Shown here: positions 1 through 64,000 of the stretch, one piece after another
How the letters are laid out: each line of letters begins with the position of its first letter
Numbering within the stretch: the first letter of the stretch is position 1
DNA from: Erythrobacter sp. 3-20A1M
GTDB taxonomy: Bacteria; Pseudomonadota; Alphaproteobacteria; Sphingomonadales; Sphingomonadaceae
Assembly (NCBI RefSeq): GCF_018636735.1
Contig: NZ_CP045200.1
Location: forward strand, 930,001 to 994,000
Length of the DNA stretch: 64,000 nt
Direction: 5' to 3'
Made by a program: the position numbers and the translations under genes
The notes under the pieces: generated by a model
What the model saw: only the letters and a program-made list of their open reading frames with translations
Database searches by the model: none
What the model was told of the DNA's origin: nothing

Positions 1-304
1 ACAGATGACTGTATTCGGGCTCGCTTTCGTCCGGCCCCAGCTTGATATCGCCGTATTCGCTCACGGTCAGGAAGAGGACGAAGAGCAGGAAACCCGCCGC
101 GGCAGCGATGTAGAACCAGCCGAAATCGGCGACGATCAGCGCCTGCAGCCGGTCGAAGAGAACGCTCGCGCGTTCGGGAAACAGCGCGCCTGCGGCGGCG
201 AACAGCAGGATGAGCGAGGCCGAACCGAAAAACACCGGTCGGTTCACGACCAGGCGCGGTCCTTTGGCAATTGGTGACGCTTCTTCGAAAACAGGATCGT
301 TCAT
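1..304 (-). CDS. BCCT-family betaine/choline/carnitine transporter, N-terminal part (runs off window)
   Basis: The minus strand is open from an ATG at 302-304 to the window edge, giving about 101 residues beginning MNDPVFEEASPIAKGPR. A first membrane segment (FFGSASLILLFAAAGALFP), a second (FGWFYIAAAAGFLLFVLFL) and the following SEYGDIKLGPDESEPEYS stretch are the usual N-terminus of BCCT secondary transporters, which import compatible solutes such as glycine betaine using Na+ or H+ gradients in the inner membrane. Only the first two helices are visible, so the substrate cannot be assigned. It diverges from nadA, with about 128 bases of shared upstream DNA. Confidence 0.8.
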   Translation of the reverse strand, partial: MNDPVFEEASPIAKGPRLVVNRPVFFGSASLILLFAAAGALFPERASVLFDRLQALIVADFGWFYIAAAAGFLLFVLFLTVSEYGDIKLGPDESEPEYSHL

Positions 305-432
305 TCCTGGGAGCCCTTGCATCCCCATTAACAAAGAGCAACCGCAGCGGTCGGCAAGCGCGTGGCAGGAAATCTGGTTGGGAGCCGGACCGTAGCGTTC
401 CTATATGCGTTGCGAGAGCAAAAGGAGACCCG

Positions 433-1419
433 ATGACCCTTCAGACCGACATCCCGACGGGCGATGATCTGATCGCCGAGATCGAGCGGCTGCGTAAAGA
501 GCGCAACGCGGTGATCCTGGCGCATTACTATCAGGCACCGCATATCCAGGACCTCGCCGATTTCGTCGGCGACAGCCTGGAGCTCAGCCGCAAGGCGGCG
601 GATACCGACGCGGACGTGATCGCGTTCTGCGGGGTCAAGTTCATGGCTGATACCGCCAAGATTTTGAGCCCGGACAAGATCGTGGTGCTGCCCGATCTCG
701 ACGCCGGGTGCTCGCTCGAAGACAGCTGCCCGCCGGAGAAATTCCGCGCCTTCCGCGAAAAGCACCCCGACCACATCGCGCTGACGTACATCAACTGCTC
801 GACCGAGGTGAAGGCGCTGAGCGATGTCATCGTCACCAGCTCCAGCGCCGAAACGATCATCAGCCAGATACCGGAAGACCAGAAGATCATCTTCGGCCCC
901 GACCGGCATCTGGGTGGTTACATGAGCCGTAAGTTCAACCGCGAGATGCTGCTGTGGCCGGGTGTGTGCATCGTGCACGAGGCGTTCAGCGAGACCGAAC
1001 TGCTGAAGCTGAAGCAGCAGCATCCCGGTGCGCCGGTCGCCGCGCATCCCGAATGCCCGCCGACGATCATCGACCATGCCGATTACGTCGGCTCGACCAG
1101 CGGCATTCTGCAATATGCCGAGACGTTCAAAGGCGACACGCTGATCGTCGCGACCGAGCCGCACATCATCCACCAGATGGAAAAGGCGCTGCCGGACAAG
1201 ACTTTCATCGGCGCGCCCGGGGCGGACGGCAACTGCGCCTGCAATATCTGCCCTTACATGGCTTTGAACACCCTGCCCAAGCTCTACACCGCGCTGCGCG
1301 ATCTGGAGCCGCGGATCGAGATCGAAGAAGGCTTGCGGCTGAAGGCGAAGCAGAGCCTCGACCGGATGCTGGAAATGGCCAGCGGCACGATCGGCAAGGG
1401 CGATCTGGGCCGAGTTTGA
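433..1419 (+). CDS. nadA: Quinolinate synthase A
   Basis: 328 residues. NadA condenses iminoaspartate with dihydroxyacetone phosphate to make quinolinate, the de novo NAD precursor, using a [4Fe-4S] cluster. Visible family marks are LAHYYQ near the N-terminus, CGVKFMADTAKIL, YINCSTEVKALSDVIVTSS, HPECPP and CNICPYMALNTL, which supply the conserved cysteines. The ATG at 433 is chosen because AAAGGAGA at 421-428 is a strong ribosome site; the reading frame is open further upstream to 271, but that extension has no family features. No nadB or nadC is adjacent, so it appears to stand alone. Confidence 0.97.
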   Translation: MTLQTDIPTGDDLIAEIERLRKERNAVILAHYYQAPHIQDLADFVGDSLELSRKAADTDADVIAFCGVKFMADTAKILSPDKIVVLPDLDAGCSLEDSCPPEKFRAFREKHPDHIALTYINCSTEVKALSDVIVTSSSAETIISQIPEDQKIIFGPDRHLGGYMSRKFNREMLLWPGVCIVHEAFSETELLKLKQQHPGAPVAAHPECPPTIIDHADYVGSTSGILQYAETFKGDTLIVATEPHIIHQMEKALPDKTFIGAPGADGNCACNICPYMALNTLPKLYTALRDLEPRIEIEEGLRLKAKQSLDRMLEMASGTIGKGDLGRV

Positions 1420-1499
1420 GGCGCACGTCCGGCCCCGTTGCAACCGTTCGCCGGGCTGCGCGTTGAACGGCAATTGGCGGCAGCTGGGGCAGTTCTTCC

Positions 1500-2795
1500 A
1501 TGGCAACCACTAGGCCGATCCGCGGTCTGCGCGACTGGCTGATCCATCGTCTGACCGCGAATTACTGGTCGCTTGCACTGTGCGCGGTGCTCAGCGCGCC
1601 CGTGGTTTTCGCCGCGACGCTGTTGCTCGATCGTCACGGCGCGACCGATTGGTTGCTCGATCACGACCTGTCGCCGGTCGCCAGCGCGGATACGGCGAAG
1701 GATGTCGCAGGTGTGATCGCGGCGGTGGACGCGGCCTTCATCACGCTCTATTTCTCGATCTCGCTGCTGGTGCTGACGCTGGCGGCGAGCAGCCTGGGCG
1801 TGCGGCTGGTGGATCGCTGGCTCAGCCGCCCGCTGGTGCGGGTTTCCATCGCCGGGCTGTCGTTCAGCCTCGTCTACACCGTGCTCAACCAGCTCGCGAT
1901 CGATGCCGAAACGCAGCTGACCGACGTGCCGCTCCTGACCCTTATGGGTTCGGTCGTCCTGCTGCTCGTCAACATCGCGATGCTGGCGGTGGCTCTGAAC
2001 GATCTGGGGCGCACGATCTATGTCGACAAGGCGATCGCGGCGCTGGCGCAAGACGCTCCCGCCGCCCGCGTTCCCATCGTGAGCAGGCCCCCGTTCACAG
2101 GCCGGTTCGCCGAGGAAATCCGGGCCGAACGCGGCGGCTATATCGAGGGGATCGACCTCGAACATCTCTCCCGAAAACTGGGCGGCGCGGGGGGCGTGGT
2201 GCGCTTCGAAGTCGCGCCCGGACAATTCGTGCTGCAAGGGCAGCCTATCGTCTCGCTGGAACATGGCGGCATGGACGAGGCGCTGCTGCGGCACTCCATA
2301 CCCATCGCGCCGTTCCGCAACGATGGGCAGGGCGCGGTTTTCCAGATCCGCCTGCTGGTGGAGATCGGGGCGCGCGCCCTCTCTCCGGCGGTGAACGATT
2401 TCTACACTGCGCTCGCCTGCGCCGACCGGATGAGCGAAGTGATCCTTTCCCACGCGAACAACTGGGTCGAACCGGGCGAGGTCGCAGCCTACGCGCGCGA
2501 GCCGCGCTTCGAGCTGCCGGGGCAGGACTTCGTCGGGCTGTTCGACGATCCGCTGAACGCCTTCCGTCAAGCTGCCGCGGCCTATCCCAGTGTGTCGATC
2601 CGCCTGATAGAGAATTTCGGCAACGTGCGCGCGCGCCTGGCGGAGCTGGAGGCGCCGCGCGGGCTGGCCGACCATCTGGCCCGGCTGGCCCGCGAAATAG
2701 CGGAGCATGCGCGCTCGCGCGCCGAGAGCGAGGTCGACCGCAAAGCGATCGACGATGCGCTTCGCCAGGCGGAAATGCGCGGGGAGAAGGTATGA
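1500..2795 (+). CDS. DUF2254 membrane protein (first of a tandem pair)
   Basis: 431 residues, an inner-membrane protein of the DUF2254 family, function unknown. Hydrophobic segments lie at about residues 20-42, 75-98, 113-133 and 143-165. A soluble C-terminal half follows, with the family stretches RGGYIEGIDLEHL and ALSPAVNDFYTALAC. Its stop overlaps the start of a second, divergent copy of the same family, so the two are almost certainly co-translated and may form a heteromer. It has been compared with pore-like proteins, but nothing in the sequence here fixes a substrate. Confidence 0.85.
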   Translation: MATTRPIRGLRDWLIHRLTANYWSLALCAVLSAPVVFAATLLLDRHGATDWLLDHDLSPVASADTAKDVAGVIAAVDAAFITLYFSISLLVLTLAASSLGVRLVDRWLSRPLVRVSIAGLSFSLVYTVLNQLAIDAETQLTDVPLLTLMGSVVLLLVNIAMLAVALNDLGRTIYVDKAIAALAQDAPAARVPIVSRPPFTGRFAEEIRAERGGYIEGIDLEHLSRKLGGAGGVVRFEVAPGQFVLQGQPIVSLEHGGMDEALLRHSIPIAPFRNDGQGAVFQIRLLVEIGARALSPAVNDFYTALACADRMSEVILSHANNWVEPGEVAAYAREPRFELPGQDFVGLFDDPLNAFRQAAAAYPSVSIRLIENFGNVRARLAELEAPRGLADHLARLAREIAEHARSRAESEVDRKAIDDALRQAEMRGEKV

Positions 2796-4108
2796 CCGGA
2801 CGGCTGCAAAAGCTCTGGAACGACGTCAATGCAAGCTACTGGTTCTACCCGGCGCAGTTCTCGATCCTCGCGGTCCTGCTCGCCATCGGGACCATCTGGC
2901 TCGATCGCAACGGCTATGCGGAAAGCCTGAACGCGATCGCCTGGCTCCAGCCCGCGCGGCCCGACGGGGCGTCGAACATGCTGACCGTGATCGCGGGATC
3001 GATGATCGGCGTCGCGTCCACTGTGTTTTCGATCACCATCGCCGCCGTCGCCTATGCCAGCGGCAATTACGGGCCTCGGCTGCTGACCAATTTCATGGAG
3101 AACAAGGGCAACCAGCTCAGCCTCGCGACCTTCGTCGGCACCTTCGTCTATGCGATCACGGTGCTGCGCGTGGTCCGTGCGGCGGACGAAGGCGGATTGT
3201 TGCCCGACGATCAGGCCCTGCCCGGTTTCGTGCCGCAATTGTCCCTGCTGGTCGCCTACGGCCTGATGGCGCTGAGCGTGATGGTGCTGGTCTATTTCCT
3301 CAACCACGTTCCCGCGTCTATCCGCATCAACAGCGTGCTGGAAGGGATCGGCGAGCGGCTCATCGGCGACATCAAGCGCACGTTCGACCAGCCAGCCAAA
3401 CAGGCGGTTACGATGGATCATCCCACGGGACGATCGGTGATCGCGACGGAAACCGGCTATGTCCAGATCATCGATTTCGACCGATTGGAACGGATCGCAC
3501 AAACTGCGGGCGGACACTTACAGCTGGCGGTCCGGACGGGCGATTTCGTACATCCCAAGATCGACCTCGCCGTGTGGGAGGACGACGACGAGCTGGACGA
3601 CCTGCGAGACACCGACATCCGCGCCTGTTTCCAGCTGGGCGGCAAGCGCACGCCGGGACAGGACCTGCATTTCCTGATGGACGAGCTGGTCGAGATCGGG
3701 CTGCGCGCACTGTCGCCCGGCATCAACGATCCGTTCACTGCGATCGCTGCGCTCCACTGGCTGGGCGCGGCCACGGCGGAGCTGGGGCGGCGCGATCTCA
3801 ACCGCCATTTCGGCACGACCGATGAGGGCGAGGATAGGTTGAGCCTGCTGGCGGACGATTTCACCCACTTCGTCCAGCGCGGCTTCGGTTCGATCCGTTC
3901 CGGCGTGGCGACCAGCCCCAACGCGGCGATGGTCATGTTCAGCACGATCTATCACGCCGCCAGCGGTATCGACGACGAGGAGCGGCTCCATGTGCTGGAG
4001 CAGGAGGGGCTGCAACTGATGCGCCAGGCCCGCATCGATCTGGAGGGGCCGAACCTGGAAATGGTCGAGGCCCGTTACCAGCAGTTCGTCACTTGGATGA
4101 AGCGCTGA
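2792..4108 (+). CDS. DUF2254 membrane protein (second of a tandem pair)
   Basis: 438 residues, second DUF2254 protein. Four N-terminal hydrophobic segments include SMIGVASTVFSITIAAVAYAS, followed by the soluble domain with TGYVQIIDFDRLERIA and RALSPGINDPFTAIAALHWLG, which parallels ALSPAVNDFYTA in the upstream gene. The ATG at 2792 overlaps the upstream TGA (ATGA), indicating translational coupling. The open frame extends far upstream, but that part is a shadow of the first gene. The last 20 bases overlap the end of the convergent DMT gene. Function is not known. Confidence 0.86.
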   Translation: MTGRLQKLWNDVNASYWFYPAQFSILAVLLAIGTIWLDRNGYAESLNAIAWLQPARPDGASNMLTVIAGSMIGVASTVFSITIAAVAYASGNYGPRLLTNFMENKGNQLSLATFVGTFVYAITVLRVVRAADEGGLLPDDQALPGFVPQLSLLVAYGLMALSVMVLVYFLNHVPASIRINSVLEGIGERLIGDIKRTFDQPAKQAVTMDHPTGRSVIATETGYVQIIDFDRLERIAQTAGGHLQLAVRTGDFVHPKIDLAVWEDDDELDDLRDTDIRACFQLGGKRTPGQDLHFLMDELVEIGLRALSPGINDPFTAIAALHWLGAATAELGRRDLNRHFGTTDEGEDRLSLLADDFTHFVQRGFGSIRSGVATSPNAAMVMFSTIYHAASGIDDEERLHVLEQEGLQLMRQARIDLEGPNLEMVEARYQQFVTWMKR

Positions 4109-4988
4109 CCGCGCGCGAGACGGCCAGCGCCGATCCGAGCAGCACCATACCCAGAATATCCAGCGGGCCGAGCGTCTCGCCGAAGATCGCATAGCCGTAG
4201 ACGGCGGCGATCGCGGGCTGGGTCAGCAGCGCGAGACCGATAACCAGCGGCGGAAAATGGCCGAGCGCGAATACCAGCAGCCCCTGTCCCACCAGCTGGC
4301 TGAGCACGAACAGCGCGATCAGCGGCCACCAGTTATGCGGCCAGACGGGCTCGCCCCGCGCGATGGCGATGGTCAGCAATACCGGTGCCGCGATCAGGCA
4401 CACCCAGGTCAGCAGGCTCCAGCTGCCGATGGTGCGCCGCGCATCCTGCGAGGTGAGGATATAAACCGCGTAGAGCAGCCCCGCGGCGAGGCAGAAGAGG
4501 TCGCCCAGCAACGTGCCGAGCGATATCTCCAGACTGGTGCCGAACAGGATCGCCGCCCCGGCCAGGGCCAGCACCAGCGTCGCCCATTCCACCCCGCGCG
4601 GCAGGCGGCGCGCGACCACGAAGCCCCAGAACAGCAGCACGATGCTGCCCGCATTGCCGAACAGCGTCGCATTGCCGAGCCGCGTCATGCCGATGCCTGT
4701 ATGCCAGCTCGCCAGGTCGAGCGCGAAGGCGACCGCTCCGACGGCGAGGAGCAGCATGACCCGCCGGGGGAGGCCGGTCAGCCGCTGGCCGTTGGTGCGC
4801 GCCAGTAGCGCGAGGAAGGGCAGCGCCAGCGCCAGTCGCCAGAACCCCGCCGCGACCGGCCCGCTGTCGGCCAGCCGGACCGACCACGGACCCAGCGCGA
4901 GCGCGACATTGGCGGCCAGCAGCGCCGCGAGCGGCAGCCAGCGCGGATGGCCCGCCGGAGGATCGTTCGGATGGCTTGCCTCGCTCAC
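4089..4988 (-). CDS. DMT-superfamily (EamA-type) exporter
   Basis: 299 residues with about ten hydrophobic segments arranged as two EamA repeats (residues ~20-150 and ~165-290), the standard size for drug/metabolite transporters of the inner membrane. LGNATLFGNAGSIVLLFWG in the first repeat and LLTQPAIAAVYGYAIFGET in the second are typical of the family. Such proteins export amino acids, nucleobases or similar metabolites; the sequence alone does not show which. It is convergent with the DUF2254 pair and divergent from the ene-reductase gene, with about 70 bases between the starts. Confidence 0.85.
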   Translation of the reverse strand: MSEASHPNDPPAGHPRWLPLAALLAANVALALGPWSVRLADSGPVAAGFWRLALALPFLALLARTNGQRLTGLPRRVMLLLAVGAVAFALDLASWHTGIGMTRLGNATLFGNAGSIVLLFWGFVVARRLPRGVEWATLVLALAGAAILFGTSLEISLGTLLGDLFCLAAGLLYAVYILTSQDARRTIGSWSLLTWVCLIAAPVLLTIAIARGEPVWPHNWWPLIALFVLSQLVGQGLLVFALGHFPPLVIGLALLTQPAIAAVYGYAIFGETLGPLDILGMVLLGSALAVSRAVSASSK

Positions 4989-5058
4989 CCGCTTCCCTTA
5001 GCGGCTTGCGACCAAGGCGACATCCGTTTTCATTCGCCACCCGATTAAAGGACCGACC

Positions 5059-6162
5059 ATGCACGACGCGCTATTCCAGCCCATCTCGATCGGGGCGATC
5101 GACTGCCCCAACCGCATCTTCATGGCCCCGCTGACGCGCGGCCGGGCGCATGTTCCCGGCTTCGTGCCGACCGAGATGATGCAGACCTATTACCGCCAGC
5201 GCGCCGGTGCCGGGCTGATCATTTCCGAAGCGACCGGCATCAGCGTGGAGGGGCTCGGCTGGCCCAGCGCGCCGGGCATCTGGAGCGCCGAGCAGGTCGA
5301 GGGATGGAAGCCGGTGACCGACGCCGTGCACCAGGCCGACGGGCGCATCGTGATGCAGTTGTGGCACATGGGCCGGATCGTCCATCCCGATTTCCTCGGC
5401 GGCGAGGCCCCGGTCTCGGCCAGCGCGACCACCGCACCGGGCCACGCTCACACGCCCACGGGGCGCAAGGATTACGAGCCCGCCCGCGCGCTGTCGGTGG
5501 AGGAGATCGCGCGCGTGGTCGAGGATTACCGCAAGGCCGCGGCGAATGCGAAGGAAGCGGGCTTCGACGGCGTGCAGCTGCACGGCGCGAATGGCTACCT
5601 CGTCGACCAGTTCCTGCGCCGGTCGACCAATTTGAGGGAGGACGAGTACGGCGGCAGCGCGCAAAACCGCGCCCGCTTCCTGGACGAGGTGCTGGGCGCG
5701 CTGGTCGATGTCTGGGGCGCCGACCGCGTGGGCGTGCGGCTGTCTCCCAACGGTGAAACGCAAGGGTGCGACGATCCCGATCCGGTCGAAACCTTCGGGG
5801 CCGCGGCGCGCGTGGTGGAGAAGCACAAGCTCGCCTTCCTCGAACTGCGCCAGCCGGGGCCGGAGGGGACGTTCGGCAATACCGGTGTGCCGCAGCAGGA
5901 TGCACATATCCGCCAGCTCTATTCGGGTCCGCTGGTGCTCAACAGCGATTACGGCGCGGCGGATGGGGCGCAGGACGTGGCGAGCGGTCGCTGCGACGCG
6001 GTCAGCTTCGGCCGGCCCTTCATCTCCAACCCCGACCTGCCCGATCGCATCCGGCAGGACGCGGAATTCGCGCCGAACGTGAACGTGCCGCAAAGCTGGT
6101 ACCTGCCCGGCGCGGCGGGCTATATCGACTACCCGACGCTGGCCGAACAGCGCGCGGGCTGA
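5059..6162 (+). CDS. Old-yellow-enzyme family alkene reductase (FMN-dependent)
   Basis: 367 residues, a full-length single-domain (beta/alpha)8 flavoprotein. MAPLTRGRA near the N-terminus, LIISEATGIS, QLWHMGRIVHPDF, VQLHGANGYLVDQFLRRSTN and the C-terminal phosphate-binding CDAVSFGRPFISNPDLP are all diagnostic of the NemA/OYE class. The family reduces activated C=C bonds, nitrate esters or N-ethylmaleimide with NAD(P)H and is often induced by electrophiles. No neighbouring regulator of the NemR kind is seen. The physiological substrate cannot be stated. Confidence 0.93.
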   Translation: MHDALFQPISIGAIDCPNRIFMAPLTRGRAHVPGFVPTEMMQTYYRQRAGAGLIISEATGISVEGLGWPSAPGIWSAEQVEGWKPVTDAVHQADGRIVMQLWHMGRIVHPDFLGGEAPVSASATTAPGHAHTPTGRKDYEPARALSVEEIARVVEDYRKAAANAKEAGFDGVQLHGANGYLVDQFLRRSTNLREDEYGGSAQNRARFLDEVLGALVDVWGADRVGVRLSPNGETQGCDDPDPVETFGAAARVVEKHKLAFLELRQPGPEGTFGNTGVPQQDAHIRQLYSGPLVLNSDYGAADGAQDVASGRCDAVSFGRPFISNPDLPDRIRQDAEFAPNVNVPQSWYLPGAAGYIDYPTLAEQRAG

Positions 6163-6165
6163 GCG

Positions 6166-6483
6166 TCAGCCCTCGTCCGGCGCCGTGACGGCCGAGGGCT
6201 CGGCGGCTTCGGAAGTCTCGCCGGCCTGCGGCTCGGACGGCTCAGCGGTCGCGTCACCCGGCGCGGAGGTCGCTTCGCCGCTGGCCGCGCCCTCGCCGGG
6301 CTGCGCGGTCAGCGCCGGGGAGGTCGAGCGCACCGTGTCGAGCGGGAGCATGTCGTCGTTGATCGTGCCGCCCAGCACCTCGCCCCTGGCGGACCCGCCT
6401 TCGCTCTTCTCCGCCTTGTCGCCGCAGGCCGCCAGCGCGAGGGCCAGTCCGGCGCAGGCGAGGAAACGGGAATGGCGGATCAT
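6166..6483 (-). CDS. Small predicted lipoprotein of unknown function
   Basis: 105 residues. It begins with a signal peptide ending in a lipobox ([11 protein letters not shown], cysteine near residue 21), so it should be lipid-anchored in the envelope. The rest is disordered in appearance, rich in Glu, Ala, Pro, Ser and Thr, with no recognised domain. Its ATG overlaps the stop of lipB (ATGA), and it was found inside a longer open frame whose upstream part is only the antisense shadow of lipB. It is therefore probably co-transcribed with lipB, with no obvious functional link. Confidence 0.7.
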
Positions 6484-7139
6484 GCGGTTTCTCCTTCCAG
6501 CGCGGCGAGGAAGCGCGGCGCGGACTGGCGCAATGCCGCATCCCACTCCTCCGGCGCAAGCGCGATCCCCAGCCGGGCGAGGCTGGTGACGCCGAATTCG
6601 TCGATCCCGCACGGCACGATGCCAGTGAAATGGGACAGGTCGGGATCGAGATTGACGGAAAAGCCGTGCATCGTCACCCAGCGCCGCACGCGCACGCCGA
6701 TCGCGCCGATCTTCGCCTCCCCCCCGTCCACGTCGCGCGTCCAGATGCCCACGCGCCCATCGACCGCCCAGCTTTCGACCCCGAACCCGGCGAGCGTGTC
6801 GATCACCCAGCCTTCGACCGCGTGGACGAAGCGGCGCACATCCTTGCCCCGCCGGTTGAGGTCGAGCACGAGATAGCCGACCCGCTGCCCCGGCCCGTGA
6901 TAGGTGTAGCGCCCGCCCCGGCCCGCCTCGACCACCTCGAACCGCGGGTCGAGCAGCTCGTCCGGATCCGCGCTGGTCCCGGCGGTATAGACGGGCGGAT
7001 GTTCCAGCAGCCAGACGAGTTCGCGCGCCTCGCCCGCCGCCACCGCCGCATTGCGCGCCTGCATTTCGGCCAGCGCCTCGCGATAGGGTACGGGCGCTTC
7101 CGCACCGCGCCATTCGATATTTTCGGGGGCCGAAACCAT
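6480..7139 (-). CDS. lipB: Lipoyl(octanoyl) transferase
   Basis: 219 residues from the ATG at 7139; the frame is open to 7190, but the extra 17 residues match nothing. LipB moves octanoyl groups from acyl carrier protein to lipoyl domains of dehydrogenase complexes such as pyruvate dehydrogenase. [18 protein letters not shown] is the family signature, [18 protein letters not shown] supplies the catalytic lysine, and FTGIVPCGI holds the catalytic cysteine. It diverges from a membrane-protein gene at 7209 and is followed by an overlapping small lipoprotein gene. Confidence 0.95.
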
Positions 7140-7208
7140 GAGCGGGGATTGCCTGCCCCAGCCCCGACCGCTTATCAAGCGGGAAGGCAACAGGAAGCGG
7201 AACCCGCA

Positions 7209-8069
7209 ATGAAATTCGATCTCAATCGCGCGTGGACCGATGCGCTCGGCCTTGTATCGGCCAACAGCAGCGTCGTCGCCATCGTGGCCGGGGTATTCTT
7301 CTTCCTCCCCTATCTCGCCCTGATGCTGTTCGCGCCGCAGATGTTCGCCGGGATCGAGGCGCAGGCGCAGACCCAGGACCCGCAGGCCATGATGGACGCG
7401 ATGATGGGCGTTTACGCGCAGTACTGGTGGGTGTTCGTCCTAATGCTGCTGATCCAGACAATCGGGATGATCGCACTGATCGCCCTGTTGGGGGATCGCG
7501 CGCGGCCGACCGTCGGCGACGCCATCGTCAGCGCGATCAAGCTGCTGCCGAGCTATATCGGCGCGTCCCTGCTGACGGCGCTGGCGTTCATGGTGGTGGT
7601 CGCGGTGGTGACGGCGATCGGCGCGGCGACCGGGTCCCATGTCATCCTGACCCTGCTGGGCGTCGCGGCCTTCATCCTGCTGATCTATGCCTATGTGAAG
7701 GTAATGCTGTTCATCCCGGTGCTGGCGCTGGAGCACACTTACAATCCGGTCACGGCGCTGGTCCGCAGCTGGCGGTTAACGCGGGGCAACGCGTTCCGCC
7801 TGTTCCTGTTCTACTTCCTGCTGTTAATCGCCTTCGTCATAGTCTCGGCCATCATCGGCATGGTTTTCGGCCTGGCCTTCGGATTGATGGGCAGCGAAGT
7901 CGCGATCGTGGGCAATGCGCTGGTGGGTGCGGCGGTGAATTCGGTATTCGTGGTTCTTTTCCTGGCGGTGCTGGCCGCGACCTATCGCCAGCTGGCGGCG
8001 GAGCGGGTCAGCGTGCCCGCCACCGCCCACGACATGGATACGCCGGACGACGGCGACCGGCGGCTCTAG
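7209..8069 (+). CDS. Multi-pass membrane protein of unknown function
   Basis: 286 residues from the ATG at 7209; the open frame extends upstream only as the antisense of lipB. About six hydrophobic segments are seen, starting after residue 15, with long Ile/Val/Leu/Ala runs. The segment [18 protein letters not shown] resembles the joint found in membrane proteins related to the glycerophosphodiester phosphodiesterase membrane domain, but I do not assign the family firmly. No catalytic motif is visible. The stop overlaps that of the convergent methyltransferase gene by two bases. Confidence 0.8.
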
Positions 8070-8761
8070 CCTTCCGCCCCGTCCTTCCAGCCCCAGAAGA
8101 GCTTGCACGGCAGGACGTTCCAGAACTCGTAATCGCTTTCGATGTCGTCGAATTCTCGCGCCATGAGGTCGCGCACCGCGGCAGTGAACTGATACGCCAT
8201 GAACGCGCCGCCGGGGCGCAGGATGCGATGCGTTGCGGCCATGATGGCGGGGCCGACGCCCTCGGGCAGGGTGGAAAACGGCAGACCCGAGACGATGTAG
8301 TCCGCCCGCTCGTGCCCGTGATCGCGCACGATCCGTTCGACGTGCTCGGCAGAGCCCAGCACCGCGGTGAAGCGCGGGTCGTGGATGTGCTGGTTGAGGA
8401 AATCGACATAGAGCGGATTGGTGTCGATCGCGATCATAGCGCCGTCGGCGGGCAGGCGATCGAGCACCGGCAGGCAGAAGGTGCCGACGCCGGGGCCGTA
8501 TTCCACGAACAGCTGGCAATTGGGCCAGTCGACCGGCGCCAGCATCTTGTCGATCGTGAAGCGCGAGGATGGGATGATCGAGCCGACCATCTTGGGATGC
8601 TCGATGAAACCGCGCAGGAACACGCCCCATTGGCCGAACAGCCGGGCCGTGCGGCGCTGCAGGCTGTCGCGGCTGGGGGCGGCTGCAATCGAGTTACTGT
8701 TGTTCAAGGAAAATCCGTTCGTCCGCTGCGGTCGAAAATGGTTGCGGCGCGGTGCCAGCAA
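8066..8761 (-). CDS. SAM-dependent methyltransferase, phospholipid N-methyltransferase-like
   Basis: 231 residues. The SAM-binding motif I is FVEYGPGVGTFCLP at about residue 87, with an acidic end of strand two in MIAIDTNPLYVDFL and a motif IV region YIVSGLPFSTLPEG. FLRGFIEHPKMVGSIIPSS before the Rossmann core is typical of the short rhizobial-type PmtA proteins, which methylate phosphatidylethanolamine toward phosphatidylcholine. The related KsgA-like fold has the same motif I, so the substrate is an inference. The start may be later, since the first 25 residues look unconserved. Confidence 0.75.
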   Translation of the reverse strand: MLAPRRNHFRPQRTNGFSLNNSNSIAAAPSRDSLQRRTARLFGQWGVFLRGFIEHPKMVGSIIPSSRFTIDKMLAPVDWPNCQLFVEYGPGVGTFCLPVLDRLPADGAMIAIDTNPLYVDFLNQHIHDPRFTAVLGSAEHVERIVRDHGHERADYIVSGLPFSTLPEGVGPAIMAATHRILRPGGAFMAYQFTAAVRDLMAREFDDIESDYEFWNVLPCKLFWGWKDGAEG

Positions 8762-8826
8762 GGGCGCGACATTGCAAGCGGCGGCATTGCCAGTCGCAAT
8801 AGCTGGGCCTAGCTGATCAACCGATC

Positions 8827-10218
8827 ATGGCCGAAACCGATCCCGCCCCAATCGAGCCCGCGCCCAGCGCGCCCGCCGCCCGAACCGCAGCACCGCTGGC
8901 GGAGACCGGGATCCCGCGCGGGCGGCTGGCGCTGCTGTTCACGGTGATGCTGGTGACGGCGGCGGGCAACACCGCGATGCAGTCGGTCATGCCCTCCATC
9001 GGCACCTCGCTAGGCGTCGCCGACGTGTGGATCAGCCTCGCCTATAGCTGGTCGGCGCTGCTGTGGGTGCTGTGCGCGCCGTTCTGGGCCCGGCGATCGG
9101 ACCGGCGCGGGCGCAAGAAGATGATGGCGCTGGGCCTCGCGGGCTTTTCCGCCTCCATGGTGCTTTGCGGGGCGACGCTGTGGTTCGGGCTGACCGGCGC
9201 GCTGGCGGCGGGCGCGACGCTGATCGTGTTCGCCCTGTGCCGCTCGCTCTACGGCCTGTTCGGCTCGGCCGCTCCGCCCGCGGTACAGGCCTATGTCGCG
9301 AGCCGCACCGAACCGGCGCAGCGCACGCAGGCGCTCTCGCTCATTTCCTCCAGCTTCGGCCTCGGCACCGTGCTCGGTCCGGCGCTTGCCCCCCTGCTGA
9401 TCTTCCCGGTCGTGGGCCTGACCGGTCCGTTCCTTGCCTTCGCCGCGATCGGCCTCGTCACCATGATCGCGTTGCGGCTGCGCCTGCCGAACGACGAGCC
9501 GCGCTTTCCCGGCCATGGCTTCGCCTTCGATGCGCCTTACGGCAACAGCGGCGGGGCACAGTCCAACCGCACGGTGCAGCATGGCGAGGAAGAGATGCTG
9601 GCGCATCACGAGGAAGGCACCGCGCCCCCGTTGCGCTGGACCGATCCGCGCAGTTCGCCGTGGCTGCTGACCGGCCTGCTGGGCGGGCATGCGCAGGCGA
9701 TGGTGCTGGGCATCGGCGGCTTCCTGGTGCTCGACCGCCTGAGCCTGCGCGACGATCCGCTGGCCGGCGCCGGTCCGGTGGGCATCGTGCTGATGACCGG
9801 CGCGGTCGCGACCCTGCTGGCGCAATGGGGGCTGATCCCGACGCTGAAGCTGGGGCCGCGGGCCGCCGCGCTGTGGGGCATGGCGCTGGCGATCGGCGGG
9901 GTAGCGCTGCTGGCCGTCGCGCGGGACCTGCACGCGATCGCCCTGGGCTTCGCGATCGCCTCGCTCGGTTTCGGCCTGTTCCGCCCCGGCTTCACCGCGG
10001 GCGCATCGCTCGCCGTGTCGCGAGCCGAACAGGGGCAGGTCTCTGGTCAGGTCGCCTCCGTCAACGGGGCGAGCTATGTCTATGCACCGGCGCTGGGTGT
10101 GTGGCTCTATGGGCATTCGGACTGGCTCGGCTTCGCCACCATCATCGCCTTCTGCCTCGCCGTGTTCGCGATCGGTTCGCGGCGGCTGCAGCGCGATGCG
10201 GAGCTGACGGGGGAGTAG
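8827..10218 (+). CDS. Major facilitator superfamily transporter
   Basis: 463 residues with about twelve hydrophobic segments. The loop between helices 2 and 3 has ARRSDRRGRKKMM, the MFS motif A, which places it among drug/metabolite H+ antiporters (TetA/multidrug-like). A long hydrophilic central loop around residues 225-265 separates the two six-helix halves. The N-terminus is rich in Pro and Ala and may be cytoplasmic. Nothing nearby identifies the substrate. Confidence 0.85.
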   Translation: MAETDPAPIEPAPSAPAARTAAPLAETGIPRGRLALLFTVMLVTAAGNTAMQSVMPSIGTSLGVADVWISLAYSWSALLWVLCAPFWARRSDRRGRKKMMALGLAGFSASMVLCGATLWFGLTGALAAGATLIVFALCRSLYGLFGSAAPPAVQAYVASRTEPAQRTQALSLISSSFGLGTVLGPALAPLLIFPVVGLTGPFLAFAAIGLVTMIALRLRLPNDEPRFPGHGFAFDAPYGNSGGAQSNRTVQHGEEEMLAHHEEGTAPPLRWTDPRSSPWLLTGLLGGHAQAMVLGIGGFLVLDRLSLRDDPLAGAGPVGIVLMTGAVATLLAQWGLIPTLKLGPRAAALWGMALAIGGVALLAVARDLHAIALGFAIASLGFGLFRPGFTAGASLAVSRAEQGQVSGQVASVNGASYVYAPALGVWLYGHSDWLGFATIIAFCLAVFAIGSRRLQRDAELTGE

Positions 10219-10286
10219 CGGGGCCGCAATCGACAGCGCCCCTGTCTCGCGCTAGATAGATTGCATAGAAAAACCGGAGAGAGCCG

Positions 10287-11759
10287 ATGCCCCGAGCCGA
10301 AAGCCATTTCGACGTCCTGATCGTGGGCGCGGGGCTGTCCGGCATCGGGATGGCGGCGCATCTGCGCGACCGCTTGCCCGGCCACAGCTACGCCATTCTC
10401 GAGCGGCGCGACCGGCTGGGCGGGACCTGGGACCTGTTCCGCTATCCCGGCGTGCGCTCGGACAGCGACATGCACACGCTCGGCTTCGCGTTCGAGCCTT
10501 GGGTGCACGAGAAGAGCATCGCCGATGGCCCCGCGATCCTCGATTATCTCGACCGCATCGTGGACGAGCGGGGCATTCGCCGCCACATCCGCTTCGGCTC
10601 CACCGTCGCCGCGGCCGATTTCGACAGCGATGCCGCGCGGTGGCGCGTGACGCTGGAGGGTGGCGCGCAACTGACCGCGAACTTCCTCTATCTCGGCTCG
10701 GGCTATTACGATTACGACGAACCGTTCGATGCAGAATTTGCCGGGCGCGAGGATTTTGCCGGGCGGATCGTCCACCCGCAATTCTGGCCCGACGATCTCG
10801 ACCATGCGGGCAAGCGGGTGGTGGTGATCGGCTCCGGCGCGACCGCGGTCACCATCGTCCCCGCCATGGCCGAGACGGCGGCGAAGGTGACGATGCTGCA
10901 ACGCACGCCGACCTGGATGGGATCGCGTCCGGCGAAGGACGCGGTGGCCAACTGGCTGCGCAAGATCCTGCCTGGCGCCATCGCCTACAAGCTCACCCGG
11001 GCGAAGAACATCCTGCTCCACCGGTTCTTCTTCCGCCTGGCACGCCGCAAGCCTGAGAAGATCGCGGCCAGGCTGACCGAACGCACGCGGGAGGCGCTGG
11101 GCCCGGCATACGACGAACGCCATTTCACCCCGCCCTACAACCCGTGGGAGCAGCGGCTGTGCCTGGTGCCGGACGACGATTTCTTCATCGCCGTGCGCGA
11201 AGGGCGAGCGCAAGTGGTCACCGACCATATCGACCGCTTCGAGGCGGAGGGCATCCGCCTGAAATCGGGCGACCTGCTCCCCGCCGACATCGTCGTGACC
11301 GCGACCGGCCTCGCCCTCGTCTTCGGGGGCAAGATCGCCATCTCGGTCGATGGCGAGGCGATCGACTGGGCGCAGCGCTGGTTCTATCGCGGCTGCATGT
11401 TCTCAGGCGTGCCCAACCTCGCCGCGACCTTCGGCTATCTCAACGCCAGCTGGACGCTGCGGGTCGACCAGAACGCGGCCTATGTCTGCGACCTGCTGGC
11501 CACCATGCGGGCGAAGGGCGCGGATATCGTCGTTCCCGAACTGCCGGCCGAACCGCTGGAGGAAGACGACATCTTCGACTTCTCCTCCGGCTATCTGCTG
11601 CGTTCCAAGCACCTGATGCCCAAGAGCGCGCCGACGCTCCCCTGGCGGCTCAACCAGGATTATCTGGAGGATCGCCGCGATTTCCGTCAGCGCCCGGTGG
11701 ACGACGGCAATCTCGCCTTTAACCGTTCCGGCGGCGGCCTGCGCGACGCGGCGGAGTAG
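10287..11759 (+). CDS. FAD/NADPH-dependent monooxygenase of the FMO/Baeyer-Villiger group
   Basis: 490 residues. The FAD dinucleotide fold is VGAGLSGIGMAAHL near residue 12, followed by GGTWDLFRYPGVRSDSDMH, characteristic of this group. FAGRIVHPQFWPDD fits the FxGxxxHxxxWP-type fingerprint of class B flavin monooxygenases, and VVVIGSGATAVTI is the second, NADPH-binding, Rossmann motif. Such enzymes insert oxygen next to ketones or oxidise N or S atoms. The RBS is GGAGAG just before the ATG. The gene seems monocistronic and the substrate is unknown. Confidence 0.88.
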   Translation: MPRAESHFDVLIVGAGLSGIGMAAHLRDRLPGHSYAILERRDRLGGTWDLFRYPGVRSDSDMHTLGFAFEPWVHEKSIADGPAILDYLDRIVDERGIRRHIRFGSTVAAADFDSDAARWRVTLEGGAQLTANFLYLGSGYYDYDEPFDAEFAGREDFAGRIVHPQFWPDDLDHAGKRVVVIGSGATAVTIVPAMAETAAKVTMLQRTPTWMGSRPAKDAVANWLRKILPGAIAYKLTRAKNILLHRFFFRLARRKPEKIAARLTERTREALGPAYDERHFTPPYNPWEQRLCLVPDDDFFIAVREGRAQVVTDHIDRFEAEGIRLKSGDLLPADIVVTATGLALVFGGKIAISVDGEAIDWAQRWFYRGCMFSGVPNLAATFGYLNASWTLRVDQNAAYVCDLLATMRAKGADIVVPELPAEPLEEDDIFDFSSGYLLRSKHLMPKSAPTLPWRLNQDYLEDRRDFRQRPVDDGNLAFNRSGGGLRDAAE

Positions 11760-11795
11760 CCAAGCGCCCCGTCCTTTCGTAAGACTGCCGGCACC

Positions 11796-12554
11796 ATGGC
11801 CGACCGCATCTTCACCGCCGCCCTGATCGTGATCGGGGACGAAATCCTCTCCGGCCGTACGCACGACCGGAACATCGCCCAGGTCGCCAGCTGGCTGCAG
11901 GTCCAGGGCATCCGCCTCGCCGAAGTGCGCGTGGTCGCCGACGTGGAGGAGCGGATCGTGGAGGCGGTGAACGCGCTGCGGACGCGCAACGACTATCTGT
12001 TCACCACCGGCGGTATCGGGCCGACGCACGACGATATCACCGTGGACGCGGTGGCGAAGGCGCTGGGCGTGCCAGTGATCGTCCATCCAGAGGCGCGCGC
12101 CATCCTGGAGCGCTATTATGCCGACAAGCCGGGCGGGTTGACCGAGGCACGGCTGCGCATGGCGCGCGCGCCGGAAGGGGCGGAGCTGATCCCCAACCGC
12201 ATGTCGGGCGCGCCCGGCATAAGGGTCGCAAACATCCACCTTATGGCGGGCGTGCCGCATATCACAGCGGGGATGCTCGATGCGCTGACCGGCACGCTGG
12301 AAGGGGGCGCACCGCTCAAGAGCGAGACGATCGGCTGCTGGACCGCGGAAAGCGAAGTGGCGGACATCCTGCGCGAAACGGAAAAGGCGCACGAGAATTG
12401 CCAGATCGGCAGCTATCCCTTCTTTCGCGAAGGGCAGGTCGGCGCCAACTTCGTGATCCGCAGCACCGATGCAGACGAGCTGGCGAGCTGCGTCCACACC
12501 CTGTGCGATGCGCTGGCGACAGCGGGATACGATTTCACCCCCGGCGGAATCTGA
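11796..12554 (+). CDS. CinA-like molybdopterin-binding (MoaB/MogA fold) protein
   Basis: 252 residues, the stand-alone N-terminal domain of the competence/damage-inducible protein A family. VIGDEILSGRTHDRN and TTGGIGPTHDDIT are the hallmark motifs of the MoCF-binding fold. The C-terminal CinA deamidase domain is absent, as is usual for the short proteobacterial paralog. Proposed roles in the wider family include ADP-ribose or NMN-related pyrophosphate hydrolysis and NAD recycling, but the short form is not well defined. Confidence 0.88.
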   Translation: MADRIFTAALIVIGDEILSGRTHDRNIAQVASWLQVQGIRLAEVRVVADVEERIVEAVNALRTRNDYLFTTGGIGPTHDDITVDAVAKALGVPVIVHPEARAILERYYADKPGGLTEARLRMARAPEGAELIPNRMSGAPGIRVANIHLMAGVPHITAGMLDALTGTLEGGAPLKSETIGCWTAESEVADILRETEKAHENCQIGSYPFFREGQVGANFVIRSTDADELASCVHTLCDALATAGYDFTPGGI

Positions 12555-12726
12555 TCGCAGGCGCGGCCCGGTCCCAGACCCGGCCTTAACCCCCTCGCCC
12601 TATCGACCGGCGCGCTGGGCCCGATGCGCCGCCTGTTGCGCCTGATCCGCTGTCCACGCCTCACGGCACACCGGCGCTTGCGGTGCCGGCCACGCGGCGG
12701 CAAACCGGTGGCCGGAGGCGCACCGC

Positions 12727-15633
12727 ATGGTCTGGCTGTTCATTTTTGCCCTGTGCGGTGCGCTGGTGGTTCTCTGGCTGCGAATGACGGCGCTCGAACG
12801 CGCTCTCACGCGGCTTGAGGAGGCCGAGACCGCCCGTGGTTCCGGTCCTATAGAACCGCTCGAAAGTGCCGTGCCTGTTACCTCCATGCCGCGCGCCGAT
12901 GCGCCGCCGCAGCGGGCCGAACCCTTCGCATCGCCGTTCGCTCCTACGTCCGAACCGACCGTATCGCCGGAACCGCTCGCGTCGGTGGTTGCAGCTGAAG
13001 CCGAACCGGAAACCGAAGCACGCAAGCGCCCCGCCTTCGCCCTGCCGCGCGTGGATTTCGAAGAGCTGTTCGGTCGACGCCTGCCGATCTGGGCGGGCGG
13101 GATCGCGCTGGCGGTCGGCGGAATCTTGCTGGTGCGGCTGGCGATCGAGAATGGCATGCTCACGCCCCCGGTGCGCGTCGCGGCGAGCTTCGCCTTCGGG
13201 CTGTTCATGCTTGCGGGGGCCGAGGCGGCGTTCCGGTTCGAAACGCGTGTCGCCGACCCGCGGGTGCGGCAGGCGCTTGCCGGTGCTGGCCTCGCGACGC
13301 TCTACGCCGCGTTCTACCTTGCCGGTTCGGCCTACGGGCTGATCGGGCCTGCGCTGGCCTTCACCGGGCTGGCGGTCGTTACCGCGATCGCGCTCGGACT
13401 AGCTTTGCGCTTCGGTCTGCCTGCGGCGGTGCTGGGGATGCTGGGCGGGTTCGCGACCCCGGCAATGGTCGCGAGCGAAGATGCGAACCTGCCGGTGCTC
13501 TCGCTCTATCTCGCATTGCTGACCGCCGGGCTCGCAATCACCGGTCGCCGGATCGGTGCCGCATGGCTCGGGTTCGCGGCGCTGGCCGGGGGGTTCGGCT
13601 GGGGTGCGGCGATCCTCGCCAGCGCGACGCTGGACCGGACGGACGCGATCGCGGTGGGCCTCTATCTCGCCCTGCTCGGGCTGCTGGTGCCGTTCCTGGC
13701 GGGACCGGTCGCCCGGTGGCGCTGGCCGCGCGTCGCCGCCGCCGCGCTGGCGAGCGTGCAACTGGCGGTGTTGGTTGCCCTGGCGGGCTTCGCACCGCTG
13801 ACTTGGGGGCTCTATCTCTTGCTCGCGGGAGCCCTCGCCGCGCTCGCCTGGCGCGAGGAGCGCCTGCGGGAAGGCAGCGCCTTCGCCGTCGCAACCGGGG
13901 TGGCGCTGCTCGCCCTGTGGCATGGCGTCGACCTGCTCACCGCGCCGCCGGGATGGCGCTTCGCGATCATGGCGACGGTGCTGGCGGCGATAAGCTGCGG
14001 CGTGCCGCTCCTGTCGCTCGTCACGCGGCGGGCGCGCGCGATCGACCTGTGGCAGCTCGCGCTGGGCGGCGTCGCCATCGGGCTGGTCGCCTCGCTCCGC
14101 TTCGATCCGGGGGCGGAGCCGCGTGTCCTGCTCGCGCTGGGCCTCGTCACGCTCGCCGCGCTGCCGGGTGCGGGTCTGGCGCTGCTCTGGCGAGCCGACG
14201 CTGACGGGCGCCGCCTCTGGCTGCCCGCGGCCGCGGCGGGGGCCGTTCTGCTGCTCGCCGGTTTTGCTGGCCTGCCACCCTCGGCGTTCCCATTCGTGGC
14301 GGCAACAATAGCCGGGGGGCTGGTGTGGATTGCGCGCGAGCGGCCCGCCAGCGGGACGCGGGCGGCAGCGTGGATGGCCGCCACCATCGCGTTCGCCACG
14401 CTGTTCGCAATGGATCCCTTCGGGGCCGAGCTCCTCCCCCTGATCGGCGCGCGTTCCGTGCCCGCCAGCGTGCTTTCCACCCTGCGCTGGCTCGCGCTCG
14501 CCCTGCCCTTCGCCGGGCTCGCCTGGATCGAGACGCGCGAGAGCTGGCGGCGGGCGGCCGAAGCGCTCGCGGCGCTGATCGGCTACGGAGCGCTCGCGCA
14601 GATCGTGCCGGTCGATGCGCTCGTGTGCACAGTGGCGGTCGCAGGCGCAGCGGTTCTCTGGCGGAGCCCTGTGCGCGGGGGCGCGTGGGGCACGCTGCTG
14701 CTGATCGCGGCCGGATGGGCGCTCGGGCCCTTCGCCATCTGGCTCGAAGCCGTAACGCCCGCGCTGTGGGCGGAGCCGCCGCTGGCGCATGCTCTCCCCC
14801 CGGCCCGCGACGCGCTGCTGCGGATCGTGCCGCTGACGGTGCTCGGCGCGCTGGCGGCGTGGCGCGGGCGCGCGCATGCGTTCGAGACGCGCGTGATGGG
14901 CGGCGGGGCGCTCGCCCTCGCCATCGTCGCGCTGCATATCGTCTATTACCGCGCGCTCGGGCCGGTCGACATGGCGGGCTGGCGCGCCTCGGCCCTCTTG
15001 CTGCGGACGGGATGGGAGCTGTTGCTGCTGATGCTGGGCGCCGGGCTGATCCGCTACGCCCGCCACCGGGACATCACCCGGACCGGCGTAGCGTTCGCCG
15101 CTTTGGCGCTGACGCATTTCGCGGTGTTCGGCATCGGCATCGACAACCCGCTATGGCGGACGCAATCGGTCGGTCCATGGCCGCTGGTCGACGGCTTGCT
15201 GGCGGCCTACGCCACCGCCTTTGCCGCCGCGCTGCTGCTGGGCGCACTGGCAAGCAAGCGTGGGCTCCCCCTCGCCCGGCCGCTGCGCGACGCGATTCTG
15301 ATGATCCTGATCGCAGCCTATGCCCTCAGCGAGCTGCGCCACCTGTTCGCCGGCCCGGTGCTGACCGCGGCGCCGCTATCGCAGACCGAGGACCTGCAGC
15401 GCTCGCTGCTCGGCATCCTGCTGGCACTCGGCTTCCTGGCCTGGGGCTGGCGCTCCGACACGCGCAGCTGGCGCATCGGCTCGCTGGTGCTGATGCTGAT
15501 CGCGGTGGGCAAGGTGTTCCTGGTCGACACCGCCGGGCTCGAGGGACTGCTCAGGATCGCCAGCTTCCTCGCCCTCGGTTTCAGCCTGATCGGGATCGGC
15601 TGGGTCTATTCGCGGCTGTTGCGGAGCACATGA
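12727..15633 (+). CDS. DUF2339 large polytopic membrane protein
   Basis: 968 residues. A single N-terminal hydrophobic helix and a coiled-coil-like stretch (residues ~20-40) lead into a low-complexity linker rich in Pro, Glu and Ala. [30 protein letters not shown] marks the start of the DUF2339 domain (quoted region split: [15 protein letters not shown] then [10 protein letters not shown]). The remainder is more than twenty closely spaced hydrophobic segments with [14 protein letters not shown], a conserved family patch. Function is unknown. GGAGG at about 12714 supports this ATG. It is convergent with rplA, with a bidirectional terminator between. Confidence 0.88.
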
Positions 15634-15634
15634 A

Positions 15635-15667
15635 AAAGGGGCCGGAGGATGCTCCCCCGGCCCCTTT
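15635..15667. terminator. Bidirectional intrinsic terminator between DUF2339 gene and rplA
   Basis: A 14-bp stem (AAAGGGGCCGGAGG at 15635-15648 with CCCCCGGCCCCTTT at 15654-15667, one A/C mismatch) closes a five-base loop. The flanking A run on the left becomes a U run for minus-strand transcripts, and TTT follows on the plus strand, so it can end both convergent transcripts. Confidence 0.85.
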
Positions 15668-15714
15668 CAATCATTTCCAGCGATCCCCGGAACGAGGATC
15701 GCGCGGTCAGCGAA

Positions 15715-16413
15715 TCACGCGCCCTCGATCTCGGCGGTGTCGAGCTTCAGACCCGGGCCCATCGTGCTGGTAAGCGATACCTTGCGCACATACTTGCCCT
15801 TGGCGCCCGAAGGCTTGGCCCGCACCACCGCGCCGGTCAGCGCCTCGAAGTTCTTCTTCAGATCGGCGTCGGAGAAGCTGAGCTTGCCGATGCCGGAGTG
15901 GATGATGCCCTTCTTCTCGGCGCGGAATTCGACCTGGCCGCCCTTGGCGTCCTTCACGGCCTGTTCCACGTTCGGGGTCACGGTGCCCAGCTTCGGGTTC
16001 GGCATCAGGCCCTTGGGCCCCAGCACCTTACCCAGCCGACCGACGACACCCATCATGTCCGGCGTCGCGATCACGCGGTCATAATCGAGATTGCCGTTCT
16101 GCATGTCTTCCATCAGATCCTCGGCCCCGACCTTGTCGGCACCGGCGGCAGTCGCCTTATCGGCATTGTCGCCACGCGCGAACACCGCGACCTTCACGGT
16201 CTTGCCGGTGCCCGAGGGCAGCGAGACCATGCCGCGCACGGTCTGGTCGGCGTGACGCGGGTCGACGCCCAGGTTCATCGCGATCTCGACCGTCTCGTCG
16301 AACTTCTTGCTGGCGGTCTCGCGCAGCAGGGTCAGCGCCTCGTCGAAACCGTACAGCTTCTCGACATCGACCTTGTCGGCCAGCATCTTCTGCTTCTTCG
16401 TCTGCGTCGCCAT
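15715..16413 (-). CDS. rplA: 50S ribosomal protein L1
   Basis: 232 residues, the usual length. Conserved L1 stretches include [22 protein letters not shown], here read in two parts ([21 protein letters not shown]), [22 protein letters not shown] ([22 protein letters not shown]) and [18 protein letters not shown]1 forms the mobile stalk of the 50S E-site and in many bacteria represses its own operon. It lies two bases downstream of rplK on the same strand, the normal L11-L1 operon. Confidence 0.99.
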
Positions 16414-16415
16414 GA

Positions 16416-16847
16416 TCAGCCTCCCACCACATCGAGGCCCATCGACCGGGCGGACCCGGCGATGATCTTGACCGCCTCATCAATATCGTTCGCGTTCAGA
16501 TCGGCCATCTTCGCTTCGGCGATTTCCTTCAGCTGGCTGATCTTGATGGTCCCGGCAGAGGTCTTGCCCGGCTCCTTCGAACCCGACTTCAGCTTCGCGG
16601 CCTTCTTCAGGTAATAGGACGCGGGCGGGGTCTTGGTGACGAAGCTGAACGAGCGATCGGCATAGACGGTGATGACCGTCGGGATCGGCGCGCTCTTTTC
16701 CAGATCCTGCGTCGCGGCGTTGAACGCCTTGCAGAATTCCATGATGTTGACGCCGCGCTGACCCAGCGCGGGGCCGATCGGCGGGCTGGGGTTGGCGGTG
16801 CCGGCGGGCACCTGCAGCTTGATATAGCCTTCTATCTTCTTGGCCAC
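16416..16847 (-). CDS. rplK: 50S ribosomal protein L11
   Basis: 143 residues. The proline-rich N-terminal stretch [19 protein letters not shown] and [15 protein letters not shown] are the thiostrepton-site region of L11, and [12 protein letters not shown] is the canonical C-terminal rRNA-binding end. L11 sits at the GTPase-associated centre and is needed for stringent-response sensing of uncharged tRNA. GGAGG at about 16855-16859 on the minus strand precedes the ATG. Unlike in most proteobacteria, nusG is not directly upstream; a CPBP gene on the other strand intervenes. Confidence 0.99.
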
Positions 16848-17060
16848 GAAGGGCCTCCTTTCTCACTGTTCCCCGCATCTTGCGGCGCGGGGTCATGGTA
16901 AGCGGTCGAACGGGCCGACACGCGCCGGCCCTTCCGCACGGGGTTTCCCGTCATCGATCGGGGAAGGTTCGCGCACATAGCGTCTCGCGCGCGAAAAGCA
17001 AGCACTGGCACGCGCCGACGCGCCCGGCTATCACCCCGGCGAAAGCCCCGGGGGACAGAC

Positions 17061-17792
17061 GTGGACGCAAATTTGTACAGCCAACCAAGACCGCTGGGCT
17101 GGTGGCGCTTCATCCTTCAGTTCGTGACCGTCGTATTCGCCTACATGGCGATGTCGCTTCCCGCCGTGGCCGTGTTCGGCATGGGACCGCTGGGTCTGCT
17201 GCTGTCGGTGGTGGGATCGATGGTCGGCGGCCTGCTGGTCGCGTGGCTGTGGCTGCGGGCGGACCGCGCTCTGGGCGAGGCATGGAACCTGTCGGCGTTC
17301 CGCAACGGCAGGCGCACCATGCTGGTCGGCTTCGGATCCGCGCTCGGCATCGTCGCCTGGTTCACCGTCGGCGGCATGCTGCTGCGCGCGCTGGGCATGC
17401 CCACACCCGATGTCAGCATCCTGATGGACGGGATCACCAGCAGCCCGCTGATGCTCGCCGCGTGGATCGTGCTGGTCGCGTGGCTGGCGGCGGGCCTGGG
17501 GGAGGAGCTGTTGTGGCGCGGCTTCCTGATGGACCGGCTGCTGCGCCTGCCCGGCCTGCGGGGCCAGATCTGGCCTGTGATAATCATCCAGGCGATCATC
17601 TTCGGCCTGCCCCATATCTATCAGGGCTGGGGCGGCACGATCCTGACCGGCATCATCGGGCTCTATCTCGGCTGGCTGCGCACCCGCGTCGGCTGGACGC
17701 TGCTGCCGCTGGTGCTGGCCCATGCCGGAGTCGACACCGTCATGATGCTGCTTGGCTATGCCCAGAAGATGGGCTGGGTCGCCGCCGGGTAA
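17061..17792 (+). CDS. CPBP-family intramembrane metalloprotease
   Basis: 243 residues with about seven hydrophobic segments. The catalytic motifs of the CAAX-protease/bacteriocin-processing family are intact: EELLWRGFLMDRLL (EExxxR), GLPHIYQG (FxxxH-like, with Leu-Pro-His) and LAHAGVDTVMM (HxxxN/D-like). Substrates of such bacterial proteins are generally unknown. The gene lies on the plus strand between rplK and nusG, both on the minus strand, and so separates a normally contiguous operon. The ATG is tentative: the frame begins at the ATG written here with a strongly hydrophilic first 15 residues. Confidence 0.87.
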   Translation: MDANLYSQPRPLGWWRFILQFVTVVFAYMAMSLPAVAVFGMGPLGLLLSVVGSMVGGLLVAWLWLRADRALGEAWNLSAFRNGRRTMLVGFGSALGIVAWFTVGGMLLRALGMPTPDVSILMDGITSSPLMLAAWIVLVAWLAAGLGEELLWRGFLMDRLLRLPGLRGQIWPVIIIQAIIFGLPHIYQGWGGTILTGIIGLYLGWLRTRVGWTLLPLVLAHAGVDTVMMLLGYAQKMGWVAAG

Positions 17793-17832
17793 GCAGGTTC
17801 GGTCGAAAATCCGGCGACCAAAGGTCCGGCGG

Positions 17833-17849
17833 CCCCGCGAAATGCGGGG
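17833..17849 (-). terminator. Short GC hairpin after nusG (possible terminator)
   Basis: CCCCGC at 17833-17838 and GCGGGG at 17844-17849 flank a GAAAT loop, ten bases past the nusG stop. There is no clear U run on the minus strand, so termination efficiency is doubtful; it may also serve the convergent CPBP gene. Confidence 0.4.
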
Positions 17850-17858
17850 CGCGCGGGG

Positions 17859-18395
17859 TTACTTGGACAGCTCGACCTGCTCGAAATCGAGCTCCACCGG
17901 GGTGGCGCGACCGAAGATCGAGACCGAGACCTTGACCTTCTGCTTGTCGAAATCGAGCTCTTCCACCACGCCGTTGAAGCTGGCGAAGGGGCCGTCGAGC
18001 ACCTTGACCTGGTCGCCGATCTCGTAATCGACCGAAACCTGCTTCTTGGGGGCGGACTTGGCTTCCTCGACGCCGCCGAAATAGCGCGCGGCCTCTTTCT
18101 CGGAAATCGCCTGGGGCTTGTTATTGTTGCCCAGGAAACCGGTCACCTTCGGGGTGTTCTTGACCAGGTGATAGACATCGTCGGTCATGTTCAGCTTGGC
18201 CAGCACGTAGCCGGGCATGAACTTGCGCTCGACCTGGACCTTCTTGCCGCGCTTCACCTCGGTCACGGTCTCGGTCGGCACCTCGACCTCCTCGACGCCT
18301 TCGCTCAGGCCCAGCCGCTCGGCCTCCGCGATGATCGCATCGCGCACCTTGTTCTCGAAGCCGGAATAGGCGTGGATGATGTACCAACGTGCCAT
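17859..18395 (-). CDS. nusG: Transcription termination/antitermination factor NusG
   Basis: 178 residues, the normal size. The N-terminal NGN domain starts ARWYIIHAYSGFENKVRDAI and includes RKFMPGYVLAKLNM and VKNTPKVTGFLG. The C-terminal KOW domain contains DQVKVLDGPFASFNGVVEEL. NusG binds RNA polymerase, supports Rho termination and couples transcription to ribosomes via S10. It lies 41 bases downstream of secE on the same strand, as expected. Confidence 0.99.
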   Translation of the reverse strand: MARWYIIHAYSGFENKVRDAIIAEAERLGLSEGVEEVEVPTETVTEVKRGKKVQVERKFMPGYVLAKLNMTDDVYHLVKNTPKVTGFLGNNNKPQAISEKEAARYFGGVEEAKSAPKKQVSVDYEIGDQVKVLDGPFASFNGVVEELDFDKQKVKVSVSIFGRATPVELDFEQVELSK

Positions 18396-18436
18396 GATCG
18401 TCCCTGATTAATCGTGTTGTGTGCGTGTGCGGGCGC

Positions 18437-18649
18437 TCAGGCGAGCGTCAGCAGCCATTGCATGAGAGCGCTGAACAGCGTGTCGACGCCCAGGAAGAAC
18501 AGCGCCAGGATCACCATCATGATCCCGACGAAGATCGCCGTGGTCACCGTTTCCTGCCGGGTCGGCCATACGACCTTGCTCATTTCCGCGCGCACCTGGC
18601 GCAGGAATTCGCCCGGGGATGTCTTCTTCTTGCTGCCGCTCTCGGCCAT
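18437..18649 (-). CDS. secE: Preprotein translocase subunit SecE
   Basis: 70 residues from the ATG at 18649; a longer open frame to 18772 has no family similarity upstream of this start. The amphipathic segment PGEFLRQVRAEMSKVVWPTR followed by QETVTTAIFVGIMMVILALF is the conserved SecE core: a cytosolic helix on the membrane surface and one transmembrane helix. SecE clamps SecY in the Sec translocon. Upstream on the minus strand I do not see the tRNA-Trp gene that precedes secE in many relatives. Confidence 0.96.
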   Translation of the reverse strand: MAESGSKKKTSPGEFLRQVRAEMSKVVWPTRQETVTTAIFVGIMMVILALFFLGVDTLFSALMQWLLTLA

Positions 18650-18891
18650 GTGCCGTACTCGCTGCCTCGTTGAACCTATGGTCTCGTCGCTTCCGGGTAG
18701 GGGGCCGCGCCCTCCCGGACAGGTCCGGGTTGGGCGTTCGCGAGGCTCCGATGTCGGAAGACCCGACCGCATCTAATGCGCCGTCCGCGCAAAAGCAAGC
18801 GAAGCGCGCCACCCTTGCCGCGCGCGGTTCGGCGCTCTAGCGTCACCCCCGTCACGGGACGGAAACATTTTTTCCGAGGGGTAACACGAAC

Positions 18892-20429
18892 ATGAACACA
18901 GAGGCCCAGGCTTCTCTGGGTGACCGGCTGGTCGCGCCGGTCACCAATATTTCCGATTTCATCTGGGGCGGTACCTGGAACGGCGAACCGGTCATTCCCA
19001 TCCCCCCGCTCGCGGTGATCCTGCTCGGCGTCGGGCTGTGGTTCATGATCGGGCTGCGGTTCTACCCGATCGCGAAGCTGGGCAGCGCCTTCGCCGGGCT
19101 GTTCAAGGGCCGCAAGAGCGCGGGCCAGGGCGAGATCAGCCCCTTCGCGGCGCTTTCCACCGCACTGTCGGGCCAGGTCGGCACCGGCAATCTGGCAGGC
19201 GTCGCAACCGCGATCGCGCTGGGCGGGCCGGGCGCGGTGTTCTGGATGTGGGTCACGGCTTTGTTCGGCATGGCACTGGCTTTCGGCGAGGGTTCGCTCG
19301 CCATCCGCTATCGCGAGCATACCAGCGACGGCACCTATCGCGGCGGGCCGATGAGCTACATCATGCTAGGTCTCGGCCCGAAATGGCGCTGGCTGGCGGT
19401 GGTGTTCTGCCTCGGGACCCTGTTTTCCGCGCTGGTCACCGGCAATTCCATCCAGTCGAACGAGGTCGCGAGCGGCCTCAACGAACTATTCGGATGGGAA
19501 CGCTGGGTCGGGGGCCTCGTCGTCGCCGGCGCCGTGTTCATCGTAATCATCGGCGGGATCAAGTCGATCGGCAGCGTCGCCGACAAGATCGTGCCGGTCA
19601 TGGCCGCCTGCTACGTCGTTATGGCGGCGACGGCGCTGATCCTGAACGCCCCCGACCTGCCCGAAACCTTCGGGCGGATCTTCGGCGGCGCATTCAACAC
19701 GCAAAGCGCGACCGGCGGGTTTGCGGGCGCGGCGATCATCATCGCGATCCGCGCCGGCACCGCACGCGGCCTGTTCTCCAACGAGGCGGGACAGGGCTCC
19801 ACCCCCATCGCCCACGCGGTGGCGCAGACCGACGATCCCGAACAGCAGGGCCGGATGGCAATGCTGGGCACCTTCATCGACACCATCGTGATCTGCACCA
19901 TGACCGCGCTGGTGATCCTGACGGTGGAAGGCGACTTCACCTATCAGGGCGAGGCGGTGAAGCATGTGTGGCAGTCCGACCTCGGCACCACGGCGCAGAG
20001 CGGCTTCGTGAGACATCCGGCGCGTTCGCGGCGGCCTTTCCGTTCGAGATCGGGGGCATTCCGCTGGGCACGCTGGTCGCCAGCCTGGCGCTGATCCTGT
20101 TCGTGTTCACCACGCTGCTGACCTGGAGCTATTACGGGGAGCGGGCGATCACCTTCCTCTACGACCGCATTCCGGGTTCGACTCGCGGCGGGGAGAGGAC
20201 GCTGCACATCGCCTGGCGCGTGCTGTGGTGCATCGGTATCTTCATCGGCGCGACGCTGCCCTCGCAGCTGGTCTGGCGCTTCGGCGACATCTCGAACGCC
20301 ACGATGGTGCTGCCCAACCTGCTCGCGCTGATGCTGCTGTCGGGCGTGGTGTTCAAGCTCGCGCGGGGCGATCGCACCGCGGGGCGCGACTATCATGCTC
20401 AGACGCCGGAAGAGCCCGAGGAGTATTGA
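18892..20429 (+). pseudogene. Alanine/glycine:cation symporter (AGCS family), interrupted by a one-base frameshift
   Basis: The first ~372 codons encode an AGCS symporter (sodium-coupled alanine or glycine import) with FAALSTALSGQVGTGNLAGV, GGPMSYIMLGLG and TARGLFSNEAGQGSTPIAH. At about 20008-20010 the good frame moves back by one base: frame 1 runs on to a meaningless end at 20094, while GAFAAAFPFEIGGIPLGTL and the last hydrophobic helices continue in the other frame to 20429. Restoring one G in GTGAG (as GTGGAG) gives a single protein of about 512 residues. It is either a sequencing error or a recent inactivation. Confidence 0.88.
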
Positions 20430-20481
20430 TCTTCGGGGCCGCCAGGCGTGCGCGCGGGCCGGGCGGAGTATTATGCCAAGA

Positions 20482-20512
20482 GGGCCGGCGCCCGGTTACC
20501 CGGTGCCGGCCC
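20482..20512. terminator. Strong GC hairpin between the symporter and a small convergent gene
   Basis: GGGCCGGCGCCCGG at 20482-20495 pairs with CCCGGTGCCGGCCC at 20499-20512 with one mismatch and one G-T pair, around a TTA loop. No clear U run follows on either strand, so it could act as a weak bidirectional terminator or as a 3' stabilising structure. Confidence 0.55.
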
Positions 20513-20534
20513 CATCGTATCTGGTCGAACGCTC

Positions 20535-20684
20535 CTATCGCGCGCCGAACAGCCGGGCGAGGAAACCGGGTTCCTCCATCGGCCGGATCGGCCCGTGCTT
20601 CATACGGCGATGACTGGCATCGGTGTATGCGCGCGGGCTTGTCCACTGATCGGCACGGCTGCTGCGGAAGGTCAGACTGGACAT
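20535..20684 (-). CDS. Small conserved-looking protein of unknown function (49 residues)
   Basis: It starts at ATG 20684 and is preceded by GGAGG five bases upstream, a very good ribosome site that decides this start over the longer open frame to 20969. The sequence begins MSSLTFRSSRADQW and ends PGFLARLFGAR; the middle is rich in Arg, Met and Pro (SHRRMKHGPIRPMEEPG), giving a basic, non-membrane protein. I recall similar small proteins in sphingomonads but cannot name a function. It lies just outside the integrase gene, so it probably marks the core side of the left island boundary. Confidence 0.6.
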   Translation of the reverse strand: MSSLTFRSSRADQWTSPRAYTDASHRRMKHGPIRPMEEPGFLARLFGAR

Positions 20685-20777
20685 AGATACCTCCATGATC
20701 GGTTTGCCCTCCATCCGGCGAATATAATGCACAGGTGGGCGCAGCAGTTCCCGATAGGTTCCACGCACAAGGGTCAA

Positions 20778-20797
20778 CTGTTGCAAATCGGCAACAG
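20778..20797. promoter_or_regulatory. Inverted repeat upstream of the small gene
   Basis: CTGTTGC (20778-20784) and GCAACAG (20791-20797) form a perfect 7-bp inverted repeat with a six-base spacer, between the small minus-strand gene and the integrase. It may be an operator or a recombinase arm site; nothing distinguishes these. Confidence 0.4.
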
Positions 20798-20958
20798 ATC
20801 GCCAGTCGTCCAAGCGCATACGCGCGATGATAGAGAATTTGGCAGGGGTGACAGGAACCCCAGCCGGAAATCGCCCAAGTATCTGAACCCTCTCGTTTCC
20901 CACTCCAGCCCTGTCGTGGTTTGCCACGGCAGGGTGCCACGGAAAGGGACCACGGCAC

Positions 20959-22983
20959 ATGTGCGGCATTCAGAACGTCACCCGCAAGCACGGCACGTAT
21001 TACTACCGCAAACTCATACGTTTAGGCGCTGATAAGCCTTTTCGGATACGCTTCTCGCTCAAGACCACCAGCCGCAGGCGCGCAGGTCTGCTCGCGCCGG
21101 CCCTGACTTTGATTTGCGAAAGGGTCGCGATGAACATGATGAGCAAGATGGCGCGCGACGGACTGGACAGTGCCCAACGCGCCGAAATTTTCCGGCGCCA
21201 GATCCTGGTGGAGCGCGACCGGCTCGAAGCCTTGCATGCGAGCCTTCACGTCTTCCCGCCCGAAGACCACGATGACATCGGCAAGGCGCTGACGCTGCGG
21301 CTGGGCGCGAGCGAGATGGCGGCCCAGGACGGCGCGATGCAGGGCAAGATCGACGATTTCCTAGTCGCCCGCGTCGATCCCGACAATGACAACGAGGACA
21401 TCGTGGTCCTAGCGTGGTCAGATCTTGCTGCGTCGATCGAGCACGAGGGAGCCGAACAGGCTGCAATCGCCCGGTTGGCCGAGCTAGGTGGGGAGCAGTC
21501 GGCGTTGCGGGAGGCGATGGCCCGCAAGGTCGTCAATGAAGCGCGCATCGTAGCGATCCGCGAGTTCCGGGAGGTGCTGGCCAATCCCGGGGCCGCTTAC
21601 GCGCCGGTCCCGCGAACCGAACACGAGCCGGTTTCGCAAGATGTCGTCCCTGCGCCGATTCCCTCTGCGCCTTCCCCCGCCCAGCCCGCGGTGACAGGTC
21701 CTTATGCGACCATGACCGCGAAAGAAGCCCTGGAAAAATTCTTCGAACACAACCCCCGGACCGGTGGGAAGGACGGGGAATCCAGACGGAAGAACGGGCA
21801 GGCTTGGACCGCGAAGACGCGCAAGCAGGCGAGGGTCGCCGCACGTTTTCTCGATGAAGTCATGCAAGGCCGGCCGCTAGCCCAGATCACGCACGATGAT
21901 CTAGTGAAGCTCAACTATTGCTTCGAGCGGGTGCACGGTGCGACACTCCTGCGGTCGCCCAAGCAGCAGGATATGACCATCCTCGAAATCGTCGATGAAT
22001 ACGCGGCTCTAATCGCTGAGGACGAAAAGCTTGCCGCGAAGCAGCGACAGAAGCGCGGGTCCGAGAATTGTGCGGCCGACGCACCGGCTCAGTTGACCCG
22101 AAGGGACCTTGGCCTTTCCTTGGTGACGACCAATCGTCATTTCGGCTTTCTCCGCCAGCTGACAGACTGGTTCGCGCGTCACCATCCGATCGCTGTGCTC
22201 GATTACAGCGCCTTCATCATGAAGAAGCAGGGCAATGCGCGGGAGGATCGGCAGCGTTACACGGAAGAGCAGGGGCGGATGATTTTCAGCCTTCCGCCGT
22301 GGACTGGTACCTCATCGCCCAAGCGCCGGATGCAGCCCGGAACCTGCATCTACCACGATTCTTGGTATTGGGTGCCGATGATCGCCTGGTATACGGGCAT
22401 GCGTCTTGACGAAATCAGCAGCCTGGAGCTCGACGAAATCAAGTTCGAATGCGGGCATTGGCAGATCCAGGTGAAGCCGAACTCCCTTCGCGCCCTGAAG
22501 ACTGATAGTTCCAAACGAGTGTTGCCGGTCGCGAGCCAGTTGCTGAAGCTGGGGTTTGACAAATACGTGGAGGCCCTTCGATCTGAGGGCGAATGGCTTC
22601 TCTTCCCCGAACTGCTGCCGGAAAGCGGCATAGGGACCTTGGGACGCGCTTTCTACAAGACGCGATGGACTCACCTCGCCAAGCAGCTGCCGTTTCTTGT
22701 AGAGGGACAGGCCAATCACTCGTTTCGCCACACTGCCATCGACTCGATGAAAGCCGCAGGCATCCCGAGTGAGATTCGCGCCGACTTTGCCGGCCACAAG
22801 CTCACCTCCGAGACCGAAGGCCGCTACTCTGACGCGCACACGAAATTGCTGCGCGAGGCGGCGGAAACCATTCCAAAGGTCACCGACCACCTCGTCCCCA
22901 ACCCTATCAACCTACTGCCGAAGCGACTTCGCCAGCCACGAAAAGCGCGGCCGAAGCGTTTGGAACCACGAGAGGTGGAGTAG
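20959..22983 (+). CDS. Tyrosine recombinase (site-specific integrase) at the left end of the island
   Basis: 674 residues, larger than typical phage integrases. The N-terminus (TRKHGTYYYRKLIRLGADKP) is the short beta-rich domain found before many integrases of this kind, followed by a long helical region and linker, a core-binding domain (~residues 255-350) and the catalytic domain. The catalytic set appears complete: Arg482 in WYTGMRLDEIS, His587 and Arg590 in HSFRHTA, His613 in FAGHK and nucleophile Tyr623 in GRYSD. It should catalyse integration and excision of the 23-kb element. Downstream genes are of foreign character. Confidence 0.93.
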   Translation: MCGIQNVTRKHGTYYYRKLIRLGADKPFRIRFSLKTTSRRRAGLLAPALTLICERVAMNMMSKMARDGLDSAQRAEIFRRQILVERDRLEALHASLHVFPPEDHDDIGKALTLRLGASEMAAQDGAMQGKIDDFLVARVDPDNDNEDIVVLAWSDLAASIEHEGAEQAAIARLAELGGEQSALREAMARKVVNEARIVAIREFREVLANPGAAYAPVPRTEHEPVSQDVVPAPIPSAPSPAQPAVTGPYATMTAKEALEKFFEHNPRTGGKDGESRRKNGQAWTAKTRKQARVAARFLDEVMQGRPLAQITHDDLVKLNYCFERVHGATLLRSPKQQDMTILEIVDEYAALIAEDEKLAAKQRQKRGSENCAADAPAQLTRRDLGLSLVTTNRHFGFLRQLTDWFARHHPIAVLDYSAFIMKKQGNAREDRQRYTEEQGRMIFSLPPWTGTSSPKRRMQPGTCIYHDSWYWVPMIAWYTGMRLDEISSLELDEIKFECGHWQIQVKPNSLRALKTDSSKRVLPVASQLLKLGFDKYVEALRSEGEWLLFPELLPESGIGTLGRAFYKTRWTHLAKQLPFLVEGQANHSFRHTAIDSMKAAGIPSEIRADFAGHKLTSETEGRYSDAHTKLLREAAETIPKVTDHLVPNPINLLPKRLRQPRKARPKRLEPREVE

Positions 22984-23219
22984 TTGAATTCGCGCTTGAA
23001 TGCTTGTCAGGCAGGAGCTTTTTTATCCCAACGAACACTGGAGCGCTTGATTTCTCGAAAGATTGATCGAGGTCGCGCCGTACGGAGAGCCGACTGTCGG
23101 TTAAAAACAAGCAATCGAAGGATCCTTGCGCTGACTGCTTTGCGCCCCATCTCGGTCATTGAAGCTCCGCCGTCGGCTGACCGATAGTGGACATTCTTGG
23201 CATTCCTAATGCAGGCGAG

Positions 23220-25541
23220 CTATCTTCGATCGACATCGTCGAAGATTGATCTCATCGTTCCAGAGGATGGAACGGGCGGCGGAGCCGATTTTTGCGTGAC
23301 GATATGAGTCCAGTCCGCTGAATCATCTTCCTCGTCACGCTCTCGCTTTCGTTCTTCCAGACTTTCGATAGAGCTGTCGATCTGGCTTCTAGCTTCGTCG
23401 ATGAGATCGATACCGCCATCATCCAGACCGATATTCTCGATCAGTTTCAAGGCAGCTGAGATCTTCTGAAAGTGATCAGCTGGATCCTCATCCAGATCCG
23501 CATCGCTCGTGACAGCCTCAATGCGCTCTTCAAGCTTCGGCAGCGTCTCGCTCCTCAGGGCAAGGCCCAGCTCCACCAAGCGCATCGGCGGGATGAGATG
23601 CAGCATGTCCTCATCATCGAAGAAAGAAAGATCCATCTCACGAAGAGCAGAATCCTCCAAGCGTAGCGCGGCTGTTTCGCGAAGCTGATTGGAAAGAAGC
23701 CCGAGTCTGAGCGCACGCGCATGAACATTCAACTTGGGATCGTTTCCAATGGTGGAACTCACCCAACTTTGCCGTTCGAGTAACTCCGGCTGTTGGCGCA
23801 CCAAGCGTCCAAAGACATTATCATTGGCTCGAAATGCAAGGAAATGAAACAACTGCCAATTGCGGGCAAGTTCGTCCGGTGTGCGGTCAAGACGCTGAAC
23901 CAACGCTTCGTCCAGAGATTCTGGAACTACGAGCGCATCCCTGATGCCGGTCGCGCCTTCACAAATGAACCCGGTCAGGATCGTTTCAATTGTTGCGCCC
24001 CTTAACAGCGCCGCCATCATATGCGGCTTCTGACGCAGGATTTCGGTCAAAGCATCTGCAATCGTTGGGTGTGAGAAGGTCCACCCATTGCCCGATCGTT
24101 TGATGAAGGAACCCTCGAGATCAGCAAACCCATCCTGCAGTCGCGCCAGACTAATAGAGGTAAGATCAACGACCGCCTGGGCTGCGTCGGAATTCTGGGC
24201 TCCCGGATCAAATCGACCTTCATGGACGTAGATCAGTATCAATGCGGCCAGGAGCTCTTCATCTAGGGCATTGAGTGTGTCGATCAGGTGCTCGTAGGGT
24301 TCTTCCATGAACTGGACCAGAGAAGTTTCGCGCGGTGCCAGGCCCTTGGTGAAATTGGGATCACCCAAGCGCTCGGCTATGCCCGGCAGAAATGTCGGCA
24401 CCGCTGCGACTGAGGGCAGATGCGGTTTCACGCTGGTCTTCCAGCTTTGGCTCTGATTGCCGAAATTTATATGATTATAGAGGATCTGCGAGCGCTCTTC
24501 CAACGTCAATTCACCGACGTCGACCACGGCAGCTTCGCTGCCGAACTGCGCCAGATTGCGCGGCCCCAGCCTTCGTTTGGCGGCCTCGTAAATATGTTTG
24601 CGGGAGGTCAACAGGAAACGATTACCGTGCGCGATCGCTGCCTTGACCTTAGTGAAAGTCGAAGCCCAGTCCTGGACATAGTCCTCTCGTACAACATTCG
24701 AGCCAAACGCATCGTCGATCCAGAAGAAGCGACCGGGATCATTCGGATTCCAGCCAGACTCAAAATCACGCGGACTGGTCAATGCAAGAACGGTGCTGTC
24801 AGGGTTCTCCGACGCCATCGTGGAGATGATCGCGCCAATGGCGGACTTTCCGCTTGCAGGATTGCCTAGCAGCAGCACGATGCCATGTTCGTTGATTATA
24901 TGGACGGCCTGACGGTGCGCTTTTGTCGGCACATATGTGCGCAGCTTCGGAATCCAGCTGTCGAGCAGAGCACGGCTCTGCTGGCCCATCCTCTCGTCGA
25001 TGATCGCAGTCAGGTCTCCGAGACCATATACCTGCGGAACGAGCGCGCGCAGGCGCGCGCTGCTGCGGATTGTACGCACAATGAATTGGCGTCCCAGCAC
25101 GTGAGCCTTGCGAACACCGAGTTGGTTGAGCGTCTTTCGCAATTCCTTCGCGACCGGCGCGTCCACGCTCATGCTGGTGAGGAAGACATAGGTGTCCGCT
25201 TGCCCTCCCGCCACGAGTTGCCGAACATGTTCGAGTTCGGGGGTAAGGTCGCCAAGCTTGAGGGATTTTCCAGCGTCAGAGCTATGCTTGCACTGCACTG
25301 TGCCGATCGGGGCGGATCGTCGTTTGTTCCCGGGAATGAGGAAAACGGCATCCTGACCGCCATCCTGCGCTTCCCTGAATATCTCAACCGGGCGCTGAAG
25401 GACAACCTCGCACACCTGTGAACACAGATCCTGAAAAGCACGCCAACCAATCGTGTGCAACGCAAGGTCAGTCCATGGCCCTACCGCGGTCCGCTGGCGC
25501 GGCGGTGCCAGAACAGACGAGCGGGTATCGCGCCGACTCAT
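23220..25541 (-). CDS. PD-(D/E)xK (Mrr-like) nuclease fused to an nSTAND3-type NTPase, putative defence effector
   Basis: 773 residues. Residues ~25-125 form a restriction-endonuclease-like domain: GWRAFQDLC, then REAQDGGQDAVF with Asp64, then GTVQCKHSS with Gln83 and Lys85 (D...QxK), the Mrr pattern. Residues ~205-400 form a STAND P-loop NTPase: LLLGNPASGKSA (Walker A, Lys232), RFFWIDDAFG (Walker B, Asp276-Asp277) and LLTSR (sensor). The C-terminal ~350 residues are helical repeats, likely the sensor. STAND proteins oligomerise after binding a trigger, and the nuclease would then cut DNA. Its ATG overlaps the upstream stop (ATGA), making it the last gene of a three-gene operon. The family name is my inference. 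Confidence 0.8.
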   Translation of the reverse strand: MSRRDTRSSVLAPPRQRTAVGPWTDLALHTIGWRAFQDLCSQVCEVVLQRPVEIFREAQDGGQDAVFLIPGNKRRSAPIGTVQCKHSSDAGKSLKLGDLTPELEHVRQLVAGGQADTYVFLTSMSVDAPVAKELRKTLNQLGVRKAHVLGRQFIVRTIRSSARLRALVPQVYGLGDLTAIIDERMGQQSRALLDSWIPKLRTYVPTKAHRQAVHIINEHGIVLLLGNPASGKSAIGAIISTMASENPDSTVLALTSPRDFESGWNPNDPGRFFWIDDAFGSNVVREDYVQDWASTFTKVKAAIAHGNRFLLTSRKHIYEAAKRRLGPRNLAQFGSEAAVVDVGELTLEERSQILYNHINFGNQSQSWKTSVKPHLPSVAAVPTFLPGIAERLGDPNFTKGLAPRETSLVQFMEEPYEHLIDTLNALDEELLAALILIYVHEGRFDPGAQNSDAAQAVVDLTSISLARLQDGFADLEGSFIKRSGNGWTFSHPTIADALTEILRQKPHMMAALLRGATIETILTGFICEGATGIRDALVVPESLDEALVQRLDRTPDELARNWQLFHFLAFRANDNVFGRLVRQQPELLERQSWVSSTIGNDPKLNVHARALRLGLLSNQLRETAALRLEDSALREMDLSFFDDEDMLHLIPPMRLVELGLALRSETLPKLEERIEAVTSDADLDEDPADHFQKISAALKLIENIGLDDGGIDLIDEARSQIDSSIESLEERKRERDEEDDSADWTHIVTQKSAPPPVPSSGTMRSIFDDVDRR

Positions 25542-26299
25542 TCTGCCCCGAGTGAATAGATGGTTCGAAGCCGTGTCGTTTGCTCTTTGACATCACTCTT
25601 GATGCCAATGTCGGAAGGCTTGAAGTCCCCATCTTTGTCGACCTTCTCGGCGAAGGTGGCAAGGTCGGCAAGGATTGGCCCGGCTATGACAATGCGCTCG
25701 CTATCAGCAAGCAATTGGAGCAAGCGAAAGACATCGGCACGGTGCTTGCGTACCGACTTCTGGTCGACCGCCTCGCCGCGCTCGCGGCGAGCCGCAAGAT
25801 CAAGATGAGCTTTTGCTTTGAAAGGTATCAGCAGACGCTCGTCGAGTACGGGAACACCGTCGATGATGCGCCTGTGCTCGGTTAATGCCTGATAATAGTC
25901 TTCGTCGAGCAGAATGGCTGAGAGACTTGTTATGTCTTCATCGACAGGCAAAGGCGTAAATGCACTACCATCGGCCGGTGTGATCACGTCTGGAGCACGC
26001 GAGAACAGTTCCAGCATTGACGGGAACTCCGCGTTCTCGGGCTTCTGGAAACGGTAGAACTCCTTGTCGCCTGTGCTGCGTTCGCGCTGCTGGTAACCGC
26101 CATCTTCAACAAAGGTCCAAAACCTTTCACCGAATGCGGCATCAAGCGCTTCGACAAGGATCACAATGTCGAGGTCTTTCGTTGCGCGGAAATCAAGTCC
26201 CACTTCCTCCATCACGATTTCGCACGCGCCGCCACCGATCAACACGTAGTTGGGGGCAAAACCTGCAAAATGTTCGCGAAAGAGATCGAGTCCCCTCAC
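25538..26299 (-). CDS. Nucleotidyltransferase, AbiEii-like (putative toxin)
   Basis: 253 residues. VLIGGGACEIVMEE (residues 19-32) followed by RATKDLDIVI (Thr40, Asp42, Asp44) is the GG...T.D.D signature of polymerase-beta-type nucleotidyltransferases. Size and fold order suit the AbiEii/type IV toxin group, which transfer nucleotides onto tRNA acceptor stems or other targets. It is flanked by four-base ATGA overlaps on both sides, after a wHTH gene and before the nuclease-NTPase gene. The wHTH/nucleotidyltransferase order matches AbiE antitoxin/toxin pairs. Confidence 0.78.
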   Translation of the reverse strand: MRGLDLFREHFAGFAPNYVLIGGGACEIVMEEVGLDFRATKDLDIVILVEALDAAFGERFWTFVEDGGYQQRERSTGDKEFYRFQKPENAEFPSMLELFSRAPDVITPADGSAFTPLPVDEDITSLSAILLDEDYYQALTEHRRIIDGVPVLDERLLIPFKAKAHLDLAARRERGEAVDQKSVRKHRADVFRLLQLLADSERIVIAGPILADLATFAEKVDKDGDFKPSDIGIKSDVKEQTTRLRTIYSLGAE

Positions 26300-27306
26300 A
26301 GGCCGGCCTCCTTCAGAAGCATGTTTTTGGCAAAAGCGACGCGATCATCGACCGTTTCGGGAAGGCTCAGCCAGAGTGAGATCGGATCGACGCACCGATC
26401 ATTGCCTAAAAGGCGAGGATCATAGCTCCAGGTCTCGATCTCGATTTCGCCTCCACCGCAGCGATGCTCTGTTTCGAGATCGTGAGCTTGTGCAAAGCCC
26501 TTCCACCGGCTCGCCGCAATGGCGCGGGTTTCGATGCGAGGTTCTGAAAGATCAGTCCAGACCGATAGTGCCGAGCCGCCCGCAAGCGGCAGTTCTGCAA
26601 TGGCGTTGCCCCAATTTACGTGTCGCCGCTTCCGGACGGGAGAGCGTAGCTGAGTCCGGGCGCGTTTCCACAGATCGCGTGGGGAGTAAGAGAATTGGAG
26701 CAACCGTGAGCGGCCAGCCTGTTCAACCCGAATTAGCTCAACCGCCTCGAGTTCTGCGATCGCCCTGCCCATGCTCATGACGCTGTAGCGAAAGCGCGTG
26801 GCGAGTTCGGTTGGGGTCGCCTGTTCGAGCTGTCCAAGAACCGCCGCTATTACGAGCAATTGGCTTGCCGGGCTCAGGCTCTCACCTGGGCTTTCGCGCA
26901 TACCACGAAAGTGCTCGCGCAGATCGATCGCGAGCTCGGGAAGGAACAGCTGATTGCCCGGGACGATAAATGCGACATGATGGCTGATGAGCCGATGGCG
27001 GTTATGTGTTGGCAGACGATCCGTGACGAAGACAATCATGCTGTCGGGAAAATGACGTTGGAGGGCATCTTGATGTTTGGAGATTGTCGAGGGCGTATCG
27101 CTTTCGAGGGAATCGCTAAGCATGAAGACGCACTGCCTTCCGAGGATCTTGCCCGCAGCCAGATCATATCGGTGCGTTAGGAAAGCAGGCACATGCTTTC
27201 CTTCGATGTCTTCCAGGAACTCCAGCGGTGTTTGGAGCACCTGCTCGACATAGTCACGAAGTGTACGCATCAGGGCGTCTCGGACAGTGGTGTGATTGTC
27301 TAACAT
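26296..27306 (-). CDS. Winged-helix protein, putative AbiEi-like antitoxin and autorepressor
   Basis: 336 residues from ATG 27306; the frame also has a TTG at 27318, which I reject because it lies inside a putative operator. An N-terminal ~140 residues of mixed alpha/beta character (RHFPDSMIVFVTDRLPTHNR) precede a winged helix at about residues 145-205 (ATPTELATRFRYSVMSMGRA, then ELIRVEQAGRSRLLQF). The C-terminal third has no recognised motif. Type IV antitoxins of the AbiEi class have a wHTH and a second domain and repress their own promoter, which suits the inverted repeat at 27307-27348. It is the first gene of the operon. Confidence 0.68.
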   Translation of the reverse strand: MLDNHTTVRDALMRTLRDYVEQVLQTPLEFLEDIEGKHVPAFLTHRYDLAAGKILGRQCVFMLSDSLESDTPSTISKHQDALQRHFPDSMIVFVTDRLPTHNRHRLISHHVAFIVPGNQLFLPELAIDLREHFRGMRESPGESLSPASQLLVIAAVLGQLEQATPTELATRFRYSVMSMGRAIAELEAVELIRVEQAGRSRLLQFSYSPRDLWKRARTQLRSPVRKRRHVNWGNAIAELPLAGGSALSVWTDLSEPRIETRAIAASRWKGFAQAHDLETEHRCGGGEIEIETWSYDPRLLGNDRCVDPISLWLSLPETVDDRVAFAKNMLLKEAGL

Positions 27307-27348
27307 TGATATGCACAATAACGGCAGTAGTGTTAATGTGCAATATCA
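27307..27348. promoter_or_regulatory. Near-perfect inverted repeat in the divergent promoter region, putative operator
   Basis: TGATATGCACAATAA (27307-27321) and TTAATGTGCAATATCA (27333-27348) are inverted copies differing by one inserted base and one substitution, with an 11-base spacer. The left arm touches the wHTH start codon. The region is AT-rich against its surroundings and separates the minus-strand wHTH operon from the plus-strand ATPase operon, so one factor could control both. Confidence 0.7.
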
Positions 27349-27439
27349 TGTTATAGGCGGCAGCAGAATCGTGGCAGCCGGATTCGAAACTCGTCTTCGC
27401 AATCCAGCACAGACAGCCATGTCAAATAGGGGAACCTGA

Positions 27440-27682
27440 GTGATGCCGCAGCAGACCATCGAGTTCGAAATTGAGGACAACCTAACGGTTGATCAGAACG
27501 TAGCGACATTCGTGAACAAGCTGAAGGACCTCAACCCTGGACTTGCGCAGATACTTTCAACAGCATTGCCCGATCTCAGCAACGACGCCGCGATCGACCA
27601 AGGCCAACTTCTCGATCAATTACTGGCAGCCATATCGGCCCCGCTCGATCCAGCAGAGCAGAACGGTGGCAGCGCATCATGA
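27440..27682 (+). CDS. Small acidic protein paired with an SMC-like ATPase (possible middle component)
   Basis: 80 residues (or 79 from the second Met). It is acidic and helical (IEDNLTVDQNVATFVNKLKD, then AAIDQGQLLDQLLAAISAPL) with no cysteine, signal or membrane segment. Its stop overlaps the ATG of the large ATPase gene (ATGA), so the two are translationally coupled. Small partner proteins encoded directly before an ABC ATPase are a feature of the described ABC three-component (ABC-3C) conflict systems; I cannot match this one to a named middle-component family. ORF length and overlap are the main support. Confidence 0.7.
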   Translation: MMPQQTIEFEIEDNLTVDQNVATFVNKLKDLNPGLAQILSTALPDLSNDAAIDQGQLLDQLLAAISAPLDPAEQNGGSAS

Positions 27683-30150
27683 GTGGCTGGTATCTCCAGC
27701 AAATCTCAATTGAGGGTTTCCGAGGGATCAACAACGAGGGCGCTCCCCTTGTGCTGAAATTCAAGCCCGAAAAGGTCAATTCGGTATCGGCCCCGAACGG
27801 TGTCGGAAAAACCTCGATCTTTGATGCCATGATCTACGCAATCACTGGTCGCATCGCCAAGCTGGATGATCTTCCAGCCGCCGAACAGGGCTCAACATAC
27901 TACCTCAATCGTTTCCACTCCGGCGGGGTCGGGACAATCATGTTGACCTTGTCACCATCTGGCGGCGGCAATCCGGTTATGGTCACCATTCAGCGCGACG
28001 CAGCTGGACAGAGGACCGTTTCCGCATCAAACGGAGCCGACGCCAACGCTATCCTGGCTGATCTGAATCGTGAGTTCGTCCTCCTTGATGGAAAGACTTT
28101 CCAGGATTTCATCGACCTCACGCCGCAAAAGCGCGGGCGATCATTCGCAGGCCTCCTTGGACTCAAACGCTACTCGGCTTTGCGCCAGGGATTGGCGAGC
28201 CTTGCTCATACCCGCTCGTTCAACAACCATTTCGGCGTTGCCGCGAAGCACGCCGAGCAAAAGGCGGCTGCCGTCTCCGCACAACGCGCCAGTGCCAACA
28301 TCAAGGAGGCCTATAAAGCGCTTGTCGGGGATGACTATGATCCGGCCCAATCGGAAGCAGACATGTTGGCGCGAGCGCACTCTGCTCTCAGCAGCATTCC
28401 ACTACTGAAGCCGCTTTGCGATGGGCGGACATTCGAGGAGATCGATCCGGGCTCATGCGTTGACGCAGCAAAGGCAGCTGAAGGCGGAGAAGCGCGCAAC
28501 AAGCTGGCAGCGATTATCAGGGACCATTCCCGCTGGACAGAAGCTCTCGCAACCGCGCCGTCGGCGGAAGACGCCGCCGAACTCAATGCTCTCAGTAAGG
28601 CCCGCGATGATGCACTTGAACTCACTCAGGGGGACGTTTTTCGCCAACTCTTTTCCGTCAGCGAGGCCATTCTAGCAGATGCTGCATGGCAGGATCCCAC
28701 CACTTGTCCGACATGTGACAGGTCCGGCCCGGACTGCGTGCTCGATCATGTCCGCGACAAGCTCGCCGCTTTCGACGCGGTGGAAGCCGCCTCGAAGAAC
28801 CTGGCAGCAAGCTGGATCTCAAAGGGCTGGAATCAATTGGACGATTTGGAAAAGCTGGGTGTGCAGCCGGAAGAATCCAGTCTGCTTGCCGACGCCAAGA
28901 CCAATGGAGCGAAAGGTTCTCTCAGCAGAGAACAAACGCGCACGCTCGTTGAATGGGTGAAGACGCTAGCCGATCGGGCAACGGCCAAGATTTCCGAACT
29001 CCTTCAGGCCAAAGTCGAACTGGAAACCGGTCTGCCGGAGAAGCTGACAGCAGTTGTCGAGAAAGCGGAGGCCGCCCGGCGGCTTCAGGCCAATCTGTCA
29101 GATCTGCGCTCTGCGAATGCAAAGCACGAAGAGGTAACCAACGAACTGAATCATATCCGCCAGGTCAAGGAGTTCCTCGATCAGGCCAGCGGCGCATTTG
29201 CAACGGCAGAATCCAATGCCAGCGCCCGGCGCCTCGCAGCGATCGAGCCGAGGACCAAGGATATCTTCGCTGCCATCATGTTCAGCGATGTTGTGCCAGC
29301 ACTCAAGAAAAGAGCTGGCAGCGAAGAACTTGCCATCTCACTGGCGGAATTCTGGACGCTGCCTGACATTTCCGCCCAAGCGGTGTTATCTGAAAGCTAT
29401 CGCAACGCCTTTGCAATCAGCGTCTACCTGGCCGCAGCAGCGCTGTACGGTGGCGGTGCCAAATTCCTGATCCTCGACGACGTTACCTCCAGTTTTGATT
29501 CAGGGCACCAATTCCATCTCATGAATGTCATCAAGACCCAATTTGCCCGGCCTGGCGTCCCGGACGGCCCACAAGTCATCTTGCTTAGCCATGACACCGC
29601 CTTGGAAAAGCTTTTCAACACGAACTCGAACGAAGGAGGCTGGTGGCACCAATGTATTCAGGGAACAGCGCGAACATCGGTTCTGCCCCAGTCTGGCGCT
29701 GTCCACAAAATACGAGATGCAACCCACAACTTCCTCGATACCGGTAACATCACCGATGCGGCACCGCGCATTCGGCAATATCTCGAATTCAAACTGGAGG
29801 AAGTCATCCAAAAAGTGGCGATTCCAGTTCCCATCGGTGTTGCCTTCAACGACGACAAGCACATGGCGAAGACATTGATCGATGCGATCAAGGATGCCGT
29901 CAATCTCCATCAGGCGGCGGGAAGCTTAGTGCTCGAGCCTGTACAAGTGACAGGACTTCAAACCTCCGTTGCGACGATTGTCACCAACTACCTTTCACAT
30001 TGGGCGACCGGACAGACCCAGGCATTCAGCGCGCCGTCGCTCAAGGGCGTGATGCAGGCGATCGATGATTTCGCCCGTTGCTTTCAGTTTGAAGACCCGC
30101 CGGGTTCCGGTCAGTTTCGTTACTATCGTTCACTCAGTCAGAAGGTCTGA
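27679..30150 (+). CDS. SMC/RecF-like ABC ATPase with CxxC hook, putative defence protein
   Basis: 823 residues. Walker A is APNGVGKTSIFDAM (residues 38-51). A coiled-coil-rich middle contains CPTCDRSGPDC (Cys343, 346, 353), which resembles a zinc hook. LSESYRNAFAISVYLAAA (~569) is the ABC signature, FLILDDVTSSFD (Asp600-Asp601) is Walker B and LLSHD (His638) is the H-loop, so both ATPase halves are complete. A further ~180 residues after the H-loop form an extra C-terminal domain without recognised motif, which may be the effector or docking part. Similar architecture occurs in RloC, ABC-3C and other phage-defence ATPases. Coupled to the 80-residue gene upstream. Confidence 0.85.
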   Translation: MSGWYLQQISIEGFRGINNEGAPLVLKFKPEKVNSVSAPNGVGKTSIFDAMIYAITGRIAKLDDLPAAEQGSTYYLNRFHSGGVGTIMLTLSPSGGGNPVMVTIQRDAAGQRTVSASNGADANAILADLNREFVLLDGKTFQDFIDLTPQKRGRSFAGLLGLKRYSALRQGLASLAHTRSFNNHFGVAAKHAEQKAAAVSAQRASANIKEAYKALVGDDYDPAQSEADMLARAHSALSSIPLLKPLCDGRTFEEIDPGSCVDAAKAAEGGEARNKLAAIIRDHSRWTEALATAPSAEDAAELNALSKARDDALELTQGDVFRQLFSVSEAILADAAWQDPTTCPTCDRSGPDCVLDHVRDKLAAFDAVEAASKNLAASWISKGWNQLDDLEKLGVQPEESSLLADAKTNGAKGSLSREQTRTLVEWVKTLADRATAKISELLQAKVELETGLPEKLTAVVEKAEAARRLQANLSDLRSANAKHEEVTNELNHIRQVKEFLDQASGAFATAESNASARRLAAIEPRTKDIFAAIMFSDVVPALKKRAGSEELAISLAEFWTLPDISAQAVLSESYRNAFAISVYLAAAALYGGGAKFLILDDVTSSFDSGHQFHLMNVIKTQFARPGVPDGPQVILLSHDTALEKLFNTNSNEGGWWHQCIQGTARTSVLPQSGAVHKIRDATHNFLDTGNITDAAPRIRQYLEFKLEEVIQKVAIPVPIGVAFNDDKHMAKTLIDAIKDAVNLHQAAGSLVLEPVQVTGLQTSVATIVTNYLSHWATGQTQAFSAPSLKGVMQAIDDFARCFQFEDPPGSGQFRYYRSLSQKV

Positions 30151-30188
30151 GGCTCTCGCTTTGCTGATAGCGTCATTACTTCGTCCGA

Positions 30189-30692
30189 ATGTCGGCTTTC
30201 TCAAATTCGGCTCAACGAACCGGACCGGCAGGAAGCGGCCCACAAGCCGCCGTCTATTGCCTAAAATGTGTGAAAGGCGGACGGTTACAGCCATGCCTAT
30301 TGAGCGAATCGGACCGAGAAAGTCAGCCTTGCGAAGTTATCCGTTATGTCGCTCTGAACCGCGGACAAGCGACCAGAAAGGCGCGTGGCCTGATCCGCTA
30401 TCTGCGTCCCGAACTCCAAGATCCCGGCTATCGCCCGCCGATCAGCGAAACGCTCGATCTGGGTGAGGCCGTAGCGCGATTGCCGGACAACATCATCGCA
30501 TGGCTGAATGATCTTCCAGGACAGATCGGCGCGGTCCAGTCCATCCTTTCCGCTTCGCCCGAACTGCTTGCCGCGCAAGACATCGCCCGGGCGTTCATAG
30601 GCAAGCGTGTAGCAATTGTGCGATCGGTTCTTGACGCACTAACGGGCGTGGGCTGTGCGCGTCGGACGGGCGAGGGCAAGTATGCAGCGTAG
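30189..30692 (+). CDS. Hypothetical protein, possibly the C-terminal remnant of a restriction/methylation enzyme
   Basis: 167 residues. The end (IIAWLNDLPGQIGAVQSILS then DIARAFIGKRVAIVRSVLDAL and CARRTGEGKYAA) resembles the winged-helix tail seen on Eco57I-type DNA methyltransferases, where a similar WLxxLPxQ-AAV...DIAxxF pattern precedes the stop. The first ~70 residues look unrelated and no catalytic motif is present. No good ribosome site precedes the only Met, so it could be a fragment or a small independent regulator. It lies 38 bases after the ATPase gene on the same strand. Confidence 0.45.
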   Translation: MSAFSNSAQRTGPAGSGPQAAVYCLKCVKGGRLQPCLLSESDRESQPCEVIRYVALNRGQATRKARGLIRYLRPELQDPGYRPPISETLDLGEAVARLPDNIIAWLNDLPGQIGAVQSILSASPELLAAQDIARAFIGKRVAIVRSVLDALTGVGCARRTGEGKYAA

Positions 30693-30786
30693 CGTAACTG
30701 GTAAGCGAACCTGATTAATTTCGCGGACCATTTGGGGTGATCCGATAGCGCATCCTACAATGTACTCCGTCAAAGGAGTGCTTAAC

Positions 30787-31644
30787 ATGCAAGATGAACA
30801 TGCTGATGCAGCGTCGTTCGAAAATGAGGCCAGCGATACGGATGTCGATGATGCCGATGCGACAGCTGCAAAATCGACAGGCAAGAAATCGCAGACCGAT
30901 GACAATCGATCGAAGACCCTGTCGGCTAGCGAACGCCGCTTGCGCCATATTGTTCGGATGGCCAGCAAATTCCCGAATGGACCGGAAGCCAAGGAGTTGG
31001 CCAGCATGGAGAAGCCCATGCCCGCCAACCTGCGTGAGAAGATTCGCAAAGGCGGCAAGTACGAACTCTGGTCGGAAGCGTTCGGGTGGTTGGCCGCCGA
31101 CCTGCACCGCAAGGCTCGCAGCGGCACGCAGTTTTATCCCAAGGCAATGGTCAAGAAGTTGCGGGCCGCCTACCCGGAGCTCGACCTGCGAGAAAACGAG
31201 ATCAGCTGGCTCGAAGGCTGGATCGGCTATCTCGGGCAGTTCAGGACCAAACTCCGGTCCGGCGGAAGCTATGGCCCTGGCATAGACCTTCTCGTTGCGC
31301 TCGATGTCGAGCGCGATATCTATGGCGATATCGACAGCCTCGATATCGTTCCGGGTGGCAGCGATGACTATGAAACCTCGCTCCCCGTGCCTGCGCAGCC
31401 GGGCATTGAAGATTTGCCGTCCACCCTACGCGAAATGCCCTTCAGATTCACCGAGCTAAACTCGTCGACCGCGAAGACCTTTTGGCGCGCCTATCGGAGT
31501 TCCAATGACATCGAGTCCATCCGCCAGGCTGGTCTCGTACTCGCCTCGGACCCATGGGCCAAAGACGAAATGGAAAGGCTCGGTAAAGAGGCCGAGACTT
31601 TCTTCATTGAAACAATGGCGAAGCTCCGGATCCCCCTGTCATGA
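30787..31644 (+). CDS. Hypothetical island protein
   Basis: 285 residues from ATG 30787, chosen because AAAGGAG lies at 30772-30778; an in-frame ATG at 30760 has no such site. Residues 1-45 are acidic and disordered-looking, followed by a basic helical stretch and EAFGWLAADLHRKARSGTQF. The C-terminal half includes ELNSSTAKTFWRAYRSSNDI and is helical. No known domain is recognised. It precedes the mobilization genes on the same strand and may belong to them. Confidence 0.65.
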   Translation: MQDEHADAASFENEASDTDVDDADATAAKSTGKKSQTDDNRSKTLSASERRLRHIVRMASKFPNGPEAKELASMEKPMPANLREKIRKGGKYELWSEAFGWLAADLHRKARSGTQFYPKAMVKKLRAAYPELDLRENEISWLEGWIGYLGQFRTKLRSGGSYGPGIDLLVALDVERDIYGDIDSLDIVPGGSDDYETSLPVPAQPGIEDLPSTLREMPFRFTELNSSTAKTFWRAYRSSNDIESIRQAGLVLASDPWAKDEMERLGKEAETFFIETMAKLRIPLS

Positions 31645-31683
31645 GAACCTTCGGCGAAAGGGGTGTAGCTATTAAGCAGGATG

Positions 31684-31702
31684 GGGGCGGTATGACCGCC
31701 CC
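31684..31702. repeat. Perfect inverted repeat upstream of the mobilization genes, oriT or terminator candidate
   Basis: GGGGCGGT at 31684-31691 and ACCGCCCC at 31695-31702 form a perfect 8-bp stem with an ATG loop, about 80 bases before the mobC-like start. There is no U run on the plus strand. Origins of transfer normally sit in this position and carry an inverted repeat next to the nick site, but no nic consensus could be recognised, so this remains a candidate. Confidence 0.45.
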
Positions 31703-31783
31703 GGCCAACATCGTGTCGCTGTGCTTCGTGACGTTGGTTTTCCGCGCCGCCTTCGGTCGCGCGGTCAGCGCGGAGCGCGTAGG

Positions 31784-32269
31784 ATGAGCAAGGAGGAGAA
31801 GAACGATAAACGCGAACGCCACATGCTGAGCGTGTGTTGCGAAAGCAAGGAACAGAAGCGGAGGATTGAACGCGCGGCGGGCGGAAACACATCGCTATAT
31901 GTGCTCGAACGCGTTTTGTATGACGACGGATATGCAGACCGCCGCCACGACGTCGCGGCGCGATTGCTGCGCGTGGCCGACGAACTGTCAGACGAACTGC
32001 ACCGGAACGGCGATCTCGTGCGCGCGACCAGTGGTCTGCGGCATGCAATAGAGCGCTCTTCGGCAGCGACGAATGATCCTCGCATTCGGCAGGCTACCGA
32101 AGACATCAGCTCCCTCATCTCCAAGCTACTGGAGAGCCACGAAAAACGTGTCCATCTCTCCGGCGAGCTGATCAAAGCGATCTTCGATCATGCCAAGGCC
32201 TGCGCCGAATGGGATCTGCGGCAGGAGCGCAAGGCGACCATCCAGCAGCGTCGGGCGCGCTCGTCATGA
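31784..32269 (+). CDS. MobC-like relaxosome accessory protein
   Basis: 161 residues from ATG 31784. The charged N-terminus (KNDKRERHMLSVCCESKEQK) with YVLERVLYDDGYADRRHD suggests a ribbon-helix-helix-like DNA-binding start, and the rest is helical (LRVADELSDELHRNGDLVRA, LISKLLESHEKRVHLSGELI), as in MobC/MbeC-type proteins that help the relaxase open oriT. Assignment rests mainly on size, charge pattern and position directly before a relaxase gene, whose ATG overlaps this stop (ATGA). Confidence 0.62.
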   Translation: MSKEEKNDKRERHMLSVCCESKEQKRRIERAAGGNTSLYVLERVLYDDGYADRRHDVAARLLRVADELSDELHRNGDLVRATSGLRHAIERSSAATNDPRIRQATEDISSLISKLLESHEKRVHLSGELIKAIFDHAKACAEWDLRQERKATIQQRRARSS

Positions 32270-34696
32270 TCCTCAAGATTTGGCGATACAAGGTTCGGCA
32301 GCAGAATGGGACTCGTCCCCGAACGGCACAGAAGAACGCGTTCGACATCGCTTTCGGATGCGCAAGTTACATTGCCGGATTGAAGATCGAACCTGAGTGC
32401 TTGGAAGCGTTCGAGAATGCCCTGATTGTTTCGGATGGTTCGTCGGACGCCCGGCGGGCGGGTGATTACATTGTGCGCCAGGACGATCACGATGTCGCCG
32501 GAACGATGGGGCACGGACTGGGCGATGGAGACATCGTCGAACAGATCCAGATGATGGCCGTTGCCGCCGCATCGGCGGGTCTGGAGTATTTCTACCATTA
32601 CACGTGGTCACACCCCGATGGTGAGATGTTCCCGCCGTACCAGATGGCCCGGCAGAACAGCACCATCCGCCATGTGCTTGAAGCATCCGGCTGCCCTTCC
32701 CTGGAAGCGTATCATCGCGGGAGCCGTCGAGGAAAACCTCGGATCCACGGTCATGGCAATCTGCTCTCGATCGATCGAAGCGGCGAAGGCAAGCCGCTGG
32801 CGCATTCCTGGTACATTGAAGCATCGCATCTGGCTATCGCGGTGGTGGATCAAAGCCGCCCGCAATTGGCAGGAGGTGCATCGCAATCTCGCGCCGCTCG
32901 GAATACGATACGTCATGGTCGGGAATACAGGCCGCCTCGTAGCCATCGGCGAGAATGGAGAACCAAGCGGGGAATGGGTCGGAGCGGGCGTCGCTTACCC
33001 CAACGCTTCCCCGACTAGGCTGAGCAAGCGGTTCAAGTCCGAAAAGTTCGAGCCCCCGCCAGGCGAGCTCGATCTGCGTCCGCTGACCATGCCGGTGTTT
33101 AACAGGCCGGACGATACGCCGGATAAGCGAGTCGAGAAGAAAGAACTGGCCAAGCAAGAGGCTGCCGAACTCAAGCCGGAGATTGAAGCTATCGAGCGGC
33201 ATCTTGCCGACGAAGCGAGACGCCGGCGCAAGGAGATACAGGAAGCCAAGCTGGGGAAAGACCATAACCGGTCTGTCGCCGAGGAGGCTGCCCGCCGACG
33301 CCAGGAGGAGGAAACCGTGCGCGAGTTCGCGATCGCGAAGGGCACGCGGCGATCGCGTAGGACCGAAGCAACCAAGCCGAAGGCGACAGAGCGCGCGAGC
33401 GGTTGGCGACCGATCTGCCTGATGATCTGGGGCGCGCTCCGGAAGCGCAGGAAAAAGGCCTCGGCCAAGCGGCGTTCCAATCTCGATCAGCGCTACGATA
33501 TCAGATCCGTGGAAGGCCGTGTCGAATACTGGCTGCGCGGTTCCGACGGCGAGGCAACGCTCGCCTTCGTCGAATACGGCAACCTCATAACGGTCAGGCA
33601 TACTGCGCGGCGCGTCACTATCGACGCGCTCGAAATTGCCGGCGAGAAGTATGAACGCATCCGGATCGCCGGAACGCAGCGTGCGATCGCGGACAGCGTC
33701 AATATCGCCGCAGAGCTCGACCTGATCCTAGAAGACGACCAAGCCAAAGCCGGGCAGGAGCATCGAAGAGCCGTTGCAGCGCGTAGGACCGGCAGCATTC
33801 TCGAAGCATCCCTTCGGTTCCACAATACAACCGATGATCGTGCTCGCACACGGCAGGCGGCCAGACGGGATCGGAAAGAACGCGAGATTTTCAGAGACGC
33901 CGCCGCATGCGGTGAAGACAACGGTTCTCTGAAGGCGATGGTCGCCGCGTATCTGGACAACAATCAGCGTACGCTAGCTCATGCCGATGATGCCGCGGTC
34001 ATCGAAGCGCGGCGACGCTTGGATCAGGACATCGATCACGACCGTCTGTTCCTCGCGTCCTCGCGCTATCACCTCCGTTACGCAGGGCACCAATTCCGTT
34101 TCCTGGACGATAAAGCATTGACGAAAGCGCTTTGCCATGCGCCGGAGCTTCTCGTCGACCGCGAACTGCAGGAGAGGTTGCGCGCCATCGAAGCCATCCA
34201 GCTCGATAGGCGACGTATCATCGCTGCTGCGATCGTCGCCGGTGCCGCCTCGATCAGCGACGGCGAACTGCGCATGGACGGTCCGCAGGCTGCCTGGGCG
34301 CGAGGTTTCTGGAAAGCGCAGCGGGCCGATCCGACATTCCAGCGCCTGATCGCTGTCGCATGGGCAAGGCCGGACAGGTTTTCGTATAACCAGAACGCGC
34401 GGCCTGGAGAGCTGAGCCGAATGCAGGCGTTGCAGAACAACGACCCGGCGCTTGCCAAGGCCATCGCGCGGCAGATGCACGCCTACGAGCGGACCAATAC
34501 CGCCATGTTCGAAGACAATCGAACGCCCCATAAATCCGCAGCAGTACAGTCGAGCAACGCTGGTTCCGAACTGGCGTCGGACATGCCTTCCCGTCCGGCG
34601 ACATCGGCCCCCCGCCCTGCTGTCGTCAAGGACCGGGATCGCCCTGGAAGGCCGCGACATCCTAGCGCTCCCAATCCTGACGGTTTCGAACGATGA
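32266..34696 (+). pseudogene. MobA/VirD2-type relaxase with long C-terminal extension, frameshifted
   Basis: Reading begins MILKIWRYKVRQQNG at 32266 (ATGA overlap with the MobC-like gene). EYFYHYTWSHPDGEMFPPYQ and HGHGNLLSIDRSGEGKPLAH are relaxase motifs (the second with the metal-binding HxH). After AIAVVD the sense moves to the +1 frame: KAARNWQEVHRNLAPLGIRY continues to a stop at 34696. One extra C at about 32851 explains this. A second, compensating pair at about 32702-32748 is possible (IIAGAVEENLGST reads in the other frame). The C-terminal ~500 residues are charged and helical, with RYDIRSVEGRVEYWLRGSDG resembling large polyvalent-protein-associated domains. Confidence 0.7.
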
Positions 34697-34908
34697 CCGT
34701 GATCATCCTTCTCATCCTCGGAATCCGGCTTGCCGTAAAACGCGACGATCGAGATCTCGCGCTTAGCGTGCGTGCCCGCTTCGCTTCCTATCGCCACCGG
34801 ATTGCGCCCGTTGTTGCGACACTGCATGATCGACGATGCGCAATTCGCTGCCTTCGCTGCGGTGCAAGCTCCCCGTCGCGCAAGGAAATTCCCGATCTTT
34901 CCCGATGA
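34693..34908 (+). CDS. Possible small protein overlapping the relaxase end
   Basis: 71 residues. The ATG overlaps the relaxase stop (ATGA), and residues 2-12 are hydrophobic (TVIILLILGIR), followed by an Arg-rich tail with CLRCG. Only the overlap and the hydrophobic start support it; the rest could be chance in this reading frame. Confidence 0.3.
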   Translation: MTVIILLILGIRLAVKRDDRDLALSVRARFASYRHRIAPVVATLHDRRCAIRCLRCGASSPSRKEIPDLSR

Positions 34909-35008
34909 GCGCAGGCCGCGACAAGCGTGCGGCTGACCAATGAATGAAGACCAGCGAACCCAGCGACACTCGCTGCTTTCGCCGAGCGGACAGGAAAGAC
35001 ACGAAATC

Positions 35009-35662
35009 ATGCGAAAGAAGGAAGACTGGAAGACCCAGGCCGATGTCGATGCGATCGCCAATCGGTTGTTGAGGGAGGCCGGAGGCGATCTCGACCGGGT
35101 ACACGGCAACGCCGTTGCCACCGCGCTTGGCATGCCCAAAGGCAATCAGTCGATCTACGCCAAGGTGGACGATTGGAAAAAGCGAATGGAGACGAAGGGC
35201 ATCCATCATATCCGGCAGGCGCCCACCGGCCTGCGGGAGGAACTCGAAGAGCGACTGCATACCGGTGTCGAAGACATTGTCCGTATCGCGCTCGGGCTCA
35301 CCGGAAAGACCATCGACAGGGAGCGTCAGCGCAGCCACCAGACCGAGACCTTACTGGGCGAAAAGATCGCTCTCCTCGAAAGCGAGCTCGACAGCGAACG
35401 CGAGGCTCGTGTGCTCGCTGATAGCAAGGTCGAGACAATGTCGAAGAAGCTGGCGGCACTAATGGATGAGGCGGCAGCCGAAAAGAGGCGCGCAGACCTC
35501 GCCGAAGCGAAGCTCGACGAAGTCCGTGGCCAGCATGAAAACCTTTTCAAGAGGTTGAATGTCGCGCCCGCTCGCAGCGAGCGCGTGCAGGAGGCGTTGG
35601 AAGTCAAGGAGGAGGACGAAGGATACCCCATCGACATGTCGCGGTACGATTACGAGGAGTAG
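35009..35662 (+). CDS. KfrA-like DNA-binding coiled-coil protein
   Basis: 217 residues from ATG 35009; the frame is open to an ATG at 34940, but the added 23 residues lack family features and neither start has a clear ribosome site. Residues ~5-65 match the KfrA N-terminal DNA-binding domain pattern (DVDAIANRLLREAGGDLDRV, then VATALGMPKGNQSIYAKVDD with W). Residues ~105-195 are a long coiled coil (ERQRSHQTETLLGEKIALLE onward). KfrA proteins coat DNA and act in plasmid maintenance or as autorepressors; here it suggests a plasmid or mobile-element origin. An intrinsic terminator follows 25 bases downstream. Confidence 0.78.
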   Translation: MRKKEDWKTQADVDAIANRLLREAGGDLDRVHGNAVATALGMPKGNQSIYAKVDDWKKRMETKGIHHIRQAPTGLREELEERLHTGVEDIVRIALGLTGKTIDRERQRSHQTETLLGEKIALLESELDSEREARVLADSKVETMSKKLAALMDEAAAEKRRADLAEAKLDEVRGQHENLFKRLNVAPARSERVQEALEVKEEDEGYPIDMSRYDYEE

Positions 35663-35687
35663 CACATCCTCCCGATAGGCCGAGAGC

Positions 35688-35715
35688 GGGGCGGCCGGGG
35701 GGCCGCCCCTTTTTT
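35688..35715 (+). terminator. Intrinsic terminator after the KfrA-like gene
   Basis: GGGGCGGCC (35688-35696), GGGG loop, GGCCGCCCC (35701-35709) and six T (35710-35715): a textbook rho-independent terminator. A small ATG (35735) follows 19 bases after the T run. Confidence 0.92.
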
Positions 35716-35732
35716 ATTTCCGCAGCAGGAAA

Positions 35733-35863
35733 ACATGACCGCCTGCACGGCGTCATGCGAACCGTGAAAAGACTGGAGTGGAGACCTGCCGGGTGAACCG
35801 GCAGGGTGAGAGGAAAAGAGCGTAAACGCTCGGCTCCCGCCTCGCCGGTTCGGCAACGAACCG
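35733..35863 (+). ncRNA. Candidate structured leader RNA with four hairpins before the exonuclease gene
   Basis: Four stem-loops stand in series. CATGAC...GTCATG (35734-35757) has an inner GCC/GGC. CCTGCCGG-GTGAA-CCGGCAGG is at about 35788-35808. GAGCG-TAAA-CGCTC is at about 35818-35831. CGGTTCG-GCAA-CGAACCG (GNRA tetraloop) is at about 35847-35864. The first contains a ten-codon ORF (ATG 35735 to TGA 35767, MTACTASCEP). The array ends 14 bases before the exonuclease ATG. The compact series suggests a cis-regulatory RNA; no known riboswitch class is recognised. Confidence 0.55.
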
Positions 35864-35877
35864 AAAGGCAAGTCTAC

Positions 35878-36765
35878 ATGAACACCGAACATCTCAATCC
35901 TGACAGCGAGGCGCTCGCGCATCGCCTCGCCACCGATGGCAATTACCGCGTCCTGCGCGCGGTCCCGAGGCCCTATTTCGATGCGCCAAAAGGCGCGCCG
36001 CCTGATGCGCGATGTGTCGCGTTGATCGACCTGGAATCGACCGGTCTCGATCCCGCCAACGATCGCATCATGGAACTGGCGATCATGCTCGTCTGGGTGG
36101 ACGCAAATGGCGAAGTCGTGAACCACGCCGCGCCGCGCGTCTGGCAAGAAGATCCGGGCGTCATGATCGACCCGCGCATAACCTGGCTCACAGGCCTTGC
36201 GAACCACCACCTGATCGGCAAGTCGATCCCCGACGACACGGTCCTTGCCGTGCTGGACCGCGCGGATTTGCTGGTGGCGCACAATGCGTCGTTCGAGATC
36301 GCCTGGCTGGAGCGCCGCTATCCGCAGCTCGCCGGTGCCGCCTGGGGCTGTTCGATGAAGGACATCGACTGGCTGCGCGCCGGGCTCGATGGACGCGCGC
36401 AGCAATGGCTCTTGGCGCAGGAGGGCTGGCACAGCACGGCCCACCGGGCAGGCGACGATGTCTGGAGCCTCTTCTGGCTTCTCCAGCAGCGCCGAGCGGG
36501 TTGGGGCGCCGATCCCGAACGCACCCACTTTAAGCGCCTCCTGGAGGGCGCCGACCGCACCACCACGCTCGTGCGCGCGACCGGCTCGCCGATCGGGAAG
36601 AAGGATCTGCTGAAAGCGCGCCAGTATCGCTGGAACGCGGGCGCGACGGTGTGGGAAAAGGAGATCGAGCCCGAACTCGTGGATCACGAGCGGGCGTGGT
36701 TCTATCGCAGCGGCCTTCCGGATCCGACGCTCAGCACCATGACCGCGCACGAACGGCACCGCTAA
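35878..36765 (+). CDS. DnaQ-like DEDDh 3'-5' exonuclease
   Basis: 295 residues from ATG 35878. The exonuclease core is VALIDLESTGLD (Asp51, Glu53), LLVAHNASFEIAWLE (motif II, with Glu140 in place of the usual Asp) and HRAGDDVWSL (His189, Asp193/194), the DEDDh arrangement of DnaQ/TREX-type nucleases. The C-terminal ~60 residues (KKDLLKARQYRWNAGATVWE) match the small extension seen in 3'-5' exonucleases of phages and plasmids. The Asp-to-Glu change is conservative. It may trim DNA or RNA ends during element transfer or defence. It is separated from the next gene by a terminator hairpin. Confidence 0.85.
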   Translation: MNTEHLNPDSEALAHRLATDGNYRVLRAVPRPYFDAPKGAPPDARCVALIDLESTGLDPANDRIMELAIMLVWVDANGEVVNHAAPRVWQEDPGVMIDPRITWLTGLANHHLIGKSIPDDTVLAVLDRADLLVAHNASFEIAWLERRYPQLAGAAWGCSMKDIDWLRAGLDGRAQQWLLAQEGWHSTAHRAGDDVWSLFWLLQQRRAGWGADPERTHFKRLLEGADRTTTLVRATGSPIGKKDLLKARQYRWNAGATVWEKEIEPELVDHERAWFYRSGLPDPTLSTMTAHERHR

Positions 36766-36799
36766 TCGTAGCTGATCAACCCACCCATTATGATCCTCA

Positions 36800-36832
36800 C
36801 GAAGGCCCGCCCGAACCGGCGGGCCTTCGTTT
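36800..36832 (+). terminator. Intrinsic terminator 21 nt upstream of the next start codon
   Basis: CGAAGGCCCGCC (36800-36811) and GGCGGGCCTTCG (36818-36829) form a perfect 12-bp stem followed by TTT. The ATG of the next gene is at 36854, which leaves no room for a promoter, so that gene depends on readthrough or antitermination, or on a promoter inside the upstream gene. Confidence 0.88.
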
Positions 36833-36853
36833 ATCTGCACCGGAAGAAAACAC

Positions 36854-37753
36854 ATGACCGACAACATCCACACCATCGCCACCGATCTCGCCGCGTGGGA
36901 GCGCACGCTCGAGCGGCAGGCGAACGCCTGGCTCGCCGCACGGGAGCGGGACGAGACGACCTGTCCGCGCGTCTTTCTCGTCTGCGATCTCGAGTACAGG
37001 TTCAGGCGCGAGGCGCACAAAGCCTGGTCCTACGGCCGCGAGCTTAGATACGACAAGCGTGGCCATCGCATTGAAGAGAAGATCCGCTGGCCGTTTCAGA
37101 CAATCGCCGCCGCCGCCTGGGTGGTGGTGCGGTTCGATGGCCAGAGCGATGTTCCCGAGATTGCCGAACCGGTCGTCATGACGCTCGGCGACCATGCCGA
37201 AGTCGACATCCTGAGCTCCTTCTTCGACACGCTCGATGCGATCGGACGCGATGCACGGATGGTGACCTGGGGCGGCGAGGCGCGCGACCTCGCCGTGCTG
37301 CGTTATCAGGCCTGTCGCCACGGCCTGGACCTGCCGGCCCACCTGCACGATACCTCGCCGCACGCACGCGAGCGGATCGACCTGTGCCGTTCGACCGCAG
37401 TGCAGGCCGACGCGGTGCATCTCGACGAGTACGCGGCAGGGTGCGGCATCCCCGCCAAACCCTCGCCGCCCGAAGCCATCGGAAAGCTGGTCGAGGCCGG
37501 CGAGTGGGAAGCAGTGCACGACCACGTGCTAGCCGATGTGCTAACCACCACGATCATCGGCCTGCGCTGGCTGGCGGCATTGGGTGAGATCGTCTGCGAC
37601 CGCGAGCGCAGCGCGATGGCCATCGCCGACGCGGCACTGGCGGCCTGTCCGGACAGCGCGTTCGTGATCCGCGACTTCAAGCCGTGGGCTCGTGACCGGC
37701 TGCGCGAAGCCGCATTGCGCGGGAATGTCTACCGGATGGAGCAGGCAGCATGA
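36854..37753 (+). CDS. Predicted DEDD-superfamily (PolB-like) exonuclease
   Basis: 299 residues. RVFLVCDLEYRF supplies Asp45 and Glu47; ARMVTWGGEARDLAVLRYQA is the middle motif with the acidic residue; HDHVLADVLTTTIIGLRW is the third motif. The spacing and the WGG/D pattern recall the DNA-polymerase-B-type exonuclease family (predicted 3'-5' exonuclease). A unique central insertion (WPFQTIAAAAWVVVRFDG) is seen. GGAAGA precedes the ATG. Its last four bases overlap the next ATG, so the two are coupled. It is the second exonuclease of the block, with distinct motifs from the DnaQ-like gene. Confidence 0.7.
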   Translation: MTDNIHTIATDLAAWERTLERQANAWLAARERDETTCPRVFLVCDLEYRFRREAHKAWSYGRELRYDKRGHRIEEKIRWPFQTIAAAAWVVVRFDGQSDVPEIAEPVVMTLGDHAEVDILSSFFDTLDAIGRDARMVTWGGEARDLAVLRYQACRHGLDLPAHLHDTSPHARERIDLCRSTAVQADAVHLDEYAAGCGIPAKPSPPEAIGKLVEAGEWEAVHDHVLADVLTTTIIGLRWLAALGEIVCDRERSAMAIADAALAACPDSAFVIRDFKPWARDRLREAALRGNVYRMEQAA

Positions 37754-38310
37754 TCGTGGGCCGCCGCAGGTCGCATCCCCACGTTCTGGTATCGGTCTGT
37801 ATCGAGCGCGGCGAGACGCCGGGCGCCGCCTTGCTCTTAGTAAGGACAGACCCGTCGAACGGCGAGCGGTTCGAACTCGACCGACGTTCCTTCGGATCCG
37901 GCGAGACGCAAGCCGAGATCACCCGGTCTATCGCCGAGCGGATCCCGCGCGATGCAACAGTGCTGTCGCATACCCGGCGCATGCCGGACCACGCGCAGCG
38001 GCACAGCGCTTTGCCACATGAATTGCTGGCGCCCTACCCGCCGGCGTTGGTCGCACGCTACCGGCCCGATCTGACGACGATCTGCCACCCGTGCGGACAA
38101 CGCGAACTCGCAGAACTGGCCGCCGCCTATGAAATCGTCGCCGAGAGCGGTCCCATGTGGACGACGCTGGAAGCCAGGGCCTCGCGCGATGCGCAGGCGT
38201 TGTGGCTCATTTTCCTGTGGACCCACTGCCGGCCAAAGCAGCGCGATTGGCTCGCCTCGGCATGGGAAGCTTGGCGCCTGATCGAGCGAGCGCGAAACGC
38301 TTCGATCTGA
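37750..38310 (+). CDS. Hypothetical protein coupled to the PolB-like exonuclease
   Basis: 186 residues, starting at an ATGA overlap with the exonuclease gene. Early residues (RRRSHPHVLVSVCIERGETP, GAALLLVRTDP) are beta-strand-like, and FGSGETQAEITRSIAERIPR suggests an alpha/beta fold; two Cys lie in LTTICHPCGQRELAELA. It may itself be an RNase H-fold relative, since DATVLSHTRRMPDH could mimic the middle motif, but the acidic residues are not convincing. The coupling suggests that it works with the exonuclease. Confidence 0.6.
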   Translation: MIVGRRRSHPHVLVSVCIERGETPGAALLLVRTDPSNGERFELDRRSFGSGETQAEITRSIAERIPRDATVLSHTRRMPDHAQRHSALPHELLAPYPPALVARYRPDLTTICHPCGQRELAELAAAYEIVAESGPMWTTLEARASRDAQALWLIFLWTHCRPKQRDWLASAWEAWRLIERARNASI

Positions 38311-38368
38311 AAGCCAAGCAGCATCACCTCGCCGCAGCGGTGGAGCGTAGATCGGATCGGCAGCCGTG

Positions 38369-38416
38369 ATGACGAAGATGACGATGGAAGGAAAAGGGAG
38401 GAAAAAGATGACCTGA
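38369..38416 (+). CDS. Possible leader peptide of an attenuator
   Basis: A 15-codon frame, ATG 38369 to TGA 38414-38416, encodes MTKMTMEGKGRKKMT. A second ATG near its end follows GGGAGGAAAAAG and makes a two-codon ORF. It lies just before a long nested stem and a terminator that precede the next gene. Leader peptide is an inference from position. Confidence 0.35.
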   Translation: MTKMTMEGKGRKKMT

Positions 38417-38423
38417 TCCAGCA

Positions 38424-38533
38424 GGATGGCGGGAGCCGGCACGGCCCGTCCTTCGCAATCTACCGTGCCATCCGCGCCCGCCATCCGTCGGGCGCTCAGC
38501 AGCCGCTCGTCCATCCAGGACAGCGGCTTTTTT
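38424..38533 (+). promoter_or_regulatory. Attenuator-like leader: nested stem plus intrinsic terminator
   Basis: GGATGGCGGG (38424-38433) pairs with CCCGCCATCC (38477-38486), and inside it GGCACGG (38438-38444) pairs with CCGTGCC (38463-38469). A terminator follows: GCCGCT-c-GTCC (38502-38512) with GGACAGCGGC (38518-38527) and six T to 38533. CCATCC occurs both in the right arm (38481-38486) and in the terminator (38511-38516), so GGATGG at 38424-38429 could pair with either, giving mutually exclusive structures. The next ATG is at 38557. Confidence 0.6.
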
Positions 38534-38556
38534 CGTATCAGAAGGACTTATCGAAA

Positions 38557-39243
38557 ATGCCCACGAAGAAGACCACAACCAGCCAGGCGCTCGTGCCGGT
38601 CGGCGAGACCAGAACCTACCCCATCGCGGGCACGCAGATCGAAGCAACGCAGGTGTTCCACGTCCCCGCACGCCATCCCTCGGGCGACGGACCGTGGCAG
38701 GACGAGCCGGACAAGCTCGCCTGGGTCGATGCCTGCACCGGTCTGCGATGCACCATCTTGCGACAGGTGGACGGCGTATTGGGCGGCTTCGTTGGCGTGA
38801 GTGCCGATCATCCCCTGTTCGGCTTCGAGGTCGACGCCGTGCCGGGTTCGCTTGGCATCAGCCCGCATGGCGGCCTCGACTACGCGGCACCGTGCGAGGA
38901 TGGGCCGACGGAGATCACGATCTGCCATCCGATCGTGCCTGCCAGGAAACGTCCGAGCCGGAGCAAGGATCGAGATGACGGTCACGGCAGCCACCAACCA
39001 CTCTGGTGGTTCGGGTTCGAGTGTGACCGGAACCATGATCTGGTCCCCGGCCGTCGGGCGAGCACGAACGATCTCGGTGACGAAAACGGCCGGGTCTATC
39101 GTGATATCGCCTATGTCTACGAACAGACCTGCCGGCTCGCCCGGCAGCTGAAGGCGACCGTGGACGGCCGAGGCGGCAGAGACACCCAACTCGATCCGAC
39201 ATCTGCGCCGCCGGTTGGTCTCGATCCGGAGCGCCGCCGGTGA
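38557..39243 (+). CDS. Hypothetical mobile-element protein
   Basis: 228 residues. A Lys/Thr-rich start leads to DACTGLRCTILRQVDGVLGG, FVGVSADHPLFGFEVD, a His/Gly patch (SPHGGLDYAAPCEDG), then WWFGFECDRNHDLVPG and VYRDIAYVYEQTCRLARQLK. This order resembles a protein often found in phages and plasmids of proteobacteria, with no established function. The paired Cys/His residues might bind metal. It overlaps the next ATG by four bases (ATGA at 39240). Expression would pass through the attenuator-like leader. Confidence 0.72.
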   Translation: MPTKKTTTSQALVPVGETRTYPIAGTQIEATQVFHVPARHPSGDGPWQDEPDKLAWVDACTGLRCTILRQVDGVLGGFVGVSADHPLFGFEVDAVPGSLGISPHGGLDYAAPCEDGPTEITICHPIVPARKRPSRSKDRDDGHGSHQPLWWFGFECDRNHDLVPGRRASTNDLGDENGRVYRDIAYVYEQTCRLARQLKATVDGRGGRDTQLDPTSAPPVGLDPERRR

Positions 39244-40067
39244 GCGCGCACGACTGGGATGAGATCCCCTACACCGACCGGTTCAACCCCGCGTTGCCTT
39301 GGGGCTATTGGCTCGTCGCCCAGGGCGAACTCGACGGCTTGCCGCCGCTGACCGACCACACAGGTCAGCGCTGGCGCAGCGTCCGTGAATACTTCTGGGT
39401 GTCGCGGCTCGCCATGGCGCCGATCCCGCGCGACGATGTCCGCAACGAAGAGCTCGAGTTCATGCTCGCCACTCTGGTCTCGCTCGACCGCCGCGTGATC
39501 CCCACCGAGGAACGCGCGCTCGACCTGTTTGGCAGCTGGGACCGGAGCCGGCATTATCTGAGCTGGCTCGCCGGCCAGAAGCTGCTGATGTCGCAGACGG
39601 TGGCCGATCCGAACGCCGAGCTGTCCCCCGAGGGCCACGCGGTGCTGCTGATGCTCGCATCCACCCGTAGCCCCGACGCGGCGCCGCTCGCGATTGGCCT
39701 GCCCACGCTGAAGTCGTTCCACGGTCTTGGAGACACGCCGGACCAGGAGGAACGCGATCGCCTGATCGCGGCGCAGGAGCGTGCCACTCTGCACCTGCAG
39801 TACCGGTTCGGGCGCAAGGACATCGCGGGACAGCCCGCGATCGTGCTGGCAGGAGTGGGCCTGGGGCCGAACATCCCGCTCACGCGCGTCCTGTGGTCCA
39901 TCTCGTTCGCGGACGACTACGCGCGCGACAGGATGCTGTTCTGGCTTCACGAGCGCATAGACCGCTGGCCCGATTGGGGCGAGCTTGCCTACCGGCAGGG
40001 CGCCAGGGCGCTGAGCGAGCGGCTGATGCAGCTCGCATTCGCCGATCGGAGGATCGGTGGCGGTTGA
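39240..40067 (+). CDS. Hypothetical mobile-element protein
   Basis: 275 residues, coupled to the gene before it. Segments such as LPWGYWLVAQGELDGLPPLT, MLATLVSLDRRVIPTEERAL and FLFWLHERIDRWPDWGEL-like stretches (residues ~235-255) show a globular soluble protein rich in Trp. No catalytic motif is recognised. It closes the exonuclease block and is followed nine bases later by a terminator. Confidence 0.65.
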   Translation: MSAHDWDEIPYTDRFNPALPWGYWLVAQGELDGLPPLTDHTGQRWRSVREYFWVSRLAMAPIPRDDVRNEELEFMLATLVSLDRRVIPTEERALDLFGSWDRSRHYLSWLAGQKLLMSQTVADPNAELSPEGHAVLLMLASTRSPDAAPLAIGLPTLKSFHGLGDTPDQEERDRLIAAQERATLHLQYRFGRKDIAGQPAIVLAGVGLGPNIPLTRVLWSISFADDYARDRMLFWLHERIDRWPDWGELAYRQGARALSERLMQLAFADRRIGGG

Positions 40068-40076
40068 ATAGAGATT

Positions 40077-40117
40077 GGGGCGGCCTGCTCTTGTAGGTCG
40101 CCCCGGGCCCCTTTTTT
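40077..40117 (+). terminator. Terminator closing the exonuclease block, followed by a 240-base gene-free stretch
   Basis: GGGGCGGCCT (40077-40086) and AGGTCGCCCC (40095-40104) form a 10-bp stem with one G-T pair; GGGCCCC and six T (40112-40117) follow. The stretch from here to 40364 is AT-richer than the genes around it, and I see no gene, repeat or RNA in it. Confidence 0.75.
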
Positions 40118-40364
40118 GCATCCGCATTCGGCAAGCCAAGTACCGGGAGTTCGCTAGTACCGATGTCTGCTATTATGGAAACTGTGAAGCAAACGCCACT
40201 CTACTACCTCGCTTAAATTAAGAACCGCTCTGTGATTGTCATTCCCGCAGGTCGGGTTTCTGCTCGCTCTCGGTTCATTAGGTGACCCATTGCATGGCGT
40301 CCCGACCACGCTCATCGAAAAAATACCGTAGCGTACGTAAAAATAGCCGAGGTAGGCGCCACAT

Positions 40365-40928
40365 CTAGGTCCGATGGCCTTTTGAGATCATCATGCCTGA
40401 CTTCACTAGACGGGCGAGTTCGGGGTGGACGAACTGGAATACTGGATCTGGAGGCTCGCCAGGCCTTACCGGCTTACCCGGATCGATCATTTTTAGCAGC
40501 CCGCTACGAACGCTCTGCGATCGCTCGAGCCGCGATAGCTGTGAAGCGCTGAGGCCCGTCCTCCTAGCCAGTTCTTGAAGCGTGAGCCCTTCCTTGAGAC
40601 GGCCGGCGCGTAGCGCTGAACCAAGATCCTGGCGACGTTCAGAAGCGTAGAGGCGCGCCGGACGCTCGCTCACCCCCTTATGCGCTATGTCGTGCCATTC
40701 GAGGCTCAACACGCCCATAATCTGGTAGAGCGCGTCATAGGACGGCCACCGGCGCCCACTCTCGATGCGTGAAAGACTCTCGCGCCGGATACCGGCGATG
40801 TCGGCCAGTTCCTGCTGGCTGAGCCCGGTGCCGTTTTCGTATGCCAGCCGGCGCTCGCGAATGATGTCACCCAGGTTCTCGCGAAGCGCGCAGAAGTCTC
40901 TGGGAAGTAGCATGCGAACCTTTTTCAT
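40365..40928 (-). CDS. XRE-family regulator with two helix-turn-helix domains
   Basis: 187 residues. The first HTH is GLSQQELADIAGIRRESLSR with IESGRRWPSYDALYQI, and the second is LTLQELARRTGLSASQLSRL. The C-terminal ~45 residues are unrecognised. It diverges from a DNA methyltransferase gene across 66 bases that hold a CGTCA/TGACG inverted repeat, which is the arrangement of controller proteins in restriction-modification units, although controller proteins are usually smaller with one HTH. It probably controls both genes. Confidence 0.85.
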   Translation of the reverse strand: MKKVRMLLPRDFCALRENLGDIIRERRLAYENGTGLSQQELADIAGIRRESLSRIESGRRWPSYDALYQIMGVLSLEWHDIAHKGVSERPARLYASERRQDLGSALRAGRLKEGLTLQELARRTGLSASQLSRLERSQSVRSGLLKMIDPGKPVRPGEPPDPVFQFVHPELARLVKSGMMISKGHRT

Positions 40929-40941
40929 AGAACCAGACCTT

Positions 40942-40953
40942 CGTCATGTGACG
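40942..40953. promoter_or_regulatory. Palindromic operator candidate between the XRE and methyltransferase genes
   Basis: CGTCA-TG-TGACG at 40942-40953 is a 5+5 inverted repeat in the 66-base intergenic gap, 14 bases before the XRE start codon. Size and place suit an XRE dimer site. Confidence 0.5.
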
Positions 40954-40994
40954 TTTTTGCATAACGGGGTCAGCGGAAATCTACAAGCTGGTCG

Positions 40995-41903
40995 ATGGAC
41001 CAAGCACCCCCCAATGACACCGCTCTGCCATGCGCATCTTCTCAGCTCGCTCGGCAGCTGGATAAGTATTATACCCGCGACGAGGTAGCCAAGCGTTGCC
41101 GTGATTTCGTCCGCGAATACCTGGGAGACAGGGAAGTCTGGTTCGTGGAACCGAGCGCTGGGGAGGGCGCCTTCTCCAAGCTGCTTCCGCCCGGCAGCCT
41201 CGCCGTCGATATCGACCCAAGACATCCCGACATCATCAAGGCGAATTTCCTCGAAGTCGAACTGGCTTCTTCCGATGACATCGTGGTCATCGGCAATCCG
41301 CCCTTCGGCAGGAATTCCAGCCTGGCGGTTAAGTTCTTCAACCACGCGGCAACGTTCGCCTCGACAATCGGGTTCATCCTGCCCCGGACATTCCAGAAGC
41401 ATTCGATCCACAAGCGCCTTGACCCTCATTTCCATTGCGTCTTCGAGGAGGTGCTCCACGAGGATTCTTTCGTGTTCGAAGGCGAACGCGCGAGCGTGCC
41501 CACGGTCTTTCAGATCTGGGAGCGCAGGTCGGACAAACGCATGGTGGTTACGCTGCCGACCACGCACCCCGATTTCGAGATAACCACCCCGGAACACGCA
41601 GACTTTGCTATCCAGCGGGTCGGGAGCAGGGCGGGACGCGTGCATCGGGATTTCTCCGCCAGTCCCAATGCACACTACTTCATCGAGGCGATAGCGACGG
41701 ATGTCGAAGTGATCATGAGATCGCTCGATCTCGCATCGCTCGCAAGGAGGACCGCCGGAAATCCGAGCCTCGCAAGAACCGAGCTGGTGGCAGCCTATGT
41801 CGAAAGGAAGAACATGCTGCTCCTGACGCGACTCTGGCTCCTCGCGCTGATGAACAGCCCGGTCCGATCCCTGGTCGCACGAGGCCGGAGTGAAAGGGCA
41901 TGA
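40995..41903 (+). CDS. N6-adenine DNA methyltransferase (class I, NPPF)
   Basis: 302 residues. Motif I (SAM binding) is VWFVEPSAGEGAF at residues 48-60, an acidic end of strand two is VDIDPRH (71-77), and motif IV (catalytic) is IGNPPFGRN (99-107). KYYTRDEVAKRC (residues 24-35) is the usual motif X region just before it. No separate large target-recognition domain is obvious after the core, so recognition may come from residues ~130-270 or from the coupled downstream protein. Its stop overlaps the next ATG. It could be an orphan regulator or part of a restriction-modification system. Confidence 0.87.
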   Translation: MDQAPPNDTALPCASSQLARQLDKYYTRDEVAKRCRDFVREYLGDREVWFVEPSAGEGAFSKLLPPGSLAVDIDPRHPDIIKANFLEVELASSDDIVVIGNPPFGRNSSLAVKFFNHAATFASTIGFILPRTFQKHSIHKRLDPHFHCVFEEVLHEDSFVFEGERASVPTVFQIWERRSDKRMVVTLPTTHPDFEITTPEHADFAIQRVGSRAGRVHRDFSASPNAHYFIEAIATDVEVIMRSLDLASLARRTAGNPSLARTELVAAYVERKNMLLLTRLWLLALMNSPVRSLVARGRSERA

Positions 41904-42736
41904 GCATGTTCCAGATGGGCCCCGCCGAGCTACGGGAATTCTCACACCTGCTTCAAACCGCCTGCGACCAGGCAACTGCCAGCATTCCGGATACCCCGAC
42001 CATCACGGCCGACGATACGCAACTCACCTTCGTATCCGATGTCTGGACCTCGGCGATGACGCGAGACGTCCTGAAGGTGACCATGCAGAAGAACTGGGTA
42101 CACGCAAAGGTTAGCGCGATCTCCCCGATCGAACCCACCGCGACTTCGGCTGCGCTGGTGCTTGAGGGACTGATCGGCCCAACCCTGCGGGTGCAGATCG
42201 ATCGCTGGATCCTAGCGCATGATCAGGGTCTGATGTCCAATGGTATTCCTTCGAACCTTCCCAGCGACAGGATGCTGATCGACCGTACGCTCGCGGCAAT
42301 GTTGGGTAACGACATAGAACGTCTCAGGAGCGCGGCGATGTCCCTGTTACGGGATAGGGACTTCGAGATCGGAGACGAGATGCCTTCCGTGCCGGTCGGC
42401 GCCAATAATGGCATGGCTGTCTTCTCGCGGCAGATCGGAAGGGGCCTACCCGTCGTTGGCAGCTGGATAACGCTCTGCAAGGATCCGCCGATCCTTTTTG
42501 ACGGATCCTATGTCGTACTCGATGGACCGATCCCGGAAACGAGCATCTTTGCGGCCCCGAGCCATCGGTTGAAAGACCTGATCGATACCGGAATTTTGAG
42601 CCTGGACAACAGGATCATCGTCGCCGTCCATTCGCTCGGCGAGCATGCGCACGGGTTTACGCTTTGGGACGAAATTCTGTGCTATTATATAGAACTGGAG
42701 CCCGACTCGGTTCCGCTAGGTCCGTGCCGCCTTTAA
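41900..42736 (+). CDS. Unknown protein coupled to the adenine methyltransferase, possible restriction partner
   Basis: 278 residues, starting inside the methyltransferase stop (ATGA), so co-translation is nearly certain. Regions include LTFVSDVWTSAMTRDVLKVT, TSAALVLEGLIGPTLRVQID and FDGSYVVLDGPIPETSIFAA. No PD-(D/E)xK, HNH, GIY-YIG or PLD motif is convincing to me, and no helix-turn-helix is evident. An unrecognised partner of this size next to a methyltransferase and an XRE controller could be a divergent endonuclease or a specificity subunit. Confidence 0.65.
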   Translation: MSMFQMGPAELREFSHLLQTACDQATASIPDTPTITADDTQLTFVSDVWTSAMTRDVLKVTMQKNWVHAKVSAISPIEPTATSAALVLEGLIGPTLRVQIDRWILAHDQGLMSNGIPSNLPSDRMLIDRTLAAMLGNDIERLRSAAMSLLRDRDFEIGDEMPSVPVGANNGMAVFSRQIGRGLPVVGSWITLCKDPPILFDGSYVVLDGPIPETSIFAAPSHRLKDLIDTGILSLDNRIIVAVHSLGEHAHGFTLWDEILCYYIELEPDSVPLGPCRL

Positions 42737-42952
42737 CCAGCGAGTTTCGAACAGCGTTCCGAGTAGCCGAACTCAAGTTAGCGACGCACGGTAATTAAGC
42801 GGAGGGCGAGGCTTGTTGACAATTTTCGCCAACAGTTCGGCAGCTATTGGGCCGTTAGCGGCCAGTCCGCTTCTAGGCGCCATAATTGCGAAAGCCGACA
42901 GTCTGCTTGCGACCCCATTGCGGACGTTCGGCGTTGGGTGCATCCGTGTGGA

Positions 42953-43399
42953 ATGAAGTGCGCAGGACCAACAAAAGCGGCCGTGTCAGTCACAGTAGGA
43001 GCGGGCGCATTACTGGTCGTTTCAGTGCTTTTTCAGCAACGGACGCGCACGATTGAGGGCACGTGGATAGACCTGTTCGAAGGATCAAGGTTCTTTGAAG
43101 GTGAGGACCTTTTGACCGCCTGTAATTCCGATTTCATGGATGCCCCTTGGCTCGATTATTATCCGAATGCAGATAGTGCGACGGGCAGGCTCATCGATGC
43201 AAACCGCAACTCAGGCACTTTCGTGAGCAAATACGGAAGCTGGCCGGTCGCCGCCTATTCGGTGAAGTTCGAAGGCCATCATCAAATTGTGGGCGTCGGC
43301 TTCGGGCACCTTGGCGCTTCGCCCTCCGAATATGTGGTTGACCGGATGATTTCCATAAAGCCTATCGCCTCGCCAAAATGCGATTTTCGCCCCGGCTAG
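42953..43399 (+). CDS. Hypothetical membrane-anchored or exported protein
   Basis: 148 residues from ATG 42953 (an in-frame ATG at 42938 is also possible). Residues ~8-27 form one hydrophobic helix (AAVSVTVGAGALLVVSVLF), then a soluble domain with FEGSRFFEGEDLLTACNSDF and WLDYYPNADSATGRLIDANR. The C-terminal part has Cys near FRPG. No function is recognised. The helix suggests an N-in single-pass anchor with a periplasmic domain. Confidence 0.55.
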   Translation: MKCAGPTKAAVSVTVGAGALLVVSVLFQQRTRTIEGTWIDLFEGSRFFEGEDLLTACNSDFMDAPWLDYYPNADSATGRLIDANRNSGTFVSKYGSWPVAAYSVKFEGHHQIVGVGFGHLGASPSEYVVDRMISIKPIASPKCDFRPG

Positions 43400-43456
43400 A
43401 GGAACGTCCGTTTCCCACCCCCAATCTCAGCCGTCCGAGCGCGCGTGACAGATGCC

Positions 43457-44092
43457 CTAAAGCGGCCGACCAATGCCAATGGTCGACCGCGCAATGAGTG
43501 AGATTTCGGTGCGCTCTGCCAAGAGCAAGGCGTCCTGCACATCGACGCCGAGATAGCGGACTGTGTTCTCGATCTTGGTATGACCGAGCAAAATCTGGAT
43601 CGCACAAATGTTGCCGGTGGCTCGATAGATCATCGCGGCCGTTGTCCGCCGAAGCGAGGGCGTGCCGTATTCGGACTTCCGGAGTCCGATCGCAGTCACC
43701 CGCTAATCGACGAGGCGGGCATATTGGCGTGTGCTCATGTGCCCGGCATGATCAATTCTGCTCGGGAAGAGATAGTCGACCGTTGAACTGCCCCGCCGTT
43801 CCAGCCAGGCTCGCACGTCGGCGGTGAGTTCGAACTGCACCGCGCAATTGGTCTTCTGCTAGATCACAATCGGGCGATTACGATTATCTGCGCCTGCGAC
43901 CACATCGCCGATCTTGCTCTTCACCAAGTCACAGCCTCGCAGTTTGCTGTCTATGACAAGGTTGAAGAGCGCCTTGTCTCTCAAACGGCCTTCGCGATCG
44001 ATGTGAAAGCGGATCGCCAATATTCGTTTTTGCGTTAGCGGCCGCTTGGTTCCGACATTCGTGCCAGCGTTCCAAGCCACGCGTCTCCGCAT
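43457..44092 (-). pseudogene. Remnant of a short tyrosine recombinase with two in-frame amber codons
   Basis: Both pieces share one frame. The N-terminal piece (43859-44092) has RPLTQKRILAIRFHIDREGR and LFNLVIDSKLRGCDLVKSKI. The C-terminal piece (43457-43699) has YGTPSLRRTTAAMIYRATGN, IQILLGHTKIENTVRYLGVD, which supply the R, H and Y region of a ~210-residue integrase common in sphingomonads. Between them, VQFELTADVRAWLERRG and VDYLFPSRIDHAGHMSTRQ read in the same frame, with TAG replacing an expected Gln codon (after IVI) and another TAG replacing an expected Glu codon (after RLVD). It is clearly decayed and marks the right side of the island. Confidence 0.85.
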
Positions 44093-44562
44093 GGCGGGAC
44101 AAAATCGCGAGTATCCTACTCTTGCTTCTCCTTGGCCTTCATAGGCTGATGGGAGCGCAACCGAAGAAGGTGGAAATCTGGGCCGTCAGCTGCCAGTCAC
44201 TTTACGGCTGAGAGTTCAACAGAACGGCCGTTCGGCTAACGCCCGTTCCGTCGTGAAAGGGGTGGCCCAAGCGCATCTCGAAGGCTGTTCGCGCCCGGTC
44301 CACGCTCCCATCCCTGGCACCGCCCTACATCAAGTGACCGTGCGGCCCTCCGGCAGCGGCCACTGTAAATGCGATCATCAATGGCGGTCCGCCCACAATC
44401 GCGATTTTGACCGATGGCGAGGTGTGCAAGCGCCTTGGTGGTGGTGGCCTCGTTTGTGTTAGCGAATTGATGCGCTGTCACCGAGCGTGTGAGGTCGCTG
44501 ATCCGTCGACCGTTCCCACTCGGTATTTGCGCACGATGTCTGATCCGAGCGCGAGAGAGTTC
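44093..44562. other. Gene-free stretch at the right island boundary
   Basis: I see no supported gene in these 470 bases. The minus strand between 44200 and 44285 reads MRLGHPFHDGTGVSR, which resembles a broken Fic motif (HPFxDGNGR), but the frame is interrupted by a stop upstream, so I do not call a gene. The stretch probably contains the element end or older decayed DNA. Confidence 0.5.
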
Positions 44563-46614
44563 TCATTTCACAGGCTGAATGCGGATCGCCAGACCACCGC
44601 CCGGCGCCAGCCAGAAGCTGCGCTTGTCCCCGGCTTTCACGGTGAAGCTGTCATAGGCGATGCGATGGCGCGCCTCGGTTTGGTAGGTAGCGCCTTCGCC
44701 GTCCTTCCACACCGTCGCGTGATAGGTCTTGCCAGGGTCGAGGAAGCCGAAATCCAGCGTCACGTCGCGTGCCGTCGCATCGTTGATTCCGCCCGCGTAC
44801 CAGTCCGCGCTGTTGCGGTCCTTGCGCGCGAAAATCGCGTAGTCACCAATCTCGCCCGCGATCAGATGGCTCTCTGCCCAGTCGGCCGGAACGGCCTTGA
44901 TGAATTCGAGCTCGCGCGGGTGATCGGCCAGGTTCTCGACGAAATCCGCCGCCATCTGGATCGGCGAATAGATCGCGAGATAGAGGCCGAGCTGCTTGGC
45001 CAGCGTCGAGGACATCGGCACGCCGTTCCCGCCTTCCAGGCTTAGCACGCCGGGCGTATAGTCCATCGGGCCCGACAGCATCCGGGTGTAGACCAGCGTC
45101 GGCTCGTGCTCTGGCGGGTTGTTGAAGGGCGCCCAGGCATTGTATTCCTGGCCCCGGGCGCCTTCCCGCGCGACCCAGTTGGGATAGGTCCGGCGGAGCC
45201 CGGTATCCTTGATCGGCTCATGCGTGTCGATCGCGACGTGGTTTTTCGCCGCTTCCTCCACCACGCGCAGCATATGCTGGGACTGCCGCTGGCCGTCGTG
45301 CCACTCCATCACCTGTCCTTCGCACGGGTCGGCGATGTCGGCATTGCACGAGATGATGCTGCCTGCATCGGCGACGTAGCCTGTCTTTACCACGTCGATG
45401 CCGAGCTGCCCGTTCTGCTTCATCGCATCGGCCAGCTGCATCTCGTAATTGGCGATATTGCCGCCGGTTTCGTTATGGCCGATCAGGTGGACGCCCTTCG
45501 ATTTCGCGTATTTCGCGAGGTAGTCGAGATCGAAATCGGGATAGGGTTTGGTGAAACTGAAGTCGCGGCCATTGCCGAACCACTGTCCGTCCCAGCCATA
45601 GTCCCACCCCTCGACCAGCACGCCGCGAAACCCGTTCTTCGCGGCGAAATCGATATACTGCTTTGTTCGCTCGGTGGTCGCGCCGTGGTCGGGGCCCTGC
45701 GCCCAGGTCCACTTGCCCGAGATCATTCCCCACCAGATGCCGATATACTTGGCCGGCTTGAACCAGCTGACATCGCCCAACTTGTTCGGTTCGTTGAGGT
45801 TGAGCTCGAGATCGTTCTCGACCAACCCTGCGGCGTCCGAAGCAATGCGGATCGTGCGCCACGGCGTGGTGAAGGCGCCCTTGCGCACCACCTTGGCCCC
45901 GCGCGAGGACGGGGCGAGGACCGCGCGGAACCGTCCGCCATCCATCCGCTGCAGCCACATGCCCGAATAATCGACCAGCGCCGCCTCGTGGATCGACATG
46001 TGCGTGCCGTCCTTCAGGCGAAACGTGATCGGCGTGTGCGCCATCGCCACAGCGTCGATCGGGGTCTGGTGATAGAGATATTCGTAGCGGTTCCAGTCGC
46101 CCGCCTGGATCCACCATGCGGTGCCGCCCTCGGTCGCCTGCGGAGCGAGGTCGAACTCGGTCAACTCCTCTGCAATCCGCACCTCGGGCTTGTCCGCGCG
46201 CGCCGGCAATTCGTAGCGGAAGCCGACGCCGTCGTCGAACACGCGCATCCGCACGTTGAACTCGCGGTGCGCGCCGGTCTTCTGGCGGAAGGTGGTGGCG
46301 AGCTCGTTATGGTGGTCGACCACCCACTGCCGCTCGCCCCATGGCTGCTCCCAGCGCGTGTCGGCACTGTCGGTCGTCTCGCCCGCAATCGCGAAGTCGC
46401 GGCGCAGCGGGTCTTCGTCGGTCAGGTTGAAGCCGAGATGCGAGGGCGCGAACAGCTGCGCGCCGTCCTTCGTCACTGAATAGAACGGCTTGCCCTCGTC
46501 ATCGACGTCGAGCTTCACCACGATATGTCCGTCGGGCGAAGCGACTTCGCCCGCCAGCGCGGCACTCGGCAGCATCATGACGGGGGCGATCAGGGCGAAC
46601 CAGCGCATTCTCAA
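44563..46614 (-). CDS. Glycoside hydrolase family 97 alpha-glucosidase (SusB-like)
   Basis: 683 residues with a signal peptide (MRMRWFALIAPVMMLPSAALA), so it is exported to the periplasm. The N-terminal beta-sandwich contains HIVVKLDVDDEGKPFYSVTK, and the central barrel has KYIGIWWGMISGKWTWAQGP, FRGVLVEGWDYGWDG and HLIGHNETGGN, which are GH97 signatures with acidic catalytic candidates. GPMDYTPGVLSLEGGNGVPM belongs to the catalytic core. SusB-type enzymes release glucose from maltooligosaccharides. Its ATG overlaps the stop of the GH13 gene (ATGA), the last step of a receptor-amylase-glucosidase operon. Confidence 0.95.
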   Translation of the reverse strand: MRMRWFALIAPVMMLPSAALAGEVASPDGHIVVKLDVDDEGKPFYSVTKDGAQLFAPSHLGFNLTDEDPLRRDFAIAGETTDSADTRWEQPWGERQWVVDHHNELATTFRQKTGAHREFNVRMRVFDDGVGFRYELPARADKPEVRIAEELTEFDLAPQATEGGTAWWIQAGDWNRYEYLYHQTPIDAVAMAHTPITFRLKDGTHMSIHEAALVDYSGMWLQRMDGGRFRAVLAPSSRGAKVVRKGAFTTPWRTIRIASDAAGLVENDLELNLNEPNKLGDVSWFKPAKYIGIWWGMISGKWTWAQGPDHGATTERTKQYIDFAAKNGFRGVLVEGWDYGWDGQWFGNGRDFSFTKPYPDFDLDYLAKYAKSKGVHLIGHNETGGNIANYEMQLADAMKQNGQLGIDVVKTGYVADAGSIISCNADIADPCEGQVMEWHDGQRQSQHMLRVVEEAAKNHVAIDTHEPIKDTGLRRTYPNWVAREGARGQEYNAWAPFNNPPEHEPTLVYTRMLSGPMDYTPGVLSLEGGNGVPMSSTLAKQLGLYLAIYSPIQMAADFVENLADHPRELEFIKAVPADWAESHLIAGEIGDYAIFARKDRNSADWYAGGINDATARDVTLDFGFLDPGKTYHATVWKDGEGATYQTEARHRIAYDSFTVKAGDKRSFWLAPGGGLAIRIQPVK

Positions 46615-48257
46615 ATCTCCAGTATCAGTGCGCCGAATGGCGGCAGCGTATCGGTCGAGGCGTCATTGGCAGCCGCCAGCACGCGGCCCGAGCAGTCGTT
46701 GAGCGGTTTCGGCTCCGGCCCGAGATTGAACAGGCAGCGGACGCACCGTCCGCCATGCTCGCGGGTGAAATCGAGTAGGTCGCCGTTCGCCCGGCAGCTT
46801 GAAACGGCACCATGATGCAGCGCGGGATCGCCATTGCGCAACGCCAGCGCCCGCTTGGTGAAGGACAGCAGCGAGTCCGGGTCGTCGCTCTGCCGCGCCA
46901 CCGCGCGCGCCAGGTTTTCCGCGCCGACCGGCAGCCACGGTGCATCCGATCCGAAGCCGCCATGCGAATCGTGGCCGACCCATGGCATCGGCGTCCGCGC
47001 TCCGTCGCGCGAGAGAGTAAGCGGCCAGTTCGCGATCGCTTCGGGATCGTGGAGCTGGTCGAACGGGATATCGACCTGCGTCAGTCCCAGCTCCTCGCCC
47101 TGGTAGAAAATGATATTGCCGCGCAGGCAGGCCAGCAGCAGGACCTTCAACCGTGCCGCGGCATCGCGATGCTCGAGATCCCACCAGCGGCTGAGCGCAC
47201 GCGGAGCGTCGTGGTTCTCGAAGGCCCAGCTCGGCCAGCCGGTGCCGTCCTCGTCGGGCCACTCGGCCAGTGCCGCGCAGACCAAGCCGGCGGTGAGGCG
47301 ATCGGCATAGAGGAAGTTGAAGCCGTAGGCGGAGTTCAGATGTTCTTCGCCTTGCGTGAAGCTCTTCATCTCCGCCTCGGCTTCGTCCCCACCGACCTCC
47401 GCCACCGTGAAAATGCCGTCGTATTTGTCGGTGAGCGCGCGGATTCGCGCGATGAAGCGCGGGATGTCGGGATGCGACATGTTGCGCGTCTTCAGTTGGA
47501 AGTCGAACGGCCGGGTGCGCGGCTTATTGGTCGGTGGCGCGGGCGGATTGTCGCGCAGTTCCGGATCGTGCATCGCGAAATTGAGCGCGTCGATCCGGAA
47601 CCCGTCGACCCCGCGGTCGAGCCAGAAGCGCATTACGCCCAGCACTGCGTCCTGGACCGCCAGGTTGTGCAGGTTGAGCTGCGGCTGGCAGTTCAGGAAA
47701 TTGTGCAGGTAATACTGCCCGCGCCGCGCGTCCCACGTCCATGCCGGGCCGCCGAAGACCGACTGCCAGTTCGACGGCGGCGAGCCGTCGGGCTTCGCGT
47801 CAGCCCAGACATACCAATCGGCCTTCGCATTGTCGCGCGAGGCCCGGCTTTCGGCGAACCATGCGTGCTGGTCGGAGGTGTGCGAATAGACCTGGTCGAT
47901 CAGCACCTTCAGGCCGAGCGCATGCGTGCGCTCGACCAGCGCGTCGAAATCGGCGAGCGTGCCGAAGATCGGGTCGACATCGCAATAATCGGCGACGTCG
48001 TAGCCGAAATCCTTCATCGGCGAGCGGAAGAAGGGCGAGATCCAGATCGCATCCACGCCAAGCTCGGCAACGTGATCCAGCCGGCTGGTGATGCCGGGCA
48101 GATCGCCGATCCCGTCGCCGTTCGAATCCATGAAGCTGCGCGGATAGATCTGGTAGATCGTCGCCCCGCGCCACCACGGGCGTTCGGACGCCTCGGCCCC
48201 CGGGGCAATTCGCGTGTCGGGTCGCGAGCTCACCGTGCGGTCTCGCTGACGCGGCAT
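46611..48257 (-). CDS. GH13 alpha-glucosidase (oligo-alpha-glucosidase type)
   Basis: 548 residues. The GH13 regions are all present: DQVYSHTSDQHAWF (region I), GFRIDALNFA with nucleophile Asp223, FTVAEVGGDEAE with the acid/base Glu, and FENHDAPR with the stabilising Asp. No signal peptide is evident, so it is probably cytoplasmic, cleaving imported maltooligosaccharides to glucose. The ATG at 48257 overlaps the amylase end by 28 bases; a GTG at 48233 overlapping its TGA (GTGA) is an alternative and perhaps better coupled start, removing eight residues. Confidence 0.95.
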   Translation of the reverse strand: MPRQRDRTVSSRPDTRIAPGAEASERPWWRGATIYQIYPRSFMDSNGDGIGDLPGITSRLDHVAELGVDAIWISPFFRSPMKDFGYDVADYCDVDPIFGTLADFDALVERTHALGLKVLIDQVYSHTSDQHAWFAESRASRDNAKADWYVWADAKPDGSPPSNWQSVFGGPAWTWDARRGQYYLHNFLNCQPQLNLHNLAVQDAVLGVMRFWLDRGVDGFRIDALNFAMHDPELRDNPPAPPTNKPRTRPFDFQLKTRNMSHPDIPRFIARIRALTDKYDGIFTVAEVGGDEAEAEMKSFTQGEEHLNSAYGFNFLYADRLTAGLVCAALAEWPDEDGTGWPSWAFENHDAPRALSRWWDLEHRDAAARLKVLLLACLRGNIIFYQGEELGLTQVDIPFDQLHDPEAIANWPLTLSRDGARTPMPWVGHDSHGGFGSDAPWLPVGAENLARAVARQSDDPDSLLSFTKRALALRNGDPALHHGAVSSCRANGDLLDFTREHGGRCVRCLFNLGPEPKPLNDCSGRVLAAANDASTDTLPPFGALILEI

Positions 48258-50118
48258 ACCGCCCAGCCCAAGGCCGGGAGCGAAAATGCGGCGCTGCCTG
48301 GCGCGGTTACCGCAGCGGGGCAGGATCCGGCGAGCGTTTCGAATTTCCGCACGGCGTAGCCTAGTTCGACATTGCCAGCGCGCGGGTCGCCGGCGGTATT
48401 GAAGACGAGCAGGTACTCGCTCCCGTCCTCGGGATCGAAGCGGCTGGCCGCGAACAGCCCCGGCTGCTCCTCGGTATGCCGGATCACCTGCCGCCCGCGG
48501 GTGAGCGCCGGATGCGCCAAGCGAATTGCGGAGAATTGCTTGATGAGGCGGAACAGCGGGTGGCTCTCGTCGAAATTGGCCTCAGCCGTCGTGGCATCGG
48601 TGCCGATCAGGTCGTTGTCGTTGTAGACCGCGGTGCGGCTCGGCATCATGTCCTCGCGCGCGGACTGGTCGTTACCGTCGCCGACGAAGCCCTGCTCGTC
48701 GCCGTAATAAATCACCGGCGAACCGCGCAGCGTCAGCATCATCGCATGGCCGAGCATAACCCGCGCAGCAGCTCGTCCTGCGAGATGCCGGGCATGTCCT
48801 CCTTCAGCAGGGTGGAGAAGCGGCCCATGTCGTGATTGCCGAGGAAGGTCGGCAGACTGCGGGCGTTTTCCTCGCCGCCCTCGTAGAGCACATCGCCGTC
48901 GAACATCTGCGCCAGTACCGATGTCCCGGCCCCGCGCCCGAGTATCTCTCGCATCGCCGCCTGGAACGCGAAATCGAGTACCGCCGGAAGGTGATCCCGC
49001 CGGGTGTATTGCGCGATATAGCCATTGTCGGGCACGTCCTTGTAGATCTCGCCGAACATGTGGAAGTGCGGGATGCCGCGCGCCTTCGCCCGTGCCTCGA
49101 TCGCCGGAACGAAGCTCTGCCAGAAGCCGGGATCGACATGGCGCGCGGTATCGATGCGGAAGCCGTCGATGCCGAAATCGTCGATCCACCGACCATAGAT
49201 GTCGATCATGCCCTGTCGTACCGCCGGGCTCTCCGTGAACAAATCGTCGAGCCCGGAAAAGTCGCCGAACCGCGCACTTTCGCCGGTGAAGGTGCTGTTG
49301 CCGCGATTGTGATAATGGATCGGATCGTTGAGCCAGGCCGGGACCTTCACGTCCCTCTCAGCCTCCGGAACGTAAGGCTCGTACGCCCAGCCCGGATCGG
49401 TCAGCCGCGCGAAATTCGCTTCGCTCGAATCCCCGTCGCCCCTGAATTCCGGATTGATCGCTTCGCCTCCGGGTCCGCCCCGGGTCGAATAGGGATAGTC
49501 GCCCTTGCTGCGATAGGGATAACCCTGCCCCTTCCCGTCGCGATACTGGATCACGTCGGCGGTGTGGTTGGTGATGATGTCCATATAGACCTTCATCCCG
49601 CGCGCATGTGCCGCCTCGACGAAAGTGCGGAATTCTTCTCGGGTGCCGAAATGGCCGTCGGGGCGGGTGAAGTCGGTCACCCAGTAACCGTGATAGCCCG
49701 CACTCTCGTCACCCTCGGGCCCTTGCACCGGCTTGTTCTGGAAGATCGGTGCGACCCAGATCGCGGTGATGCCGAGATCCTGGAGATAGCCGAGCTTCTC
49801 GGTCAGCCCCTTCAGGTCGCCACCGTGGTAAAAACCCTTCGCGGTAGGGTCGTAGCCGGTCGCGAGGCGATCGCCGGTGAAGTCGCCATGATCGTTCGCA
49901 GTGTCGCCGTTCACGAAGCGGTCGGGCAGGACGAAATAGACGATCTCCTCCGACGGCAGTCGCTCGCGCAGCGTGTCCGGCCCAGCTACGGGGGCCGCAG
50001 CCGGGGGGCTTTCCTGCGCGCTGACGCAGGCCGACATGCCCAAACATATCGACGCCAGCGGCGCCAGCCGCACCATCCCGGCGAACTTGCGCAAGCGCTG
50101 CGAACTGATGCTCTGCAC
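48230..50118 (-). pseudogene. GH13 alpha-amylase family enzyme, exported, with a one-base frameshift
   Basis: The first 452 codons read as an exported GH13 enzyme: a signal with lipobox-like LGMSAC near residue 31, then DIITNHTADVIQYRDG, GFRIDTARHVDPGFW, HMFGEIYKD and FLGNHDMGRF, the four catalytic regions. At about 48761-48765 the good frame changes: after DELLR the sense continues as VMLGHAMMLTLRGSPVIYYG in the other frame to 48230, through a normal C-terminal beta domain. Restoring one C (CGCGGG to CGCCGGG) yields one protein of about 629 residues. All catalytic residues lie before the shift. It would produce maltooligosaccharides for uptake. Confidence 0.9.
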
Positions 50119-50225
50119 GGTGCCCTCCTAACCCGGCGAGCCGGAGCCGGGTAGCCGATGTTTTTGCCAGCGGAAGCGTCGGGGGCGCGAACCGTGCCGC
50201 GGGACCCCGACGCTGCCGGGTTCGA

Positions 50226-53020
50226 TCAGAACTTGTAGGTGAAGCCGGCCAGGAAGCGGCGACCGAAGCTCTGGTAGTCGATCACCTGGCGGGGGTCGCC
50301 GCCCGGGTTGAGCGACACGAACGGCTCGTCGGTCAGGTTCTGGCCCTGGATATAGACGGACAGGCCATCGAGCGATCCGCCGAAATCGTAGCCGATCTGC
50401 GCATCGATTATCAGCTCGTCCTTCGCGATCCGCCGCGTCGGCGAACCGCCGAACCCGGTGAAGTCGCCCAGGAACCCGGTACGATAGCGAGCGCTGCCCC
50501 GCAGGTTCAGCCCGTACTTCTCGAAGAACAGCGTTCCGTTGGCGACCCATTTCGAATAGCCCGGAATCTGCGTTTCGTCGCCGAGCAGGTTGAGCACCTT
50601 GGTCTCGGTATAGCCCACCCCGCCGGTCACGCCGAAACCGTCGAGTGCCCGGGTGAACAGGTCGAAGGGAACCGTGGCGGCGAGCTCGGCACCGTACAGC
50701 TCTCCGCTGCCGGTGTTCGCCGGCTGGTCGACCAGGCCGGTCAGCGTCGCCGGGGCCTGACCCGTCGGGAGCGGGAACCCGGTGAAGTCGAACGGTACCT
50801 TGGATTTGTCGACGTAGCTCTTGATATCCTTGTAGAACAATTGGAGCGCGATGACCCCGCTCGATCCGAAATATTTCTCGAAGTTGAGGTCGAAGGCGTT
50901 GGCGCGATAGGGACGCAGATAGGGATTGCCGCCGCTACCCGAGAGGTAGGGATAGAGGCCGGTCGGGCTCTGTCCGTCGACCGTGGTCGTGACGCCGTAG
51001 GCGATCGCCACCCGCAGATCGTCGAGCCGCGGACGCATTACCTCCCGGGCCGCGGCGGCGCGGATCACGAAGCCGCTGTCGAAGCGTAGCGAGAGATTGA
51101 TGCTGGGCAGCACGTCCCAGTAATCGTCGCCGCGGGTCACGGGCACGAACACGCCGTTGGGAATGGTGAGCCCGCTCGATTTTTGCGACGTGCCGATCGC
51201 CTGGACGCCGAAATTGCCGGTCAGCTCTGTTGTGCCCAGCGGCACGCGGATATCGGCTTGGCCGTACAGCGTCATCAAATCCTCGCTGATGGTGTACGCC
51301 TTGGCGATGACGTCGGGCACGCTGTTGGGCCGCAGTTCGAGCACGCCGTTCGCAAGCAGTTCGCGCGGGTCGTAGCTCAGGATCGGACCGAGACCGAGAT
51401 AGGTGAGGTCGGTCGATCCGACGATGTATTGCGAGGGGATCGGCGCCTCGGTCGCACCGCCCGGGATCAGCACGAAGGATTCCTCGGGCGTCAGCGACTT
51501 GTCGCGGTCGGTGTAGTTCATCCCGACTTTCACGGCGGAGATGAAGCCGTCCATCTCACGCTGCACCTGCACGCGGTATTGCTTGAGCTCGTCCTTGACG
51601 ATGCGGTCGTTACTGTAGCCGGCCTGAATGGTGCTGCCGCCCCAGCCCAGCGGGTCGGTCAGGAAGACGAGGCCGGGATTGGAATAGTTCAGCGCGGGGT
51701 CGAAGAACGTCCCCTCGGTCCCGGTCTCGAAGCCGATCGTGTCAGTCGCGCCGTTGCCCCGACCGTAGCCGGTGCCCGAATAGCTTTCCAGGCTCAGCTC
51801 GTGCCGGTCGGTGCGCGAATAGCCGAAATCGAAGAACGCGCTCCACCCGTCGTCGCCTTCGTACAGGGCGTTGAAGCCGCCCGAATAGAGCTTGGCATCG
51901 CGCTCGAACACGTCGTTGCGGATGACCCCCTCGACATTGGTGAAGGTGCCGGAGGTGTAGAGACCGTCGGAGGCGGTCGCTGTCGCGGGATCGAAGCGGG
52001 AGCCATTGTTGGCGGGATCGGTGACGCTGAGGCCGTTCTGGCCGTCGAATGCCAGCGGCAGTTCGATGCCGCGCTTGGTCTGGTCGTCGTGAAAATCGGA
52101 ATAGAAGCCGTCGGCGGTCAACGTGATGGTGTCGGTCGGCTTAAACTGCAGCGTCCCGGTCAGGCCGAAACGGGTCAGCTGGGTCGAGGTGACGTAGCTC
52201 TTCGATCCGCCGATGACATTGTTGCCGTTGACGGTGTTGTAGCCCCAGGCGTTGAACTCCTGCACCTGATAGGGCTCGTCGATGTAGGATGCCGATAGGG
52301 CGATGCCGATCGTGTCGTCGGCGAACTGGTCGACATAGGTCGCGTTCGCGCGGTAGCCAAATTCCTTCGACCCGGCGTTCAGCTTGCCGAGATCGGTATA
52401 CGAACCGCGCGCACCCACCGCGAAGACCTGCTTGCCGTATTCGAGCGGCCGGATGGTGCGGATATCGACGGTGCCGACCAGACCCTGTCCGACGAGCGAG
52501 GCGCTGGGCGTCTTGTAGACCACCACCTGACTCACGACCTCGGCCGGGTATTGGTCGAACTCGACCGCGCGCGCATCCCCAAGCGAGGTCTGCTCGCGCC
52601 CGTTCAGCAAGGTCTGCGAGAAGTCGGGCCCGAACCCGCGGATCGAGATGACGTTCGCACGACCGTTAAGGCGCTGTGCGGTGACGCCGGGCAGGCGCGC
52701 GATCGATTCGCCGATCGAATTGTCGGGGAGCTTGCCGATATCTTCCTGCGCCACCGATTCGAGGATCAGGCGCTGCGCTTCTTCTCCGAAACGGCGCTCT
52801 GCAGCGCGCCGCGAAAGCCCGTCACGACGATGACGTTCTCGGGCGTTTGCCCCTCGGCGGCGTCCGCCTTCTCCGGTGCCGTCACCGGACGGCCGACGTC
52901 TTCCTGCTGCGGCGCGGTCGGCTGGGTCGACTGGGCGAAGGCCGTCTGCGGAAGCAGCGCGAGCGCCAGCGCGATGGCGGAGCCGCTGGCTTCGTACGAA
53001 AGGGTTTTGCGAGAGCTCAC
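50226..53020 (-). pseudogene. TonB-dependent receptor for maltodextrins, with a frameshift near the plug
   Basis: A GTG start at 53020 follows GGGGAGGAAT, with signal TLSYEASGSAIALALALLPQ cleaved after AFA, then the TonB box-like ENVIVVTGFRGAL. About 83 codons in, at ~52775, the frame shifts by one missing base (AAGAAGCGCAGC probably lacks a G): the sense resumes as RLILESVAQEDIGKLPDNSI and runs to the aromatic C-terminus RRFLAGFTYKF at 50226. The plug (IARLPGVTAQRLNGRANVIS, IRGFGPDFSQTLLNGREQ) and the 22-strand barrel are complete. It imports maltooligosaccharides across the outer membrane with TonB energy. Confidence 0.9.
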
Positions 53021-53132
53021 GACGATATTCCTCCCCGGGTCAAATTTCGGCAGGGCCACGTTGTTGTTCTTCCCGGTCGCCGGTGGCGGCGGGTGTGTCC
53101 TGTGCCCCCGATTATTCGTCACCAGCGCGCGC

Positions 53133-53146
53133 ATACCAGTCGGTAT
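53133..53146. promoter_or_regulatory. LacI-type operator candidate
   Basis: ATACC-AGTC-GGTAT (53133-53146) is a perfect 5+5 inverted repeat in the 255-base gap between the divergent receptor and regulator genes, extended by the nearby CATACC and ACGTATG sequences. Size and place suit a LacI-family dimer site controlling both sides. Confidence 0.45.
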
Positions 53147-53275
53147 ACGTATGTTTGTGCAGCGCAGCACGGCGGTCTGTTGCCGATCTGCCATGGCTCA
53201 GATGCGTATGATCGCGTGCCTGCGCCCTTGCAACGGCGGCCCCACGCGGTAGGTTTGCAACAAGGGAGAGCACCA

Positions 53276-54310
53276 GTGCCGCGCAGTCCGAGCGGAAGGC
53301 CGACCAGCTTCGACATCGCTTATCGGGCGGGGGTTTCCCAGCCGACCGTCAGCCGTGCGCTGCGCGGGGATCGCTCGGTCAGCGAGGCGACCCGCGCGAA
53401 GATCGAGGCGATCGCGCGCGAGCTCAACTACACGGTCGACAAGAACGCATCCTCGCTGCGCACGCAGCGCGCGAACACCATCGCGCTGCTCTTCTTCGAG
53501 GATCCCACGCCCGACGAGAGCATGATCAACCCGTTCTTCCTCGCCATGCTCGGTTCGATCACGCGCGCTTGTGCCGATCGCGGGCTCGACCTGTTGATCT
53601 CGTTCCAGAACATGAGCGACGACTGGCACACGCAGTATCAGGACAGTCACCGCGCCGACGGGCTGATCCTGCTCGGCTATGGCGATTACAGCCTCTACGA
53701 ACACCGGCTCGAGCAGCTCCGCGAGCAGGGGACGTTTTTCGCCCGCTGGGGTTCGGTCAGCCTCGACGAGGGCGGGTCTACCGTCGGCTCCGACAATATC
53801 GGCGCCGGCCGGATGGCGGGTGAACACCTGATTGCGCGCGGACGGAGGCAAATCGCGTTTCTCGGGCATGCGGACGACCACTATCCCGAATTCGCGCATC
53901 GTTATCGCGGGTTGTGCGAGGCGCTGCGCACCGCGGGCGAACCGGTCGACGCCGCCCTGCAGTTCGACGCCATCACGACAGAACGTGCAGGCTACGATGC
54001 GGGCCGCGCGCTGATCGCGTCGGGCGCGCCATTCGACGCGGTCTTCGCCGCAAGCGACCTGATCGCCATCGGGGCGCTGCGCGCGCTGGCCGAGGCGGGG
54101 AAGAGCGTGCCGGGCGAAGTGGCGGTGGTAGGCTTCGACGATATCCCCGCCGCCAGCCTGACCAACCCGCCCCTGACCACGGTGATGCAGGATATGCGCG
54201 GCGCGGGGGAGAGCCTCGTCGAGACGCTGATGGCCCAGATCGCGGGTCGCGGCGGCCCCGACCATCACCTTCCCACGCGGCTCGTGGTGCGGGGCAGCAC
54301 CGGCGGCTGA
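53276..54310 (+). CDS. LacI-family transcriptional regulator of the maltodextrin locus
   Basis: 344 residues from a GTG start at 53276, preceded by AAGGGAGAG; the frame is open for 430 bases upstream but carries no family sequence. The N-terminal HTH is [20 protein letters not shown], with the hinge [20 protein letters not shown]. The periplasmic-binding-like core follows ([40 protein letters not shown]). It would sense a maltooligosaccharide or related effector. It is divergent from the TonB receptor and followed by the sugar transporter. Confidence 0.93.
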
Positions 54311-54430
54311 TCCCGGCGCGCCGGCGCCATGTATTCGTATGCGACTTGTCGGGTGCGAGGGATCGTGCCAGCAAATCGCCCGAACGCAGGCGGGCACCAG
54401 ACCCGCCGCGACAGGGGAAGGACGGGTACG

Positions 54431-55963
54431 ATGCAGGCGAGCCCAAAGCCGCGCCAGAGTTTCTGGGGCCTGTGGAACATCAGCTTCGGCTTCTTCGGGA
54501 TCCAGATCGGCTTCGCGCTGCAGAATTCGAACATGAGCCGCGTGTTCCAGACGCTGGGCGCCAGCATGGACGATCTGCCAGCGCTGTGGGTCGCCGCGCC
54601 GCTGACCGGACTGATCGTCCAGCCGATCATCGGGCACCTGTCGGACCGCACCTGGAGCCGCCTCGGCCGCCGCCGCCCCTATTTCCTGACCGGGGCGGTG
54701 TTCGCCAGCATCGCGCTGTTCCTGATGCCGCTCGCGCCCGGCTTCGGTGCGCCGCTGCTGTTCGCCGCCACGCTGCTGTGGCTGCTCGACGCCAGCCTCA
54801 ATATCTCGATGGAGCCGTTCCGCGCATTCGTCGGCGACATGCTCCATGTGGACCAGCACGCGGCGGGTTACGCCGTACAGACCGCCTTCATCGGCATGGG
54901 TGCGGTGATCGGGTCGATCTTCCCCTGGGTGCTGGAGCATCTGGGCGTCGCCAACGTGGCCGCGCCCGGCGCCCTGCCCGATACGGTCCGCTGGAGCTTC
55001 TGGGCGGGCGCGGTGGCATTGTTCGGCGCGGTGCTGTGGACCGTCGTCACCACCCGCGAATACAGCCCGGATGAGCAGGCGGCCTTTGCCGTCGAGAAGG
55101 CGATACCGACCGAGCAGCCGGTGCGTGCACTCGCGGCCAAGAGCTACCTTTCGTGCCTGCTGTGGATCGTCGCGGGAACCGTGGTCGCGCTCGGCGTAGC
55201 CGAGTTCGGGCTGGAGAAGGAAGTCTACCTGCTCGGCGGGCTGCTGGCAGCTTACGGTGTCCTCAGCGCCCTTGCGATATCGCTCGCCAAACAGGGCCGG
55301 ACCAACGGCATGCTGACCCAGATCGTCGGCGATTTCTCGGGCATGCCCGACGTCATGAAGCGCCTCGCGCTGGTCCAGTTCTTCAGCTGGAGCGCGCTGT
55401 TCATCATGTGGATCAACACGACGCCGGTGGTCACGCAATACGTCTTCGGCAGCACCGATACCGCAAGCGCGGCCTACAACGAGGGTGCGAACTGGGTGAA
55501 CGTGCTGTTCACGGTCTACAACGGCGTCGCCGCAGTGGCGGCGCTCGCCCTGCTGCCCCTGCTCAGCCGCCGTTTCGGCCAGGTCATGACGCACTCGATC
55601 TCTCTGACGCTGGGCGCGGTCGGCTTCCTGATGTTCGTGTTCGTGCGCAATGCGGAGGCGCTGCTGGTGGCCGAGATCGGCATCGGCATCGCCTGGGCCA
55701 GCATCCTCGCGATGCCCTACGCCATCCTCGCCAGCAACCTGCCGCAGGCGAAGCTCGGCATCTATATGGGCCTGTTCAACATCTTCATCGTCGTGCCGCA
55801 GCTGATCGTGGCGACGGTAATGGGATCGATCATGAAGGCGTTCTTCCCCGCAGAGCCGGTATGGACGATGCTCTTCGCCGCTGCATCTTGGATTGTCGCC
55901 GCACTCGCCATGCTGCGCGTCGCCGCCGCGGTGCCGCAGATGCCCAAGCGAGAGTCCGAATGA
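54431..55963 (+). CDS. MFS sugar transporter, MalT/SLC45-like (maltose or maltodextrin)
   Basis: 510 residues from ATG 54431, following GGGAAGGACGG; the open frame extends upstream without family sequence. [60 protein letters not shown] and [20 protein letters not shown] are characteristic of the bacterial GPH/SLC45-type sugar:H+ symporters found in TonB-linked maltose loci. About twelve transmembrane segments are seen. With the receptor and periplasmic hydrolases, it completes uptake across both membranes. Confidence 0.93.
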
Positions 55964-56286
55964 GACCAGTCGATTGCACCTGTCAAACGACCGAGATTTG
56001 AGCGTATCGCCGATCCACAGTTAACCCTACGCGGTCGGGTCGTTTCTTGGGCCGCTTGCGGTCTGTCTGGTCTTGGCCTTCCGAATGCGCAAAGCGGCCG
56101 TCCTTCGGACAACCAATTGAGCGCGTTCAGCGTCCATCCGAACCATTCAGCGAATTCTGACCCATTTAAGAGCATTACTCGCAGGCCTTATTCGACACCT
56201 CGAAATGTGCATGTGTCGGCTAGGGCCGGTCGCTCTCAAAGCTGCCCACGGTGAATGTCCGATCGGGGGTTTGGATCGCGGCCGGC
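55964..56286. other. Gene-free stretch between transporter and export operon
   Basis: I see no supported gene, repeat or RNA in these 320 bases. They separate two convergent units: the sugar transporter and the ABC-2 permease operon. Confidence 0.5.
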
Positions 56287-57432
56287 TCACCTAAAGAAAC
56301 CCCGCACTCTCCCTCGCGGCGCTCCAACAGGTCCGGTTTCATTCGCAGTTGCCTTGGTCCCGATAATATAGGCAAGCCCGAGGTAGATCGCGCCGATCAG
56401 CGCCAGGCGTCCCAGGACCGGCAGTACCGCCGCAAGCGGGGCGCCCATCTGGTCGACGAGCAGCAATGCACGCGCGCCGTGGGTTGCGGGGAGCAAGTTG
56501 CCCACGGCTGCGACCCAGCCCGGCATTGCCTCGCGCGGCCAGGTTGCGCCCGTGAGGAAGAACACGGGCAAGGTCGTCGGGATCAGGATCAGCAGCGCCG
56601 CCTCGGCCTGGCGAAACAGCGATCCAATGGCCATGGCGAAGGCGGCAGTCGCCCCGCCGACGACCAGCGCAATCGCGACGAGCACGGCGGCGCTTGCCTG
56701 TTGCGGCAGGCTCTGGAAGGCGAAGAACCATCCGAAATAGAGCACCGCCGCGATCGCCGAGAGTGCCGCCAGCGCGAGCCAGGTGCCGAGCAGCTCGCCC
56801 GCTCCCGTGAAGGCCGCGCGCCCGCGCCTGCGGCGGTAAGCCAGCAAAACGGCGGTGCCGAACAGCAAGGTCTGCTGCAGGATCACCGGAGTCACCGCGG
56901 GGAAGATGTAGTTCGCATAGCCGCCGCCGGGATTGAACCTTTGCGTGACGATCAAGGGCGGGGCGAGCCCGCGCCTGCCGAGATAGGCCTCGCCGAGGTC
57001 GGCGAAGATATCGGTCAGCGCACGCTCGACCGCGGCACCGATGCTCTTGGCGCGCACGAGGTAGACGCCGTCGAGCCAGAGCGCGATCCGGGGGCTCTCG
57101 CCGCGCAGGGCGGCGCGGGTCACGCCCCGGGGAATGATCAATACCGCTTCCACCTTGCGTGACTTCAGCAGGCGCTGGCCCTCGGCAAGGTTGTTCGGCT
57201 CGGCAACGACAGCGGCGCCATCGCTGGCATCGATCCCCCGCACCAGCTCGCGCGTCAGTGTACTGTTTTCGTTGTCGACGACAGCCATCGGCACCTCACG
57301 CGCGCGTTGGTGGGCGTAGGGTGCGGGGTAGTAGATGCCGTAGAGCAAGACCGCGAGGACGATTAGTGATACCACGTCGCGCTGGCGCGCGACTTCGCGC
57401 AGGGTGCCGAAGAACGCCTGGCCGATCCTCAT
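56287..57432 (-). CDS. ABC-2 type transporter permease (YhhJ/YbhR-like)
   Basis: 381 residues from ATG 57432, overlapping the stop of the upstream permease (ATGA); the open frame extends to 57591 only as a shadow. One N-terminal helix (VVSLIVLAVLLYGIYYPAPY), a large periplasmic domain (PMAVVDNENSTLTRELVRGI, VLIIPRGVTRAALRG) and five C-terminal helices with FPAVTPVILQQTLLF and PVFFLTGATWPREAMPGW make the ABC-2 pattern. It is the last gene of a TolC-HlyD-permease-permease operon. No ATP-binding subunit is encoded nearby. Confidence 0.88.
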   Translation of the reverse strand: MRIGQAFFGTLREVARQRDVVSLIVLAVLLYGIYYPAPYAHQRAREVPMAVVDNENSTLTRELVRGIDASDGAAVVAEPNNLAEGQRLLKSRKVEAVLIIPRGVTRAALRGESPRIALWLDGVYLVRAKSIGAAVERALTDIFADLGEAYLGRRGLAPPLIVTQRFNPGGGYANYIFPAVTPVILQQTLLFGTAVLLAYRRRRGRAAFTGAGELLGTWLALAALSAIAAVLYFGWFFAFQSLPQQASAAVLVAIALVVGGATAAFAMAIGSLFRQAEAALLILIPTTLPVFFLTGATWPREAMPGWVAAVGNLLPATHGARALLLVDQMGAPLAAVLPVLGRLALIGAIYLGLAYIIGTKATANETGPVGAPRGRVRGFFR

Positions 57433-58547
57433 CGCCGGGCTCTCGTCGCCACGAGGCACAGGCCGAAGCCGGCCGCTGCATAGACCAGCAGCAGCGCCAG
57501 ACCCGGCAGGTCGACGGCGATCGGCGAACCGAGGAACTGGTCCATCTGCAGGCGCAGGTAATGGGTGAAGGGCAAGGCCTGGCTCCACCACACGACCGGC
57601 GCGGCGGAGCCTTCGATCGGCAGCGACCCGCCCGAGTAGGCGAGCGCCGATCCCGCGTAGAGCGCGCTGGCGGAAAAGGCGACGCCGCTCTGCCGGGTCA
57701 GCGCCGCGATCGCGCCGGACAGCGCCAGGCTAGCCGCCAGCAGCGCGAGCTGCCCCGTCATGGCAAAGGCGAGCGACCCCTCCATGCGCCATCCGCGAAT
57801 GCCGACCAGCCAGATCATCCACATTGCACCCCACCAGCCGAGCGCAGCCAAGTAGGGCAAGTACTTGCCCGCCCATGCGCTGGCGCCACCACCGGTTTCG
57901 GCAGCCCACCGCGCGAGCGACCCGCCGCGAAATTCGCTCGCGACCACGAACGCCCCGACGCAGGCGGCGACGAGGTGGAGGATCGCCGGCTGAATCAGGG
58001 CCTCGAGATAGAATTCGAGGCTCGACTGCGGATTGAACAGGAGGTTGACCTGGATCCCGGGCAGGTTCTCGCGATCAAGCGCAATCCCGCGCTGTGCCGC
58101 CGCGGCTTGGACCTGCCCGGCAAAGGCGCCGAGAACCGCCCGGCGCATCTCGCGCTCCACCGTCGAACCGACCGAGAGGTAGGTCGCGTTGACCGAAACC
58201 CTCACCGGCTCGGGGGTCGGGGGCGGGTCGCCGAAGGTCGCGGGAATGACTGCATACGCCCAAACTTTGCCCGAGCGCAGCAGAAGGTCCGCCTCCGCCT
58301 CGTTGGCCGGCGCCTCCGCGATCGCCAGCCCGCCTTGTGCGACCATGTCATTCGCCAGGGTGCGGCTGGCCGGGCTGTGGCTCTCGTCGACGATGGCGAT
58401 CGGGAGATCGCCGAGCGATCCGCGCGACAGCATCGCTGCGATCATCAGCAGCGAGAGCGCCGGTGCCACGGTGATCGCCGTCAGCAGCGCGCGGGAGGCG
58501 CGGATCAGCGCCAGTTCGCGGAGCAACGCGGCGCGGAAGCGGCTCAC
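57429..58547 (-). CDS. ABC-2 type transporter permease
   Basis: 372 residues. The same architecture as the next gene: an N-terminal helix, a periplasmic region with PIAIVDESHSPASRTLANDM and a membrane part with YLEALIQPAILHLVAACVGA and GGSLPIEGSAAPVVWWSQAL. The ATG overlaps the stop of the HlyD gene (4 bases), and its stop overlaps the next permease. The two permeases probably form a heterodimer that exports a hydrophobic or peptide substrate through the HlyD/TolC partners. Confidence 0.88.
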   Translation of the reverse strand: MSRFRAALLRELALIRASRALLTAITVAPALSLLMIAAMLSRGSLGDLPIAIVDESHSPASRTLANDMVAQGGLAIAEAPANEAEADLLLRSGKVWAYAVIPATFGDPPPTPEPVRVSVNATYLSVGSTVEREMRRAVLGAFAGQVQAAAAQRGIALDRENLPGIQVNLLFNPQSSLEFYLEALIQPAILHLVAACVGAFVVASEFRGGSLARWAAETGGGASAWAGKYLPYLAALGWWGAMWMIWLVGIRGWRMEGSLAFAMTGQLALLAASLALSGAIAALTRQSGVAFSASALYAGSALAYSGGSLPIEGSAAPVVWWSQALPFTHYLRLQMDQFLGSPIAVDLPGLALLLVYAAAGFGLCLVATRARR

Positions 58548-59575
58548 TGCGGCCAGTCGAACAGCACGCTCATGCCTGGCAGCAGGCCGCTCTCGCCCGT
58601 GGCGGGGTTCAGCCGGAGCGTGAAGCTGCGCGCGTCGTAATCGCCGCCCTGCCGCGTCGCCTGCTCGCTGGTGAAGCCGGCGCTGGCGGAGACCGAGGCG
58701 ACGACGAATTCGAGCTCGCGCTCGCCCAGCGCCGGGACCCGGCCGGTCAGGCGTCCCCCCGTGCGAAGGCCCCCAAGGCGGCTCTCGCCGACGCGCAGGG
58801 TGACGTAAGGATGCGCAGCGTCGATGATGCGGAACACCGGCACGCCCGGCCCGACCACCTCGCCCGGCCCGGCAAGGCGGCGCTCGATCTTCCCGGTCAT
58901 GGGCGCGATAAGCTGCTTTTCCGCATCTGCCTTGCGCGCGGCATCGAGGCGTTCTGCCGCCGCCTCGTCCTGTGCCGCGGCGATCGCCTTGGTTTCCTCG
59001 CGCCGACCAGCCACTGCCCGCCGGTATTGCGTGCGTGCCGCCGCGGCATTGGCGACCGCAGCGGTGCGACCGGCCACTGCCTCGTCACGTCGCTGGGCGG
59101 AAATGACGCCCTGGGCATAGAGCCGCTCCATCCGCCGGGCGGTCACACTGGCGAGATTGGCCGCTGCGTCGGCAGCCGTAGAGACTTCGCGCAGGCTCGC
59201 GATATCCTCCGGCCGCGCGCCCTTGTCAGCCAGCGCCTGGAGCGCGTCGGCAGTGGTCAGCCCGGCTTCGCTCTGGCTGACGAGCAGGTCGAGCGCGGGA
59301 CTCGATAGCTGCCCGAGGATTTGCCCCTGGCGGACCTGGTCGCCCTCGTCGACGGCGAGCGACACGATCCGGGCGAACGCCTTGGTAGCCACGCCCACTT
59401 CCTCCGCCTCGACCACCCCCTGGAGCGGCGCGGGCGCCGGCCGCGAGGCGAACCACAGTCCGGCGATCGCGATCAGCACCGCGATAGCCAGGCCGATGAG
59501 CGCCGGGCGCTGCGAGCGCGCGGGTTCGCCTCCCGATGTCTGCCCCTCGCCCTCGATCTCGCCATCACTTGCCAT
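58544..59575 (-). CDS. HlyD-type periplasmic adaptor (membrane fusion protein)
   Basis: 343 residues. A single N-terminal membrane helix (ALIGLAIAVLIAIAGLWFAS), then the biotinyl-lipoyl half PLQGVVEAEEVGVATKAFAR and VDEGDQVRQGQILGQLSSPA, a long alpha-hairpin (residues ~90-210, rich in Ala, Glu, Arg), and a beta-barrel end with GKIERRLAGPGEVVGPGVPV. This is the standard adaptor that bridges an inner-membrane pump to TolC. Its start overlaps the TolC gene end by 11 bases and its stop overlaps the first permease. Confidence 0.92.
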   Translation of the reverse strand: MASDGEIEGEGQTSGGEPARSQRPALIGLAIAVLIAIAGLWFASRPAPAPLQGVVEAEEVGVATKAFARIVSLAVDEGDQVRQGQILGQLSSPALDLLVSQSEAGLTTADALQALADKGARPEDIASLREVSTAADAAANLASVTARRMERLYAQGVISAQRRDEAVAGRTAAVANAAAARTQYRRAVAGRREETKAIAAAQDEAAAERLDAARKADAEKQLIAPMTGKIERRLAGPGEVVGPGVPVFRIIDAAHPYVTLRVGESRLGGLRTGGRLTGRVPALGERELEFVVASVSASAGFTSEQATRQGGDYDARSFTLRLNPATGESGLLPGMSVLFDWPQ

Positions 59576-61043
59576 CGACGATCACCCTGTCCTCGCGGCG
59601 GGCATAATCGCCCATTTGCCCGGGCGTGCCACTGGCCGCCAGCAACGCGGAGAGCGACACATCGTATTCGTAGGCGGCTGCGGCCCGCTCGCTTTCGGCG
59701 GTGGCGAGCGCGGCTTGCGCCGCCATCAGCCGGTCCGTCGTGCCCACGCCCTCGCGAAACGCGATATCCTGGAGGCGCAGGTTCTCCTGCGCCGCCGCGA
59801 CGCTCGAATCCATCGAGAGGAAGGCCGTGCGTGCGCCTTCCGCCATGGCATGGGCCCGCTCGACCTCGCCTGCGACCAGGTCTGCAGCGGCGCGTTCGTC
59901 GGCGACAGCGGCGGCGGCACGCGTGCGCGCGGCGGCGAGCATCCGCTCCCGGTCGAAGGGCGACACCAGCGTATAGCTGACGGTCGCGCCGACAACCCAG
60001 TCGGGCTCGGTCGGAAGATTGGTCGCCGGATCTACGCTATAGGCCCCGAAGCCATAGGCGCGCGGTCGCCGCGCCGCGCGGGCGAGTTTTTCACCCGCCT
60101 CGGCCACCTCACGCTGGCCCTTGGCGAGGCTCGCTTGGCCGGTGCCATTGGCCTGCGCCGCGGCCTGGAACTGAGCAAGCGGGGGCAGCGGTGCGGTGTT
60201 GACGAACAGTGGCGTGGCGACCGCCTCTACGGGTCGCCCCAGCATCCGTTCGAGCGCGAGCACCGCCAATCCCTCCTCGCGCGCAGCGCGATCGCGGCTG
60301 CGCCGGGCCGCATCGCGCAGCACCGTCACGTCGAGCACGGCGGAGTGCGGCAAGATCCCCGCGTTTTCCATTTTCTGCGCGCTCGACAAGTGGTTTTCGC
60401 TCGCGGTCAGCCTTGTGTCTGCCGACGCGAGCAGGTTGCGCGCCAGTTGCAGTCCGAAATAGCGCTGGACCAGCGCCACTTCCCGCGCGGCCACGGTTGC
60501 TTGGCTGCGCCCCTTCGCGATCGTCACCCCGCCCCGCGCCGCCTCCGAGACCGCCTCGAGCGCACCCCCGGTATAGAGCGGCATGACCGCGCTCAGCGTC
60601 GGGCGCACGATGACGTCTCTCGCGGTGTAGTCCAGCTGGTCGGGCAGCGGGCCAAGCAGGTCCGGCAAGGCGCTTTCGACGCGTCCCGCGACTGCCGCCA
60701 CGACCGCCGAGAACTCGGGCGGGAATTGGCCGGGAAGTCCGTCGAGGAATTGCCCGGCCTGCCGCGCCACGTCCGCCTTGGCGCCGGTCAGGTCGACGCT
60801 CAGCGACTTCTGGTATGCGATCGCGCTCGCCGAGGCGGTTATGGTCGGGCGATAGAGATTGTCGAGCGCGGCCGCCTGGTCCTCGGCCGCGGCGAGTGAA
60901 AGATCGGCGGCTTCACGCGCAGGATCATGCGCCTGCGCCGCAACTCGTGCAGCTTCGTAACTAATGCCCGGCTGCGCGACGGCAGCACTCGCCATCGGGA
61001 GGGTCGATAGCGCGAGCAGGATCTTCGATAAGCTACGTTTCAA
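59565..61043 (-). CDS. TolC-family outer membrane efflux protein
   Basis: 492 residues from a TTG start at 61043, which follows GAGG eight bases upstream and opens a clean signal peptide (KRSLSKILLALSTLPMASAA) cleaved after AVA; the frame is open to 61229, but that part has no signal. Two alternating helical repeats with SYEAARVAAQAHDPAREAAD and GVTIAKGRSQATVAAREVAL and the closing SERAAAAYEYDVSLSALLAA are typical OMF barrels and coiled coils. First gene of the export operon. Confidence 0.9.
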   Translation of the reverse strand: MKRSLSKILLALSTLPMASAAVAQPGISYEAARVAAQAHDPAREAADLSLAAAEDQAAALDNLYRPTITASASAIAYQKSLSVDLTGAKADVARQAGQFLDGLPGQFPPEFSAVVAAVAGRVESALPDLLGPLPDQLDYTARDVIVRPTLSAVMPLYTGGALEAVSEAARGGVTIAKGRSQATVAAREVALVQRYFGLQLARNLLASADTRLTASENHLSSAQKMENAGILPHSAVLDVTVLRDAARRSRDRAAREEGLAVLALERMLGRPVEAVATPLFVNTAPLPPLAQFQAAAQANGTGQASLAKGQREVAEAGEKLARAARRPRAYGFGAYSVDPATNLPTEPDWVVGATVSYTLVSPFDRERMLAAARTRAAAAVADERAAADLVAGEVERAHAMAEGARTAFLSMDSSVAAAQENLRLQDIAFREGVGTTDRLMAAQAALATAESERAAAAYEYDVSLSALLAASGTPGQMGDYARREDRVIVDGK

Positions 61044-61211
61044 TTGCCAAACCTCGCGTCGCGACCGCTCGCACCCACCTATGCGCGATAGGAAGCGAGG
61101 GAAAGCAACGATTGCCGTTTGCGGTTCTTCGGCTGCATTAAGGGGCCGAGAGGAGACGGTCCGGTATCGGAGCGCGCATCCAAGGTTGCTGCCTTTCCGC
61201 GAACAATAGTT

Positions 61212-61242
61212 TACTTGGCGAATTTCCACATTGCGCCAAGTA
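61212..61242. promoter_or_regulatory. Perfect 9-bp inverted repeat in the divergent region, operator candidate
   Basis: TACTTGGCG (61212-61220) and CGCCAAGTA (61234-61242) are perfect inverted copies with a 13-base spacer. They lie in the AT-richer 440-base gap between the efflux operon (minus) and the dioxygenase-like gene (plus). No promoter could be fixed and no other gene is seen in the gap. Confidence 0.6.
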
Positions 61243-61485
61243 CACCGAATAGCGGTCAGCGCCTGCTCATTCCCGTACTTCTAAATTTCCCCTTCATTTC
61301 ACCGTTATCCTATCACAAGGACTTGGTGGAGGATCGATATTGCGATCCAAGCGGATTGCGATCTGTAGCAATGGCAAGGTGCATTGAACTCGGCTCGTCC
61401 AATTGTTACGGTGCCGATACAAAACTGACGAATGCCTGTGACGCTTTGCTCCTAGAAGGGAAGGCCAAATCAGGAGTATCGCACG

Positions 61486-62394
61486 ATGGACAATTCAAGC
61501 CAGCAGCAGTTCAATGTGGAGGATCACGATCTGGGTCTGGCGCACGATCTGGAGCGATTGAAAGTCCTCAATCGAAGGCGTGCTCTGGGGTTTTTCGGGA
61601 CGGCTGGCGGAGCCGTGTTTATCGCCGCCTGCGGGGGAGAATCCTCTACGCTTCCCGTTTCCACGACGCCTACGCTCACACCAACGCCGTCGTCGACGTC
61701 AACGCCGACACCTACACCCACATCGACATCCAGCGCGTCGTGCACCGCTTATGCCCAGGAGACCAACGGCCCTTATCCCGCCGACGGAACAAATCAGTCG
61801 CGGGGCTCAACCAGCAATGTCCTGCCGATCGCGGCGTTCCAGCGTTCCGATGTCCGCGCTAGCGTGATCGGGAGCTCGAGCGTCGCACCTGGCGTGGCGA
61901 TGCCAATGACGCTGACCCTGGTTGACGTTAACAATTCCTGCACGCCACTTGCCGGGTATGCGGTGTATATCTGGCATTGCGATGCGACCGGCCTTTACTC
62001 GCTCTACGACCTTCCTTCGGAAAGCTATCTGCGCGGGATCCAGGTGACGGACGCGAACGGACAGGTCAGTTTCACTAGTATCGTTCCGGGGTGCTATGCC
62101 GGCCGTTATCCCCACATCCACTTCGAGGCGTTCTCCAGTCTGGCCAACGCCACGACCGGCCGATACGCCCGGCTGATATCGCAACTCGCCCTGCCGGCGG
62201 ATGTATGCGCCACAGTCTATTCTGACACCGCCACCTACGGCAGCAGCCTCACTCGATTTCGCAACACCTCGATCGCGTCCGACGGGATATTCGGCGACAA
62301 TACGGCGGATCAGAAGACCGCGATGACGCTGGCCATGACGGGTTCGATGTCTGCCGGCTACACCGCGTCCGCCACAGTCGGCCTCACGACCTGA
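61486..62394 (+). CDS. Exported lipoprotein with an intradiol ring-cleavage dioxygenase fold
   Basis: 302 residues. A twin-arginine signal (LNRRRALGFFGTAGGAVFIA) ends in the lipobox AACGG, so it should be a Tat-exported lipoprotein. A Ser/Thr/Pro linker (TPTLTPTPSSTSTPTPTPTS) follows. The catalytic domain carries the four iron ligands of protocatechuate dioxygenases: Tyr in WHCDATGLYSLYD, Tyr in PGCYAGR, and both His in YPHIHFE. Cytosolic members open catechols; exported relatives of this kind have unproven substrates. GGAG precedes the ATG. Confidence 0.85.
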   Translation: MDNSSQQQFNVEDHDLGLAHDLERLKVLNRRRALGFFGTAGGAVFIAACGGESSTLPVSTTPTLTPTPSSTSTPTPTPTSTSSASCTAYAQETNGPYPADGTNQSRGSTSNVLPIAAFQRSDVRASVIGSSSVAPGVAMPMTLTLVDVNNSCTPLAGYAVYIWHCDATGLYSLYDLPSESYLRGIQVTDANGQVSFTSIVPGCYAGRYPHIHFEAFSSLANATTGRYARLISQLALPADVCATVYSDTATYGSSLTRFRNTSIASDGIFGDNTADQKTAMTLAMTGSMSAGYTASATVGLTT

Positions 62395-62476
62395 CGTGAC
62401 CTTCTTCCAAGCTTGTCTGGCGCCTGTTCACAGCGCAGAAGGTCGGCTTCCGAACGGACCCAGGCAGGATCGCAAC

Positions 62477-63175
62477 ATGGCTGACCAATCCATCCTGATT
62501 GTCGACGACGATCGGGAATTGCGCGATCTCATCGTCCAGTTCCTGAGCGAACACGGATACCGGACCGCGCAAGCCGCGGATGTTCCCGCGATGCGTGGCA
62601 TTCTCGCCCGGTCTAAACCCGATCTGATTATTCTCGACCTGATGATGCCGGGCGAGGATGGTCTCGCGGCACTTAGAACGATGGATCCCCACGACAGACC
62701 GCCGGTCATCATGCTGTCGGCCATGGGGTCCGACGTCGATCGGATCGTCGGGCTGGAAATGGGCGCAGACGATTATCTGGCCAAGCCGTGCAATCCCCGC
62801 GAATTGCTGGCGCGGGTCCGTGCAGTGCTGCGCCGAAATTTAGGCGACGTGGTCCAGCAGGCCAAATACCGTTTCGGCGGCTTGGAATTCGACGCGGCCA
62901 CCCGTGAATTGCGTCAGCCAACCGGAGAGCTGGTCGATCTAACAGCAAACGAGTTTCGGCTGCTCGAGATATTCCTGCTGGCCGATCGCCGCGTTCTGTC
63001 CCGCGACGAACTCTCTCGTCGCCTGAAAGGAGATCACTACGAGGAATTTGATCGGGCCATAGATCTCGCGATAAGCCGCCTGCGCCGCAAGCTCGGGATT
63101 GCGGGCGTTCCGGACGCCATTCGCACGGTGCGGGGCGAAGGCTATGGCCTTGGACCGGCGGTGGAGCGCGCCTGA
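62477..63175 (+). CDS. OmpR-family response regulator
   Basis: 232 residues from ATG 62477; the upstream extension in frame has no family sequence. Receiver domain: ILIVDDDRELRD (acid pocket), LIILDLMMPGEDG (phosphorylated Asp, about residue 53), VIMLSAMGSD and YLAKPCNPRELLAR (conserved Lys, with Cys after Pro). The winged-helix output domain has TANEFRLLEIFLLADRRVLS and AIDLAISRLRRKLG. Its stop overlaps the kinase start (TGATG), so the pair is co-translated. Confidence 0.96.
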   Translation: MADQSILIVDDDRELRDLIVQFLSEHGYRTAQAADVPAMRGILARSKPDLIILDLMMPGEDGLAALRTMDPHDRPPVIMLSAMGSDVDRIVGLEMGADDYLAKPCNPRELLARVRAVLRRNLGDVVQQAKYRFGGLEFDAATRELRQPTGELVDLTANEFRLLEIFLLADRRVLSRDELSRRLKGDHYEEFDRAIDLAISRLRRKLGIAGVPDAIRTVRGEGYGLGPAVERA

Positions 63176-64000
63176 TGCTCGGCCGCATTCCGATTGCCTT
63201 TCAGATGATGCTCGCGGTTACCGTGACTTCGCTGCTGATGGCCGGTGCGATGGTCTGGTTTGTTCTGAGGGGCCCCCCTCCGTTCGATGCGCCCCTGCGG
63301 CTTGTCGCTGTTGCGCGGGCGCTGGAGGGAGAAGCCATACCCGCAGACCGCTCCCGCCGCGTCCCTCGGACAGCGGTCGTGGACCGGACCCCTGTAAGGC
63401 CGGATGGCTTCGAGACGAATGCGGCACTGGCACGGCAACTTGCCGAAGCATCCGGGAGTTCGGCATCGAGTGTAGTGGTTTATTCTCGAGAACCCTCGCC
63501 AGCACGAGGGGGCGATATCTTCGGCACCTTCATCGCGGCCCGCGATCTTGGCGACGGGAACTGGAGGGTGGTCGACAATTCCGTCAACGAGACGCTTTCG
63601 CGCTGGCGGCGACGGCTGCTCCTGACAATCCTGTCCGTCCTGGCGATTGCTCTGGCGTTCGGTTTCCTTCTCTCGAGGAGGATTGCCACCCCGATCGTCC
63701 GGCTGGGTCGGGCGGCCGATGAAGCGAAAGCAGGCGAGGACTGGGTCTTCGACGATCACAATGCACCTCCCGAGATACGCGTTTCTGCCGATGCGCTGCG
63801 TGGATTTCATCAGCGTTCGACTGCCGCCGCCGCACAGAAGCTGACCATGCTGGGGGCGATGGCTCATGACATCGGCACTCCTCTCGCCCGGCTCGCCTTT
63901 CGGATGGTCAGACTTTCGGAGGAAGATCGCATCGCGGCGCAGAAGGACATTCAGGTGATCCAGCGCCTGCTCGCTGATTCCCTTACGATGGCGAGACCGT
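63175..64000 (+). CDS. Sensor histidine kinase, partial (runs off window)
   Basis: 275 residues are visible from ATG 63175. Two membrane helices (QMMLAVTVTSLLMAGAMVWF near residue 10 and LLTILSVLAIALAFGFLLSR near residue 145) enclose a ~110-residue periplasmic sensor. A HAMP region (RRIATPIVRLGRAADEAKAG) leads to the dimerisation domain with the phosphorylated His in LGAMAHDIGTPLARLAFRMV. The ATP-binding domain is beyond the window. It is the partner of the upstream response regulator; the signal is not known. Confidence 0.93.
   Translation, partial: MLGRIPIAFQMMLAVTVTSLLMAGAMVWFVLRGPPPFDAPLRLVAVARALEGEAIPADRSRRVPRTAVVDRTPVRPDGFETNAALARQLAEASGSSASSVVVYSREPSPARGGDIFGTFIAARDLGDGNWRVVDNSVNETLSRWRRRLLLTILSVLAIALAFGFLLSRRIATPIVRLGRAADEAKAGEDWVFDDHNAPPEIRVSADALRGFHQRSTAAAAQKLTMLGAMAHDIGTPLARLAFRMVRLSEEDRIAAQKDIQVIQRLLADSLTMARP

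Follow-up and report, generated by a model that had tools for sequence, protein, structure and literature searches.

How bacteria silence several costly defence systems and then release them together is an open question in the field, to which WYL regulators adjoining defence systems are one known answer (PMC9122601). This question is raised by a divergent five-gene locus at 23220-30150 of the window, the 64,000-nucleotide stretch of Erythrobacter sp. 3-20A1M DNA that was analysed. In the initial annotation its two arms were read as either one coordinated system or two systems packed head to head, and no described system with the full set was known; a literature search for this five-gene set found none either.

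All five annotated genes were recovered as open reading frames at the positions given for them, with an inverted repeat between the arms. The minus-strand arm begins with a wHTH protein of 336 amino acids (26296-27306), the proposed antitoxin and repressor. Its start was set at ATG 27306, as in close relatives; the mechanical open reading frame starts at TTG 27318. It is followed by an AbiE-like nucleotidyltransferase (NTase; 25538-26299, minus strand, 253 aa, GTG start), assigned from the ORF list, motifs and Pfam AbiEii matches in relatives, and by a nuclease-nSTAND3 protein (23220-25541, minus strand, 773 aa), assigned from the ORF list, Pfam and PADLOC. The plus-strand arm encodes a small partner protein of 80 aa (27440-27682, starting at GTG 27440 or ATG 27443) and a Rad50/SMC-like ATPase of 823 aa (27679-30150). 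Two ATGA overlaps had been claimed on the minus strand and one on the plus strand. Those at 25538-25541, between NTase and nuclease-STAND genes, and at 27679-27682 read ATGA; the 4-nt overlap of wHTH and NTase genes at 26296-26299 reads GTGA because the NTase start codon is GTG. The arms are separated by a gap of about 133 bp, and the predicted operator (27301-27353) lies between them, spanning the wHTH start codon. A tyrosine integrase (20959-22983) lies on one side of the locus and a weak relaxase-like match (32561-34696) on the other.

The initial family assignments held in outline. The nuclease-STAND protein matched Pfam nSTAND3 (E 3.9e-36, residues 203-360) and PADLOC PDC-S73 (E 6.4e-26), and the best defence match of the ATPase was PADLOC LmuB (E 1.3e-18 over 3-593 of 611). 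Three portable modules make up the locus: the wHTH-NTase pair, the Mrr-nuclease/nSTAND3 gene, and the 80-aa protein with its Rad50-like ATPase.

One genome scan returned 485 relatives of the wHTH-NTase pair, and the best 80 of the 485 were fetched. A wHTH homologue precedes the NTase in 80/80 of these loci, some of which are cut by contig ends. NTase residues G22, G23, D42-x-D44, E97 and K161 are invariant across 32 aligned rows, and Pfam AbiEii (PF08843) was matched at E up to 1 by 20/32 rows (best E 7.2e-8). The window NTase itself had no Pfam AbiEii match, and hhalign against one canonical AbiEii gave a probability of 0.2. On sequence grounds the NTase is assigned to the AbiEii nucleotidyltransferase family, at family level only. 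The wHTH protein was modelled with AlphaFold2 (mean pLDDT 87.9) and has an alpha/beta N-terminal domain, a MarR-type wHTH at about 146-205 and a C-terminal domain at about 224-336; Pfam MarR_2 was matched at E up to 1 by 18/25 wHTH rows. No AbiEi family appeared among the 7 Pfam families that the window protein matches, among the families listed (25 of 40) for the 25 rows, or in the top 50 of 1532 Foldseek matches to the model, where MarR/ArsR regulators dominated alongside a few phosphatase and ribosome chains. Canonical AbiE was rejected because the listed matches of the wHTH protein include no AbiEi family.

The strong inverted repeat claimed between the arms proved real. Its arms (27301-27322 and 27332-27353) are separated by a 9-nt gap and are 73% complementary (16/22 positions), and the core on the minus strand reads TTGCACnnTAAC-n9-GTTAnTGTGC. 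The palindrome score of 16 was reached by 0/300 dinucleotide-preserving shuffles of the intergenic stretch (best shuffle 15); the same scoring gave 14 in L028 (Sphingomonas sp. PP-CE-1G-424) and 15 in L030 (Blastomonas). In L011 and L029 (Thiocystis) the best palindrome (13) sits elsewhere, not at the operator, so palindrome strength alone is not decisive. At the level of sequence, conservation of the operator is. The site was present with at most 3 mismatches in 45/85 related wHTH loci against 0/17,000 shuffles, and the inner TAAC-n9-GTTA in 76/85 against 65/17,000. These counts cover wHTH loci with at least 100 nt of upstream DNA (n = 85). Six duplicate loci (L001, L021, L027, L110, L139, L140) were dropped and L039 and L073 were left out for too little upstream DNA; some near-identical loci stay in. 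In 36 of the 45 operator-bearing loci the operator starts 30-42 nt upstream of the projected start of the wHTH gene, and this close spacing suggests that the wHTH transcript may be leaderless. In the 3.1-Mb genome the exact pattern occurs once; its only other occurrence is that same site read from the opposite strand, with one mismatch.

The operator is kept in close wHTH-module relatives that lack the ATPase. Before the ATPase arm of ATPase-only loci it was absent in 17/17 cases (best 8-9 mismatches). Because the site persists where the other arm is missing and did not turn up ahead of the ATPase arm at other loci, the inverted repeat is predicted to act as operator of the wHTH module itself. 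Its conservation where the second arm is absent also led to rejection of the idea that it is specific to the head-to-head layout. The idea of one shared operator region stands as to position, since in both five-gene loci (window and L028) the operator is placed between the arms; the site itself belongs to the wHTH module. No sigma-70 promoter was found at scan threshold in the inter-arm gap of the window or L028, and neither intergenic region yielded a promoter or a terminator when scanned.

The arms are separable. Plasmid records carrying both ATPase (n = 19) and wHTH (n = 34) numbered 0, as did records with the ATPase (n = 19) among the NTase records listed (40 of 51). No ATPase match at E 0.001 was present in the genomes of L027 (Methylocella), L029 or L030, three of the four closest minus-arm relatives. 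Searches for degraded remnants of the ATPase arm in L011, L027, L029 and L030 gave weak scattered matches at most (best E 0.005). The wHTH/NTase pair was found in the fetched flanks of 2/19 ATPase loci. Bradyrhizobium sp. 4 carries the small protein and ATPase at 74% identity without a wHTH gene, and Methylocella carries the minus-arm trio without an ATPase. A fixed five-gene system was rejected, the arms being usually apart.

Yet the five-gene set recurs. In Sphingomonas sp. PP-CE-1G-424 (L028) all five genes are present in the same divergent layout as in the window: ATPase 3125-5596 and small protein about 5593-5835 on the minus strand, and wHTH 5933-6946, NTase 6943-7704 and nuclease-STAND 7701-10016 on the plus strand. 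The inter-arm gap with the operator is 97 or about 133 bp in the two five-gene loci. Protein identities to the window (tblastn) are 73% for the ATPase, 55% for the small protein, 53% for the wHTH protein, 75% for the NTase and 69% for the nSTAND protein. DNA similarity is confined to the five genes; flank ORFs of at least 120 codons and the rest of the L028 contig gave no match to the window. An accident unique to the window genome was rejected, as L028 repeats the whole set. The neighbourhood check suggested in the initial annotation thus gave a mixed outcome, with arms mostly apart (plasmids) and both together in this Sphingomonas, and each of the two readings offered there was partly right.

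Three of the L028 proteins resemble their counterparts in ATPase-free loci more than those of the window: 88% and 82% against 74% for the NTase, 77% and 74% against 53% for the wHTH protein, and 88% (to L011) against 69% for the nSTAND protein. Of three nSTAND homologues partnered with OLD, two (80-81%) are likewise nearer to the L028 protein than the window's is. To account for the five-gene form, either a loss or two gains must therefore be assumed. Trees built from the NTase, wHTH and nSTAND proteins were not large enough to resolve the order of the closest loci.

Two independent defence systems may have come to lie head to head by defence-island clustering, with the operator serving its own operon only and the plus pair self-promoted and working alone. 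The Bradyrhizobium sp. 4 pair and the Methylocella trio, each arm existing alone, are consistent with this, as are the widely varying neighbours of the ATPase among inspected loci and the wHTH-NTase relatives that sit among other defence genes. The recurrence of the head-to-head layout and operator gap in L028, within unrelated flanks, argues against it, and we regard it as rather unlikely.

We consider it somewhat probable that the locus is a composite, modular, repressor-coupled cassette against phages, with an AbiE-like toxin-antitoxin pair at its head. In this reading the wHTH protein would bind the inverted repeat at 27301-27353, repress its own promoter and restrain the NTase toxin. The Mrr nuclease-nSTAND3 protein would be an added effector, encoded by the third operon gene under the same promoter, and the divergent 80-aa protein and Rad50/RloC-like ATPase a second add-on. 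The plus-arm promoter would fall within the inter-arm gap (about 133 bp) as well, and therefore the same repressor would probably hold the plus arm down too. Infection would deplete or displace the wHTH protein and both arms would rise. The released NTase would block translation, and detection of a phage product would trigger DNA cleavage by the nuclease-STAND protein; the Rad50-like protein would recognise DNA ends and use its C-terminal domain against RNA, plausibly tRNA. Together they may protect the host. In favour of this reading are the recurrence of the five-gene unit, the conserved operator, the defence genes that recur 3' of the pair and the ATPase motifs. Against it count the lack of the ATPase in three of the four close minus-arm relatives, the rarity of the pair beside the ATPase (2/19), the nearer kin of three L028 proteins in ATPase-free loci, the negative sigma-70 scan, the absence of AbiEi from the listed matches, the profile result (0.2) and Glu-His gap of the ATPase C-terminal domain, and the count of 7/80 loci with identified defence genes, for which there is no control. 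Should several systems indeed be silenced and released by a toxin-antitoxin repressor whose operator can be read from sequence, co-regulated defence sets could be found by operator scan and co-regulation could be tested by deleting a single repressor gene.

The putative first add-on of this repressor-coupled cassette, the nuclease-STAND protein, carries an Mrr-like motif, D60/G62/D64 ... Q83-x-K85, of which all five residues are kept in 10/10 rows, window included. Mrr_cat was matched at E 6e-4, just under the cut-off, and no Pfam match was found beyond residue 360. Search of a phage collection with this protein gave a weak partial match at most. PDC-S73-type Mrr-nuclease/nSTAND3 proteins elsewhere sit behind OLD-type ATPases or a canonical AbiE pair, and modules are freely exchanged among these loci.

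Defence genes were identified 3' of the wHTH-NTase pair in 7/80 loci, a raw count without a control count. They are PDC-S73, a CoiA-type nuclease, a PDC-S06 ATPase of the AAA_13 type that follows a 374-aa gene, HamA-HamB-GajA-GajB (Hachiman plus Gabija) and, within a BREX locus, PglZ-BrxL. A script flagged 20/80 loci in which the NTase is closely followed by an ORF of 150 aa or more; eight of them were dropped as unconvincing or without an identity (L014, L034, L039, L047, L049, L050, L051, L072); a family scan of the L039 candidate gave no match. The third gene was identified by family search or tblastn in L011, L028, L053, L061, L064, L066 and L075. By eye, the third genes of L052, L067 and L083 resemble one another and those of L068 and L076 seem damaged. 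Not counted among the 80 loci are the window and L029, the latter with a contig that stops within the third gene. A divergent-ORF count of 16/77 was set aside; its 150 aa cut misses the 80-aa gene of L028.

The operator-bearing pair precedes a nuclease-STAND gene, a PDC-S06 ATPase, a CoiA-type nuclease and Hachiman plus Gabija, occurs in BREX, and in the window adjoins a nuclease-STAND gene and a divergent RloC-like ATPase. We tentatively suggest that a widespread AbiE-like toxin-antitoxin module with one conserved operator may serve as a control head that plugs into defence operons of unrelated kinds, antitoxin loss in infection arming the whole set. Alternatively, the minus-arm trio might serve mainly as an addiction module that stabilises a mobile element, and the ATPase pair might be cargo unconnected with it. 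The integrase and weak relaxase-like match flanking the locus would fit, as would the frequency of NTase relatives on conjugative-typed plasmids (32/51 records). For that role the pair alone would suffice, yet defence effectors have been added in several ways, and we hold this explanation to be most improbable.

The putative second add-on of the cassette was characterised from 19 ATPase loci. A small ORF of similar pattern lies 5' of the ATPase gene in 12/19 loci, window included, and overlaps it by 4 nt in 10 of those 12. In the other 7/19 the ATPase has an in-frame N-terminal extension and no small ORF; of these seven, L120-L123 show the small-protein pattern. ATPase motifs comprise Walker A (N40-G41-x-G43-K44), a C343-P-x-C346 hook, LSES (570-573), LDD (599-601) and SHD (637-639). 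The C-terminal domain is all-helical and contains R699-x3-E703 ... (S773)H774. Residues R699, E703, H774, C343 and C346 are invariant in 19/19 ATPases; S773 is not. The structural model (mean pLDDT 74.5, dropping below 50 at the hook) has long helices flanking the hook, and its PDB fold matches were SMC heads, Lamassu LmuB and Rad50 at low TM-scores; for LmuB folds E was about 1e-9 (one at 8.5e-10) and TM-scores 0.24-0.37. The full-length ATPase was compared by hhalign with seven AAA_13 proteins from related genomes, one of them incomplete, and aligned over the hook-to-ATPase part (probability 98.0, E 1.6e-13); the C-terminal parts alone gave a probability of 0.2. Viral contigs scanned with single NTase and ATPase sequences yielded no confirmed relative. 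The locus also points to a family of Rad50-like ATPases that pair with a small protein and conserve an RloC-like motif, as a candidate RNase open to testing.

The label "ABC-3C-type" given to the ATPase in the initial annotation is not supported in full: no gene for an LmuA-type effector stands with the ATPase in the window, and the C-terminal motif recalls RloC. Plain Lamassu was rejected, there being no LmuA beside the pair, and no constant effector gene was seen in the inspected ATPase flanks. A reduced Lamassu (ABC-3C), with the missing LmuA supplied in trans by the nuclease-STAND protein, would account for LmuB being the best PADLOC defence match and among the PDB fold matches, and for a small upstream gene reminiscent of LmuC, the middle component. 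Also in line with it, the ATPase of R. rhizogenes (L008) lies near an nSTAND3 homologue, in a different layout, and in B. barranii (L128) an Mrr-domain ATPase adjoins the Rad50-like ATPase. We judge this very unlikely; 16/19 ATPase loci are without an nSTAND homologue in the fetched flanks, Walker B is LDD rather than the Glu-to-Gln form described for LmuB in PMC10586767, and the ATPase has a conserved C-terminal domain of its own.

Among known systems, RloC is described in PMC2610378 as a Rad50-like ATPase with a CxxC zinc hook and a C-terminal Arg-X3-Glu-X36-52-His, often with Ser before His. The window family shares the Rad50-like ATPase with its CxxC hook, the C-terminal Arg-x3-Glu ... His (usually Ser-His) and Pfam AAA_13, matched at E up to 0.1 by 15/15 rows. 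In the window ATPase, however, the Glu-His gap is 70 residues, outside the 36-52 of RloC, and there is an 80-aa partner gene. Lamassu and ABC-3C systems share the SMC-like ATPase with a CPxC hook and a small gene directly upstream, and LmuB ranks first among its PADLOC matches and near the top of its PDB matches; the window ATPase differs in its LDD Walker B, its greater length and C-terminal domain, and its pair has no LmuA effector gene. The nuclease-STAND protein matches the PADLOC model of the candidate defence protein PDC-S73 and shares with Avs-type STAND NTPases an N-terminal effector domain joined to a STAND NTPase. Avs5 has a Sir2-like effector domain with nSTAND3 (PMC12931631), whereas the window protein has an Mrr-like nuclease; it also differs from PDC-S73 and Avs-type proteins in being the third gene of a toxin-antitoxin-like operon. 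The PDC-S06 four-gene loci (L066, L075) have an AbiE-like pair of the same family followed by a Rad50-like ATPase, but their genes are co-directional, with a 374-aa partner, and their ATPase is distant (best BLASTP stretch 22% over 207 columns). With AbiE type IV toxin-antitoxin systems, for which PMC3985639 describes a 4-nt wHTH/NTase gene overlap and a promoter-proximal inverted repeat, the locus shares both features, the site here being conserved family-wide, as well as an NTase family related to AbiEii. It differs from AbiE in its wHTH, which the model places mid-protein where that of AbiEi is N-terminal and followed by an AbiEi C-terminal domain, and in having extra effector genes beside the same operator.

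All five genes reported in the initial annotation were found in the window by an ORF and overlap check, the window itself being positions 930001-994000 within one single 3.12-Mb contig. The minus arm comprises a wHTH gene (26296-27306), a nucleotidyltransferase (NTase) gene (25538-26299) and a nuclease-STAND gene (23220-25541); of the two ATGA overlaps described there, one reads ATGA and the other reads GTGA. The plus arm comprises a gene for an 80-residue protein (27440-27682) and a Rad50/SMC-like ATPase gene (27679-30150). The locus lies between a tyrosine integrase gene (20959-22983) and a weak relaxase-like match (32561-34696), so that a mobile element probably carries it.

The observation of the locus was thus confirmed, and its interpretation, as one coordinated system or two packed head to head, was partly supported. 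The neighbourhood search recovered both arms together in Sphingomonas sp. PP-CE-1G-424 (L028), with all five genes in the same layout, but the arms are mostly apart elsewhere. DNA similarity to the window spans L028 3183-5596, 6229-9411 and 9609-9754. No ORF of ≥120 codons in the L028 flanks or the rest of its contig (L127) matched the window (tblastn, 1e-5) and L127 gave no blastn match to it; the five-gene unit therefore stands in two unrelated contexts. On plasmids, none of 19 records with the ATPase was among the 34 wHTH records (all 34 listed) or among the 40 listed of 51 NTase records. The genomes of L027 (Methylocella), L029 (Thiocystis) and L030 (Blastomonas) contained no plus-arm ATPase, and the wHTH/NTase pair was present in the fetched flanks, of varying length, of just 2 of 19 ATPase loci. 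The ATPase stands beside the minus arm in one of four close relatives (L011/L027, L028, L029, L030), the window being excluded from this count because it was chosen for having both arms, even though it occurs in about 1% of sampled genomes, a point in favour of a link between the arms.

The L028 NTase is 88% identical to that of Methylocella L011, 82% to L029 and 74% to the window. Its nSTAND protein is 80-81% identical to those of L015 and L137, which are partnered by an OLD-type ATPase, 75% to L136 and 69% to the window. For the ATPase, by contrast, the window, L028 and Bradyrhizobium L006 lie at nearly equal distances from one another (73-74%). An ancient five-gene form followed by losses, or two gains at one place, may account for this history; the trees are compatible with either.

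The third gene of the minus arm encodes an Mrr-type motif and an nSTAND3 NTPase. By tblastn of the best 80 of 485 NTase relatives and the NTase plasmid loci, it was found only in the closest group, namely Methylocella (L011; L027 is from another assembly), Sphingomonas L028 and Thiocystis L029, whose contig stops within the gene. The fetched Blastomonas locus L030 (NTase identity 72%) gave no tblastn match. The nuclease-STAND protein swaps partners between loci. In L015, L136 and L137 the homologue (67-68% identity) comes after an OLD-type ATPase that has a TOPRIM domain, and in Bradyrhizobium quebecense a more distant one (32%) comes after a canonical AbiEi/AbiEii pair. In Rhizobium rhizogenes a homologue lies beside a CoiA-type nuclease gene, with the plus-arm ATPase also present in convergent order. 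Inspection of L016 (66%) and L020 (30%) revealed no evident partner, and the L018 match starts at residue 175, past the nuclease. Behind the plus-arm ATPase of Bradyrhizobium barranii (L128, 7001-10666) is a protein that combines an ATPase part with a C-terminal Mrr_cat domain, the reverse of the domain order in the window's nuclease-STAND.

In the first protein of the minus arm the wHTH is central, with MarR_2 matched by 18 of 25 rows at E up to 1 (AlphaFold2 mean pLDDT 87.9). Residues 1-131 form an N-terminal alpha/beta fold, which a Foldseek match (rank 11) to the fdxN element excision factor 2okf may cover. In the NTase the GG, DxD, Glu and Lys positions do not vary across 32 rows, 20 of which matched AbiEii (best E 7.2e-8); the window NTase itself matched no Pfam family. 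The genome scan with the NTase gave 485 relatives, and in the best 80, which were analysed, a wHTH homologue adjoins the NTase in 80/80, cut by a contig end in some. In Shinella (L013, 7826-10154) the NTase gene is immediately followed by an IS21 element, and in Mesorhizobium amorphae (L023, 5992-6739) it is broken into two ORFs.

The five close loci (window, L028, L011, L029 and L030) have the same inverted-repeat site at the wHTH start (27301-27353 in the window). Across 87 loci, of which 2 had too little upstream DNA and 85 were counted, TTGCACnnTAACn9GTTAnTGTGC with ≤3 mismatches was present in 45/85 versus 0/17,000 mononucleotide shuffles, and the inner TAACn9GTTA in 76/85 versus 65/17,000, the loci being related and hence not statistically independent. 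Chlamydiae, Planctomycetota and Gammaproteobacteria are represented among the 45. Apart from its own reading in reverse, the operator has a single match in the host genome; it was absent from the searched upstream stretch of 17/17 ATPase loci without a wHTH (best 8-9 mismatches). Sphingomonadaceae and Caulobacteraceae wHTH loci (e.g. L033-L036, L042) have outer operator arms that differ around a conserved inner TAAC-n9-GTTA, a pattern suggestive of joint change in repressor and operator. The Streptococcus agalactiae AbiE antitoxin is reported to bind inverted repeats in its own promoter (PMC3985639); the same role is therefore likely here, making the operator a putative wHTH autoregulatory site. 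The claim of one operator region shared by the arms holds in that the operator lies between them in both five-gene loci, but it is not confined to the divergent arrangement. The operator-holding gap is 133-136 bp in the window and 97 bp in L028. The plus-arm promoter would be expected within it in both loci, and the wHTH repressor could then act on both arms; a promoter scan of the gap found no consensus site.

Some further wHTH-NTase pairs directly precede other defence genes. A 374-residue protein gene and an AAA_13 ATPase follow the pair in L066 and L075 (both match Pfam AAA_13; L075, the one tested for it, also matches PDC-S06), a CoiA-type nuclease in L053, and same-strand HamA, HamB, GajA and GajB in L064 (9009-18865). 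In L061 (202-15149) the pair is embedded in a BREX locus, flanked by PglZ-BrxL on one side and by BrxC, PglX and a HEC-06/Orf5-like gene on the opposite side. Each of these five loci has the operator ahead of its wHTH gene, at 1 or 2 mismatches (1 in L061). Defence genes thus stand behind the pair in at least 7 of 80 loci with >600 bp downstream (L011, L028, L053, L061, L064, L066, L075), a figure that covers wHTH-NTase loci alone, leaves other regulators uncounted and is not a measure of enrichment. L064 places Hachiman and Gabija behind one operator-bearing toxin-antitoxin-like pair. In L066, L067, L075, L076 and L068 the NTase is followed by the 374-residue protein gene, which has no Pfam match in L075; L076 and L068 seem to carry deleted or damaged versions of this arrangement.

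The plus-arm ATPase is rare. Whole-protein matches were found in 2/148 relatives (3 further matches were partial), 1/385 genomes of the class (the window itself), 2/249 of the Sphingomonas family and 7/397 of the Methylocella order, samples that overlap one another, and 19/72,556 plasmid records were matched, 18 at ≥80% coverage. Alignment of 19 sequences showed the Walker A residues, CPxC hook, LSES, LDD and SHD to be invariant, together with R699, E703, N770 and H774. A small gene precedes the ATPase in 12/19 loci and is replaced by an in-frame N-terminal extension in 7/19; in L120-L123 the extension carries the small-protein pattern, a natural fusion which argues that both proteins act together.

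The ATPase model is moderate (mean pLDDT 74.5), with an all-helical C-terminal domain, and its Foldseek matches were SMC heads, Lamassu LmuB (8.5e-10) and Rad50, at low TM-scores of about 0.2-0.5. The motif order R699-x3-E703 ... S773-H774 is that of RloC, a protein reported to be activated by DNA breaks (PMC3874168) and assigned, with PrrC, to HEPN (PMC3710099). The E703 to H774 gap is 70, against 36-52 in RloC, where Ser often stands before the His (PMC2610378); S773 is not invariant here, and profile comparison of the C-terminal part alone with other AAA_13 proteins was negative. The ATPase is accordingly described as one that may work like RloC and is not classed as an RloC. The five-gene combination was not described in the accessible parts of the literature searched, whose scope excluded preprints. 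The components are akin to known kinds, and what would be new is their combination, with coupling by a family-wide operator.
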